Below, one piece after another: positions 1 to 64,000 of a DNA stretch of 64,000 nucleotides (positions are counted from its first letter, which is position 1; every line of letters starts with the position of its first letter). The translations under genes and the position numbers were made by a program. Source of the DNA: Pegea sp. RAD2-039. Its lineage: Eukaryota > Chordata > Thaliacea > Salpida > Salpidae. The stretch is taken from NCBI GenBank assembly GCA_034620365.1, contig JAQGEQ010000299.1, positions 992,001 to 1,056,000 of the forward strand, in the 5' to 3' direction. The notes below the pieces were generated by a model. It saw only the letters and a list, made by a program, of their open reading frames with translations. It ran no database searches and had not been told where the DNA came from.

Positions 1-1071
1 TCAACACTTCTAGGAGACTCAAAACTCCAAACTTAAAGCTGGTGTTAGAACCTCAATTTTTGTATGGTTGTTTTTTAGTTGTTTACTTTATTTTTGAAAC
101 AACTACTTCAGTAAACTCAAGTTCAAAACCATGTAAAACAAATGAATAAATGATAACCAATATAAATATTCAAAATTAATTACTAAGTAAAACTTCTCTA
201 CTAGTATAAAAATTTGGTTGTTCAAAAAATAATTGTACACTTTCAAAGTCTTCATAAATGGATAGAAGATTGTAAGTTTTACTCAATCAATTTCAAGTTT
301 ATAGCTTATTTGTAATTCTTATTATTCTCTAATATCTTATATATCGGCCTATTTGAAAGATTTGACAGTTTTTAAGATCAAAATACAACCGACTGTTTAA
401 AATAAACGTTTCTAATAATCTTTTTAAAATCAAATACTTATTTCAAATTATTACATAAACGTCATAAGAATAAATACAGATTTTTACAGTTTATTTTTTA
501 ATAAAAATCGTTAAATTTTAGTATAATTTACAAAAGTTTATATAAAATAAATGATTGTACGTTCTTAAATGTTGCTTAAATTTTATGAAAAAAATAATTC
601 CAACGATGTTGTTAATTAAACAAGAAACAACAAATATTAAATAAATTCTTATGTTTTTATGTCAATAACTTTCCTTTTTTGTTATTTAAACCAAATATAA
701 TTAACTAACCACAGTCCCCAAAACAACTTTGAAGAAACCGGTACTAAAATACATCTTTTTTAACATTTATTTTAAGGAATTACATTTGAGAAAAAATTAT
801 TGTTAAGAAAGTGCAAAAAGGTAAAAACTGTGCGATTAAAATTACAAAATTCTAAACAAACGAAAAAAGTTTTATTTTTATTTCTAAATAAAAACACAAG
901 GCTAATAATATTATTAAAAGTTAGAAAAGAAACTTTGATAACATTCCTGTATAACTTTGCTAATATTTGATGTATAGGCGTGACACTTTTTTAAACAAAT
1001 TTCATATTATTCACAAAAGTCAGCAATTATTCGAGGTATATATACTTCATTCATCACAAAGTCAATCCGAA
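1..1071. other. AT-rich noncoding stretch at the window edge
   Basis: This is very AT-rich sequence downstream of the first SLC10 gene, whose stop codon is at 1072-1074 on the minus strand. The part next to 1072 is presumably the 3' UTR of that gene. I see no exon with splice sites, no RNA gene and no clear repeat here. Confidence 0.5.
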
Positions 1072-4000
1072 CTAAATTCGATCTTGAGTATTAACAAAAT
1101 TATTTTTATCAACATCGTTTTTAAAGTGTTCATTTTCGATTCCTTCTAAACCCAGGGTATTAATATTAGCTTTCACATTTTCTCGTTCAGCAAACTTTAA
1201 TTTATTTTCATTTTCAATTTCTTCAGTTTCCTCGCTAAAATATCCCTGAAGACAAAACATGCAAGTCTTAAGAAACAAGAATTACTTTAACTACTAACCT
1301 TAGCTATCATTATTTTATAAAAAATGATAACAATTATAGAATATCCAATTTGAAAAATGTAGTAGAACAACGGAAACAGAATCATTTGTCCGATTAGTAT
1401 AATTGGAAATGATCCGTTGATTACAGCTGAGCACACTGTCGCATTTTGAAGAGCTACTTCTGTTGCAACTGTTCTTCGAACTCTATGATTTAGTTTAAAG
1501 TAAGGAATACTTGTCAATGCATATCCAAGTACAAAACCAATCAATGGCATAAGTATTGCTACCTGCAAGCATCAGTTTTAGTTATTTTCATTTCGGGTTT
1601 CTGCACAACAACAAAATTTACCACTATAGTTTGCCAAGTAAATATCCACACAATCTTCCTTACAATTGTACCAACAATAGCTACCGTAAGAATGCCAACA
1701 GAGCCGAAGGCGATGCACACCTAATGATAAGAATTTTTAAATAACTGATACTTTTGAAGATTGTATAAGTTACTTTAGAAATAATTGTTGATACACGAAT
1801 TGGTGCTTTTGAATATATTATCATTCCTACCACTATAGGAGGAATTAAACTGGCCAAAGTTATTCCTTTGAAAAAATTGTTGATTAAAATTGTCAATTTC
1901 GGATTACAGAGAAATCGACAAAGATTTATTTACCAACACTATCAAAAGGAACAACAAGTTCTTCGTTGCTTGTTTGTGAGAATACCCATAGCCAAAATGG
2001 CATTGTTCCTAAAGATAGTAATGAAGTGGTTCCCGTCATAGCAACACTAATTAATGACGTTAATTCATCTACTTTGGAATCAGTCAATCAACTGACCTTA
2101 GATCGATAATTCCGCCCATCCAATACACAACTACATTACTAGTTGATCCTCCAGGCGATGCACCTTGAATCACAACACTTAAGTTGACTGGAAATGGAAC
2201 AGAAAAAATTTCAATCAATGCCCAAGCCACCACTGAAATTAAAGAAAAATTTAGTTGTTTTCTAGATTAGTTGAATTTTTGTATATTTTAAACAGCTTAC
2301 ATGGTATCAACAGCAGCTGTGTTAGAACACCAATCAGATATGCAGCTGGATTTCTTATGTACTTGATAATTGCTTTTATATCAACAGAGCATCCAATTCC
2401 TAACATTCCAATGCATGTTGCTGTTCTGTTAAATCATCAAATGTATTAAAAAGGATTTATTTGAAGAATTAAAAGCATACAATATGAATATGCTTTTCAG
2501 GTTATAGGTTATTTTCTATTTATTGAGACTAATAAGCTGTAATAAAATTATTTCTACTAAGTGATTGTCAATTACTTGAGATAGATTATTCTATTTGGAT
2601 AAGAAATCGATTTAAAGTTTTTTTTGGTTTTGTTACAGTAGAAATCCTTGATGAAAAGAAAACTGTGATTGATGTTTTTACTAATTTAGATGAAAGTAAA
2701 ACCTGTGGTGGAATCTACGTTCCAGTAAACAGAAACTAAAGTCCATTTCTGACAAACCATGTTCATCAAAACAAGATGGCAATAACGATTGCCAATCGTG
2801 AAATAAAATTTGTTCCGGTCTGGCAATAGAGCAAAATAAATCCCTCTGTGTGTTTCATCATACTGATGTTAGCGAAAAAATTTATAAAATATTTGATATT
2901 TAAGGACCAGATGAAGCAAATTTATTTCAAATCTTATATTGCCAACAATGTTGCCAAAATCAACGAGCAAATTTCTAGTTTTTCCAAATCAATGGAGAAA
3001 CTAAATGTCTTTACAAAGGAACCTGTCACATGGGCCTAGGTGGATGGTGATCCCGGTTCCGACAAGAATGCTAGCATGGTGCAACGTTTTGCCAAGAAGG
3101 TCATCGACACGCACAAAAAACTTACTTTAGATCGTAAAAACAGAGTAAACAATATCATCATCTTTAATGTTTTTGATGCTAATAAAAATGGTGACAATAA
3201 ATTGTTTAATCAAATGTGCTCTCAAAGACTTGTTTTTGTGGACTTTTCAGGGGTATCTATGACCAGACTTAGAGCAAAGACTTCAGATCATCAAAAATCG
3301 CTGAAAGTGTCCTTTTAGGAAAGTTGGAACAAACGATGCTTTTCTGAAAAATCTCTTGCCAAGCTTTGCAGACTAAAATGTGTGAAGATGACCACCTGAA
3401 AACGGAAGCGGCAAATAGCCACTGGTCCCACTTTTTTGCATCTTCTTCTCACACAATTGTGAATACCATCTTTCCAGTCAAGAATGTCGGTTCACAGAAG
3501 ACCACAATCAAATCTTGCAAGCAAAAAGAGGAATCTTCTATAACATTATGTATGTTCTTCAACAGGTGGTCGATTAACAGCAAAGTTTTCCAATTGAAAG
3601 CTCTTTTTCATTTTAAAGATTACGTGAGACTTGTTTTTATTTCTGAAACTTGGTTGAAACTGTTGTATCCTGATTATTTTCTAGTTGACGTAACTTTTCT
3701 ATGTTTTGTAGTTACTCAAGGTTAACTAAAATCGTTGAAGAGTTGATAAGGAAATTCATAACTTTTTATTGTCAACAAAAAACCACATTTGCCCAGATAT
3801 TTTAGAAATTTACAACATTTAAAAAACCTCCTATACAGACAAACTAAAACAGACCCTTCTATCAAATCTCTGTACAAAGATCTTTGTATAGTTTACAAGA
3901 AATCTATTTATTAATTCTATTTAGAAAGAAAAAGTCCAGTTTTATCTTCACCTTGCAAGAAAACATTTTTTGGTTTCATAAATCGCAAGCTTAAGGCGAG

Positions 4001-5753
4001 ATCTCAAATACCTCCCTTACTTGATAACAGCGACCAGCTTGGGATGGATCCAGAGAATAAAGCTGAATTGCTAAACAATCAATTTAATAGTGTTTTTATA
4101 ACCGATGATGGCAATACTCCTTCTCTCTCCTACTCCGACATTCTTACAAATGTCTCTGAGTTGGTAGATCTTGACATAACGGTCGATATGGTAACTAAGG
4201 CTATTTTGCTTATAAAATCATCAGTTTCCAATACCCCAGATGAGATCCCAGCTTTTTTTAAGAAAAAATACTTACTCTTTATCACTACCTTTATCACTAA
4301 TCTTTAACATCATTCTTAGGCGAGGAAGAGTTCAAGAAATTTAAAAGAAAGCTATTATTACTCCAATTCATAAAAATGGTTCCAGAAAAACCGCTCTTAA
4401 TTACAGACCAGCTTCACCGACTTCAGTTATCTGAAGAACTCAAGAGCATATCATTCACAATCATATGACCAGTCATTTGATGAGGCACCATCTAATATCT
4501 GATGTCCAGCATGGCTTTTTGAAATGGTGATCTTTCCTGACCCAACATTTCAATTTTCTTAATGAGCTTACTGCTCATTACGAATGTAATACTTCTTGTG
4601 ACATCATATATCTCTATTTTGCTATAGCGTTTTATTCTGTCTCACACAACGAGCTCATTATTGTTTTATAAAAATTAAAAGTCAGCATCTTCATCTTAAA
4701 GTGGATTGAAGATTACTTATTAGGTGAAATTCAATAAACTCTTGTAGAAAGATCTTTATTTACTACTTTTTCTACTAGTCAAGTCACTAGTGGTGTTCTT
4801 CAGGGCTCCGTTCTGGGTCTTTTTCTCTTTCTAATTTTGATTGAAGACCTTGTCAGAAGACTAACAGTAGTAGATGATGTCAGAGTGTTTGTGTATGCAG
4901 ATGACATCAAGCTATTATCTTGCAATCCTTCAAAACTTCAAACAACTCTACAAGTTGTAGAAAACTGCCATGTGAACTTGCAGCTCAGAATTCAGTCTAC
5001 AAAGTCTGAACTTAGACTTTCTACCGTAGACCAGCCGCAAATTCCTTAAACCAATATTCCATCCATGGATTTATAATTCAACGAATATCTTCGGTTCTAG
5101 AACTTGAAATTACCCTATCATCTGACTTTAAATGGCACAATTATGTTTCCAAAATCTTTGGAAGTTCAATCAACTCTGTCTACCTCATAATAAAAACCCT
5201 TAATTCAGAGGATCTATACTTCTTTATCAATCTCTTCAAATTGTACGTACACATCTTGAATACAATGTCAGTACATAGATGCCATATAAAGTTAGTGATA
5301 TAAAAAAGTAGCATCTTTTCAGACAGCATTTACGAGATTGGTTTGCAGGAAACTTAATATTAAATACGAGAGTTATAAGCATCGTCTTAGATTCTTAAAT
5401 TTAGATACTTCGGAAATTCGACGGATTAAATACAACTTAATTCTTGTTTTAGAAATTATCCACAATTTAATTGCTCTTAAATTTAATACTTTCTTTTCCA
5501 TTATTACTTCCCTCAAGTTATATCGGCTAAGACGAAACATACTACATATCTTATAAATACCATGTATTATTTTTTTCTTTCTATAATTCCAAATTATTTA
5601 TTATTTGTGATTTTGTCTTAGTAAGAGATGCTTTTTCATAATAATAATAAATAATAATAGTAAATTCACCTACTTTACACTATTGTAATGAAAAAATAGA
5701 AAAACTTACGTTGTGCAAATAAAGATGATATCATTTATCTTTTGGTCTGACAT
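1072..5753 (-). CDS. SLC10-family sodium-dependent transporter, copy A (8 exons)
   Basis: Predicted multi-pass membrane transporter of the sodium/bile acid cotransporter family; the substrate cannot be told. Exons on the minus strand: 5710-5753, 2301-2425, 2097-2232, 1934-2046, 1774-1865, 1622-1720, 1299-1562, 1072-1245. They join in phase to 348 residues, close to the usual 350. Family marks are the QGASPGGSTSN segment (the conserved PGG-x-SN), DLSVAMTGTTSLLSLGTMP, and RRTVATEVALQN, whose Glu and Gln four apart match the sodium-site residues of SLC10. The start is the only ATG before the conserved NDIIF segment. Introns 2-7 are short, but intron 1 is 3.28 kb because a LINE lies in it in antisense. 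The frame is intact. The charged, presumably cytosolic C-terminal tail (57 residues) differs completely from that of copy B. Family assignment is firm; the first exon rests on similarity to copy B and a good donor. Confidence 0.85.
2600..5662 (+). mobile_element. Decayed non-LTR retrotransposon (LINE, CR1/L2/Jockey-like)
   Basis: Pieces in the order expected of a two-ORF LINE read on the plus strand with many stops and frame changes. An ORF1-like coiled segment lies near 2850-3320 (RKNRVNNIIIFNVFD). An endonuclease-like FISETWL is near 3640. Reverse transcriptase pieces follow: NYRPAS near 4400, VTSGVLQGSVLG near 4790, and the catalytic FVYADDIKLL near 4890. A C-terminal stretch comes near 5340-5550. 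The 3' end is followed by a short AAT-rich tail, as in L2/CR1-type elements. It is too short between endonuclease and RT to be complete and is not autonomous. It lies inside intron 1 of the SLC10 copy A gene, antisense to it. The outer limits are approximate and the exact clade is uncertain. Confidence 0.85.
5638..5660 (+). repeat. AAT microsatellite tail of the LINE
   Basis: A short run of AAT repeats right after the last reverse-transcriptase-derived sequence. This is the kind of simple 3' tail left by CR1/L2-type retrotransposons, so it probably marks the 3' end of the insertion. Confidence 0.6.
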
Positions 5754-8100
5754 CTTTCTAATATCAAGATAATTTTTAGTTAATTTTAGCTACTTTTTTA
5801 TTAACTTATATATTAGTTTTAATAATTCTGAAAATAAATAATTTAGTAAATTTTATCAAGTTAACCAGGAAAACCTGTAAGACAGAATTTCTTATATTGT
5901 GGAACCAACTTTCAATCATTACGAGTTTTCTAAATTTAAAAAAAATATATTTTTCTTTTTATATTTTGTTATTAAAAATTTAAACATCAATAAAACTTCG
6001 AAAAGTCTATCTAGCAAAAAAATTGAAAGCTAAACCTTCATGTAACAGAAGCTGCTTGCTTGATAAATGCCACTTCATTTTCTTTCTTTTTCCCTTAAAA
6101 ACAGGGAGTTTGTGTAATCTACAAACTTACCTTTTATGATGACGTATAAATCATAACAAGAGCACTTTTCTTTCAATGCAACCTGATATTGGTTTTAAGC
6201 ACTTCAAAGCTTTTGCTAAGAATTGCTCATACAAGGTAGCCAACATTCTCAAAAACCTAAATTTCTATCATTGATTTACAACTTTTACTTTACTTTAAAT
6301 ATAAACCATTTTTTTGTAAAATATTAAAATAGTATTTTAAACTTATCTTTGACTTATAAGAATTAAAAGTATCAATTTAAATATGATAATGTAATATGAG
6401 GTAATATATACTGTAATATATACAAGTTTTATCATCAAAGAGCTGGACTTAATTAATTAAATCATTTTCTTTTAATGCTTCTATTGATTTAAAAAGGTGA
6501 AATTTAAGCTGATATTTGAAATGAATAAAAGTTAAACTTTGGTTTATTTAAGAACTTTTGCTTGAGTTGTTTGTTATTTGAAAGAAATACTTTTGAAAAG
6601 TCAATAACAATTTAGGTCACTTGAGAAGTAGAATAATAGACTACTGTTTACTTTTGATGATAATTCTTGTCATGGTGAAAAGTTGTATTTCAGAAATACC
6701 AGGTTACTTTAAACGTGTTGAAAATGTTAATTGGAAAAAGAAGTAGCTTTTCAAATAATATTCCTCTGATCGGTAAAACCGATACTCTTGTTAAAAGTTT
6801 TTATTAATAGTAATAAACTTTTCTTGTTAATTATACATTATACTAAACATAAAAATTCACTATCTTCTTTAAAATTGTTTAAAAAATATGATTTAAGTTA
6901 TATTTTTAATAAGTGTTGTATAATACTGCCAGTCTTTTTCACTTATTTTGAATTGTTGATTCACAATTTATATTTTACTTATGGTTTTACGTTGTTCCTA
7001 TTTTTCTAGATTTACTTATGTTGAATTGGTACTTACGACCTTTTAATCATTGTTTACGTCGTTTTATGTTCGCTATAAGAGCTGAATATGTTGTCATCTG
7101 TAACTATGCATTGAATAAAATAAATCAATGTTAAATTTGTTATTTTGCAACTTGTTTTTACCTTTTTATTATATTTTTAAGTGAAATCAAAGCTGAGATA
7201 AGACTAGTTGAGTAAATTTAATATCCTCAGCCTGTAACTGTTCGGACAACAACCACTTTGATTGCAACACACTTTTCTCAAAAATAAATCTTTAACTTTG
7301 TGATGAAGAATGCTTAGGACCTATTTTAGTGTTTGTATGTTTATTTTTCACTGAAACAAACCTTGTAAGTATAAAGAATAAGTAAACGGTTTTTAATTAC
7401 CTTTCTTAAATCTTTTTAAACTTATTTGCAATTCATCTCTGACATTTAAATTATTCCAACAAAAAAAATACTTATAATTTATATTCTCAAAGTAATTACA
7501 GTCTCTGAAATCATTTTAACTATTCAAAAATAATATAAAACCATTTTTCCTATATTTAAGATCCATACATTTTAATTAAAACGACTTATTAAAGAGTATG
7601 AAAAAGTTACATGAGAAAGCGTACCTCTAAAACCTTGCTGACAGTGTATATTATAAAATTTTATAACTTGATTAAAAACTAATATTTTTATCTATAAAAA
7701 TCAAATAAAGTAATCAGATTTTTAAGTGATATTTAAAATATCAAAAAGTTGCAGGTTATACAGCTACATATATACTAACAAGCTGACTTTGTTTTTATTA
7801 ACTGTTACAAGCCGTACAAATACAGAAACACTTCAACTAATAATTAGAAGACTTATTTTTATTCAGAGCTGCCGCATGCTTTAAGTAAATTTAAAAAATA
7901 CTCCAAAGCAGAAATAAGTGTAATTTGTGTATTATTCTTTGTATTGTCTGGCAGAAGTTCAAGTTCTAAAATGGTCTATAGTATTGACTAATGAAAAGAT
8001 TGAAAGTTGATAAAAGAAGACTTGCGTTAAAAAAGGGTTAAGAATCCATTAAAAAAAACTTTATCTAAGTTTAAACTACACCAATAGCAAAACTTCAGAT
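5754..8100. other. Intergenic, AT-rich; upstream of SLC10 copy A
   Basis: Between the first exon of copy A and the stop codon of copy B, both on the minus strand. It should hold the promoter of copy A and the 3' UTR of copy B. Only short chance reading frames occur. I see no further exon, and no similarity to the region upstream of copy B. Confidence 0.5.
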
Positions 8101-9572
8101 TTATAACTTCTCTTGGTGAATTACAACCGTATTCTCGTGTTCAAAAGCTTCATTGCCAACTCCTTTAATTACGTTCACACTAACTTTTCTATCTTCACCT
8201 TTAGACATTCTCAAGTTCATTTCATTTTCAATTTCTTCAGTTTCCTCGCTAAAATATCCCTGAAAACAAAACATGCAAGTCTTAAGAAACAAGAATTACT
8301 TTGACTACTAACCTTAGCTTTCATTATTTTATAAAAAATGATAACAATTATAGAATATCCAATTTGAAAAATGTAGTAGAACAACGGAAACAGAATCATT
8401 TGTCCGATTAGCATAATTGGAAATGATCCGTTGATTACAGCTGAGCACACTGTCGCATTTTGAAGAGCTACTTCTGTTGCAACTGTTCTTCGAACTCTAT
8501 GATTTAGTTTAAAGTAAGGAATACTTGTCAATGCATATCCAAGTACAAAACCAATCAATGGCATAAGTATTGCTACCTGCAAGCATCAGTTTTAGTTATT
8601 TTCATTTCGGGTTTCTGCACAACAACAAAATTTACCACTATAGTTTGCCAAGTAAATATCCACACAATCTTCCTTACAATTGTACCAACAATAGCTACCG
8701 TAAGAATGCCAACAGAGCCGAAGGCGATGCACACCTAATGATAAGAATTTTTAAATAACTGATACTTTCGAAGATTGTATAAGTTACTTTAGAAATAATT
8801 GTTGATACACGAATAGGTGCTTTTGAGTATATTATCATTCCTACCACTATAGGAGGAATTAAACTGGCCAAAGTTATTCCTTTGAAAAAATTGTTGATTA
8901 AAATTGTCAATTTGGGATTACAGAGAAATCGACAAAGATTTATTTACCAACACTATCAAAAGGAACAACAAGTTCTTCGTTGCTTGTTTGTGAGAATACC
9001 CATAGCCAAAATGGCATTGTTCCTAAAGATAGTAATGAAGTGGTTCCCGTCATAGCAACACTAATTAATGACGTTAATTCATCTACTTTCGAATCAGTCA
9101 ATCAACTGACCTTAGATCGATAATTCCGCCCATCCAATACACAACTACATTACTAGTTGATCCTCCAGGCGATGCACCTTGAATCACAACACTTAAGTTG
9201 ACTGGAAATGGAACAGAAAAAATTTCAATCAATGCCCAAGCCATCACTGAAATTAAAGAAAATGAAGCAGATAGTATTGATGTTAGACAAATTCTCTATT
9301 CAAATTTATTTCTTAATTCTAAGGATAGTTCAATCATATTATCAATTTACATGGTACTATTAAAATTTGTGTAAGAACACCAATGAGATACGCAGCTGGA
9401 TTTCTTATGTACTTGATAATTGCTTTTATATCAACAGAGCATCCAATTCCTAGCATTCCAATGCATGTTGCTGTTCTGTTAAATGATCAGTTTTAAAAAT
9501 AAAGTTAAAGAAATAAAAAACTTACGTTGTGCATGCAAAGATGATGTCATTGATTTTTGCTATGCTCGACAT
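8101..9572 (-). CDS. SLC10-family sodium-dependent transporter, copy B (8 exons)
   Basis: Second SLC10 gene in the same orientation as copy A. Exons on the minus strand: 9526-9572, 9351-9475, 9111-9246, 8948-9060, 8788-8879, 8636-8734, 8313-8576, 8101-8259. They join to 344 residues. All introns are short (the first is 50 bp). The protein carries the same family marks as copy A, the PGG-x-SN motif and the ATEVALQN sodium-site segment, and has about nine or ten hydrophobic segments. Exons 3-7 and the introns between them are about 99% identical to copy A, while intron 2, the 3' half of exon 2, the N-terminus (MSSIAK against MSDQ) and the last about 40 residues differ. This pattern suggests recent gene conversion over an older duplication. 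The tail ends in VVIHQEKL. No substrate can be inferred. Confidence 0.9.
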
Positions 9573-11785
9573 TATTCTTTGTTAATATCAGTTGATTAAA
9601 ACAATTTGCATAAAAAAGTCTCCAGTTTTTCACAACCTATAAATAAATCTATTTTTATAAAAGCGTGTAAAGTGTTGTTAACACCTCAGCACCTAGAATT
9701 AAATTTTAATTTAACGACTGTTCATGATTATACAGCTTTGAAAATCTTTATAAATAACAAATTTATATCATCTGTGTATGAATTACTTTCTGTCATCTTA
9801 TATATAAGCATAACTCTTTTTAAAAGCATTTGACAAAACGTTATTACCTTAGTAAGATAAATTCTTATTATTTAATCGCAAAACTTAACTTTCTCAATCA
9901 TTATAACTTGAGGCTAGACCTTTTTATATAAAAATATTTTTTTTTGTCTGCCTAACAAACTTTTACAATAAAATTATGAATAAAAATATTTCTATTTATT
10001 AAAGTTTTTTTTTTCATTTCTAACTCTGTTATTGACTAATTATTCTCTCTATAGTTTTCTTTCATTTCAATTTTGAAACCTTGCACAATTCGACTGAATA
10101 ACTTAAAGCTTAGTTTACTTAAAAATTTATTTATGATTGAAGAGGAATATACTTTTTTAGATATTTTGATGATCATTCAAGCATGACCTGCTGGTAGCTG
10201 ATTAAAATCATTTTAGAAGCATTTTCTATTTTGAGGACCTTACAGTAATAAATCCAGAATGATTCCTATAAAAAACCCATATATAAACGTAATTGTAATT
10301 GCTTTTGCAGATATAATGCATTTACATTATAATGACATTGTTCTGACAAAATAACATTTTATAAAAAGATAATAAAATGAGACCTATTTTCATCTAAAAC
10401 TAAGAAAATAAATCGTTCAAATTGTTATGAATCTACTGACAAGGAGTTTATAATCGGATTTTCTTTTATAGGGCATTTTAAATGTTTAAAAACGTTTTTT
10501 ATATGTCCACTGTAAACATTCAGTTTACCAGTTTTTTTTTCGAAGTATTTTGATCTTTCCGATATAATAATTGTTTTCATAAAAATTCTTGCTACTTTTA
10601 TAGCATAACTATAAAATATTTTTTAAAAAGAGATTGTTAACATCAAAGCTTTTATTGTTTTTTGTCAAATGTTGACAGAATTTTATTCTAAATCTAACTT
10701 AGAGAAAATTGAGTTATTAAACTGTTTAAACTAACTACTTGTAATATAAACAAGCAATCTGAAAAAAAGCAATATTCTAAAAGTTTAAGATCGTATCTAA
10801 TGATCTATTTAAATAATCTTTTTTTTTGTTATCATATTTATAATATTTGTTTTAATTTATTTTTTAAATCAAACTTTTATCAAAATGTTCTTTTACTATT
10901 TGTAATGTAGAATTGATAGATGAATGAGAAATATTTTAGAGTTTGAAGAAAATTGCTAAACTTATGCTAACCTGTTTATCATCACAACTTTATTTTTTAG
11001 ATCATTGACCTCCAAGTATTTAGTGATGTTGAACCCAAAAAGTGGTTAATTTCGAAAAAAATATATTTTCTGATAAATGAGTTTAAAAACATTAAAATTT
11101 AAAAACAAACTTTTTGGATTGATTGTTAAAAACCCTGACAAAATTCTTTTGTTTGCTTGCAGACAAAGGTAGTAAAATAGGTTTCAGTGAGATTACATTT
11201 TATTCTAAGAATAAAAAAATAACAAAAGTTATTTGATGAAAAAAGGCTTCTTATATAAAAGTTTGGTGTACTGGTGTTGAAGTGTGCAGCAAACAACCAC
11301 AACAATTTGAACACAGCTTCTCGTTTTTATATAATTTAATAAATCAAAATTACACCCAAAAAATAAAATTCTAAACGAAAGAAAGAGTATTTTAAGAGCA
11401 AAAAAATAAAGATAAAGTTACATTAAATGAGTCTAGTAAAATTTAAATAAGAACTAAGTCGACGAACACATGATGGTAATTAGCAAGAAACCAAGCGAAT
11501 TAGTGGAGGAGTATTTAATAAAGATTAAATACAAAAATAAGAATAAAAGTTGTGAATGAAAAGAAGACAAAAATACTGAGATGATTTCACGAATAATAAA
11601 TTAATAACATTCTAGGATCAGTTCTCGAATATGAAAGGACGGAAAAGTGACTTGTGTTTTTAGCTTCATTTATCTCAATTTTTGTTGAAAAATAGAAATT
11701 GGAAGAAAGATAATTTGAAAGATGAGTAATGGGTAAAAGAAGGATTCTTTTTGATATAAATAGAACATCTTTCAAGATCAAGTCT
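9573..11785. other. Intergenic, AT-rich
   Basis: Holds the upstream region of SLC10 copy B and, near 11.1-11.8 kb, the likely 3' UTR of the BIG gene. Composition rises in GC only at the BIG stop codon. No other exon, RNA gene or repeat was recognised. Confidence 0.5.
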
Positions 11786-14700
11786 TCATCTTTCAAGATC
11801 TTTCACTATTTCAGTAATCTTTGAAGATCGGACGAAATATTTTCTCAGCATCAATCGGACCTCTGATCTCATTTCGAAGAGGAGTAGATCACACAAGATC
11901 AGATGAAGATCAGATTTGATGATTAAGAACTGCAAGAAATAAGTCATTTCACAAATCTCTCTACATTTCAACTGACTTTCGAATCCGGCATCCTTAGGAG
12001 CTTGGCGAGGATCAGGATGAGGATGTTGCTCCAAGTTTCACGATGAGAAGCGGAAGATATTGTGACGTAATAACTCAGTGCGATCTTACAGGAACTACAA
12101 GAAGAAGATGAAAAGGAGAAAATGATGAGGAACAAGTTACTTGATCAAAATTTGATAAATCTTTTTATCATCAGATTTTTGGTACAAACGAAAAAGAATT
12201 CGAAGCAAGCAGGTGAGGCTGGTAGTCTCTTGCCGGATCAGATTTGGTTTGGTCTTCCCTTTGAAACCTTCAATAAAACGATCATATGATGAGGAGCAAG
12301 GAGCAAGCTGAGATCTTCACCGGCTCGCCACAAGAGGTCGCGTTGAGTTAGATCGCTGTTGAAACGTTTCGCGATATCGTGGCTGTGATGAAGACATTGT
12401 ACTAGTTGAAGATGTTGCTCTTGATTGAGTAAAGGGAACATTTCAGAAGGATCAAACTCTTCTGTAGTAATCTCAGCTGCCTAGAAACAAAGATTAGACA
12501 TGGAGAGAGGGGGCGTGGGGCACTTACAGTTGCTAGGGACAGATTTGCTTCATCTTCTGATTTTGAAGCTTTAGGAGTGAAGAGGAAGTTGTCGATGCAT
12601 TCAATCATCTCGGAAGTAAGGACACAACACAGTTGTAGTCTCTTCATCTCACTCTTTACGTCTGTAGAGAAATGATGACAGGGGCGTGTAGGGAAAAGGG
12701 GTCTTTTACTTGATATCTTCGGATTACAAGTGAGTAGATTGTAGGGAGTAACCATCTTAAAGATCTCATTAGCCTTCCTACATGTCAACTCCCACGTGAC
12801 TTCATCGAACTGCTTTCCATTCGATAAAATGAGATTTTCGAAGCAGTTGACTCCTGATCGAGCTAACTGTTCGTTTTCTGTTCATGACTGAAGTTAGTTC
12901 GCTTTCGTGATAAATGAGGCTTCAACACCTTTCTCAATACACCAAAGTAATTGATCATAAACTTCATGTAACAAAGTTGGTGCTAAGACAGGATAAAATT
13001 GAGTGAAGACGTCACAGATGGAAAAGAGCGCGTGATTACACGTAGTCGCGAACCAATCAGTTCGCTCTATCTGCCTCTCGGGCATCTTCATCTGATCAAA
13101 GATCCTAAAGAAGAGATTTGATGATGTTGACAATGAGATGAGGATCACCTGAAAATGATCTGAAAGAGATCGTGCCACCAGGATTCATGGAAAGATGATC
13201 CGTATGTCTTCATGATCTCAAACATCACTGTGAGACCTCTAGTGGTAGGAATTGAAGTTGAGGAAAGTATTGAGGATCATGCTGATACTGACCTTGTTCT
13301 TACATCCAATTTACATCTGTTGATGATGCAAGAGAGCTCAAAGAATATCGGGAACCAGCCTCGCACCCAAATTTTATCAGAAGCTCGTGCTCCGTATTGA
13401 GGTTCATCACCAGTTAGATCTTCAAAGTACTAAAATAGATGATCAGATCAGATGAAGATCAAATGTAGGATCAGATGAAGAATCAGGCGAAGATCAAACC
13501 TTTGGTTTCTCGGCTACGTAACTGGCACATTGACGAATTAACCGGATGGCTTCCATACTTGTATCAGCAAATAGAGAGCAAGAAAACTCTCGAAGAGCAG
13601 AGACTGCATCTTGGAAGCAGTGAATGATGGAAGCAAAGTAGAATTCGAAATGATCACCTTCAAAGTTGAAATGTCGCGCGCGTTCACGTGATCAAAACAA
13701 CTAACTGATAATTGTGGAGGTTGTAGTGAAGGCAAGTTCTACTAATCGTTCATCATTCATTGATGCCGCGATCGTAAATACCGAGAAGATATTCTTCCAA
13801 CCAGATTTGATGTTGTGAGCCTGATGTAAAGTCTGATAAGATGAAGATCATATGAGGATGAAGGGACCTACTTGAGAGGCAACCATACGCTCAATACATC
13901 TCACAACCATGTCCTGGATACCGGGTCTTGAGTTGTGTTTGACGATATGTTCAAATGGTCGCAAGAAGTCCTTTTGGAATCCGAATCCTGGTAACTCTCC
14001 CTTCTCTAGAAACTTGGTCGACAATTGACGTAAACTATCAACTGCGAAATCAGCAACTTCTTCGATGTCGCTACATCCAACCACATTGAAGTGTTCACCT
14101 AAACAAATACAAATGTGGATGGACCACTACTACAACCTCATTTCCTACCTAATATGGCCCATATCCGAGCCCATTGGATCCTGATCCGGCCCATATTGTA
14201 GTAGGAAATCTCGACAAGTTTTTGAAGTGAGAATTTTCTAGGATGTAGAGGATTATTCAGTTCACTCAAAGATACTTCACATAAACAGTCCACAAAATCA
14301 ACTAGAAGATAAAATGTGACATGTGGACAAGTGGACAGACTGGACAGTTACCAATCGCATCTCCATCTAATCTTGTTGATCCGGTGAAGATGCGATCTAC
14401 AGCGACTACATAGCTCTGTGAGCTGGTCTCTCCCATAGATTCTTGAATTGAAGCCAATCGCTTGTTTTCCATTCCGAAAGTTTTGGTGAAAACTGTGAAT
14501 CACAAGATGAGATGAAGTAGATTGAGATGAGAGAAAGAGGTACTTGGAGTCGGGTCGGTGATTGCTGTGGATTTTTTGATAGCAGCTGTTGTTTGATCTT
14601 TCACGCCTGATCCGATTGATTGAATGAGATCAAGATGAGAGATACATTTGAGAATCTGAAAAAAAATCATCAGGTTGAAAAACTCAATAACAAGTAAACA

Positions 14701-17700
14701 AACAAATAGATACACAAACAAGTTAACAAACAAACAGATCTACAAACAAGTTAAAAAACAATTGGATCTACAAACAAGTTAACAAACAAACGGATGTACA
14801 AACAAGTTAACAAACAATTAGATCTACAAACAAGTTAACAAACAATTAGATCTACAAACAAGTTAACAAACAATTAGATCTACAAACAAGTTAACAAACA
14901 ATTAGATCTATAAACAAGTTAACAAACAAATAGATCTACAAACAAGTTAACAAACAAACAGATACACAAACAAGTTAACAAACAATTAGATCTATAAACA
15001 AGTTAACAAACAATTAGATCTATAAACAAGTTAACAAACAAATAGATCTACAAACAAGTTAACAAACAATTAGATCTATAAACAAGTTAACAAACTAATA
15101 GATCTACAAACAAGTTAACAAACTAATAAATCTATAAACAAGTTAACAAACAAATAGATCTATAAACAAGTTAACAAACAAATAGATCTACAAACAAGTT
15201 AACAAACTAATACATCTACAAACAAGTTAAAAAACTAATAGATCTACAAACCAGTTAACAAACTAATAGATCTACAAACAAGTTAACAAACTAATAGATC
15301 TACAAACAAGTTAACAAACAAACAGATACACAAACAAGTTAACAAACAATTAGATCTATAAACAAGTTAACAAACAATTAGATCTATAAACAAGTTAACA
15401 AACAAATAGATCTACAAACAAGTTAACAAACAATTAGATCTATAAGCAAGTTAACAAACTAATAGATCTACAAACAAGTTAACAAACTAATAAATCTATA
15501 AACAAGTTAACAAACAAATAGATCTATAAACAAGTTAACAAACAAATAGATCTACAAACAAGTTAACAAACTAATAGATCTACAAACAAGTTAACAAACT
15601 AATAGATCTACAAACAAGTTAACAAACTAATAGATCTACAAACAAGTTAACAAACTAACAGATCTACAAACAAGTTAACAAACTAATAGATCTATAAACA
15701 AGTTAACAAACAAATAGATCTACAAAAAAGTTAACAAACTAATAGATCTACAAACAAGTTAACAAACTAATAGATCTACAAACAAGTTAACAAACTAATA
15801 GATCTACAAACAAGTTAACAAACTAATAGATCTATAAACAAGTTAACAAACAATTAGATCTATAAACAAGTTAACAAACAATTAGATCTACAAACAAGTT
15901 AACAAACTAATAGATCTACAAACAAGTTAACAAACAAATAGATCTACAAACAAGTTAACAAACTAATAGATCTACAAACAAGTTAACAAACTAATAGATC
16001 TACAAACAAGTTAACAAACAAACGGATACACAAACAAGTTAACAAACAAATAGATCTACAACAAGTTAACAAACTAATAGATCTACAAACAAGTTAACAA
16101 ACTAATAGATCTACAAACAAGTTAACAAACTAATAGATCTATAAACAAGTTAACAAACAATTAGATCTATAAACAAGTTAACAAACAATTAGATCTACAA
16201 ACAAGTTAACAAACTAATAGATCTACAAACAAGTTAACAAACTAATAGATCTACAAACAAGTTAACAAACTAATAGATCTACAAACAAGTTAACAAACTA
16301 ATAGATCTATAAACAAGTTAACAAACAATTAGATCTATAAACAAGTTAACAAACAATTAGATCTACAAACAAGTTAACAAACTAATAGATCTACAAACAA
16401 GTTAACAAACAAATAGATCTACAAACAAGTTAACAAACTAATAGATCTACAAACAAGTTAACAAACTAATAGATCTACAAACAAGTTAACAAACAAACGG
16501 ATACACAAACAAGTTAACAAACAAATAGATCTACAACAAGTTAACAAACTAATAGATCTACAAACAAGTTAACAAACTAATAGATCTACAAACAAGTTAA
16601 CAAACTAATAGATCTATAAACAAGTTAACAAACAATTAGATCTATAAACAAGTTAACAAACAATTAGATCTACAAACAAGTTAACAAACTAATAGATCTA
16701 CAAACAAGTTAACAAACAAACGGATATACAAACAAGTTAACAAACTAATAGATCTACAAACAAGTTAACAAACTAATAGATTTACAAACAAGTTAACAAA
16801 CAAACGGATACACAAACAAGTTAACAAACTAATAGATCTACAAACAAGTTAACAAACAATTAGATCTACAAACAAGTTAACAAACTAATAGATCTACAAA
16901 CAAGTTAACAAACAAACGGATACACAAACAAGTTAACAAACTAATAGATCTACAAACAAGTTAACAAACAATTAGATCTACAAACAAGTTAACAAACAAA
17001 TAGATCTACAAACAAGTTAACAAACTAATAGATCTACAAACAAGTTAACAAACTAATAGATCTACAAACAAGTTAACAAACTAATAGATCTACAAACAAG
17101 TTAACAAACAAACGGATACACAAACAAGTTAACAAACAAATAGATCTACAACAAGTTAACAAACTAATAGATCTACAAACAAGTTAACAAACTAATAGAT
17201 CTACAAACAAGTTAACAAACAATTAGATATACAAACAAGTTAACAAACAATTAGATCTACAAACAAGTTAACAAACAATTAGATCTACAAACAAGTTAAC
17301 AAACAATTAGATCTACAAACAAGTTAACAAACAAACGGATATACAAACAAGTTAACAAACAAACGGATATACAAACAAGTTAACAAACTAATAGATCTAC
17401 AAACAAGTTAACAAACAATTAGATCTACAAACAAGTTAACAAACAAACGGATATACAAACAAGTTAACAAACAAACGGATATACAAACAAGTTAACAAAC
17501 TAATAGATCTATAAACAAGTTAACAAACAATTAGATCTACAAACAAGTTAACAAACTAATAGATCTACAAACAAGTTAACAAACAAATAGATCTACAAAC
17601 AAGTTAACAAACTAATAGATCTACAAACAAGTTAACAAACAAATAGATCTACAAACAAGTTAACAAACAAATAGATCTACAAACAAGTTAACAAACTAAT

Positions 17701-20700
17701 AGATCTACAAACAAGTTAACAAACTAATAGATCTACAAACAAGTTAACAAACAATTAGATATACAAACAAGTTAACAAACAATTAGATATACAAACAAGT
17801 TAACAAACAAACAGATACACAAACCAGTTAACAAACTAATAGATCTACAAACAAGTTAACAAACAATTAGATCTATAAACAAGTTAACAAACTAATAGAT
17901 CTACAAACAAGTTAACAAACTAATAGATCTACAAACAAGTTAACAAACTAATAGATCTACAAACAAGTTAACAAACAAATAGATCTACAAACAAGTTAAC
18001 AAACTAATAGACAACGAAAACTATTTACTTTTTTCCAAGATTGTTGCAGATAATTTCCATCAGTACATGCAATTTGAATAAGAGTTTTAATTGCTTCCCG
18101 ATTCTTCCATTCCAGCTCTCTGATGCCAACTGTGTCTTCAAGAAGAGAGAAACGCGAAAGAGTGTTGATGAGTGAATCTCTTTCCAACTACAAATGATTA
18201 TCAAACAAACTAGTCACTAGTAACCAACTGGTAACTAACTGATAATCCAAAGATACAAGATATTCGAATCGAGAATTGTAAACCAGCAAGACACAAAATC
18301 GTCGCTTCCCGATCATCAATATAATGAAATCCAATCGAGAAGGCAGCCATCAACGGATTCCAACATCCCTGATATACAACACTCACTTGATTGGTTGAAA
18401 TCACTCAACTGTGACTACCTTGAACATGGGGCGAACGTGTTCCAGTCGTTTACTACAAATGAACTCGACGTGAAGATGACTCGCTGCTTCCATCAACACT
18501 TTCGCGGTATCCGCCATCTCTTGCATCGCACGCATCCGCTGGGCAGCAGACACAGTTCCTGCATCAACAGCGATCGTGACGTCATCACATCTCTTAACGC
18601 TGATTGGTCGACCTCTGATCGTGGCGACTTTCGAGCTACTAGATCTTGTAGTCTTCAAAGAGATTCCTTTCTGGCTTATCTGGGAGTAAATTCCTTCAAG
18701 ATAATCTCGAGGCAGATCTTTACTATCGTTGATTCCACGATTCATCTTGATGTAATCTTCTGGAGTCATCTTACGTTTCACCTGTGACGTCATAAACACG
18801 TTTAGCTTCAGTCACTAGGAAACCGTCACACCTGGTTGTTATGGAGATCCGTTGTCAACATGATGATGCTGTAAGCGAGAACATACGCGGCGTCAGCTGA
18901 TGCAAACACGCTTCCACTGAAGAAACACAAAGTAAGAATAGTTGGGGAGATGGAAGGGGCGTCTGGGGCACCTCGGGTTACAATCAAGATATCTGCTCGC
19001 AAACTTCTCCATGATTCGATCAATCTTTTGCGCTTCACCTGGAATTCTGAATCCTTCGAGAAAGATTCGAATCGCGGAAACAAAATCGAGTCCCGCAAAG
19101 TCATGAGAGTCGACATATGCGTACATCACTTCTTTGTTTAATCTGTAATTGCTTACTTGAATGAACGCCCTCTAGTGTTATCACATACTTGTCATGTTCA
19201 CCCAGATAATCACCGATCATCGACGCATCGAGACGAACCTCTGTTTGAAGGAAGCGCGCGATGTCGGCCGCCGAATCTCCGATCATATTTTGTGCTTGTA
19301 GGAAGCTTACTCCTTTATTTGGTTTGTGATTAAACCTGCAGATGACGTCATCAACGCGTGCTCACATCCACTTCTACTCACATTTGGATTCCTTGCTCCA
19401 GGATTCCTTTCTGTTGCTTAGCAACTTCTAAAGCTTCGGGATTATCGTGATAAGAAGTGAAAGGGTTGCTGAGAGTATCTGAAGAATCGGAATGTAAAGA
19501 TCGAGAACTTCCAAGATTAGGATATGCTCCCAGAGTCTTCTGTTCGCCCAGCTCCATCGGATTTAGCTCTTTGCCTGCCATCAAGGTCACTTTTTTGGTC
19601 CAGGGGCACCTAGACACTCACCCAGGTTGCTCATGGTATGTGGATCAACGTATAAATCTCCACACCATTCACTCAGACCTCGAACCAGAGTCACCAAACA
19701 TTCCAAACTCTTCTTCCTCATCTTCTGCACCTGCAAGTCGCGCGTTAGTGAGGTGTGGGAAGATGTGGGCGGTTTGAGGACCTCAATTATTGGGGCAGAT
19801 GAAGGTAAGTTGGAAATCTGGGCACTTTTGCAGAGTAATGAGACAAGTTGTTCAAAGATATTTGCAGCGTTCAAATCGCAATCATAATTGACGTAAATAT
19901 CAACAATTGACTGCGAATCGGAGCAAATCTGAAGAAGGGCATCCAATACGAGTCTCTTCTGTACAAAAGAGGAGGAAGAAGAATCGAGGATGTTGAGGAA
20001 GATCTCTTTGAAGAACACCTATAAAAATTTCATAAAAAAGTGTGTCCCTCTAGTGGTGGGAATTACTTGAATTTGCATCTTTAGATGTGTTTTGAAGTTT
20101 TCGATCAGTTTGACAAAGATGTTGAGTGAAAGTTGAAAGACTTCGGGAACTGGGGAAACCGCGTTCTTACCCAAAGCAACGCACAGATACTGAGAAGTAG
20201 TTATTTGCTCGTTGGCGCTACCTAGCGGAAGTCTTTAAATGTGATTCACCTGCTGGATGGCGCTGATAAACATCTCATTGTTACGAAATACAGGTCCTGT
20301 TGTTTCGAGGATCGAAGAAAGAAGATGAAGCGACAAAATCTTCGAGCGTAACTCATGCGACCTAGACACAGATTGAGATCATGAGATCATCAATAGATCG
20401 AGAACAATTTACTTGGGATCTGGAGGTCCTTTAGACAGCAACTTCATACTGAGCTTGCAAAAACTCCTTAGAAGATCACAATTGGATTAAGTGATGTGAG
20501 AAGAGTGATGATGATTACCTGAAGACCAGGAAAGCATCTTTCTGGAGGATATGTGAAAAGTTGAGATTTCTTCTCAACACTTCATTCTCAACAGGTTTAG
20601 AAGAACTTTCATTGGTGTTTGAAGTGATGGAGATAGTTTGTGATGTAGAATCTGCATCTGAGGATTGAATTTAGAAGATGAATCACTTTGAAGAGCATCA

Positions 20701-23411
20701 GTCCTCAGCACCCTCGACCACTAAGTTACACTTGATGTTGGGCGAGGAGTTTCTGCAGATCAAGGTGCTGAATCCGACTTTTTATACATCCTCTCAGATC
20801 TGTGTCTTTCCTCATTTTATAGAAGATCTTTGAGAGTATTTTGGTATCTTGTTGAGAAAAACTTCTCGAAACTTATTTTTTTATTTTGTGGATTCATTAT
20901 TAAGGACTTTCCTCTCTATGACAACAATAATTGCCCCAAACCCCAGTTGGTGTCACTGCCCAGCTTACTAATCACCCCTATCGCGTGACTTTGAGGTCGG
21001 ACACAATTTGGTGATTGAAACTTGAAAGATCTAAGATGCCAGCAGAGTCTCACCATTTGCAACTACATCCGCAGATTCAACTTCGTCCACTGCTGACGTC
21101 ACTAAATCGCGAACCATCTGCCTCACGACGCTTGTGACGTCATCACCTAGATCACCACCAGCCACGTCATCAGCATAGCCGTTAAAAGAAGAGAACTCGT
21201 CATCAGGCTGTGACGTCATCGCTTCGACATCTATATTGAAAGTCACGTGATGCTGACAGCAAGCCAATGAGATCACCTTCAGAGTTCTTCCTTGGGATCT
21301 TCTCAACTTCATCTTGAACAGGACTCCCGGCATCGGCTTCTAAAAGAAGATCACGTGATCAAAACTTCCCTGAACTCAGTTCAAAGGTCACCTTCTAAAG
21401 CGGCTTCTGTTTCATCTGATTCTGTGTCTTTATCTTCTTCACCTGCATCCTGATCAAGACACAAATAAGATGCTGATGATGATGATTGAAGAAGATCAAC
21501 TTACTGATCCGTTTTCCTGTCGAAGCTTCTCTGCCAATCGTTCATCATATTCCTGAAAAAAGTCATTTGTCAAAACATCAAATGGATTTAGAAGATCATG
21601 TCACCGCTTGTGCTTCCATTCGCGAGAAGATGACATTCAACATTTGAGTAAGAGTCGCTCTTGCTGTTGTCTAAATTGAAAGTTGGATATTTTCAAAAAG
21701 TTTCGATTGAAATGTGAAAGAGGAAGTAATTAATGTAACAAGTTGTAGAAAGTTGTCAGCAGATGAAGTAGCAAAATGCCTACCTGGTTCACCCTATTCC
21801 TAGAAGCTAGATAGATATTGTAGCAAGTCCTAACAGCAAGTAGCAAAGTGGCTTCATGGATTTCACAGTTGTTGCTGGTTACCGCTGTTAGCAACACCTA
21901 AATGTAATCACTGGTTGAAAGAATCAGGTTGTAACAAGAAGTTGTGTTCAACTGTTTCATGAGTAAGCAAATTTATACAAATCTGATTGATTGTTAAATC
22001 GATTTATGAAATATTCTAGATAAGTAAATAAAATAAAGATAAAGTAGCAACAGGCAAGCTAGTTTCCTGTATTTTAGTAAACACAAGTCAGAAGCGATGT
22101 AGTTTAGATCGAAATTAAAATTTAATGAAAACGGAAATTGTAACGAATTTTTGATTAAACACATTTTATAGAAACTCAGACAATTAGAAGTTCTTTGTAG
22201 CGTCTAGGAGACTTGTCTTTAGCATTCTTAACCGCTAAGTTTTTTGCAGTTGAAGGTTCAAAAACGACCAAACGAGTTTTTTTATTATGTGTTCGTTTTA
22301 CTGGGGCTTCAACCAGGGCTACAGACGAACACAAAACTACATATGACCACCTCTAACCTTAATTATCTGTAATTGAACTTGTTCATCTGTGTTTACTCCG
22401 GTAAAGCATTCACAAATTGCATTAATGACTCTATTAATAAGAGGATGATTAGGCGAATCAGAATCAGGTGTTGTTCCAACAAGGATTCCATAAACCATCA
22501 TTTTCTGTGAAGTTTAATGAAGTAATTAATACTAGAAGCAAGTTTTGTGAAGTTTCATATAATTATATCTAAATTTTAATCTTTAATTTATTATGAATAA
22601 AATATGTTTGGAATGTAGAAAGTTTTTTGAAGTATTACAACAGATGACATTGATACAGAATTGAAAATGATGATAAGTAAATGAAAGTTGCTGAATAATT
22701 ATAATAAATATTAAGTGGAAATTAATGAGCAAAATTTCTACTTTCAGAATAACTTGTTGAGTTTTCTTCGTTTTAAACTATCAATAAGATTTTCAAGGAT
22801 AATATTTCAATTAAATTCCGATTATAATCAGCATAATAAAAGTTAATAACAAATAACAAGTGGCATAAAACTGGTAGAAAATTATAAGGAAAGATACCTG
22901 TAAGCAGTCTAAAGCTGTGGTTTTGATGCTGGGTGATTTGGACTTACAAGCAAGCTCAAATACTGGAAAGTACGAATCAGCCTCAATAACTGAGAACTGA
23001 GTATTGCCAGAACCATTTGTCACTCTGCATTTTAATCATTCAACATTTATTTGATTATTATCAAAATTATTACAATTAACTCATGATGCTAAGTTGTGAA
23101 CTTTATCAGCACTAATTATAAAATATCACAGATAAATAGGTTTACCCTGAATCTTGTAGTTCATTTTTAATTTTATCTGAAAAACAAATAAAGTTTATTA
23201 AAGAAAGGAAGTTAGAAAAAAACAAGTGATTAAGTTTTTACTATTGTTCAAACAAATTAACAACTTTTTCATAAAACAGTCGCAAACCAAGAGTATTCCG
23301 ACATTCTTGTTTTAATTCACTATTTTGAGAACGTTTAATTTCTTTATCAGTCAATATTCTTTCTAATGCCCTGGTTAAAAACATATCACGGGTTTGCTTG
23401 GACTCCTGCAT
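11786..23411 (-). CDS. ARFGEF: BIG1/BIG2-type ARF guanine-nucleotide exchange factor (37 exons)
   Basis: Sec7-domain exchange factor that loads GTP on class I ARFs at the trans-Golgi and endosomes. Exons, minus strand: 23288-23411, 23146-23176, 22898-23024, 22358-22504, 21784-21897, 21605-21670, 21505-21552, 21392-21449, 21277-21339, 21054-21230, 20519-20657, 20413-20466, 20250-20361, 20067-20189, 19622-20018, 19382-19574, 19189-19335, 18972-19142, 18832-18916, 18419-18781, 18240-18368, 18029-18187, 14544-14655, 14352-14492, 14149-14301, 13872-14098, 13706-13820, 13500-13657, 13293-13429, 13149-13238, 12929-13104, 12710-12877, 12528-12661, 12321-12480, 12141-12267, 11977-12094, 11786-11929. 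All phases match, giving 1,728 residues (human 1,785-1,849). The DCB region is N-terminal; the HUS box [15 protein letters not shown] is near 503. Sec7 spans about 650-840, with the catalytic glutamate in [11 protein letters not shown] near 743. HDS repeats follow. The acidic linker (exons 7-10) is poorly conserved. The gene looks intact. Confidence 0.95.
13235..13249 (-). promoter_or_regulatory. CTCF-like motif spanning a splice acceptor
   Basis: Read on the minus strand the site is CCACTAGAGGT, close to the animal CTCF core (CCAC-n-AG-a/g-GGGC). It covers the 3' splice site of the BIG intron 13239-13292: the AG of CCACTAG is the acceptor and AGGT opens the next exon (Arg-Gly-Leu-Thr). The match may be partly fortuitous. 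Confidence 0.35.
14691..18010. repeat. Tandem array of a 28-bp unit filling a BIG intron
   Basis: About 118 copies of a 28-bp unit, a few of 27 bp. Each unit contains GTTAAC and, in most copies, AGATCT, both 6-bp palindromes. The variable part lies between them (CTAATAG, CAATTAG, CAAATAG or CAAACGG types). The array takes up nearly all of intron 22 (14656-18028, 3,373 bp). It begins about 35 bp from the acceptor and ends about 18 bp from the donor, while most other introns in this half of the gene are 45-100 bp. Blocks of units recur as larger periods: the stretch at 14961 recurs at 15325, 13 units away, with its rare variants, and a marked block at 16025 recurs at 16500 and 17115. The flanking exons splice in phase 0 (WKK to ILK), so the protein is unaffected. 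Confidence 0.97.
19166..19177 (-). promoter_or_regulatory. CTCF-like motif in a BIG intron
   Basis: CACTAGAGGGCG on the minus strand, a close match to the core of the animal CTCF site including the GGGCG end. It lies inside the 46-bp intron 19143-19188, where little other sequence is free to vary. Binding is not shown. Confidence 0.4.
20046..20056 (-). promoter_or_regulatory. CTCF-like motif in a BIG intron
   Basis: CCACTAGAGGG on the minus strand, matching the CTCF core fully over these positions, inside the 48-bp intron 20019-20066. Confidence 0.4.
20214..20228 (-). promoter_or_regulatory. CTCF-like motif in a BIG intron
   Basis: CCGCTAGGTAGCGCC on the minus strand. It matches the alternative CCGC-n-AGG-n-GGCGC form of the CTCF site at nearly every position. 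It lies in the intron 20190-20249 and is the fourth such match in 7 kb. Confidence 0.4.
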
Positions 23412-26348
23412 TCTATATAAAACAAAATAAATAATGAACTATAGTATGTAAATATCTATGAGTACACCATGATTTTATAAGTCATTCAAATGCAATTATC
23501 ATTTTATATTATAGAACAAAACTATTATAAATAAAATAATGGTCAGATATATACACATTGCTTAGAAACTTTAAATATTATTAACAATAAATAAAATTAA
23601 AAACTAAAAATTTGCATAAACCAAGCATTTAAATTTTATATTTAACATTTCTAAAAATAAATGCTTACAAACAAAAATAAAAAAACCTATGAAATAAGAA
23701 AATAGTCTAAGTCATGTCAACTAACATTAAATAAATTGTTAGCATTTTTTTAATTAAATTTTTTAGATCATGCCAAACTGATGTAAACAGTTTATTAATT
23801 AGAATAAACTCTAGCCAAATACCCTTCTCAAAATAGCTAAGTTAATTTATAGTATATTTAATAATTTGATTCTCAAACAGGCTTGTAATGATTAAAGTTA
23901 ATAAGCTGGCAATTATTCATTAATAAAAAGAATTTTGGTAAAAATAATTTAAAAGCAGGAATACAAAAAATTAAAAGTTTATAACCCATATACTTCTTTA
24001 AAAACTTTAATACAACTTATTTTTAATGAATAAAAGTGAATTATAAAATTAGATTATTCAAAAATGTAAGATTGATTTATAGTAAAATGAGATTTACATC
24101 TTAGCTTGCCAAAAATCTACAATAAATATTCACACTTTCAGCACTTCTTACTTATTGATAAAATGTTGACATAAAATGAATTATCATAAAACAAACTTAC
24201 CCTTAAAATCTTTAAATGTAAAAGCATAAAATCAACCCTGTGTTGATAAGAAACTCAAATTTATTCTTACCTATATTTAAATTATGTTTCCTTTGTCAAT
24301 CCTGTAAAGTAATCAAGTTTATAAGTTTGATAAATGAAATAAATATTTAAAGAAAAAATGAATAAAAAATAAGTTATAAATGACATTTTTCATCAAGATT
24401 TTATTTTAGCTTTGTCAGTAAAAATCAGAAAAACAATAACAATGAAAGTACTAAAAGTGGCAATAGTTGAAAAATATTTTTAAACAAATCATATAGTCAT
24501 ATAATCATAAATCTAATAGTAATGTTCAAAAAGCAGAACATAAATTTAAATAAAATAGTTAGAATGAATAAATAACAAAATTTAACAACTTTTTCTGATT
24601 TTAATCAAAATTATTTTTGATTACCAAAATATGAAAATATAAAAGTATTATACATCTTGATATCAAGCTATATATTAGTATTATAGTAAATTGTCAGTTT
24701 ACTGATAAAAAAATTTGTTCTTAACTAAAAATGATACTATTAACAAGAAAATACAATTAAGTTATAGAAGTTTTTTAAACTATACCTGTTAAAAAATAAA
24801 AACTTTAATAAGATTTTTTAGCACAACAATCATATTTCAATGTAATAGTTAATATAGTTTATAAGTCTAGTTTAATTTTGATAACTATAAAAAAACTATA
24901 AATAAATCAATATTAAGTTTATTTTAACACAGATTTTTTTAAATTCAAATCTATTCAAAATTAACTTAACAACACATAATAATTTATTAAATTTTAACAA
25001 TTTTTATCTTTTAAAACATCAATAACGCTCAACAAAAATCGTATCAAACACTAATAATTTTATACAAACATGTTTATAGATAAAAAAGCAACAAGAAAGA
25101 AAAGTAAACATAACCCTTAACCAAATATTTATTTAATCTAACGTTTTTAATTTAAAAATTTAATATAGCTTTTATATATAATCTATCTGTGGACTATAAA
25201 AAATTCAAGTTAAGAATTATTCTAATTAAAAGAAACAGTCCCTAAATTTTATATCAAGTTCTACTGGTAAACATCAATTTCTATTTATACTGGTATATCC
25301 ACAAAAAAAATAAATAAAATCACTACACACTGGCTTATTTAAATCTGCATATAATTTAGTATTTCTAATAAAGATAATATTTTTAAAAATAATATAAAAT
25401 ATATTTAAACAAATTTAATAAAATAAAATTGAACTTTGAAGAAAGAAAAGCAGTAACTTTTAAACTCTTTCACTTTCGGCCAAAATAACAAACAGCCACT
25501 CTTACACAAAACCTTAAATGTTAGTGTCAATGAAAAACTAATAAAACTTTCAAGTTTGATTTATACTTTTTATGCTCTACTATTTGCTTGCATACTAAAA
25601 AGTACATAAATTAATTTAAATTTTGTTTATCTAATAAAAGTTAAGCTTTGTAAGCTATTGCTTATAATTATAAAATTATGTAATTTATTTTTGAAATCAT
25701 TTATTATTAAATTTCGTCTACATATAATGTTATAAAATTTTGACTAAAATTATTTTTTATTAATACACTTTGATAAAAACTATTTAATCAAATATAGAAG
25801 TTAACTTTTTTATTATTTTACTTAGATAAAAACTTTTATTTGATTCATTTTAGTTGATACCCTCAATTAACTTGTTGTTTTCTTAATTTAATGTTTATAT
25901 TCTTTTGCTGAGGAAGATGAAATCTTTATTTGAGAATATTAATTATATGATTAATATTAATATTACTTAAGAATATTACTATTTAAGTTTTTTTATAAAT
26001 GTAATCTTTTAGTGTAAAGACATATTTTTGATTATTAGTTTTGTATTTTTATCTGATAAAAAATCTTTTTAATAGTTGTTGTAAGAGTTTTTAGCAAGTT
26101 TTTGTTTATCATTATTTACTCTTAAATATAATTTGTAGATATTATTGTTTATATTTTAATTTATTATATTCTAAAATTAAATATTTTTTGATATAATAGT
26201 TTATTATTTTTAATACTTGACAAAACTAGTTTTTTGCTTTAACATTTATTGTTTTTTTTTTTAATATTTTTACAAACTTTACAACAATTGTTTAACTAAT
26301 ATGCTTTTATGTTTAAATTTTTTTTATAGAATCACATTATTATTTACA
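23412..26348. other. AT-rich divergent intergenic region (BIG / TMEM161)
   Basis: About 2.9 kb between the start codons of BIG (minus) and TMEM161 (plus), close to 80% A+T in places. It must carry the 5' UTRs and promoters of both genes. A plausible 5' UTR acceptor for TMEM161 lies at 26328-26329, after a T-rich tract, leaving a 19-base leader before the ATG. A TATAG sits just before the BIG ATG and may likewise be an acceptor. No coding exon was recognised. Confidence 0.55.
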
Positions 26349-27785
26349 ATGGCTGTTTTTGGTTTTCAAATATGTTTTACACTTATCATGGCAAGCCTTC
26401 TACAAAAAATTATGCCAATTTATTCATTAGGACGATGGTTAATGTGTAGTGGTTCTCTTGTTTATTATAAACAGCCAAGTAATGATGAACTTAAAAAACT
26501 TTCTGGGAAATATTTTGAAAAACCAAAAAATAAACGAAAAGGGAATAAAACATACATCGAAAAAGAAATGACATCTTTTAAAATAGCAAAGAGTCTCAAT
26601 ATACAATTAAGTTCTGATAAAATTAGAGTTATTGACAGTCTGCAGCTTCGTAATTATGTTGATTATGAGTGGCTAGTCAATTACACATTTTTTGTTGTTC
26701 TTATTTATATTGTCACTGAAGTTTATTATGAAGTATGGACTCCTAGAAAAGACTTTAATATCTCTTTGATATGGATTGCCTTAGCTGTAGTATTTGCAGT
26801 TAAAAATATGTTTACGATTCTAAGAGTCTACATAAAGTCAGGAGGAGGTGAAATCTACTTGTCAGTAGTCTTTGCCATCTTCTCATTCATCTCATCTTTA
26901 TTAGTTCTTATGATTAATGAAGATTATTTGGATTTTGGTCTCAGTAAAACTGTTATAGAAAATCTGAACCTGAAATTTGATATATCTGGTCTTAAACTGA
27001 TCTTAGCTTTTATAAGCTCTTTCCATGGACTCATCTTTGCTTTTCCAGCTCTTCGTATGTCCCAGATGTATTGGGATGCTCTCAAATACTCCAGTGGAAA
27101 CTTCATTCTCAATTTCTTCCTTCATCTCAACTTTTGTGCTCCAGCCTTAATAGTAATCTTGTGGATCAAACCAATTGTAACCGACTTTCTTATCAATCCA
27201 ACCACTCTTACTGGTGACCATGTCCAACTAGTCACTGAGGGCCAGTTTGAAGTGGTTCGCATAGCGCTTGTGGTTTCTATGTGTCTCCTACGTCTTCTTC
27301 TTATTCGGCCCCATTTACAAGCATACTTGAACATTGCTTTTGATAAAGTGGAGAAGATAAGACATGAAGCTGGAAAGATCACTAATTTAGAGTTGAGGTC
27401 CTTAGTTGGGCGGGTCTATTACTACTTAGGTGTGGTCGCAATGCAGTATCTCAGTCCCATTGTGGTCCACTTGGGCTTGGCTTTCTACCTCAAAACTTTA
27501 GGCAACTATTCCTGGAAGGCTTTAATTGATTCTAACGCTCCTCATCATCTTTCATCTTTCAACATGACATCACAAAACGCTGATGACGTCACTAATCGAC
27601 TTACATACGATTCATCACTTCAGGAAATGATATCTTCTTATGATACCGAATTCCGCTCACTTTATGCTTCTATATCACCTGATTTGATGCGTGGAATCTT
27701 CTCATATGCTGTCTTCTGGTGTTCAGCTAATTGGTTTGTTGCAACTTGTCTCGGTTTGTTGCATCACTCTTATTTAGCCAAATAG
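26349..27785 (+). CDS. TMEM161: TMEM161-family multi-pass membrane protein
   Basis: Conserved animal membrane protein; in vertebrates TMEM161B is linked to heart rhythm and brain development, but its molecular activity is not settled. The whole coding region is one exon of 478 residues (human 479-487). Family marks are MASLLQKIMPIYSLGRWL at the N-terminus, YLVTEVYY-like VTEVYYEVW near residue 120, ISLIWIALAV, YLDFGL, LRMSQMYWDAL, LLWVKPI-like LWIKPIVTDF, and RSHLQAYLN-like RPHLQAYLNIAF near 330. About eight or nine hydrophobic segments are visible. The frame is open 48 bases further upstream, but the ATG at 26349 matches the family start and follows a likely 5' UTR acceptor at 26329. The lack of coding introns is unusual for the family. 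The 3' half is richer in GC than its surroundings. Confidence 0.95.
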   Translation: MAVFGFQICFTLIMASLLQKIMPIYSLGRWLMCSGSLVYYKQPSNDELKKLSGKYFEKPKNKRKGNKTYIEKEMTSFKIAKSLNIQLSSDKIRVIDSLQLRNYVDYEWLVNYTFFVVLIYIVTEVYYEVWTPRKDFNISLIWIALAVVFAVKNMFTILRVYIKSGGGEIYLSVVFAIFSFISSLLVLMINEDYLDFGLSKTVIENLNLKFDISGLKLILAFISSFHGLIFAFPALRMSQMYWDALKYSSGNFILNFFLHLNFCAPALIVILWIKPIVTDFLINPTTLTGDHVQLVTEGQFEVVRIALVVSMCLLRLLLIRPHLQAYLNIAFDKVEKIRHEAGKITNLELRSLVGRVYYYLGVVAMQYLSPIVVHLGLAFYLKTLGNYSWKALIDSNAPHHLSSFNMTSQNADDVTNRLTYDSSLQEMISSYDTEFRSLYASISPDLMRGIFSYAVFWCSANWFVATCLGLLHHSYLAK

Positions 27786-30700
27786 TCACCTTCTGGTTAC
27801 TGCATGTTTGTTCCATTTCTTTTTAGATAATTTATTGTAGATTTTGTTTTCGAGTTGTTGTGAAAGTTGATTAAATTACAATTTTTGAAATTGATTACTT
27901 CAGAGAACATTTTTGAAATTAAATATCAGATCAGATTTTTATTTATTTTAATCAATTTTAAACCAGAAGTTGATGACAAAATTCACTTCTAGCTGACGAA
28001 AGTAAGGAACTTTACGAAGAATAGCTTGAAAGGGTAAACATCAAGAAATATCTTCATTTTGTTGTCTAGATCCCACAATAAATATTATTATCATCTAGAT
28101 AGTTAGAAGCAAAAGTGGTAATGTAGGATCGTTTGTATATCAAGGGTATATAAAGCATTTATTTAATAAGCAATGAATTAGCTAAGTATGAAAATTGTTA
28201 ATTTTCTTTCAGTTTTCGTCGAAGGTTTATTATGTAGTTAAATCCATAAGCTTTTTAAAACTTTAAAAACAGTTTTTCAATAATTACAAACCGATTATCT
28301 ACTTTACAAAAAATTAATTTTTTTAATGATTTCACTATGAGAGATTTATTTTTAGAAGTTCGTGTCATATAAACGTTTGCTAATAATCATAACAATAGAA
28401 ACCCATAAAAAGTATTTTACAGTCTCAATCTGGTAAAACTAAAAGAATACATAAAAAATTGCAATAAGTCTATCTTTATCTCTCCATTGAATAATTACCT
28501 GCTAAAAATAAAAGTAATCAATAAATTTGAAAAAAAATTCGTTCCTAGAAATGACACGATCACTAAGAAGTTGTTCAATAATTCTATTATTTTCAATTAG
28601 AATCGAAAAGCAAATACTTAATTAGTTGAAAATGATTTCAGCTTGTGAGGTACAAAACATTTTGTTGTTGTCTTTAAACTAGTATTAAAAACAACATATA
28701 AAAAAGTTCTATTAATAGTATAGAATCAATAATAGGAAGAATAAAGTTCATTAAAATACAAATCATGTAAAAATTTGTGATCAATTTATTATAGAATTTA
28801 TTTTAAAGATGCTGTAGTTAAAATAGAGTAAAAACTTTTATAGATAAAATATTTTACAATTATTGGGCATATTTTTGGAAAATATCGCTACAAAAATATT
28901 TAAAATTTAGAAAAATGGAACTACCGCTAGCTGAAGTACTGAAACGTTGTCAAAATAATTCATAGCAAATTAACTTTGCTTGAATCAAGACTTTGCCAGG
29001 AACTTTCATCAATTTTTATCAAAATTATTTGATCTATTCACTAAACTTCGAAATTTGAATTATAATGTTATTTGTGAGAATGTGTGTTAGTGAGAGGTTC
29101 TCTTTTTAGGCACCCTCCTTCACATTTATCCTAATAAATAAAAAATAATAAGTTAAAATCTTTGGTAATTTATTATTATTTTTTTATTGGTAGTTTGATA
29201 AATAAGCCTTCGGTATAATACTTCAAATAAATAAATCAACATTAAATTAGTCACTTGTAACATCTAACAAATATCTAATCATACTTCAATGTTTAGATTC
29301 AGCTGTTTAATAAGCTTATGAATAAATTGTTGTGGAAGAAAAAAGATGATTTTAACTGTTAATCCGTCAGTAGAAGGTTTTTTGATCACCACAAAGGTTT
29401 ATTTAAAAGTTTCAATTTAGAAAGTTATTCATAAGGTCTATTTTTCAATTTAAACCTTTTTAAAGCTTCAACAGCAGCTATATAAGCTTGTTTTAAAATG
29501 ATAAGATTTTATATCGACAATATTAATATAAGCTTGTTACATTTTTTAAATAGGGTGACTTGCTCACTACTAAACGCTTATTTTGACTAAAACCTGGGTA
29601 AAATACATTTTTATTCAATCGTTTCTAGTTGTTACTAATAATACTTAATTTTTAGTTGTTTTTGAAAAGATTTGCTTTAAAATAATTATAGGTAATAGTA
29701 AAACATGTAAATAGTGACTTGAAAAGAACATTTTTCAATTGCTAATTCATTTCAAATTATTCTTTAAATATTATTAATGATTTATTTTATATAAAAGTTT
29801 TCAAAAATATAACTTAATTCATAGCAGCTTTACTGTTTAAGAAATAAACTTTGCATCACAGTTTCATACAACTTCCAAATTTGTCTAATTAAATTGAAGC
29901 TTAAATTGATTGATCACTTTGAAAAACGTTTTACATCATTAACATGTGACCAATTATGCATTTGAAAATTTCCCCGAAAAATTTATTTTTTAATTTGAAT
30001 TAGATCATAAAAGTTTCATTTAAAAAACTGTTATCTAAGCTTTTGTAGAAATACGAAGTAGGGGTAAATAAACGTTTTATCAAAATTATACCAAATTAGG
30101 AGTCATGATAAACTTTTATAATAATTAAATTATTCTTCAAATAAACTTACTAACAATTTTCAAACTTAAAGAGATTTTAATAAATTATTTTGACCACAAT
30201 AATTTAGCTGGATCGAATATTCAAGGCTTTTTTCATACAAAGTGTAAGATGTTTTACTTAATCACCTACAAAAGCCTAAAACGCTTTGAGGACATTCGGG
30301 TCTGTTATAATCCCCGTTTAAATAAAGGAATTTATGAAAGAATGCCTAATGACGTCACTTAGTAAATCACAGCTTGATCCTAACAACAAAATCAAGCAGT
30401 AGTAATCTCGTCTTGTTATCTTTATCCCTTGATCATATGATTTCATTTCTTAAAGACTTTGTGGGTCATTTGTGTGATAAAGGGCAAAATGATTTGTTTA
30501 ATTCCAAGTTTTTCACTTAAAATTATATTTTTCCACCACTTTGCTAATGAAAAATATTTAAATGGAACTTTTAACGACAAATTTATACTTAAAACCAAGC
30601 TTTCTCAGTTCAGATGGAATTTTCTTACGAAACAATAGTTTTAGAAGCTATTTGTTGCATGAATTCAATGATTTGTTGAACTAATTGAACTTTAAGTAGA

Positions 30701-31600
30701 ATATTTAAAATAATGTTTTTCAGAACTGTTTTCTATTTTCCTTAAAACATGTTTTTAAGATGCTAATTATTATATAATTATTATGAACTTGATAAAAAAA
30801 AATTACAATGGTAATGTTTATTGGCCTGTACAATCACTCTTTTAAAACAAGTAATCTGATTAAACCAAGAAAATGAAAAAAATAAGAAATTGAAGAAAGT
30901 TTGGAATGAATGACAAAATTTATTTGATGAGTATGATTTGAATTTCAGTGAAAGAAGACCTTAAATTGATGATGGTTTCTTAATGAAATAAAAAACACAT
31001 GACGTGATTAAGAAGTGACACTTATAATGAATATTTTACAAAGTCGTTTCTTATGCAAGCCTTCGAAAGCTTGGTAATTTTCAAGAAAATAAATAAATGA
31101 AACCAGATTATAGTTGAGTCTAAAATGATAGAAACATGAAAAAGAAGCAAATGTTAGTTTATTTGCAATCAAATAAACTTATACTTCAAATAATTGGAAT
31201 GGTTTTGATGAGAATAGAAATTTCTGAAAACAAATAATTTAATAAATAAAAGTTCTTGTTTGTTCTATATTGAGAAAGCAAGTATAGTGATCTAATGTAG
31301 TACTCTAACTTGTATTACATCATATATATTTATAGAACTTATTATGGTTAGAAAAATATTTCAATTGTAAAACTTGAGGCTAACAAGCTTACAAGCACGT
31401 GACCTACATACACTAATCACTTATTTACTAGGAAATAAATTTATCTTTATTTCAAAATTTAGTAGAAGAAATACTTAGAAAAGAAACAAAAGAAAAATGT
31501 TTACTTATGAAGAAGCAGTTGAAAGAGAAGCATTATAAAAAAATTAAGAGAAAATAACAATTAAATGTTTTTTGGAAATTTGAGGAGTTTACCTGTTTGC
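27786..31600. other. Intergenic, AT-rich
   Basis: Lies between the convergent ends of TMEM161 (plus) and the secreted acidic gene (minus). No exon was recognised. A slightly GC-richer patch near 30.27-30.42 kb contains one TGACGTCA palindrome. Confidence 0.5.
30350..30357. promoter_or_regulatory. CRE palindrome TGACGTCA
   Basis: A perfect TGACGTCA (CREB/ATF-type site) in a noncoding, locally GC-richer patch between TMEM161 and the secreted acidic gene. It is one of nine in the window. Confidence 0.35.
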
Positions 31601-34600
31601 TTATTCCAAATCGTTCAAATTTTCATAGTCATAGTTATCTGATGGTATGATTTCTCGCATAGGTGGTACTACAACTCTTATTTTATCAATGATGTCTTCA
31701 ATGTTAACTGCAAAAAAAATATATTGAAAGAAAAGAAAAAATTCTTTGTACAAATATTAAGTTTTACAAATAAGAAGGATTATTCTAGCTGTAAATCATT
31801 TCTATTTTCAATTACACCAAGATCTATCAGACTTAAAGCAATTCAGCCTTTTGTAGAAAACTAAAAACGCATATCATTGTAGAATTGACCCCATCTAAGC
31901 CATTGTAGTTTTGTGGAAACTTACTTTTTACATCAAAATCTCCATCAAGGTCCTTATCCATATTAATTGTTGGTAACTCTACAAAAGGCAAAAGTAATAA
32001 ATTTCTAAAGAAATTGACAAAAAGCTTTTCATACAACTAAGTTTTAATCAATTTGGTTACCTGTTGAAAGAATCTCAGCAACTTGATCAATCGGATCATT
32101 ATCACCTTTGGATAATTTCAACTCTGGCAGAAGGGTTTCCTGAGATTTCTCTGACCCGTTATCTGAGTCTCCTTTAGCAAAAGAATCATCTAAATATAAA
32201 AAAGCTTTTAGTTAATTTTTAAAAAACTAAAATCTACTATTTTTAAAGATCTCATTATAGAACTTTCATCAAGTTTGTAGACCAATATTTTGGATCATAT
32301 AAAATAAAAACAAAAATAGAAGTAATATCGTTTTGTCGAACATCTGCTAATAAATAACAACAATTCCTAAATATTGATTGTCTTGATTCATTCGTTTATT
32401 TTTAATTTTAGATGAATTATTTAGTGTATCTTTTATATTTTCACCTACCGCCTCCTTTAGAGCCATCTTTTTCCTCATAAGTATAAACTTGATAATTACC
32501 CCCAAAACACACAATATAATCAACTCCTTGAAACATAAAATTGTCAATTCTTTGGTATTTGGGTTAATATAGAAGCATTAGGGGCAAAAGCTAAAATAGC
32601 CAGAAAGTTCCAAATCTCTGTTGCTTGTTAATAATATAAGCAAGTGGAAGGTCGGTTTGGTCAGTAAGAACAAATTTTAGCAGCAAAAAACTTCAACTTT
32701 TGAAATGGAAAAGATCTTCTAGTGTAGCCATCAATATTTAAATAGCTTTTACATTTAAACTGTACAGGTGGCGTTAAAATTTCTATAAATTCAGGTGAAT
32801 GGTCATTCTTATTCAATTTTTTTCATACAATCCAATTAGCTTGGATTTTAAAAAGCATTGTAAATGTAAGCAAGCAGTTAAAATTTGCAATTTAGGTTTA
32901 AAGCCACAGCTAAGTAAGCGGTTAATCAACAGTAGCACTATTAAACAAAAAACTCTATTGCTATTTCTTTTATAAAAATACTGTCATCAGCATTTCCTTC
33001 AAGTTTTCTCCATCGAGTGTATAGTCACCAGCCACAAGTTTCAAAATGAATAAAATAAATATCAAAAAAACAGTCCATTTGACTTCAGTTGTTTTTAGTT
33101 TCGTATTGTTTTTAATCTTTAAATTATGACCAAAAAATCATTTTAGTCAGACTTAATTTGATTTTAAAGAATGTATGTTATTTAATTAAAGCCAAAAACG
33201 ATGTTTAATTGCTTTAATTTTATTAAATCTAGCTCAATAGCCTTAATTTCAAATACTAAAACCTAGAAACATCACGAGTGAAAAGCATTAATGATTTGTG
33301 TCATGCAAGTCAAGCTAATATAGAATGATTTACCATTAGAATCAAAATGAGTTTCATCTGAAGCTGTTGAGAAAAAATGAAATTTAAAAATATTTATGAA
33401 AGAATTATATGTTTGAATTTTTATTAAATATTTCTTATTAATTGTGAAAGTTAACTCTCAAAATTGATGTTCTACTACTTTACATAAAAAAGATATAGAA
33501 TTAAGTTTGAAAAATGTTTTAAAAGTATTCGACTTTAGATATACTTTAAAGAAGGGAACATTATTCTGGGATGTACTTAACCATAATTAAAAATACGATA
33601 CAATAAAATTCTACTTATTCGAAAAGTTCAAAAATATATTGTGTGGAACATAGTGAAGAAAAGGTAAAGTAAAAAACAGTTTAAAATAGTAAACTTTGAT
33701 CTTTAAACTTTTACAATGTAAACACAAGAAAAACACCAAAAAGTTAAATGTAAAAACATGATGAATGTAAGTTTAAACAGAATTATTATTTTTAAAAGAC
33801 AAGATTACTTATAGCATGTAGTAAATTTAAATTCTAAAATAAAAGACAAATATCAATTTGTTATATTAAATGTCAATATTTAGAACAACTAAAAAAACTT
33901 GTTACTGATTATTTATCAATGAAAGTTTATAAAATAAAAAATAAACTTTAAAAATAAATAAGGAACTACAATACATCATCCACAATATCAAGCTATAGGC
34001 GCTCCCGAAAGTTTTCAAATTATTCAAAAAGTGTCATTTCTTCAATAGTGCTTGAAATAGCTTCTATATCATGAGACTTATAACGTAATTGAAAAAATTT
34101 TTCAGTTCAGAACTCATTTTTCGATTAAACTAAAATGTAAATTTAAAACAGATGATTTCTGTCTAAGCAAGTTCTTACAACTTTTATCTATTGAATCTTC
34201 TATCAAATAATGATGTTATTAGAATGATTTTACAATAAATTATCGAAAAGTACCCCTCAAAAATGATGAAACACGTGGCTTTACGTTTTTTCGAAATATT
34301 TTGAAATCAATGAACTGTATCAAAACTGACAAAGCAATCTACACGAAAGAAAATATTGTGGGTGAAGTATTTTCCGATTCGTTATTTTAATTTGCCAAAA
34401 CCAAAACTATTATCACAGGTCCTAAATTATAAGCAATTATAAGCAATATTGAATTCAAAAGTGTTTTTTTACATCTTCTATGTATATCTTGCTCTACATG
34501 TACTGGAATCACGAAATCATGTTTTTTACAAATGAAAAGTTTTCTATTTTTATTGAAATAATTAAGTTTTATGTTTTCTAAATTTGGTAAATTGATTTAC

Positions 34601-37294
34601 TTCAACAAAGCAATCTTTCATATATAAGTGCCCGTATAAGCTTAAATAAAAACCACACGCTTTTTATTAAATATTGTTCAAAAACAAACTTTTAAAACAG
34701 ATTTGCTAAACTTTAAACATCTTTATGGCATCTATAATTAATATTTTACAAAAAGTTTTTATCGGTTAAACATAAAAAAGTTAAAATTCTTACAAGTTTG
34801 TTTTTCTTCCCCTCCTGAAATTTCACCTGAGCTTTCAGAATATTCTGAAATTAAAATTTGGTGTTACCTTAGTAGAAAAGCTAGCTTAAACTCAAAACTA
34901 CCTATTTCGCTGACAGAAGCATCTTCATCATCTGTAGGAGCGCTTGTTTCTGCAAATAGTACAAATACTTTCGAGTAATTTTTCACACTTACTTAACTTG
35001 TTTACTAGTAATTAGGTAAATTATAACTAATAAAGAGTATAATTACTTTATCTTTTATATTAAAAAACATCCTAATTTGTTGTCAATTTTCCCACTTCAT
35101 TAAAATGCATATTTAAAACTATATTTATTCAAAAAAAACAAGAAAATGTTTTTCCAGCTAAATTATGTGATGTCAATTAAAAACTAATTTATCTATTAAG
35201 AAAATTACTTTTGTAGTTTTCTTCCATGTAATCACCTGATGCTTCACCGTCTAAAAAGTTTGAAAATAATCCTATTATTATTGTGCAAAACAGATCATCA
35301 TTTTTGCGTTAAAGATGCCTTCTTTGTTGTAAGCCATTTGTTGATTGAAGTAAATTCAAAGCAATAAAGTATGCGCTTGTTCTTATTTTACAAAGCATAA
35401 GATTTTCTTTAACAATTGAATTTAATCTTTCAGTAAGCTAGCTCTTTTGGTTACAAGTGATTGAAAAGGGAAATGATGACGTCATTAAGCAAATGTAACT
35501 TCAGCTGGCTTGAACTAACCTGCCACAGCTTCAACGAGTTGTAATAAATCATCTGCAAAGAAATTTACGAATTGCATTTTGTTTTCAAGAATATCTATTA
35601 AAAACTACCAATCATTATTATACATCATCTTAATCTTAAGCTCAAGGTCTTTGAATTATTTTATTCAACGTGTAATAAAAAGGATGTGGTCAGGAAACTT
35701 GTTTGTGTAATATTTGTCGTTTTTATCTCCCGAATTAGAAAAATCTTATTTTATGATGTTTGATGTAATAATCGCATATAAAAATTTTATTTATTTTGTT
35801 TATAAACATAATTTGTTAACTTGTTTGTGTACTAAATAATATCTATTATATTTTTATATCTTATTTATTTATTACATTAAATTCTTTATCTTATTTATTT
35901 TCTTTTTATTTATTTTATTGTTTTTTTATTTCGAATAAAACTTTCAAAAATGAAGAACTCACTATCTCCTGAACCTGATTCATCTGCAAGATCTTCATCA
36001 TCTCCTATCATTGGTAGCATCATATATTCTTTAAAAATTTTCAAAATATTCGTGTGATGAATTTAAACGAGTTTCTACAGCTACTTATTTTGAAATAATC
36101 ATTAAAACTTATTAGAAATCGGTTTGAAGTTAATTTAATAAAAGAATATTTGAACAACTATAAAAACCTCTTGAATTTGCTTCCACATCTGAACTGAAAC
36201 CTAAAAAATAAGAATGTTTTGAAAGACAGGAAGTAATTTGAATTTGTTTTGCTTAGCGTTAGTATTTGCATAATCTATTTGTAAATTTTGTTGAATATCG
36301 CTTATGAACCACCTTCAGCAGTAAGGGAGGAAATGACGTTCTCAGGTGTAAGATCACCAGATCCACCTGTGGGAAAACTGTCATCTCATGTTACTGTTTT
36401 GTTTCAAGCAAACTTACCAGAGCCTTCTTCGACATTTGTATCTGCAATCTTGATTGGCGTTTTTAGTTCTGCAGTTAAAGAAAAATAAGAGTTTGAAAAC
36501 TGATTTAAACAGAAATCTGTAAAAATCTTTTTAGGACTCTTGCTGTTAATACAAGATGTAAGTTCAAGAAGAAAAATCGGTATCTTAATGTCTATACACA
36601 AATTAAATCAGATATTTACATGGAATAATTTCATTCCTTAATTTTGGTAATATAGCCAAAGAAGAAAAATGTTCAAAAAGATCCCAAAGTGAATATGATA
36701 AAACTCAGTAAAAAAGACTCTTCTGGAAGCATTTAACTCTACATTTAAATAAGATCAAAATGTGAGACTTTTAACACCAAGTTTAGATGTTTATTAAGCT
36801 TAATTAGCTTAACTATTTCAAGATTTCTATTTTTATAATTTGTTCAGAAAAGATTTTTTTGATGACGATGACGTTGATAGCGATGACTTTAGATATTTAC
36901 GAGCAATTAACGAAATCGTATAAATTCAAACATAAAAACAAAAAAGTTGAATTTCTACAGATTAGCAAATGAAGCAACTTTGAAAATTTATTAGAAAAAT
37001 GTCTTATAGATATTTTCTAATAAAATTTGTATTATACTAAAAAAGTTTTTTTATAAATTAAGTTAAACATTACTTGATAGCTCTAAACTCTCCATATTTC
37101 CATATTCGTTGCTATAAACCCCACTGTACGATGGATATTCATAATAACCGGATGATTTAGGATACGGAGAACAATTTGAAGCATGAAACTCTTTATGAAA
37201 TAGTAAATAGTTAATGCATTAAAGATAAACTGACAATAATTCAATACTTACTCAATATACAAAAGAAAGCTAGAGACAAGATGAAACTTTTCAT
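31601..37294 (-). CDS. Secreted acidic Ser-Gly protein with RGD, proteoglycan-core-like (14 exons)
   Basis: I do not recognise a known family. Exons, minus strand: 37252-37294, 37074-37190, 36418-36468, 36313-36366, 36168-36200, 35963-36004, 35520-35552, 35209-35250, 34902-34949, 34794-34844, 33334-33363, 32061-32189, 31925-31978, 31601-31707. All 13 introns are phase 1 and the sum gives 277 residues. The protein opens with a signal peptide (MKSFILSLAFFCIL), then a Tyr-rich stretch (GYYEYPSYSGVYSNEYG). A long acidic body follows with Ser-Gly sites next to acidic residues: VEEGSGGSGD, DESGSGD, GEASGDYMEE, ESSGEISGGEE. These resemble glycosaminoglycan attachment sites. NSRGDDED gives an RGD across an exon junction. 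The end is DNYDYENLNDLE. There is almost no cysteine and no transmembrane segment after the signal. Inferred role: extracellular proteoglycan core or matrix/adhesion protein. The chain of in-phase exons supports the gene; a missed small exon is possible. Confidence 0.75.
35477..35484. promoter_or_regulatory. CRE palindrome TGACGTCA in an intron
   Basis: A perfect TGACGTCA in the intron just upstream of the exon 35520-35552 region of the secreted acidic gene, in otherwise AT-rich sequence. Confidence 0.3.
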
Positions 37295-37738
37295 TTTGAA
37301 GTTTTCGGTTTTAATAACAAATAAAAATCTGAATTTTTTCTAAGGAAATAGAAAAAGATTTAACATTATTAGACTATCTTCTAAAAGCTTCTTTCTTTAA
37401 TAATTAGTGATCTAGAAACTACGATAGAAGTAATCTATAAAACTTTAAGTTTAAAACTAAAATACAAAAGTTGTAGATAAAAATATTATGATTATCGTTT
37501 ATATAACATTTGTATAAATATTTATAAATTAAGTTATTACTTATAAACATAAATTTGTAATGTAAATAGTAATAAATCTGATACTATATAAGTTGTTTAT
37601 TTTATATGAACTCAAAAAATTATCTATAACTTTTTACTGGGTGATTAAAAACTATTTAAAATTCTAAACAACAAATGTTTAAACTACAACTGTGGTGACT
37701 TCTTGTAAAAATGAAATGATAAGGTCTCATTTACAGAG

Positions 37739-37746
37739 TATTTATA
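37739..37746 (-). promoter_or_regulatory. Candidate TATA box of the secreted acidic gene
   Basis: GCGTATAAATACTCTG on the minus strand gives a strong TATAAATA. It lies about 445 bases upstream of the start codon of the secreted acidic gene and in the right orientation. A start site about 30 bases on would leave a 5' UTR of roughly 400 bases, or a shorter one if spliced. In such AT-rich DNA a chance match is possible. Confidence 0.35.
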
Positions 37747-40700
37747 CGCAAAAGATGAAGGAGAAATGGATTTTCCAGAAACATGAGGTTTTCACTGAAA
37801 TTATGTGAAGTTTTGTCTAGTTTCTCAATTATCGTTCGTTGACGCATTAATTTTTATTAATGTGTTGGCTTGTACATACAATTATACCTTGTGAAACAAT
37901 TGAACTTATATAAATTGTTTGTTTTTTTATCATTTTAATTAAAAAAAAATACTTTTAGGTTTATCAAATTAAGTTTTAGAGTAAAACCTGATTGATCAGT
38001 AATTTCACAAATAAATCAACTTATTTAACTCATACTTTGAATATTTGAATAATCAATCATGCAAGCAAAAAAAACAACAACGAAATTTGAACATATCGAA
38101 TAATAAAGATGACGTCTTTGAATTAATAGGAGAAAAATCATTCAAATTCTCATTTAAATTTGCTGAAAGTTTGATAAAAGGGTGATTTTTATAAAAAAAA
38201 TTTGTACTAGAAACTTTAAGATGCATTTTTTTCCAACGCAAAGAACAAACTAAAATTCATATAAACTGAAATTTGTGCGAACTTAGGTGTCTAGTATAAT
38301 CGTTGAGCTTTTAAAATGTATTTTGAAAATTACTTTTACTGAGTTTAAAGTGAAATTAAAAAATCGTTCAATTGATTGAATCGATAAAATATTTTCTTGT
38401 AATAATTGCCTTTAGTAGTTGGTATAAAGAAATAAACAAACCAATTTAGTAGCTTATAAAGTAAAAGCATAAAATATGTAATTGACAAAATATAACTTGT
38501 GTTTTCTTACTAATGTTAAAACTTTGAATAGATTAAAAGACTATTTTACAAAAAAAAATAAAATATTAGAAGAACTTGTTATCAATAAAACTGAATGTCA
38601 TGATTTTCTTTACTCTTTTAAACTTACAGAAAATATTTTATAACTTTTCTTTGATCTTTTACTTATTTATGTTTTTTTCTAAAACGCTTTAATTACTATT
38701 CAAAGAGAAAATTCAATCCTTTAAAGCAAACTTTCTTTTAGAAAAATAAGAAAATAAACAAAATAAATAATGACTTAATCAAATCTAAATGATGCTGTCG
38801 CCTTTTAAGGTTCTGTGAGCTCTTTTATGATATTACGTTTCACTTCTGAGGTTTTAGCTGCTCAAATGAAAAGTTTGAAATATGAACCCTAATAAAGACA
38901 TGGCTTATAAGAATTCCCCGGAAAACCAAATAAGGAACATAATACTATTATATACGACTTGATTATTGTTATAAATATAACTCTATTTATAGTTTATTAT
39001 TTTGAAAAAAGTAAACAAGTGCATTAGTTTAAAAAAATTTCTTGAAACTATTTATAAATGATAAATTGATAGCTTTCAATCAAGATATGAAAGTAAATTG
39101 GCACAACAAACATATTTTCATAGTTCAAATAAAAACTTAATAAAATCTATAGCATGTATAATGTAATCACAAAATTATAACATAAGATGCTTGATCAGAA
39201 TTATAGATGAAATGAAATAAATAAAGATTATTGTATAATGAATCTAGATTATATATAATGAATTGACATTAATCTTGTGGCTTCTTTCTTCAAAATGTGT
39301 TTAAAAAGAAAACGCTTTTGACTAGTTTAGAAATTAAAATTCTTTCTTTTAAAGTTGATACTCAACGTTTAAAATAAAAACTTACAAGAAGTATACAATT
39401 AAACTAAATGCGCCGATTTTTTATCAAATTAATATTTGACTATATGTTTGAAACCAAAAGTTAATAAAGTGAGGCAGAAGTCAATTGAGTTAAAGTTTAA
39501 CTAACATTGTTATTATACTTATCAAGCTGTAAAAACCTATACATTTTAGTAATGAATGCAAAAGGTAAGACTCATAAAAAATTTATTCACAAATTCCTTG
39601 TATAAAACTCAAGTTTAATTTTACTCATTAAATTATTCAGATGTTATTTGCTACCCTCTATAACACTTTATCACGAACTGAATGCAATTTACTTTGAAAT
39701 TTTAAACAGTTTTTTTTTTCAGAAATTAAATAATTAGCTAAGAAAGTTATCGTGCTGTTAACTTATTTAGATATCAATTATCAAATATATTTTTATTATA
39801 AATAATTATTATTGATAGTCTAAGCTCAAACTTATTTTACCAATCAGTTTATTGTAGCTTCAAAATACCAGCCAAAAGGCTGTTTACAATAAACGACTTG
39901 TACAGACGGAAACAAAAAAAAGATTCTTTGCTTAACTGCATTTATAGTTCATTGATTAAAAACAATCTATATTCCCTAAGATGTAACAATCAGCCAAAGA
40001 AATAAATCTGCAAAAACTAATAACTGCTTCTATTAAGTCTTTAAAAAGATAAAAAAAACTTTTAGTTAAAAATAGAGTTTCTCGATTTAGGTAATAGGAA
40101 GTAATAATCTCAGGATAAAACGAATCATAAAACGAAAAATTTTCTTGAATATAAAAATCAACACACTTTGAAAAAATAATGGATTGAATTTTTCAGCAAG
40201 CCTCAGCCCACTTTACTAACCCAGCTTTTTAAGCTCTTTTCATAAAGTTCAAATAAATACTAGAGTAATTATAGAACGCTCATAATATTTAGATTTTCTA
40301 AAATATTTAAGTTAAGTTTTTGATGTTATTTTAAAAAGGGTTTACTTTTATTTAAATATTTATCTTTGTAAAGTTGAAAATAATATTAATAAATTCTAAA
40401 ATAATTTCGATAACTGGTTGATTTTTCAAGATAAGTCTGTAAAACTAGCACTGTATTTTAAGAAAAATACTCCATTAAATGTTTTAACGGTGGGTTGCTT
40501 ACAAAAAAAAAGTTTACTTCATCGGCATTTCATTTACTTTTTATCTAACTGCTCACATTTTCTCATTAATAATTAAACAACGTGGTATAACAGTAAAGAT
40601 GTTTACCGCTGACGTAAATGTGTTAAGCGTCATTTTCGTATAGACCGTTGTCTTTCGGTATAGACCGTGCTATGGGTAGCGTGTATCGTTAGTATACTTA

Positions 40701-42541
40701 TCAATGTTGTTAGTCGCCTTAATAATTTAAAAGAAGCTCTATATAAAAGGTCATTATCATTACAAATAGTTCATTACATATATAGGTATGTTGTATAATT
40801 GATTTCATATAGTACTTAGAACAAAATTACATCATTTAGAAATTCTTATTCGAAAATAATTAAGAACAACGAATTCTATTTTGATAGATGTTGTCAGTCA
40901 ATCATTGAAAACTGTTGGTTAAATCGTTGTAAAAATTTTTAGAAGATACGTCGATATAGATTACATCATCTTTATTTGTTTTTCAAAAGCATATTTAACC
41001 AATAATAGACAATAAAGTTTTATTCTTCATCTAGAATGCTTCTATTGATTTAAACTGATGGTAACACCAGAAACATTACTAAAAGACTTTCTATAATACA
41101 ATTTCATACTTTAACAGGATATTTGTGATTGATTAGCAGATTAGAACTAACAGCTGTATGATTATGTAAATCAGATATTAAACAAGTAGAAATTAATTTA
41201 TGGTCATGATAACTTTAAGAAAAATATATCTAGTTGTTCTAAGCCTAAAGAAATTGGTTTTATTAGTTTTACTAGAATTAAATGATTTATCTTTTATTAG
41301 ATTGTTGATTAAAATATCATGCAAATTTATTCAAATGTTTTTAATACTTCTATGAACAGTAAAAAATAGAGACAAATCTTATAAATTATGATTTTTAATC
41401 TATACAAGCTTATACCAGATTCTATTAATTGTCTCAAAAATTAACTGAATGTATAAACTTATAATAAACTAAAGTTTTAACTAAATAAGCTTAAAAGGAA
41501 CAAGATCTAAAAAAATAAACTTTTATCTACCTTAAAACATTTATCAAAAGTTTAAACTACTTATACCTCAGCAACATGTAAATACCAAACCTGTTAATAA
41601 AAAGGTACAACAGATTCTATTCAACAAATACTAAGCAGCAAAGTTAAGTTCAAGTCCTTTTAAGAACATCAGGAGTTTCTAAGGTATCAATAATTTATAA
41701 CAATTGCTATTTTTGAAGATACACATTTCTGTGATCAAAATTGTCTGCTGTAAACTTGCATTTATTTTGATTTTCAAAAGGCTGAAATAACTGGACTATA
41801 ATAAGCTGATTAAATTGGTGTTTAAAATCTTGCTTGACTGGTAAAAAACTTGCTTTCTAATTAAAACTACTTAACATATTTTAAAGTTTAGAATTTTGCA
41901 AATGTTTAGAAAGCATTGAATACTTTGATAACGATTTGTATGCTTTGCAAAGTTGGATTTCTCTACCTAAGTGTCCAATTCTTTAATCAATACTACTCTT
42001 TCAAATCGATTTTCAAAAAAGATTTTAAATTGATTTGTAAATTAAACTTTAAAGAAAAACATTTAGATTTAAAGAAATAAAAACAATTCTTTTGTTATAA
42101 ACAAACTGTTAGTTCAGTTACTTTTTACATTTGTTTATAGATGAATAAACTTTAAAAAGAAAATATTTGATAATTCTCAACATTTACTAATTATTTGTCA
42201 AAGTATTTTTACATTAATTTGTTTTAAAACCCATTTTTAACTAGCTCAATTCATTTTTAACCAACATTTTTGTCAAGTTGTTTCAATCGATTCAGTATAA
42301 GAAAGAGTTAAACAAGTTATTTGTTTAGTTTATTTTGAATATGACCTACAATTGTTTTAACAAAATACATATAATATACAGAGATTTGTAAATTCACATT
42401 CTTAAGATTATGTTCTTTTGAAAGCTGCTTATTGATTGTTATAGTCGAATGAAATGTTGCATAAGAAGAACAAACAAAGAAATAAAAAGCAAATGATAAA
42501 AGTCAAAAAGTTGAACAGAAGACAATCATCAAATTTATTTT
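37747..42541. other. Intergenic, AT-rich
   Basis: Between the upstream region of the secreted acidic gene and the stop codon of the STPG-type gene. No exon was recognised. The one distinct patch is the promoter-like segment at 40.63-40.79 kb listed separately. Confidence 0.5.
40634..40784 (+). promoter_or_regulatory. Promoter-like patch with direct repeats and TATA box
   Basis: A locally GC-richer patch carries an imperfect direct repeat, TTTCGTATAGACCGT at 40634 and TTTCGGTATAGACCGT at 40653. About 75 bases further on is a textbook TATATAAAAG at 40740-40749, then a donor-like TATAG/GTATGT at 40784-40785, where a short first exon could end. No reading frame follows on the plus strand, so the product, if any, could be noncoding or have exons too small to see. 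Confidence 0.35.
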
Positions 42542-45180
42542 CTAGGATTTAGTTTTTGAAGAAATTGTGTAAAAAGGTCCTTTAGACTTCAAACTGACAT
42601 TATAAGCGTTTGGTGAAGGGGTTTTCACTGAAATATAAATTAAATCATTAAAACTTGTTGAAGTGTAAGGTAACAACTATTTACTTGACTTAAGCCACTC
42701 TTGCTTCCTAGGGGATGCTGAAATAGTAAATGAAGGAGCTGTTTTCCAGACTTGCAAATCAGCGAGTTCCGGGAAGTAGAAATTGGCAGGCGGTGAACCA
42801 TCACCAACTTTCTTCTTTAATTGTTTACCTGAAAGTAATTAAATGTAATTTGAAAAAAAAAAATTCATAAAAAGAATAGTTTTTTAAATCTAATAAATAA
42901 GAAAGTTTTCATTTAAGATAAATGAGAGAAAATTTTTCAGTTTTTAAATATTTTTAAAATGAGTTTTTATCAAATTATCGAAATAAAAACTATTTAAAAA
43001 GAAATAATCCATTCAGCTTTTTAATTTGTCAAAAAATCAATTTATAAATTTAATATTGTTTAGAAGGTGTACACCGTGGACTGCTAGTATCATCTTTTAT
43101 TACCTAGGAGGTCACCAACTTCAACAATTATCAGTAAAACGTCTTTCTCAACAACAACTAATAACATCACCAAACTATTTTTAGTTTAAAACTTTAATTT
43201 CTTAGGTCGGAATTGTGCTCACTTAAAAGTAAAACAAATCGAAATGATTATTTTGCTACTGGACAAGATTCACTTTGTCAGTTCATTAAAAACTACCCTA
43301 TTACATCAAAAAATGTTTTTTTTGTCAGAGGACATGAGATCTATGTAAAAAATCAAATATTTACCCATGCTGTGACTGGGGAAGGTTTGTTTCACGAATT
43401 GCCTTGCTCCAACAGTAGCTGTTTGTGGGTAATGGAATGGGGTAGGCCACTTGGTTTCGAAATCACATTTGTGAAAGAATGGAGATGAAGTTCTCATAAA
43501 AGGTCGAGCCCAACACTTTCTACCACCTCCACCTAACAATCAAAAGATTAGCAACACACTTGTTAATGTACTAGTTTACTTTTTGTATTTTCTCTAAAAC
43601 CAAATGTGTATGATGGAGATGAAGATTGGACACAAATATTGTATGTAGCTGGACCAGGACTATCTACTTTAGAAGATGTTGTTAGTCTAGAATCCAGTTT
43701 TTCAGTTGAAGCTTGAAAAGAAACAAAAAAGTTTGAAAATTGAAATAATTTTCTTTCGATTTTCTTGTAAACTTTAAACGAAAAAGTTTAAATTAAATTT
43801 TGTTATGAAGTCTTACTAATATTTTATAAATATTGTTTCATCATACTCTGAAGCTTTGGGTTTTGATTTGCTTCATAGTATTTGTAAATAGATTTTGGTA
43901 GTTTTGGCCGAAGAGACTCTCTACATTTATAACAGAGGATGATTAATTTTCAATAAGACTTTTAAATATATAATTGTTTACCTGACATATGCAGCATATT
44001 TTAACATACCTTGCTGGATTTTACTGGGTTCTGATCTTAAGATTATTCTAAAATGAAATTAATGTTAATGAGAAAATTTTATTTAAAAAATTTGATGAAT
44101 GATATCAAGTTTTTAAAATGCAAATATTTGTTTAACAGATAAAATAGAGTTCATTTGATGTATGAACGTAAGATCCTTAGAAATAATATAGTTGTTTCAT
44201 AGATTAAATCAATCATAATTTTATTAATTACAATTAAATATAGTTTTGAGAATTCATTTTAGTCATAAAACTTATCTGTATAGACCATTAATTACAACTA
44301 AAAACTGATTTAAATAAAATTGTCAGTAACCTTTCTCATTATAATTTTCTTTTGTTAAAGAAAGCATGCAATAAATACCTTTTAGGTATTGTGTGGTATT
44401 GACTGGAATAACCTTCAGGTATATGAGGTACTCTTCTATTGATATAATTTTGTATATCTTTACAATTATGTCTTGGTGTATTTCTAAGGGACATGTTTTC
44501 TTCAAATTTGTACTTATAAAAAAAACATAAAATTCTTAATACAAACATTAATAGAACTACATTGAATTGTTTAGATAACAAAATATTATCTTTATTTATA
44601 GTATTTTTTATTAAACAACTTATTTTTTCTATGGTCATCAGATTTTCTAATATTGTCAAAAAATTGCTAAATAAAGAAAAAATACATTTTATATTTTAAG
44701 CTTGACACTTATTTCATAAAATATTAAAAAATATAGTACCTTATTTTTTGGTTTTATATTCTTTGTTTTAATGCTTTGATCAACATCTGTTCTACCTGAA
44801 TTAAAAAGATGAAACAATTTAAAAGATGAAACATTTTAAAAGATGAAACATTTTAAAAGATGAAACATTTTAAAAGATGAAACATTTTAAAAGATGAAAC
44901 ATTTTAAAAGATGAAACAATCTAAATGAGTTAGTCTAGACAACTTTGAAGATATTTATTAAATACTAAGAAATAATAAACTATAAGAAGCAAAAAAAAAG
45001 GTTTAGGAAGATTTTATCAAAATTTAGATATTTTATGTATGAATGGTTTTAATTGTAAAATTCTTTCAAATTTAAATTACCTGTATCACTTCCAGTAGGG
45101 ATTTTAGTTTTAAACTTAACTGTAGAATCAGTTTTTTCTGAACCAATCTCTGTTATACTCATCTGAGAATCTTTATACAT
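42542..45180 (-). CDS. SHIPPO/STPG-repeat ciliary or sperm-tail protein (9 exons)
   Basis: Proteins with sperm-tail PG-rich (SHIPPO/ODF3) repeats bind axonemal microtubules in cilia and sperm tails. Exons, minus strand: 45081-45180, 44740-44795, 44379-44512, 44010-44047, 43847-43918, 43580-43711, 43365-43532, 42685-42828, 42542-42627, in phase for 309 residues. The clearest repeat is DSPGPATYNI followed by SPSYTFGFRENTK near residue 150-175. A second is TPSPNAYNV followed by GPFYTISSK at the C-terminus. Between them, GDGSPPANFYFP with APSFTISA looks like another, degenerate one. Two further blocks (SSPFFHKCDFETKWP and the His/Tyr-rich IPEGYSSQYHTIPKR) are not assigned. Exon 5 uses the second of two adjacent AGs as acceptor, which is needed to keep the frame. 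Orthology to a particular ODF3/STPG/CIMAP gene is open. Confidence 0.8.
44804..44922. repeat. 17-bp tandem repeat, 7 copies
   Basis: Seven nearly perfect copies of a 17-bp unit (AAAAGATGAAACATTTT) in intron 1 (44796-45080) of the STPG-type gene. Only the first and last copies differ by a base or two, which suggests a recent expansion. Confidence 0.95.
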
Positions 45181-48100
45181 TATGATTTTTTTGCTTATTT
45201 TCAGAAATTAAACAAATAATAGAAATAAAACAAACATTTGACATTTAAAAACACATCTAAACAATTCAAACAAAAACAACAAAACTTGTTGAAGTTTAAA
45301 CTCAATTTTTATTATTAAACAACCTAATAGAAATACTTTATAAATAAAAATAATGATAAATAACATATCAATTATTAAATAAAATTAAAACAATCTATCT
45401 ATAGAACTAAACTTAAAAACCAATATTCTTCAAATTGAAGTGACATAGAGCACAAATTTCATGAATACTGCCCATAAATAGTTACAAAAACCATTAAACT
45501 AACTTTTGGAACAATTATAAATCCAGCTATTTTATTGATTTAATGACAAATATTCTACTAAGTACTACTTATAACTACTTATAATTTCAGAGCACTTGAA
45601 GGTAAATTAAAAGGGCTTGTCAATAATAAGAGTTTTATTTGTCTTGTATTAAACAAAATATATTCATAATAATTCTAGGTGGCTATACAATTATCATTAT
45701 AGAGCTTATGAGAATAGCAAACAAATTGTTATTCAAAGAATTGAAAAGTTGTTTTTGCAACAATAAAAAATTTTGCTAAAGAAAGCATCATATAAACAAG
45801 GTTTTAAACTGAGTTTTTTGATTTATCAAATATTTATCAAACATTGACTAAATATATTTTCTGCAATACACAAACTTTTCTAAAAGAAAATAATAAAATA
45901 AGCAATGTTGAAAAGACGAATAAAGTTTTATAAATTTTAATGGCGTCAATATCACCAAGGTGCTTTTATGCTGCAACTCTAGCGGAGAATAAAATTGTCT
46001 AAAAATATTTAATTTAAAATGATCAATAAATGTATATATATAAGATAGATACAAAAAGCTAAAATTAAAAATTCTTATAAGACGTGTGATACATCTTATC
46101 AGATATAATTGATTAGATTTAACAAATGCTTTGCTTAAAAACGTATCTTTATACTTTTATGTTACCTTTATTTACTAAAATGAAAAATTAGTGAGTTTTT
46201 ATTATTACAATTAATTCTACTCTATATTCAGTTTTAAAAGTATCTCACTGCATGATATGCATATAAGGATTCTAATGGACAAGCACTTTCTTTTAATGTT
46301 GATAGTAAGTTGTACATAAATTAAATATGTTTTGTTGCTGTCATCAAACTTAACCTTCATTAGTTTGTTCTATTTTGAAACTGAATAAGCGATAAGACAT
46401 ATTTGAAATTTTTTTAGTAAATCTTAGTAAAATTTTCAAAGTTATGTAATAGTTTTCGAAATAATTCTCACCATTCATTTTTTAGAATCTGCTTTTATAA
46501 CAGGTTAAATTTCACAGGATAGTTAATTTTGGGGTATTGTACCAAATCAAAAAACGTGTTAGAATAATTTTTGTATACTAGAATCTACATCATTACAAGA
46601 AATTTTTTCACTAGGTTAACGGTAAAAAACGATGAGACACCCTATATGGAGCATAATTTAATAGTAAGCTCTCTTAGCTTAGAAAGCAAATAGCTATGAT
46701 GGCGGCAATGTATAAACAAGACTAGTTCTTCTCCGCTAATGAATCCTGAAACTTTTTTAAGATCATCTTTAAGTTTATCAAGCAAAATTGTATAAGATCA
46801 AAACCTAACTTGAGTGGCAATCGAGTCCTGAGTTGGATTTTAAAACTTTAATTTAGTTTTCCTTTTCTCTAATTCCTCGACTTAGTTTCATGATGTCCAA
46901 CATGTACGAACAATTTTTGAATCCATTTATTCTTATTCTTATTTTTATGCTTATTTTTTCATTTTATATTTTTTGGCGAAAAGGTCTCATTCTGGGCGAT
47001 CTTACATAAAAGTAATAAAAAAAGGCAGAAAATGCAAACATTTTGATATAAAGAATTATTTGTTTGAAAGTTTATAAATATCGATAATTTATTTCTTAAA
47101 GCTGCAAAAACTGTAAATGAATTTTTAAAAACTAATACACGACGTAGACAATGCCGAATTTATTTACCTATCAAAACTCAAAATATTAAGATATAATAAA
47201 AAAGTTGTTGATGTTTCATCATTAAGAGATTTTTTTGAAAAGATGAACTTTAAAAAATCGAAATGAAATGTTGATTGTGTAAAAATTTATTTTGCAACCA
47301 ACCAGGTTTTAAACATTAATAACTAACCTTCAAAAGATTTTACAAAAAGAGTTATATTGATTTATAAAATATATTTTTTCAAAGCTTATTACTATCATTA
47401 AAACAATTTAACAAATTTATTCTAAATGCAGTAGATGTCTATTTTACGTTAAAGTCTTGAAGATATTAATTTTATTTTTGTATCATTTTAGAGAAAAGCT
47501 AGGATTGAGTCAGTGCTTATTGTATATCAAATCTTTAAAATCTCTTTTGCACCAAAAAGCATTAAACTAATTGTTCCTTTTGATTTATAGCAATTTATAG
47601 AGAGGTTAAAATAATTGATTTGTTGCGCGCAATTATGACCTTTAAGTAACTTTCATCAACAAATACAAGTTCATTGTGTGATGTTGTTAGCAAATGAGTC
47701 GACTTAACTTGTTTTTTATTAAATTGTGTTTGCTATTTTGGATACGAAGTACCTTACTTGTGTTACAAACCAAAGTTTTTGATAAGGACGTTCATTCGTG
47801 AGTATCTAGAACCACTTTAGATTAAAACTATTACAAACTTAAAAAAGATCGAAAATTATAAAGCTACAATCGAGCAATTTGTATTATGACGCAAACGATT
47901 TATAACTCTAATAGTTGGAACAAAAGCTTTTGTAGTAAAACCACAATTCATCATTTGGCTAAACTATTTCAAAATCAACGTTTCAAAATTTGAAAGATTT
48001 CAAGTAAGAGCTTTCAAACCTTAAAAACATCCTACTTACTACAGTTAATGGATTGGTTTTGTATCAAAGGCTCGCTACAATTGATGTTTTACTTGATTCA

Positions 48101-48328
48101 AACTCAAAAGAAGTCTTTTTTAAGCTATTGAACAATAATCAATAAAAGTTCAAAAGTTGACACACACAGTGTAAATACAAAGTTTCAAGTTAAACATGTG
48201 AATGTGTTAAAAAGCGGCAAGCTCTTCAAATGCATAGATAAACTGCAGAAAAGCTATTTTGAAAAATTGGTTTCATTTTGAAGAAATAGGTGTTAGGCAA
48301 ATACTAGAGATATCAGCACACAGTGAAA
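45181..48328. other. Intergenic, AT-rich
   Basis: Between the start of the STPG-type gene and the stop codon of the DUSP-like gene, both on the minus strand. It should include the promoter of the former and the 3' UTR of the latter. No exon, RNA gene or repeat was recognised. Confidence 0.5.
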
Positions 48329-49486
48329 TTAACGCAATTTAAATGGACGAAAACAAGTAAGGTAAAAGTAGTGAATAAGTTCTTTTTGTTTTGGTGTGTT
48401 CACACAGTTAGGTTTTAAATTTGAAAGTAATTGTAACGACTCTTCAGGAAGCTTTCTCTTGGTTTTGACTAAGTAGCAAGCTAGTAATATTCCAACACAA
48501 ACGGAATTGCTACTTGAGTGCACCACTACAGCCTGAAGAAGAAAATTGACATTTTTTACGATGAAGAAGAAAATATGTTTAAAAATTTTTGAGGTTAATT
48601 AAATAAATTCAAATTTTATTTTTATGAAATGATAAAAGTGAACAAAAACTAAAAAAATTTGTTAATTCTGTTTGTTTACCTCATTTTTGTTGTTAGCTTG
48701 TTCAACAATCTCAATAAATCGGTTAATCTGTCGGACATTTGGTTCTTTAGCTATTCGTAAACTGATCTTATTCAACTTTGGCATCTCTACACTGCTCATT
48801 ACACTCAATGGCGGGTTCTTCTCAAACGAAACCACGTGACGAATCCCTTTGTCGAAGAAGTATTTGTAATGACCTTAAAATAACAAGTTTAATGAACTTC
48901 CATACATCACTTTCGACTTTTAAATATTCTTTTTAATTAACTGAAAACAAGATGTGAAACTTATAGCTACTTTTTGTAGGTTTAAATGAATTTTTGTGTT
49001 TTGAAACTTCTCTCTTTTGCATTTTACTTACTTAAATGATTAGGAGTTTCACAGACAGCGAGCCAGCCCTTATCGATCCATAAAAAGTCAGTAGGTGGTA
49101 ATGAGAGCTTTTTTCTGGTGTCCATAGCTGATAACAAGATACTCGGTAATACAATCGAATCTTTGCATCAATATCATGAGATTATAAAGTTTATAACTAA
49201 GTTAGAAAATTAATCATTTAAAATAATTAACTTTCAAACAATATAATAAATCAATAATGATTTAAAAATCTAAATTATTAAATAATTTGAATAATATTTA
49301 AAAAGCAATAGATAAAACCATCTCTTATGTGTAAATTTGTATAAATTTTTGTTGTATTATATCTATAAACAAATCAGAAAAGTACTTACATCTTATAGCA
49401 CTATCTTGGCAAGCATTATTCAAATCTTTTACCCATAAATCATCTAATCTTGTAATAGTTGAGTTTTTCATAAAAATATTTGCCAT
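48329..49486 (-). CDS. DUSP23-like pseudophosphatase (4 exons)
   Basis: Dual-specificity phosphatase fold without catalytic residues. Exons, minus strand: 49390-49486, 49032-49127, 48680-48873, 48329-48532, in phase for 196 residues (DUSP23 has 150; the extra is N-terminal). Similarity runs along the whole domain: LPPTDFLWIDKGWLAVCETP, GIRHVVSFEKNPP, INRFIEIVEQANNKNEAVVVH, GILLACYLVK, ELIHYFY. In active members the P-loop reads HC-x5-R. Here it reads HSSSNSVC at about residues 134-141, so the nucleophile Cys is Ser and the Arg is Cys. The general-acid Asp of the IPD segment is also absent. The frame and splice sites are intact and the fold residues are kept, so a binding or scaffold role is more likely than a dead gene. 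It lies 275 bp downstream of CSN4 on the same strand. Confidence 0.85.
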
Positions 49487-49761
49487 TTTACAAAATAATC
49501 AAGTGTTGATGTTATCAATTGTTACATTATGGATAAATTAAGAAGCTGAAAAACCAAATTTCAATGGAAATAGAAGCTTCTTTAAAGTATAACTGAACAA
49601 AGTTATTAATTCTATTATTTTTGAAAATTACAAATTAAAAAAAAAAACTTTATCAGAAAATGGTGGTTTTACTCAACAACAACAAAACTGTTTATAAGAA
49701 ATTGTCAAAGAACCTTCTTATACCATTCCCAAATAAATCTAAACATCAAACTATAGTCAAG

Positions 49762-51009
49762 TTATGATGTACTAACTGCTGACATAATCTCTTCCATCTG
49801 ATAAGAAGACCACTCCGGATGTGTGCACTTAATTTGATCAAAAATCGAATTCACTTCTGTCAATAATGATTGAACTTGTTGATCCCAGGCAGGTAAGGTT
49901 TCACATTGTTCAAAGAACACAAAACCCTCTATTTGATCAATATAACCTTTCATCCTTCCTTCACATATCATTTGGGAAGCAACTTGCTCTGCAATCTCAG
50001 ATGGAATGTTTAATAAAGTACCAAGTTCAAGGAACCTTATGCTAGTGTAGAGTTTGCTTGCAGATAGAATATTATGTTCAGTGACAGCTCTATTGAGGAT
50101 GTTGGAGCCATCAGGGAGAGCTGCTTTGTGATGATGCATTAAATGTTTAGAAAACTCTTCAACTTCATCAATTTTTATAATTTTATCTAGAAACATCTTT
50201 CCAAGAATAGAAAATGCTGGAAGAGTATGACATCGTTCATCTTTGTAAAGACTTGCAAGCATACGAGATCTTTGAGCCCCAGCAGGAGCTAATATAGCAC
50301 AATTAAGAGCTTTTTCAACAGCCTCTATTCGTTCCGCTTCACTGATTTCGCCAATGTATGATATTTCAGTGTAGCGTTGAGCAGCTTCAAGAAATTTTCT
50401 TCTATAATCAAGTACTTGCGCATAACAAACCTTAAACTTTATTTTTAGTCTAGCATCTTCAGTTTGATTATTAAATAGAGATGCTCTGTTTATAAAAGCT
50501 TCAGCTTCTACTGAATTTTTATTTTTCAAATGCAACTCTGCAACTCTCAATAATCTACTCAATTTTTGCTCAGAAGAATGATTCTTTTGACAAGATTCCG
50601 AAAAAGTTGTGGACAGCATCTCCGCAGCAAGCTGCCAATTCTGCTCTTTCTCATATACTGTGGCCAGATTTTCTCGAATCAAAATATCCTGTTCTTCAAA
50701 TGAAACAGCTCTAGGATGAAGACAATCCAAAGCATGCTGACAAACAACTTTTAATGACTCATCATCTAGTCTTTGTAACATACTACAAAAATCCAGCAAT
50801 AAGCTACGGGCAAGCATTTGAGCAATATACTCATGCAAGATTGTATCCACAAATAGTTTTAGTGCTTCTTGTCTTTCATTTCCTTCAAGTAAGAAAGATT
50901 TTTCAAGAATATCTTTCAACTTATTAGTTGTATCTCTGCTTGTAACCATTGCTCCATTGGAATTACGAAGAATATGAGACAGTGAGTTTTGTATATCTTG
51001 CAACATCAT
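49762..51009 (-). CDS. CSN4: COP9 signalosome subunit 4 (PCI protein), single exon
   Basis: Subunit of the COP9 signalosome, which removes NEDD8 from cullins. The whole protein of 415 residues (human 406) is encoded in one uninterrupted frame. Close matches to the family include [20 protein letters not shown] near residue 100, [12 protein letters not shown] near 170, [21 protein letters not shown] near 195, [13 protein letters not shown] near 245, [20 protein letters not shown] near 300, and [20 protein letters not shown] near 345 in the winged-helix part of the PCI domain. The N-terminal helical repeats precede it. In other animals the gene usually has many introns, so the intronless form stands out. 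It may be an old retrocopy that replaced the parent or the result of intron loss. The frame shows no damage. Confidence 0.97.
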
Positions 51010-54000
51010 ATTTACTATTTATTTCAAAGTATCTATTAAATAAACAACAACTTATTAATTTCATTCAACTTTTGTTTCAAATAAAAACATCAACAGAATT
51101 TTTTAACTACACAGTTGTGTAAAATTTTGACAAATTATATTTTGAAACATTATGACAATTCAAACTTTAAAATATGATAATTACAAATAAAGTAACAGCT
51201 ATATACAAAAAGTATAATTGAATAAATAGTTAAAAGAAACATTTATTTGAAAAATTCAAAAAATATATAAATTAAAAAAATTATTAAACACAAAACAGTA
51301 TTGACCATCAAATAGTGTTGGTCATTTATATATATGACAAGTAAACTCAAAAAGCTTTTAACAAATAATTACAATTCTATTTTAAAATAAATAATATCAG
51401 CTGTTAGTATAACTTAAGGTGATTATTTTATAAAATTTAACAAGAAACATATAAATATATAAAATTAATACTAAATAAATAATTTTTAAAACTCTACACT
51501 CAAACATAATAAAACATTATTAATATGCATAGCAGTAAACTTGATTTTTATATTTTAAAAACAAATCAAAATAAATCTAATAAATATCACCCTAATTTTC
51601 CACAAATGTTTAAAGAATTAGAAATTGTGTACAAAAATATTATTAAGAAAATAGATTAATAAATTGATAAATAATTATAAGTCTCAAAGTTTCTAATTAT
51701 AAAATTACAAGTAAATAATGAAATGTTCGCAAGGTAATTTTAATGTTTGATATTTAACTAAAAAAGTTAAAAGCTCGGTATTTACCGAATACAATTTTAC
51801 TATAAACTACAAAAAGAAAAGTTTAAGTATATACTTATTATAATATAAGCAATCATAAAATCTGAGAAAAATATAAAAGTCCAAAGTTTATTGATTAAGT
51901 ACGCTGCTTTTAATAGTTTAAACGTTTTTGTAGGTTGTTTTAATACAATAAGGCATTATCGGCTAGATAAAATTTATATTAAAAACAATATTTAACTCGT
52001 TACAATAATTAGTTTTTTCATTAATTCAGCTTTTATTGTAAAAATAAATCTCTGTTTGAAGGGCTTGTGTTCTATAGCTGCAACTTTAAAACCAGTAAAT
52101 CCTTTGTAATTTTTGTACAAGTTTCTATTTTGGTAACCAAATAATTAGAGTATTCTTTCGTTATCTAAATGTTATAAAAATAAAGAAAAGTCTCATTGTT
52201 AATTCCTCAATAAATTTAATTCTTTTTTAGTTTGCAACATACTGCTAAGAATCAATAATTGAAACTCCTAAGATAAGACCACGACAATGATTTTTAATAG
52301 CAATTCTTTTTAGCCCAACCTATATTCGATTTGTCGAGTGTAATTTAGATAATAATTCTCGAGCGTTTTAATCACTTAAACGAATAGTAATACTAGTTTT
52401 CAAATAGCTTTTCATTAATCTTCTTAGAATTTTTATAACTGATTGTGTATATGTCTACTTAATGACTGGCGACTTAAATGTTCTTTTACAATTAGTATTT
52501 GCTTGGAAAGCTTATACACGATTTTACACAGCATCTACTGCTTATCTAGTAAATATAATTGTTGATCGAAACCACTAAGGCATCACCTAATTCAAAAGCA
52601 GAAATATTTTTTAAACTAGAAAAGGTGTTGTTGTAAAGGTAAAAAATGTGTAATTTGTCAGAATTGTGATTACGATAATTTTTTTGAAGGATTCAAGCTT
52701 GTTTTAAATCCTTTATTCAAGAATTTTATCATTTATAGTTATAAACAATTTTATAATGCTGCCAAGACCCACAAGAGCATTTCTTTTTGCAAAATTTTAA
52801 CCAGTTCTTTAGTCCGAGTCTGTGGATTAGGTTGAGTTGCGAGCATAGTTTCATTGGCTGATCATCAAATTAACATTTTCTTTAATAGGCTTTCTGTTCG
52901 TATATACCAACAAAAAAATAACAAGGAAAGATGTTCTTACTAAAAATAATAGTACTTCTAATAGTTTATCAACATGGTTTTACAAGCCAACAATCGACTA
53001 CAATAACAAAAATATTATAGTGACATCTTTTCAAAAAGAATTTATGAATTTAAGAAACATTTTCTTCCGACTAATACCTTTATTGTATACTACAAACTGA
53101 AATGACTTAAAGTTTCTTCAACTATTTGATCAAGTTTCAGTATGCAGCTTACTAATTTACATTCTTGTCTAATGTTGATTTTCTACGCTTTATTAGATAG
53201 ATAGAAAATAAATAGATATTAATAAAAAGGTATTGCAAGCAGTTTATTTTAATTTAAAATATTGTTATAATGATGTAAAAGTCTTTAAGATAGAATTGTC
53301 AGGTTGCACATATTTTTTTTTATCTTTTTATTATACTATAGTTAATTACAATCTAAGTAATAATTCTTTTAAAGTTACATTACATTGTATCTTACAAAAG
53401 CTTTAACATAAAATAGAATTTTATCCAAAAAAATCATTATTTTATCTGTTATTACAAATAATGACAAACAAATACCAAAAACGCTTGTATGTTTATCTAT
53501 TGATTATTTTACGTCTCATTCATACCAGATATAAGTTTCAAAATGTGCCTACTAGATTGCTATAATACCTTGATCTATAATCTAGCAATTCTACTCCAAG
53601 AAAAACTTATACGACAGACTAATTTTGATACTATTAGTTGAGGATGATAAAGCATCTAGCATTCAAGCATCTACTTATAAGTATTAAAAAGGAACGTAAG
53701 TCTTTAAAAAAGTAACGTTTTTTAAACAAATCAGCTATTCAAAATAACTAAAAATATAAACGATTAAATTCTTTATTTTCTAATTCATAAAATACAATTA
53801 TGGACGTAAATCAAGTTAAAATCTAAGAAATAAATGTTATTTTTTATGTTTATTCTAATCATAACCATAAAGTTTATAAACAATATTATAATAGCAGCTT
53901 TGATTCTTAAGTAGTTATAAAGTTATTAAAAATATTTTATTTACTTTTATATTAAATAATATCAATAAAGATAATTTTATAACTATATAAAACTATTGAT

Positions 54001-57000
54001 TATTTCATTAATAATAAATAAAAACTTTTTCTTAGAGCGATTTTTTAGTCACACAATTTTAACACCGAAACAATATTCTTTTTATCTTTTCATTCACAAA
54101 AGCAATCAATCCTTATAAAAACTGTTCTATGTAAAACAGTTTGCTTAGTTTTATTAATAGCTTTACTAATTGGTCAAAGAAGCAGAATCAATCATTTTTA
54201 TTAATCAAATTAATTCTTTTACAGATGAAACTTACTTTAGACATTTTAATAGATCGGTTGTTTTTCAGGACTACAACAGCATTTATCTTTAAATGGTACT
54301 GTAAAAACTAGTTTGACTAGATTTAAGAAACAAATAAATGTTATAGTTGATTGGTGGATTTTTGAGATAAAGATCGAAAACTACTTCTAACCACGATTGA
54401 AATAAGGGTGGTCTTCATTAAAGAATTAGATATTTTTCTGCTGTTAATAAATTCATTTCTCAGATATTTACTATTAAATATTTAACAAATGATAAAATAC
54501 TGCTGCATTTACTCAATGATAAATAAAATACTTTGCCAACCAAGTGTTCTAAACTTTGTAAGAGCCGTTTTTTATTTCAAAAGCATTCTATTTTTAAAAA
54601 AGTATACAAAATTGTAAAGCTACAATTGTTGAAACATTTATAATAGAAGTAAAGGTTTGTTGTAGATAACGAAATAATTAAATTTGACTATTTGCTGCTG
54701 TTCAGTTAGTTATAAATATCTGTAAATTTCAACACTCTCCAAACACTTTTTGAACTTTACTTACATAAAGTATTTTAGAAATTCTGCTGATTATTTTGGA
54801 GTTTTTGGAGAAATTATAAATACTTTTATGCAAAAAAATCATAAATCAAAGAAAAAATTGTAGTAAATATTGTAGTGTAATTAAATTGTTTGATCTAGTC
54901 TTTTAAAGCTAAAAATTATGAAAGCATACTATAAAAATAATTGTAAGCAATAGATAATTTGTAATAACTTCCTTCGCTGAAATACAAATATATCGAAGTA
55001 ATTTGATTGAAAAAGTTTCACAAGTTTTTAAATTTCTTATAAATACATTTTCACTATTTTATCTTTAGAGACTAATTGAAAAGTAAAAGAATAAAAATAT
55101 ATAAACTAATTTTCTTTATGATTTCTAACAAATTTATGATTTTTATTTGCTTACTCTCTTTCAAAATAAATTTCTGTCTTAGTGATAGTATAGTAACTAC
55201 TTTAAGATTGTTTAAGTATGTCTGATTTAAAAATCTAATTAAACTTAACTTAAAGTAATTAGGTAATTTAACTTAAAGTCAAACATTACTGATAAATTAT
55301 TACTAAATAAACATTTTATGCTGCAATAAATCTTTACATAAGTACCTGTTATAAACAAACACCAAATAAATTTTGCTAAGAACAAAAGACAAATATTGAA
55401 AGTTTGATAAATTCAACCTATAAACCTCTTCAAAACAATTTTTTACAGTTAGATAATTCCTAATTTGGCTACATATGCTTTTTATGTTTGGTAATTTGAA
55501 TTTTGTACATGAATAAAAAGATATTGCGTAAATTATTTCATTAAAAAAAATTGATTGAAATCATTTCCTAGTTCTTATAGCAAACCATAATGGTTGTATT
55601 GAAGCATTTAGGAAATCGATTCGTTTGTCATTTGCTTTTGTTCTATTTATTATTAGAAACGTTTAAATCTAAATTGATTTTTTATAAATAGTTCTTAAGA
55701 ACAAATTTGTTGTGAAGTTTATACAAAGTAACCTTGACTTATGTAAAAATGATTAATTACAATTTAACAGACAATAGATACCATGATCACTGTTGTGTTT
55801 TACAAAAGAAGCAAGATAACCAAAGTAAATACCAATCAAATAAAAAGAAAACTTATTAATTCTCTTCGCTATTTACATAACAGATTTATTGTTTGCAATT
55901 TCAGTAATCTTGACCAGAATTCTACGATGATTTTATAGTTAAAGAACAACTGGTCCATTTGGTAAGTGACCTTTGACTGAATATTTTATGGGCAATACAA
56001 ACAAGCTTTTCCTCGTTTTAGGTATTTTTGGTGCTTGTATATGCTTTCATAATTTTTTTTTAACTTGATCCTTCAAACTTAACTTTGCATATTTTCAAAC
56101 TAATTGTTTAAACTTCTTACTTAAATGTATTACACAAATGGTCTTATCTTGTATTTTTAAATCTTATTAAATTTATTTTATTTATCATTTCTGGCAGTAT
56201 GTTTATTGCTTCAACTTTTAAAATCTTTATCTCTGATCTTTTGATCGAAAATCATTAAAACTATCCCTTAATAACTTTATAAGTTATTTTTTCCTTAATT
56301 TATAATTCTTATCTATAAATACTTCATCAAAATTTTAAGTTATTTTTGTGTTTTTTAGTAATATTTATTAGTTCTTATCGATATCAATTTACTTTATTGT
56401 ATTTATGTTTAAAATATTTCTTTATTGTAAAACTCACGCTAAATAGAGTTTTACATTTTTCTTTAAGAAACTAGAATAGAAAAGAATTTTTCTTACTTAG
56501 GAACAACAAATTTTTTCAATAGTTTCCTTCAAAAGATAAAAACAAGTAAAAGTCATTATCTAATTTTGTTAAGATGAATTTGAATGACGTTATCAAGTCT
56601 TTATAAAATAAGATTAGATTAGCATCTCTGACGTCTTGTGTTGAAATTTACAATTAATATAACATATATTTATTAAACCCTACGTGATTTATTCTTGTTC
56701 CATAACCATTTTGACAACGGAATTTTAAAATAAAACATTTTAGATCTGATGGTAGCTTGATTGCAGATAAATCAATTAAACAATACTAATGAACGGCTGT
56801 AAAATAGAAAGCTCGGTATAAAATCAACTAGTAAACTTCTTTTGTTACAAGTTACTTGTAATAACACTAACAGTACTATTTTTAATTACATTTATAGCTT
56901 TGTATACGGGATAAAAATGTTTTTAGTTTCTTTAAACTCGAAAAAGACTAACTTGAAGAACACTGCTAAATTATTACATTTACTAATTAGAGATTCCTCC

Positions 57001-60000
57001 AGCTTGAGATAAAAGTCCAGTACTTATTTTAAGGTATTTAAAAATAATAGTTTGGCTATTTCTATCATGTTGTTTTATTGAATTAGTTATGTATATAAAT
57101 ACAAAACGCTTTTAAGTCTTTTAGTAGGACTTCATAGCAACAAGCCACTAACTATTTTCCTTAAAAGCTATGTAGAAGGGGACTTATAAAGAACATAAAT
57201 TAATTTTGGAACGTGACCACTCATGTGCTTCTTTGTGCAGAAATATTCAACTTCAGGTATACTATATTGTTTTACCCTACATATGCTTGTTTGATACAGA
57301 AAAATCAGTTTATTTAAATTATTTAGCCTATAATGAGTAAAATGTTCTTATAATATATGTAAGTTTTTTGTTCATTATGACGAATTATTATTGATACTTT
57401 TAGTTGTTTTAGTTTTCATTAAAATATTTAATAAAATGATTTTCTTTTTGAGGCAGTTACTTTGAATTCTGTTGTTTTAATGTAGGCGTATTTATCTCTA
57501 GTTACTGTAAGAATTTTTCAATTTAACATTGTTACTTAAAGTAATTTCATAACACAATTATTTCATAAAGTAATTGTTACGATTTAAAATCTGTTTATAA
57601 TTAGTTTACAGACCATAACAAAAATTCCAAATTGTTTTTTTTTAATATAAATGATTCAATTTTTTCATTTTGAGTTTGAAGAGAAAAAAGGTTTTAGATT
57701 ATCTAAAGATAAATGGCTTTTAAAAAAGGAATATCAACTAAAATTACTATAATAACAGCAAAAATATATATTTTTTGATTTTTTTCAATTATGAAAATAA
57801 TCATAATAGCTATAGAATGTAAAATTTTTGCTTAAAAGTTTGACAAAAATATCTCATTATGAATAAACTTTATAAGTTTCTAATTATACTGACTTAAAAT
57901 AACTTGATAATATTTCGAATTTTTAAAGTAAGCTAAAAAAACTTATTTTAAGGTTTATTTATATAGATTGCAAATAGTCAAGTGCTGAATAAAGTTTAAA
58001 TGAACTATAATTGTTTAAAAACTATTAATATTTATTTTAAAAATATTTTTATATTTCTAAGACTTTAAATGTTGAATTATTTTTATAGAAATGTTATAAA
58101 TTATTTCAGCTATTTACACTTCGTCTACTGAACAAGTTTTATTTTTGAAACTACTACTTTTCTTTCTTACTTTTTAGATAATTATGTATCAATTAATTGT
58201 TTTTATTATTTCTATAGCTGATTGCTAAATAAACCTCTGAAGCCACTCTTTAAATATTTTCGAATCAATAAACAAATACTATAAAAAATTGAACTGTTTA
58301 TAATAAACAAACACTCGGTAAAAAAGACATTTCTTAAGATATGATATTTTCATAGATAATTTAGTTCAATTAACTAAAGCACAATTTAATGTAAGTTCGA
58401 ATCAATAATAATCTAATTGAACCATAACGAGCTAGATTTCCCATTTTCAATTGTTATTGATTCACTTTCTGTAAAGTCATTAAAGCTTATTTCTAATTGC
58501 AAAAACAGAAGAATTCTAGATTTTCTAAAAGTAGCTAGCATTTACTGAGTTTAATGCTGATTTATTCGCTACATAACAGGCTGGTATAAACCATCAATAG
58601 ATATTTAGTTACAAGTTAGTCATAAATAACAAAGAAGGAAATATATAGAAAAATCATCAACAGTTTTAAGGATGAAAGTTTTCAATGCATCATATAAACT
58701 TTGTATAAATCTTATTGAAGAAAAAATCTATTTATTTTCAAATGTTTTTATCGTTTAACAGTTTCCTTTAGCAAATAGTAAAATAAATATTGCAATAAAC
58801 GTCTCTTTGTTAGATAATCTTAACCACTTATAAGTTATTTATCAGCTCTTTAATTACTTTTCTGAGTTTCTATCATTTTGCCATTATGAATGAACAACAT
58901 TCTGATAAAAGATTAGAAGAGCTTTTGTTGTGTTCTTCAATTATGAATTAAAGCTCCACCCTTAATACATAAGACCTTTTAGTAAGATTCGCTGAGGACC
59001 AACATAAAATCTTTTGAGTAACTTTGTAACTGACAAAGATGTGTAAATAAGATCAAAAAACTTTCTTCTAAATAAATATCAAATGTAACTCAAATAAAAG
59101 CAACTTTTCACACTCTAAAGTTTTTCTTAATCGATAAAAATGTTATTTAGTGCGCAGCATTGACCTCAAAGAAATCTCTTTTTCGTTTCAATCAGAGTTT
59201 GTGTTTCTGTATTTGTTAGCATCGTTGACAGCCAACAACAATTCAACACAAATAAAAGAAAACCCCTGGCTTACTTTACTTTATTTACAACTGTCATTAT
59301 TTGTTTGTTTTTCTTTATTGTAGCCTAACAGGGTTACTAAGTGCAAAAGAACCAACGAATAACAAAGAGGTAGTGATAGTTAGAGCTGGCATCATCTCTT
59401 ATTTTGTTTAAATTTAATCCGGAAATATACTGCGACACATGAAACCAACTTTTTATATTCTTTGCAGCAGCTTCCAGGAATAATAACAGTTTAGGAAACT
59501 CTATTCAAGTTGTTTTTGTTCTGACAGTTTCTGCAACATCGAAAGATCAATGACGTACTTTCAGCAACCAAGTGACTTAGCTTATGTAATTTCGTCTTTC
59601 AGCATCTAAAACATTAAAAAAGAAATAGGATCTGAAAGAAGAAGTTAACCTGCAATTTATTTACCTGTCAAATATCTGTTTAAAATGACTGATTTTCAGG
59701 TATTCAATTCAGCTGTCATTTTTTATTCTTTTATGAAAAAGAAATTACGACTTTTTGGCTGAATATTTTTATGGTGTTGAAATTCGACATTTTACGAACA
59801 AAAAAACTGGCAATATGTTAAGTTAAACAAAATTCATTTCACATTTTTATTATTTTAAATGTGATAAAAGCTTTAATAAACTTTTCATAAATGAATATAG
59901 TTTTTAAGTTGTAATAATAAAATAATAAACATTTAAAGAAAACTGATAAACTGATAATTCATGTTTATAAACAATGGCCAACAATCTTGTTCAAAAATTT

Positions 60001-60239
60001 GATGGTTGATTTTATTTGTATTTAAATGTTTATATACCAATTTGATATTTAGTATCAAAATGAGTTTGATTATTGTATTTTGTTTTGAAATTTTCAAACA
60101 AAATACAAACATTTACTGGTAAATGAAAGTAAAAGATTGAAAAATGTTAATAAGAGAAATTGGATTATTTATTTATTTGCTAATTCATCAGAGTTTCGAA
60201 GAAAGGTTCTCAAAGAATTTCCTTAGAGAACAGTTTCAC
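51010..60239. other. Gene desert, AT-rich
   Basis: Over 9 kb upstream of CSN4 with no reading frame, splice-flanked exon or RNA gene that I can support. Its start should contain the CSN4 promoter. A mildly GC-richer stretch lies near 59.15-59.6 kb. Confidence 0.5.
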
Positions 60240-61330
60240 AAATGAAATAAATAACTCCCTCTTAGTCATACATAAGTATGTTTGTTCGTTGCTACTTCAA
60301 ACGTTTTAATCAACAATTCTTATCGTTTGCTTGCTCGCCTTATCGTTTACATTGTGACCAAATAAACACAAATACAATTGGAACGAGAGCCATCTAATGT
60401 GTCCCTTTCCCTCTCTCGACACAAAGCTATTAAAACCCTATTTTCATGTTGCTTTGTTTTGTGTGAACCTTTTTGTGTGTCATTGACACCCAATACATAA
60501 GACAAATCGTTATTCAGGGACATCTAACGAAAACGGTCTTTCACGAAGTATGAGGTGATGTTGAAGACAGATGCATGAGTCGTATTCGTACATTTAGGCG
60601 GCATAGAATACAAATAGAGTGTTCGTGCTTCAACAATGCTGGTCGCGTACCCGGAAATTATGTTTTCGATGTTTGAATGTGCCTTGCGGCAAATATCTTT
60701 CATCCGTTGGATACGCCACCATCTGTACGAGTGATATGAACTCCCGTTTCTCCTTACTTACCTCTTTCTAACTACATCTGAGCGTCTTGTATCTACTTTT
60801 GGCGCCCTTTGCTTTCAAAGCAGTTTTTTGCATTATTTACTTGTTTCAACTCTATTTACACTTTCTGCTTTCAATTATAGCTCACCACATTCCTTCTTAT
60901 GGACACCTCGGGACTATTGTCTAAATGTTTGTAATGCTTGGGCTTGGTCTGCTTATACTTGCAGGTAAAGAGGAAGATACAAGAAAAGAGTGATTCTGAG
61001 ATACAAACGCGATAGAGCAAGTTGTTTAAGATGTTTGGTTTAGCCAACCGCATTCTAACACAAAACCATTTTTGTTTATTAAAAAACATAGAAATAAAAA
61101 GTTGAGCAACACCGACTTGTCACCTTCACAAAGAATGAGTTGAAAGAGATGGTTACTAGCACACTGCTATCAACAAACTAACCCAGAAAAAGTCCTTGGC
61201 ACAAGTGTATGGGGGCATGTCTACGTGAGCATAACTCTTTTTTTCGGCAGTTTATTTGCAAATAATTACTTTGATATTTCGTCAGCGCTTATAGCAGTAA
61301 GTCACATGACAATATACGAGTAAGATTTTT
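60240..61330. promoter_or_regulatory. GC-richer noncoding island, possible enhancer
   Basis: About 1 kb of clearly higher complexity and GC than the desert around it, without a believable gene. Two copies of CTTATCGTTT lie 20 bp apart (60319 and 60339), giving GATA-type sites. They are followed at 60360 by AAATAAACACA, a forkhead-type site. This clustering is what an enhancer of a gene outside the window could look like. The binding factors are inferred from motif shape only. Confidence 0.35.
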
Positions 61331-64000
61331 AAATAGAAGAACTTCTTGCTGAAAGATTTGATCTATTCACAAGAAGAAGGGTACTAATGAGACATCACAT
61401 TTGTATCTTCTTTTTTAAATCATCAAATCTTCAGATTTTGAAATAGCGTAAGATCAAATTTTATTTTAAATTCTGGCTAAATAATTATTGCAAAAAGAAA
61501 AATGAATCTTTTGGGAAAAAAATAAACTTCATAAAAGTGCTTTAAAACCTAAAATTTATAAATTATTATTTTATAAATACTTTTATAAATGTTTTATTTT
61601 CATTATTTGATCGATAATATTTACATCAGTCTTTTATTATCGATTATTTATCTGTATCGTTTATTTACATTTTAAACAAAGGCAAACGAGATAAACTTTT
61701 AAAGTCAGAATCATCAAAAAATTTCTTGTATTGATACTATCTGTCAGAAATCAATTTTTTAAGTAAGATTCGTTTAAAGAAGAAAATAAACAGTTTTATA
61801 TGAAAATAGTTTTCACATATCTTAGTCTATTTTTATAAACTTTTAATTTTTATAACTTGCAGTTGAAAATTATAAAACTGTGATGTAAACTGAAAGTTCT
61901 ATAGTTTTAGGTAAAGTAAAAGTTTGTTAATTTTTTTTTGTTTTTTATTTTTGTAGTAGAGTTAAACTGTATGTTGCAGTTGTTTATAATAATGACAAAA
62001 ACATTTTGTATTTAGTGTACTTAGATGATATTTGTGTGATTTAGTTTTGGTTTCTATTTGGATTATTTAAAATTCAGATTTGACTATTTCTTCTGTTACT
62101 TAAAATTTCGTTGAATCTTTGAAAGATAAGAAATAAGTTTATTTTGGTAAAAATATTTATTAATCTCTTTACAGTAAACCATTTGAAAAAATGAAAAGTG
62201 TTCAGATATCAAATAAAAGCTTGATGGTTTTATGGAAGAAAATCTAATAACTTAAACATTCATTATTGTGCTGCTTAGCCTAAAAGTACGTGCAATATTA
62301 CTAGAAAAAAACGAATTTCTAACTTTTGAAAGTAAATATTGGTTTCATTCATCATTTGCTAATTTTACATTTCTATAAAAGTTAATTTGACGATTTTTTC
62401 AAATATTATTTGCTGGTTTGTGTTTTCAAACTTGTTAAAAATCTCTCTGAATGAGTTTCACCCAACCTTATATTTATTTGCAAACATCTGTAGTGAATGA
62501 ATGGAAAATAAGTAAAAATATAAAGAAGTGTTTGATGATTATGTTATTGTTTAAATGTCGGATTTGTCCTTTAAGTTTTTCATAACATTTAGAAAAGGTC
62601 AAAGTTGAATAAACAAGTTTTTAACTCAACAAAACCTGTATTTACAAATATGTTTACCTTTTTCACAATATAACAAAGGTAACACCTATTTTTTTCAAGC
62701 TTTTTATGATGATCAAAGTTTGAAATCTAAGTGGTAATAATCTTACTGGTGTATTGGATTAATTTATTATTTTATTGTGGTATAATTTATGATAAAAAGA
62801 TTTTTTTCTGTTTGAAAATACTTGTTGGGATTTGTTCAATAAATTGTATTATTTGTAACATTTTTTTACCAATTTACTTTTTATGCTGTTATATTTTTCA
62901 TTAAATCTTATGCTTGTTTCAAGATCTGTTAATTCGCTTTTATTGTTGTATTTTTAATCAATTTAAGACTGCAGTTTCATCAGATAATTTAATTTTATTT
63001 TTATCATTTTCAAATGGCTCCATGAGTCTTATCAAAGCAATATCTATTTATCATTAATATTACTAACTCTATATATTTTAGCAAACATTCTAAATAGAAT
63101 TATCAGCAAAGATGAAACTTAATCTTTGAACAGTGAACATTTTTGAAAACTTATTTTGTATTTATTACAACTAGTTCAGTTTTCGATTTTAACGCTCTAG
63201 TTTAAAACTTGAATTAAATTTCTTTTATTTAAAAAAATGACTGATAGAAAATTGTAGCAAACAAAATAATTGTTATATTAATTATTATTCTAAAAAGCTA
63301 TTTAATTTTATATTTAGGAATATATCTTACTTACCAATTTTTTTAATTTTCTCTGCAAAAAACAATTCTTAGTTTTAGCAGAACGAAAATATTATTAAAC
63401 AGACAATGTTGACAAATACAAAACGTTATTTTTTTCAGTTTATTGTTATGATATATTCTATGAGTTTATTTTCAGGCTAATTTAAAATCATTTATTTTAT
63501 GGTATTATTTATAAAGTTCATTTAAATTATTCAGCAACAAATCTGTGTTTAATTTATGAATTCAAAAAATGCCAAAAATGGCGATAATTTCGGCTTTTAT
63601 CAAACTTTTCTTTGTTTTTATATTTATAGATTTTATTTGAATTTTAATAATGATAATATTAACGTTTTAATCGTGAACTAAGTAAAAGATTGCCAATTTT
63701 ATTGAAAGTTTATCAATTTAAATTTAAATAAAAAAGATAAATGATTTTATTCTTTACTAAACAACTTTGTTGCATTTTCAATTTTCGCATTTTGTTTTAA
63801 ACCACTATTTATTGTCTAATAACCTTTTTTTTAGTTAAACTGTTGTGTAGTTTGAAAATGCTTAAATTTGTTGGCTGGAAAAACTGCTGTATATTTCTTA
63901 GTTTCTTCTTGAAGGAAAATTGTTGATGTATTTTGTAAATAAGTTTATCTAAATAGTGTTTTTGAATTTCAAATCAAAGCTATATTTATTCATTTGTTTA
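61331..64000. other. AT-rich noncoding stretch to the window end
   Basis: Strongly AT-rich with homopolymer runs and only short chance reading frames. Nothing was recognised. Confidence 0.5.

What the first reader, a model, noticed from the sequence alone, without database searches (positions are those of the whole stretch)
31601..37294. Undescribed secreted proteoglycan-like gene built from phase-1 exons
Fourteen small exons, all 13 introns in phase 1, give a 277-residue protein with signal peptide. A Tyr-rich start is followed by a highly acidic body with repeated Ser-Gly sites in acidic context (GSGGSGD, ESGSGD, EASGD, ESSGEISGGEE). Uniform phase 1 lets any exon be skipped or duplicated without breaking the frame, so the gene may make many isoforms differing in number of glycan sites. 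Seen: exons, phases, residues. Known: such sites carry chondroitin or heparan sulfate in proteoglycans. Inferred: this is a proteoglycan core of no family I know.
Basis: partly seen in the sequence, partly recalled or inferred. Interest (0 to 1): 0.78.

Follow-up and report, generated by a model that had tools for sequence, protein, structure and literature searches.

The report
Ascidian all-phase-1 proteoglycan-like gene
A sea-squirt gene made of about fifteen small, frame-interchangeable exons appears to encode a secreted, very acidic protein with likely sugar-chain attachment sites; the gene structure looks real, but the sugar chains and the splice variants are still inferred.

Summary
The exon chain is well supported. 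The genome (105.7 Mb) carries the Ciona-type spliced leader, so an ascidian. I add one likely exon (32526-32449): 15 exons, 303 residues. Weak points: exon 2's acceptor, several other acceptors below the training range, and a different 5' end when the start is left free. No Pfam or PDB family; no second copy seen. Acidic Ser-Gly sites exceed composition (7 against 1.5, P 0.0006; 5 against 1.1, P 0.003, for the finder's own version), though the genome's syndecan shows no such excess. Xylosyltransferase is present, and the one Fam20 found is xylosylkinase-like, not FAM20C-like. Best reading: a secreted, disordered proteoglycan core. Glycans, transcription and exon skipping are not shown; other animal genomes could not be searched.

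The parts
37252..37294 (-). Exon 1: start codon and hydrophobic signal-peptide core MKSFILSLAFFCIL, donor gtaagtat
   Evidence: hydropathy
37074..37190 (-). Exon 2 (probable): Tyr-rich segment FHASNCSPYPKSSGYYEYPSYSGVYSNEYGNMESLELS; weak AAAG acceptor
   Evidence: GC 0.36, reached by 3 of 337 intron windows; acceptor -0.3; including it lowers the chain score 154.6 to 151.6
36418..36468 (-). Exon 3, phase 1-1, ends in the Ser of the first acidic Ser-Gly
36313..36366 (-). Exon 4, phase 1-1, GGSGD
36168..36200 (-). Exon 5, phase 1-1, weak donor gtttttat; its end with exon 6 makes RGD
   Evidence: a GTTTT donor also occurs among chaperonin introns
35963..36004 (-). Exon 6, phase 1-1, DESGSGD; weak acceptor (-0.9); a shorter in-frame acceptor at 35983
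35520..35552 (-). Exon 7, phase 1-1, DLLQLVEAVA
35209..35250 (-). Exon 8, phase 1-1, GEASGD; inner in-frame acceptor at 35235, preferred by the finder, would remove the site
34902..34949 (-). Exon 9, phase 1-1, acidic
34794..34844 (-). Exon 10, phase 1-1, SESSGEISGGEE; inner in-frame acceptor at 34826, preferred by the finder
33334..33363 (-). Exon 11, phase 1-1, SDETHFDSN
32449..32526 (-).
   Evidence: chain score 138.7 to 151.6 when added; chosen by the finder
32061..32189 (-). Exon 13, phase 1-1, longest internal exon
31925..31978 (-). Exon 14, phase 1-1, DxDxDG motif (MDKDLDGDFD)
   Evidence: motif meaning recalled
31601..31707 (-). Exon 15, terminal, stop TAA; acidic Tyr tail DNYDYENLNDLE
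   Evidence: AATAAA 150 bases after the stop, one of four AATAAA/ATTAAA signals in about 700 bases

Best explanation
This is an ascidian gene, single-copy as far as seen, for a secreted, intrinsically disordered, strongly acidic proteoglycan core. The signal peptide sends it through the Golgi, where xylosyltransferase starts glycosaminoglycan chains on some of the Ser-Gly pairs in acidic context. The sites are spread over several symmetric phase 1-1 exons (exon 3/4 junction, 4, 6, 8, 10), so gain or loss of an exon changes the number of possible chains without changing the frame. Shown here: exon chain, phases, composition, motif excess, presence of two enzyme genes. Inferred: transcription, secretion, glycan attachment. 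Only possible: isoforms.
For: Phase-blind gene finding recovers the chain far above controls. Nine Ser-Gly pairs against 3.4 expected by shuffling (P 0.003); seven with 3 or more acidic neighbours within 5 residues against 1.5 (P 0.0006). In the finder's own 253-residue version (no exon 2, inner acceptors) 5 against 2.2 (P 0.054) and 5 against 1.1 (P 0.003). Two matches to E/D-G/A-S-G against 0.10 expected (P 0.005), the motif found at C. elegans chondroitin sites (Noborn 2018, as stated in PMC8418075, passages read). 69 acidic against 19 basic residues in the 286-residue mature part; the whole and its three segments fall on the disordered side of a charge-hydropathy plot. Xylosyltransferase is present (E 3.7e-43). 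The only Fam20 locus found matches a glycosaminoglycan xylosylkinase best (292 bits against 227 for FAM20C). A DNA pattern for (E/D)SGSG(E/D) with TCN serines has two matches in the genome: this gene, and a predicted protein on contig C262 with SG repeats that I take, by eye and unchecked, to have VWA-like domains.
Against: No transcript, peptide or glycan evidence. No relative in another species could be searched, so the exons have no conservation test. Six of 14 acceptors score below the training range. Phase 1 introns with AG|G flanks tend to place Gly at junctions (general knowledge); 4 of 14 junction codons are Gly, so part of the Gly content may come from splicing. This genome's own predicted syndecan ectodomain shows no significant excess in the same test (Ser-Gly 2 against 0.8, P 0.18; acidic 1 against 0.46, P 0.38), so the test does not simply track true proteoglycans. 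The Ser-Gly count depends on exon 2 and unsettled acceptors.
Confidence: 0.5

Rival explanations
1. A secreted acidic matrix or granule protein that works by charge alone (calcium or cation binding, granule packing, tunic matrix), without glycosaminoglycan chains. The Ser-Gly pairs are a by-product of an Asp/Glu/Ser/Gly-rich, fast-drifting disordered sequence.
For: 69 acidic of 286 mature residues and disorder-prone throughout; DxDxDG in exon 14; an RGD at the exon 5/6 junction; total Ser-Gly excess is only marginal in the finder's own version (P 0.054).
Against: Ser-Gly in acidic context stays above composition in all three versions of the protein tested, and two sites fit the strict worm motif.
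Confidence: 0.27
2. A SIBLING/osteopontin-like secreted phosphoprotein: acidic, RGD-bearing, phosphorylated on S-x-E by FAM20C, many small exons.
For: Acidic, RGD and six S-x-E sites; uniform symmetric exons by analogy.
Against: The only Fam20 locus found in the genome is xylosylkinase-like: 292 bits against 227 for FAM20C, with LDNAKSFG as in the xylosylkinase chain 5xom where FAM20C has LDNGRGFG. Apparent FAM20C loss in tunicates is reported, with reservations, in PMC5865150 (passages read). The SCPP family's introns are phase 0 (recalled; the listing was not followed up).
Confidence: 0.07
3. A peptide-hormone or granin-like precursor, perhaps itself chondroitin-bearing.
For: Secreted and acidic; several human prohormones carry chondroitin sulfate (PMC8418075, passages read).
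Against: Only one dibasic site in the mature protein.
Confidence: 0.06
4. Not one coding gene: a chance chain of AG..GT-bounded open stretches, or an incomplete model whose true gene has other ends.
For: Acceptors of exons 2, 3, 6, 8, 9 and 10 score below the training range; the 5' end changes when the start is free.
Against: 360 random sequences reach at most 42.6 against 158; exon GC is well above intron GC. The same finder recovers the genome's syndecan and Fam20 genes in recognisable form.
Confidence: 0.1

Closest known systems
Invertebrate-specific chondroitin proteoglycan cores (C. elegans CPG proteins)
   Same: Core proteins recognised by acidic Ser-Gly sites rather than by a shared family; two sites here fit E/D-G/A-S-G (PMC8418075 passages).
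   Different: No sequence relation tested or seen; no glycan shown; chitin-binding domains of CPG-1/2 (recalled) not found by Pfam here.
Syndecan
   Same: Acidic ectodomain with Ser-Gly sites behind a signal peptide.
   Different: No transmembrane or cytoplasmic part in this chain. The genome's syndecan is on contig C84 and its predicted introns have mixed phases 0,1,0,0,1.
Micro-exon genes (MEGs) of schistosomes
   Same: Most of the coding region in small symmetric exons; isoforms possible (PMC4350168, passages read).
   Different: MEGs are described there as apparently restricted to platyhelminths; no relation by sequence tested; exons here 30-129 nt; splicing not tested.
SIBLING / SCPP matrix phosphoproteins
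   Same: Acidic, disordered, RGD, uniform intron phase (SCPP phase recalled).
   Different: Phase 1 rather than phase 0 (recalled), and no FAM20C-type kinase found in this genome.

Membership tests
Proteoglycan (functional class) | Covalent glycosaminoglycan on the core | not testable with these tools
   Needs glycoproteomics
Proteoglycan (functional class) | Signal peptide or other entry to the secretory path | tested here: inconclusive
   Hydrophobic core MKSFILSLAFFCIL with hydropathy up to 2.9 over 9 residues; no dedicated predictor run; cleavage region depends on uncertain exon 2
Proteoglycan (functional class) | Ser-Gly sites in acidic context above composition | tested here: met
   7 against 1.5, P 0.0006; 5 against 1.1, P 0.003; but the genome's syndecan gives 1 against 0.46, P 0.38
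Proteoglycan (functional class) | Host has linkage-region enzymes | tested here: met
   Two looked at and found: xylosyltransferase and xylosylkinase-like Fam20. A search for the PF05679 family did not complete; the other linkage enzymes were not looked for
Syndecan | Syndecan transmembrane/cytoplasmic domain (PF01034) | tested here: not met
   Matches at C84, and weakly C1 and C108, none at this locus; the only Pfam row at E up to 10 was KCT2, E 3.6
Micro-exon genes | Most coding sequence in very small symmetric exons | tested here: met
   13 internal exons, all multiples of 3 and phase 1-1, 30-129 nt; MEG exon size limits were not looked up
Micro-exon genes | Platyhelminth family membership by sequence | not tested
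   No flatworm sequences available; genome is an ascidian
Micro-exon genes | Isoforms by exon skipping | not testable with these tools
   No RNA data
SIBLING / SCPP | FAM20C-type S-x-E kinase in host | tested here: not met
   Single Fam20 locus found, xylosylkinase-like; the assembly may be incomplete
SIBLING / SCPP | All introns phase 0 (recalled) | tested here: not met

The most novel reading that the evidence does not exclude
A chordate proteoglycan whose number of sugar chains is set by splicing. The acidic Ser-Gly sites are spread over five phase 1-1 exons, and the codons of 5 of the 9 Ser-Gly pairs read TCAGGN, so the site itself looks like an in-frame phase-1 splice acceptor. Using that inner acceptor (which the finder prefers in exons 8 and 10) would cut off the Ser and erase the site without a frameshift. 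One six-base motif would then be both glycan site and splice switch. TCA is also the commonest Ser codon here (15 of 39), so the codon choice itself is no evidence.
Probability: 0.1. Interest if true: 0.78.

Novelty: new variant of a known kind. Interest (0 to 1): 0.46.

Why it matters
If the protein carries glycosaminoglycans, ascidians have a proteoglycan core outside the named families that could be tested, in the sister group of vertebrates. Its uniform phase-1 cassettes would give a simple system for asking whether glycan valence is tuned by exon gain, loss or splicing. The single xylosylkinase-type Fam20 found in this genome helps to separate the glycan reading from the FAM20C-phosphoprotein reading by experiment.

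Tried and rejected
Chance chain: rejected on controls. Syndecan ectodomain with a missed tail: rejected, syndecan is elsewhere. SIBLING-like phosphoprotein: lowered by the single xylosylkinase-like Fam20. Second copy within the genome: none seen. The 6-kb DNA search returned 11 matches, 1 the locus itself and 10 at 76-82% identity to the AT-rich stretch 35786-35931 or part of it. All 8 protein matches lay in this locus; that search recovered only 8 stretches of a 15-exon gene from itself, so a diverged copy in small exons could be missed. PDB at E up to 10 gave only vestitone reductase (0.0085) and ORC1 (0.85), taken as chance. A COX1 search, meant to read the mitochondrial code, found nothing. 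tRNA and Rfam scans of the window found nothing. Paper searches showed no description of this gene in the rows listed; the library holds only open-licence papers and the searches were by word. PMC5612238 (passages read) lists nine ascidian proteoglycan homologues, all of named families. DeMarco 2010 is not held.

Shortcomings: only GT-AG introns were modelled; PMC2760879 (passages read) counts 596 non-canonical among 113,879 Ciona introns. misread minus-strand loci (their junctions came out empty); seen and corrected. One search stopped on a zero-length exon and was rerun with a minimum exon length. The 29 training introns were chosen with a generic splice consensus and scored on themselves, so they lean towards consensus sites. 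Of 30 chaperonin junctions examined, 1 gave no solution and was dropped; pairs more than 18 profile positions apart were skipped by rule.
Full report
WHAT GENOME. The window is bases 992001-1056000 of contig C249 in a 105.7-Mb genome of 387 contigs. The 16-base spliced leader ATTCTATTTGAATAAG occurs 272 times (149 forward, 123 reverse; the reversed-pattern control 0), including an array on C4 with about 200-base spacing, where the four copies read are each followed by GTAAGTGT. PMC7986045 (passages read) gives exactly this leader for Ciona intestinalis. I take the organism to be an ascidian; species unknown. Neighbours are a one-exon TMEM161 (26265-27785 +), a one-exon CSN4/COPS4 (49762-51018 -) and a Sec7/BIG-type gene (pieces at 18401-20018 -).

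THE EXON CHAIN. I trained splice models on 29 introns of this genome's chaperonin genes and a coding model on 7683 coding bases. Those introns are 19 phase 0, 6 phase 1 and 4 phase 2; 3 of 29 use AAG acceptors; donors include one GTTTT. With the start free, chains limited to phase 0 or 2 reach 51.2 and 37.0, to phase 1 155.9. Second-order Markov sequences made from the region reach at most 38.6 in 60 and 42.6 in 300. In the 300, no chain with 8 or more introns had a single phase; phases were 633, 711 and 574 for 0, 1 and 2, so the finder leans only slightly to phase 1. One of the 60 had 6 introns all phase 1, score 24.7. The result is stable for intron penalties of 11 to 16 bits; lower penalties admit one to three other junctions.

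OTHER GENES NEARBY. In overlapping 8-kb tiles over 104 kb, rows with 6 or more exons and score of at least 60 that lie away from this gene and from the minus-strand neighbours at 36-51 kb have a largest phase share of at most 0.62. Minus-strand rows starting at 36001-46001, holding this gene's start or the next genes, run 0.55 to 0.80, and the next gene's chain has 7 of 9 introns in phase 1. So richness in phase 1 is not confined to this gene; uniformity over many introns was seen only here.

WHAT IS UNSETTLED. With the start free the finder begins at 37184 with two phase-2 junctions and a different N-terminus, score 157.4 after its start penalty of 6. Exon 2 costs 3.0 score units, although its GC (0.36) is reached by only 3 of 337 intron windows; of those windows 39 have an open frame. 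The only acceptors open to exon 2 are AAAG or AGAG. Six of the 14 acceptors in the 15-exon chain (exons 2, 3, 6, 8, 9, 10) score below the lowest training intron.

THE PROTEIN. The mature part, taken from residue 18 (286 residues), has 69 Asp+Glu, 19 Lys+Arg, 37 Ser, 26 Gly, 16 Tyr, 2 Cys and no Trp. The whole and three segments lie on the disordered side of a charge-hydropathy plot. Nine Ser-Gly pairs occur against 3.4 expected by shuffling (P 0.003), seven of them acidic against 1.5 (P 0.0006). The same test on this genome's predicted syndecan ectodomain gives no excess (2 against 0.8, P 0.18; acidic 1 against 0.46, P 0.38), so the test is suggestive only. Two sites fit E/D-G/A-S-G (0.10 expected, P 0.005), the motif reported for C. 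elegans chondroitin sites (PMC8418075, passages). Acidic residues C-terminal of Ser-Gly favour heparan initiation by EXTL3, while chondroitin initiation by CSGALNACT2 showed no peptide preference (PMC10570366, passages); either chain is possible here. Four of 14 junction codons are Gly, so splice consensus may contribute some Gly.

FAMILY. Pfam at E up to 10 gives only KCT2 at E 3.6; the PDB gives two rows taken as chance. No second copy was seen, with low sensitivity for small exons. A DNA pattern for (E/D)SGSG(E/D), TCN serines only, has two matches in the genome: this gene and a gene on C262 whose predicted product holds a long SG-rich linker between domains that I read as VWA-like by eye.

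SEPARATING THE RIVALS. Xylosyltransferase is present. Fam20 was found at one locus only. Its predicted protein, recovered by the same finder with mixed phases, matches a glycosaminoglycan xylosylkinase (5xom) at 292 bits and FAM20C (5yh3) at 227, and has LDNAKSFG like the xylosylkinase where FAM20C has LDNGRGFG. PMC5865150 (passages) reports FAM20C as apparently lost in tunicates, with the reservation that the Ciona genome was incomplete, and names a Lys-to-Arg change in a Fam20 loop as one that abolishes the glycan kinase; that the Lys above is this residue is my inference. This favours the glycan reading over a FAM20C-phosphorylated matrix protein, but not over a protein acting by charge alone.

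UNIFORM PHASE. Modular extracellular proteins favour 1-1 exons, and phase 1 introns are in excess near signal-peptide cleavage sites (PMC7259759, passages), so the direction is expected; uniformity over 14 introns is the unusual part. Among 43 other introns here (29 chaperonin, 5 syndecan, 9 Fam20) 9 are phase 1. Schistosome micro-exon genes show the same logic of small symmetric exons (PMC4350168, passages) but are described as apparently flatworm-restricted. Skipping here is a possibility, not a result.

VERDICT. A real, well-formed gene by computation; most likely a secreted proteoglycan core (0.5), with a charge-only matrix protein the main rival (0.27). New variant of a known kind.

Noticed in passing
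window 14689-18011: A 28-bp satellite-like array of about 119 copies at 92% match lies next to the Sec7 piece of the BIG-type gene.
   Followed up: no
window, whole: TGACGTCA occurs 9 times against about 0.35 expected from dinucleotides, partly visible as DDVTS/MTS residues in coding frames.
   Followed up: partly
window 3915-5049 (+): Open frames that look like pieces of a non-LTR reverse transcriptase (by eye, e.g. FVYADDIKLL); Pfam found nothing in the first piece and the second was not scanned.
   Followed up: no
window 42599-43711 (-): Predicted exons with SPGPATYN-like repeats; SHIPPO-rpt (sperm-tail PG-rich repeat) only at E 0.3. This chain too is mostly phase 1 (7 of 9 introns).
   Followed up: partly
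window 47771-49471 (-): Predicted gene with a dual-specificity-phosphatase-like domain (PTP-SAK, E 3e-7).
   Followed up: partly
L065 1304-1822 (contig C262): A second place with the ESGSGD pattern: a predicted exon with a long GSGGTGSGG-type acidic linker, a further candidate glycan-bearing protein.
   Followed up: partly
window 34826 and 35235 (-): Ser-Gly codons written TCAGGN double as in-frame phase-1 acceptor-like sites that the gene finder prefers over the outer ones.
   Followed up: partly
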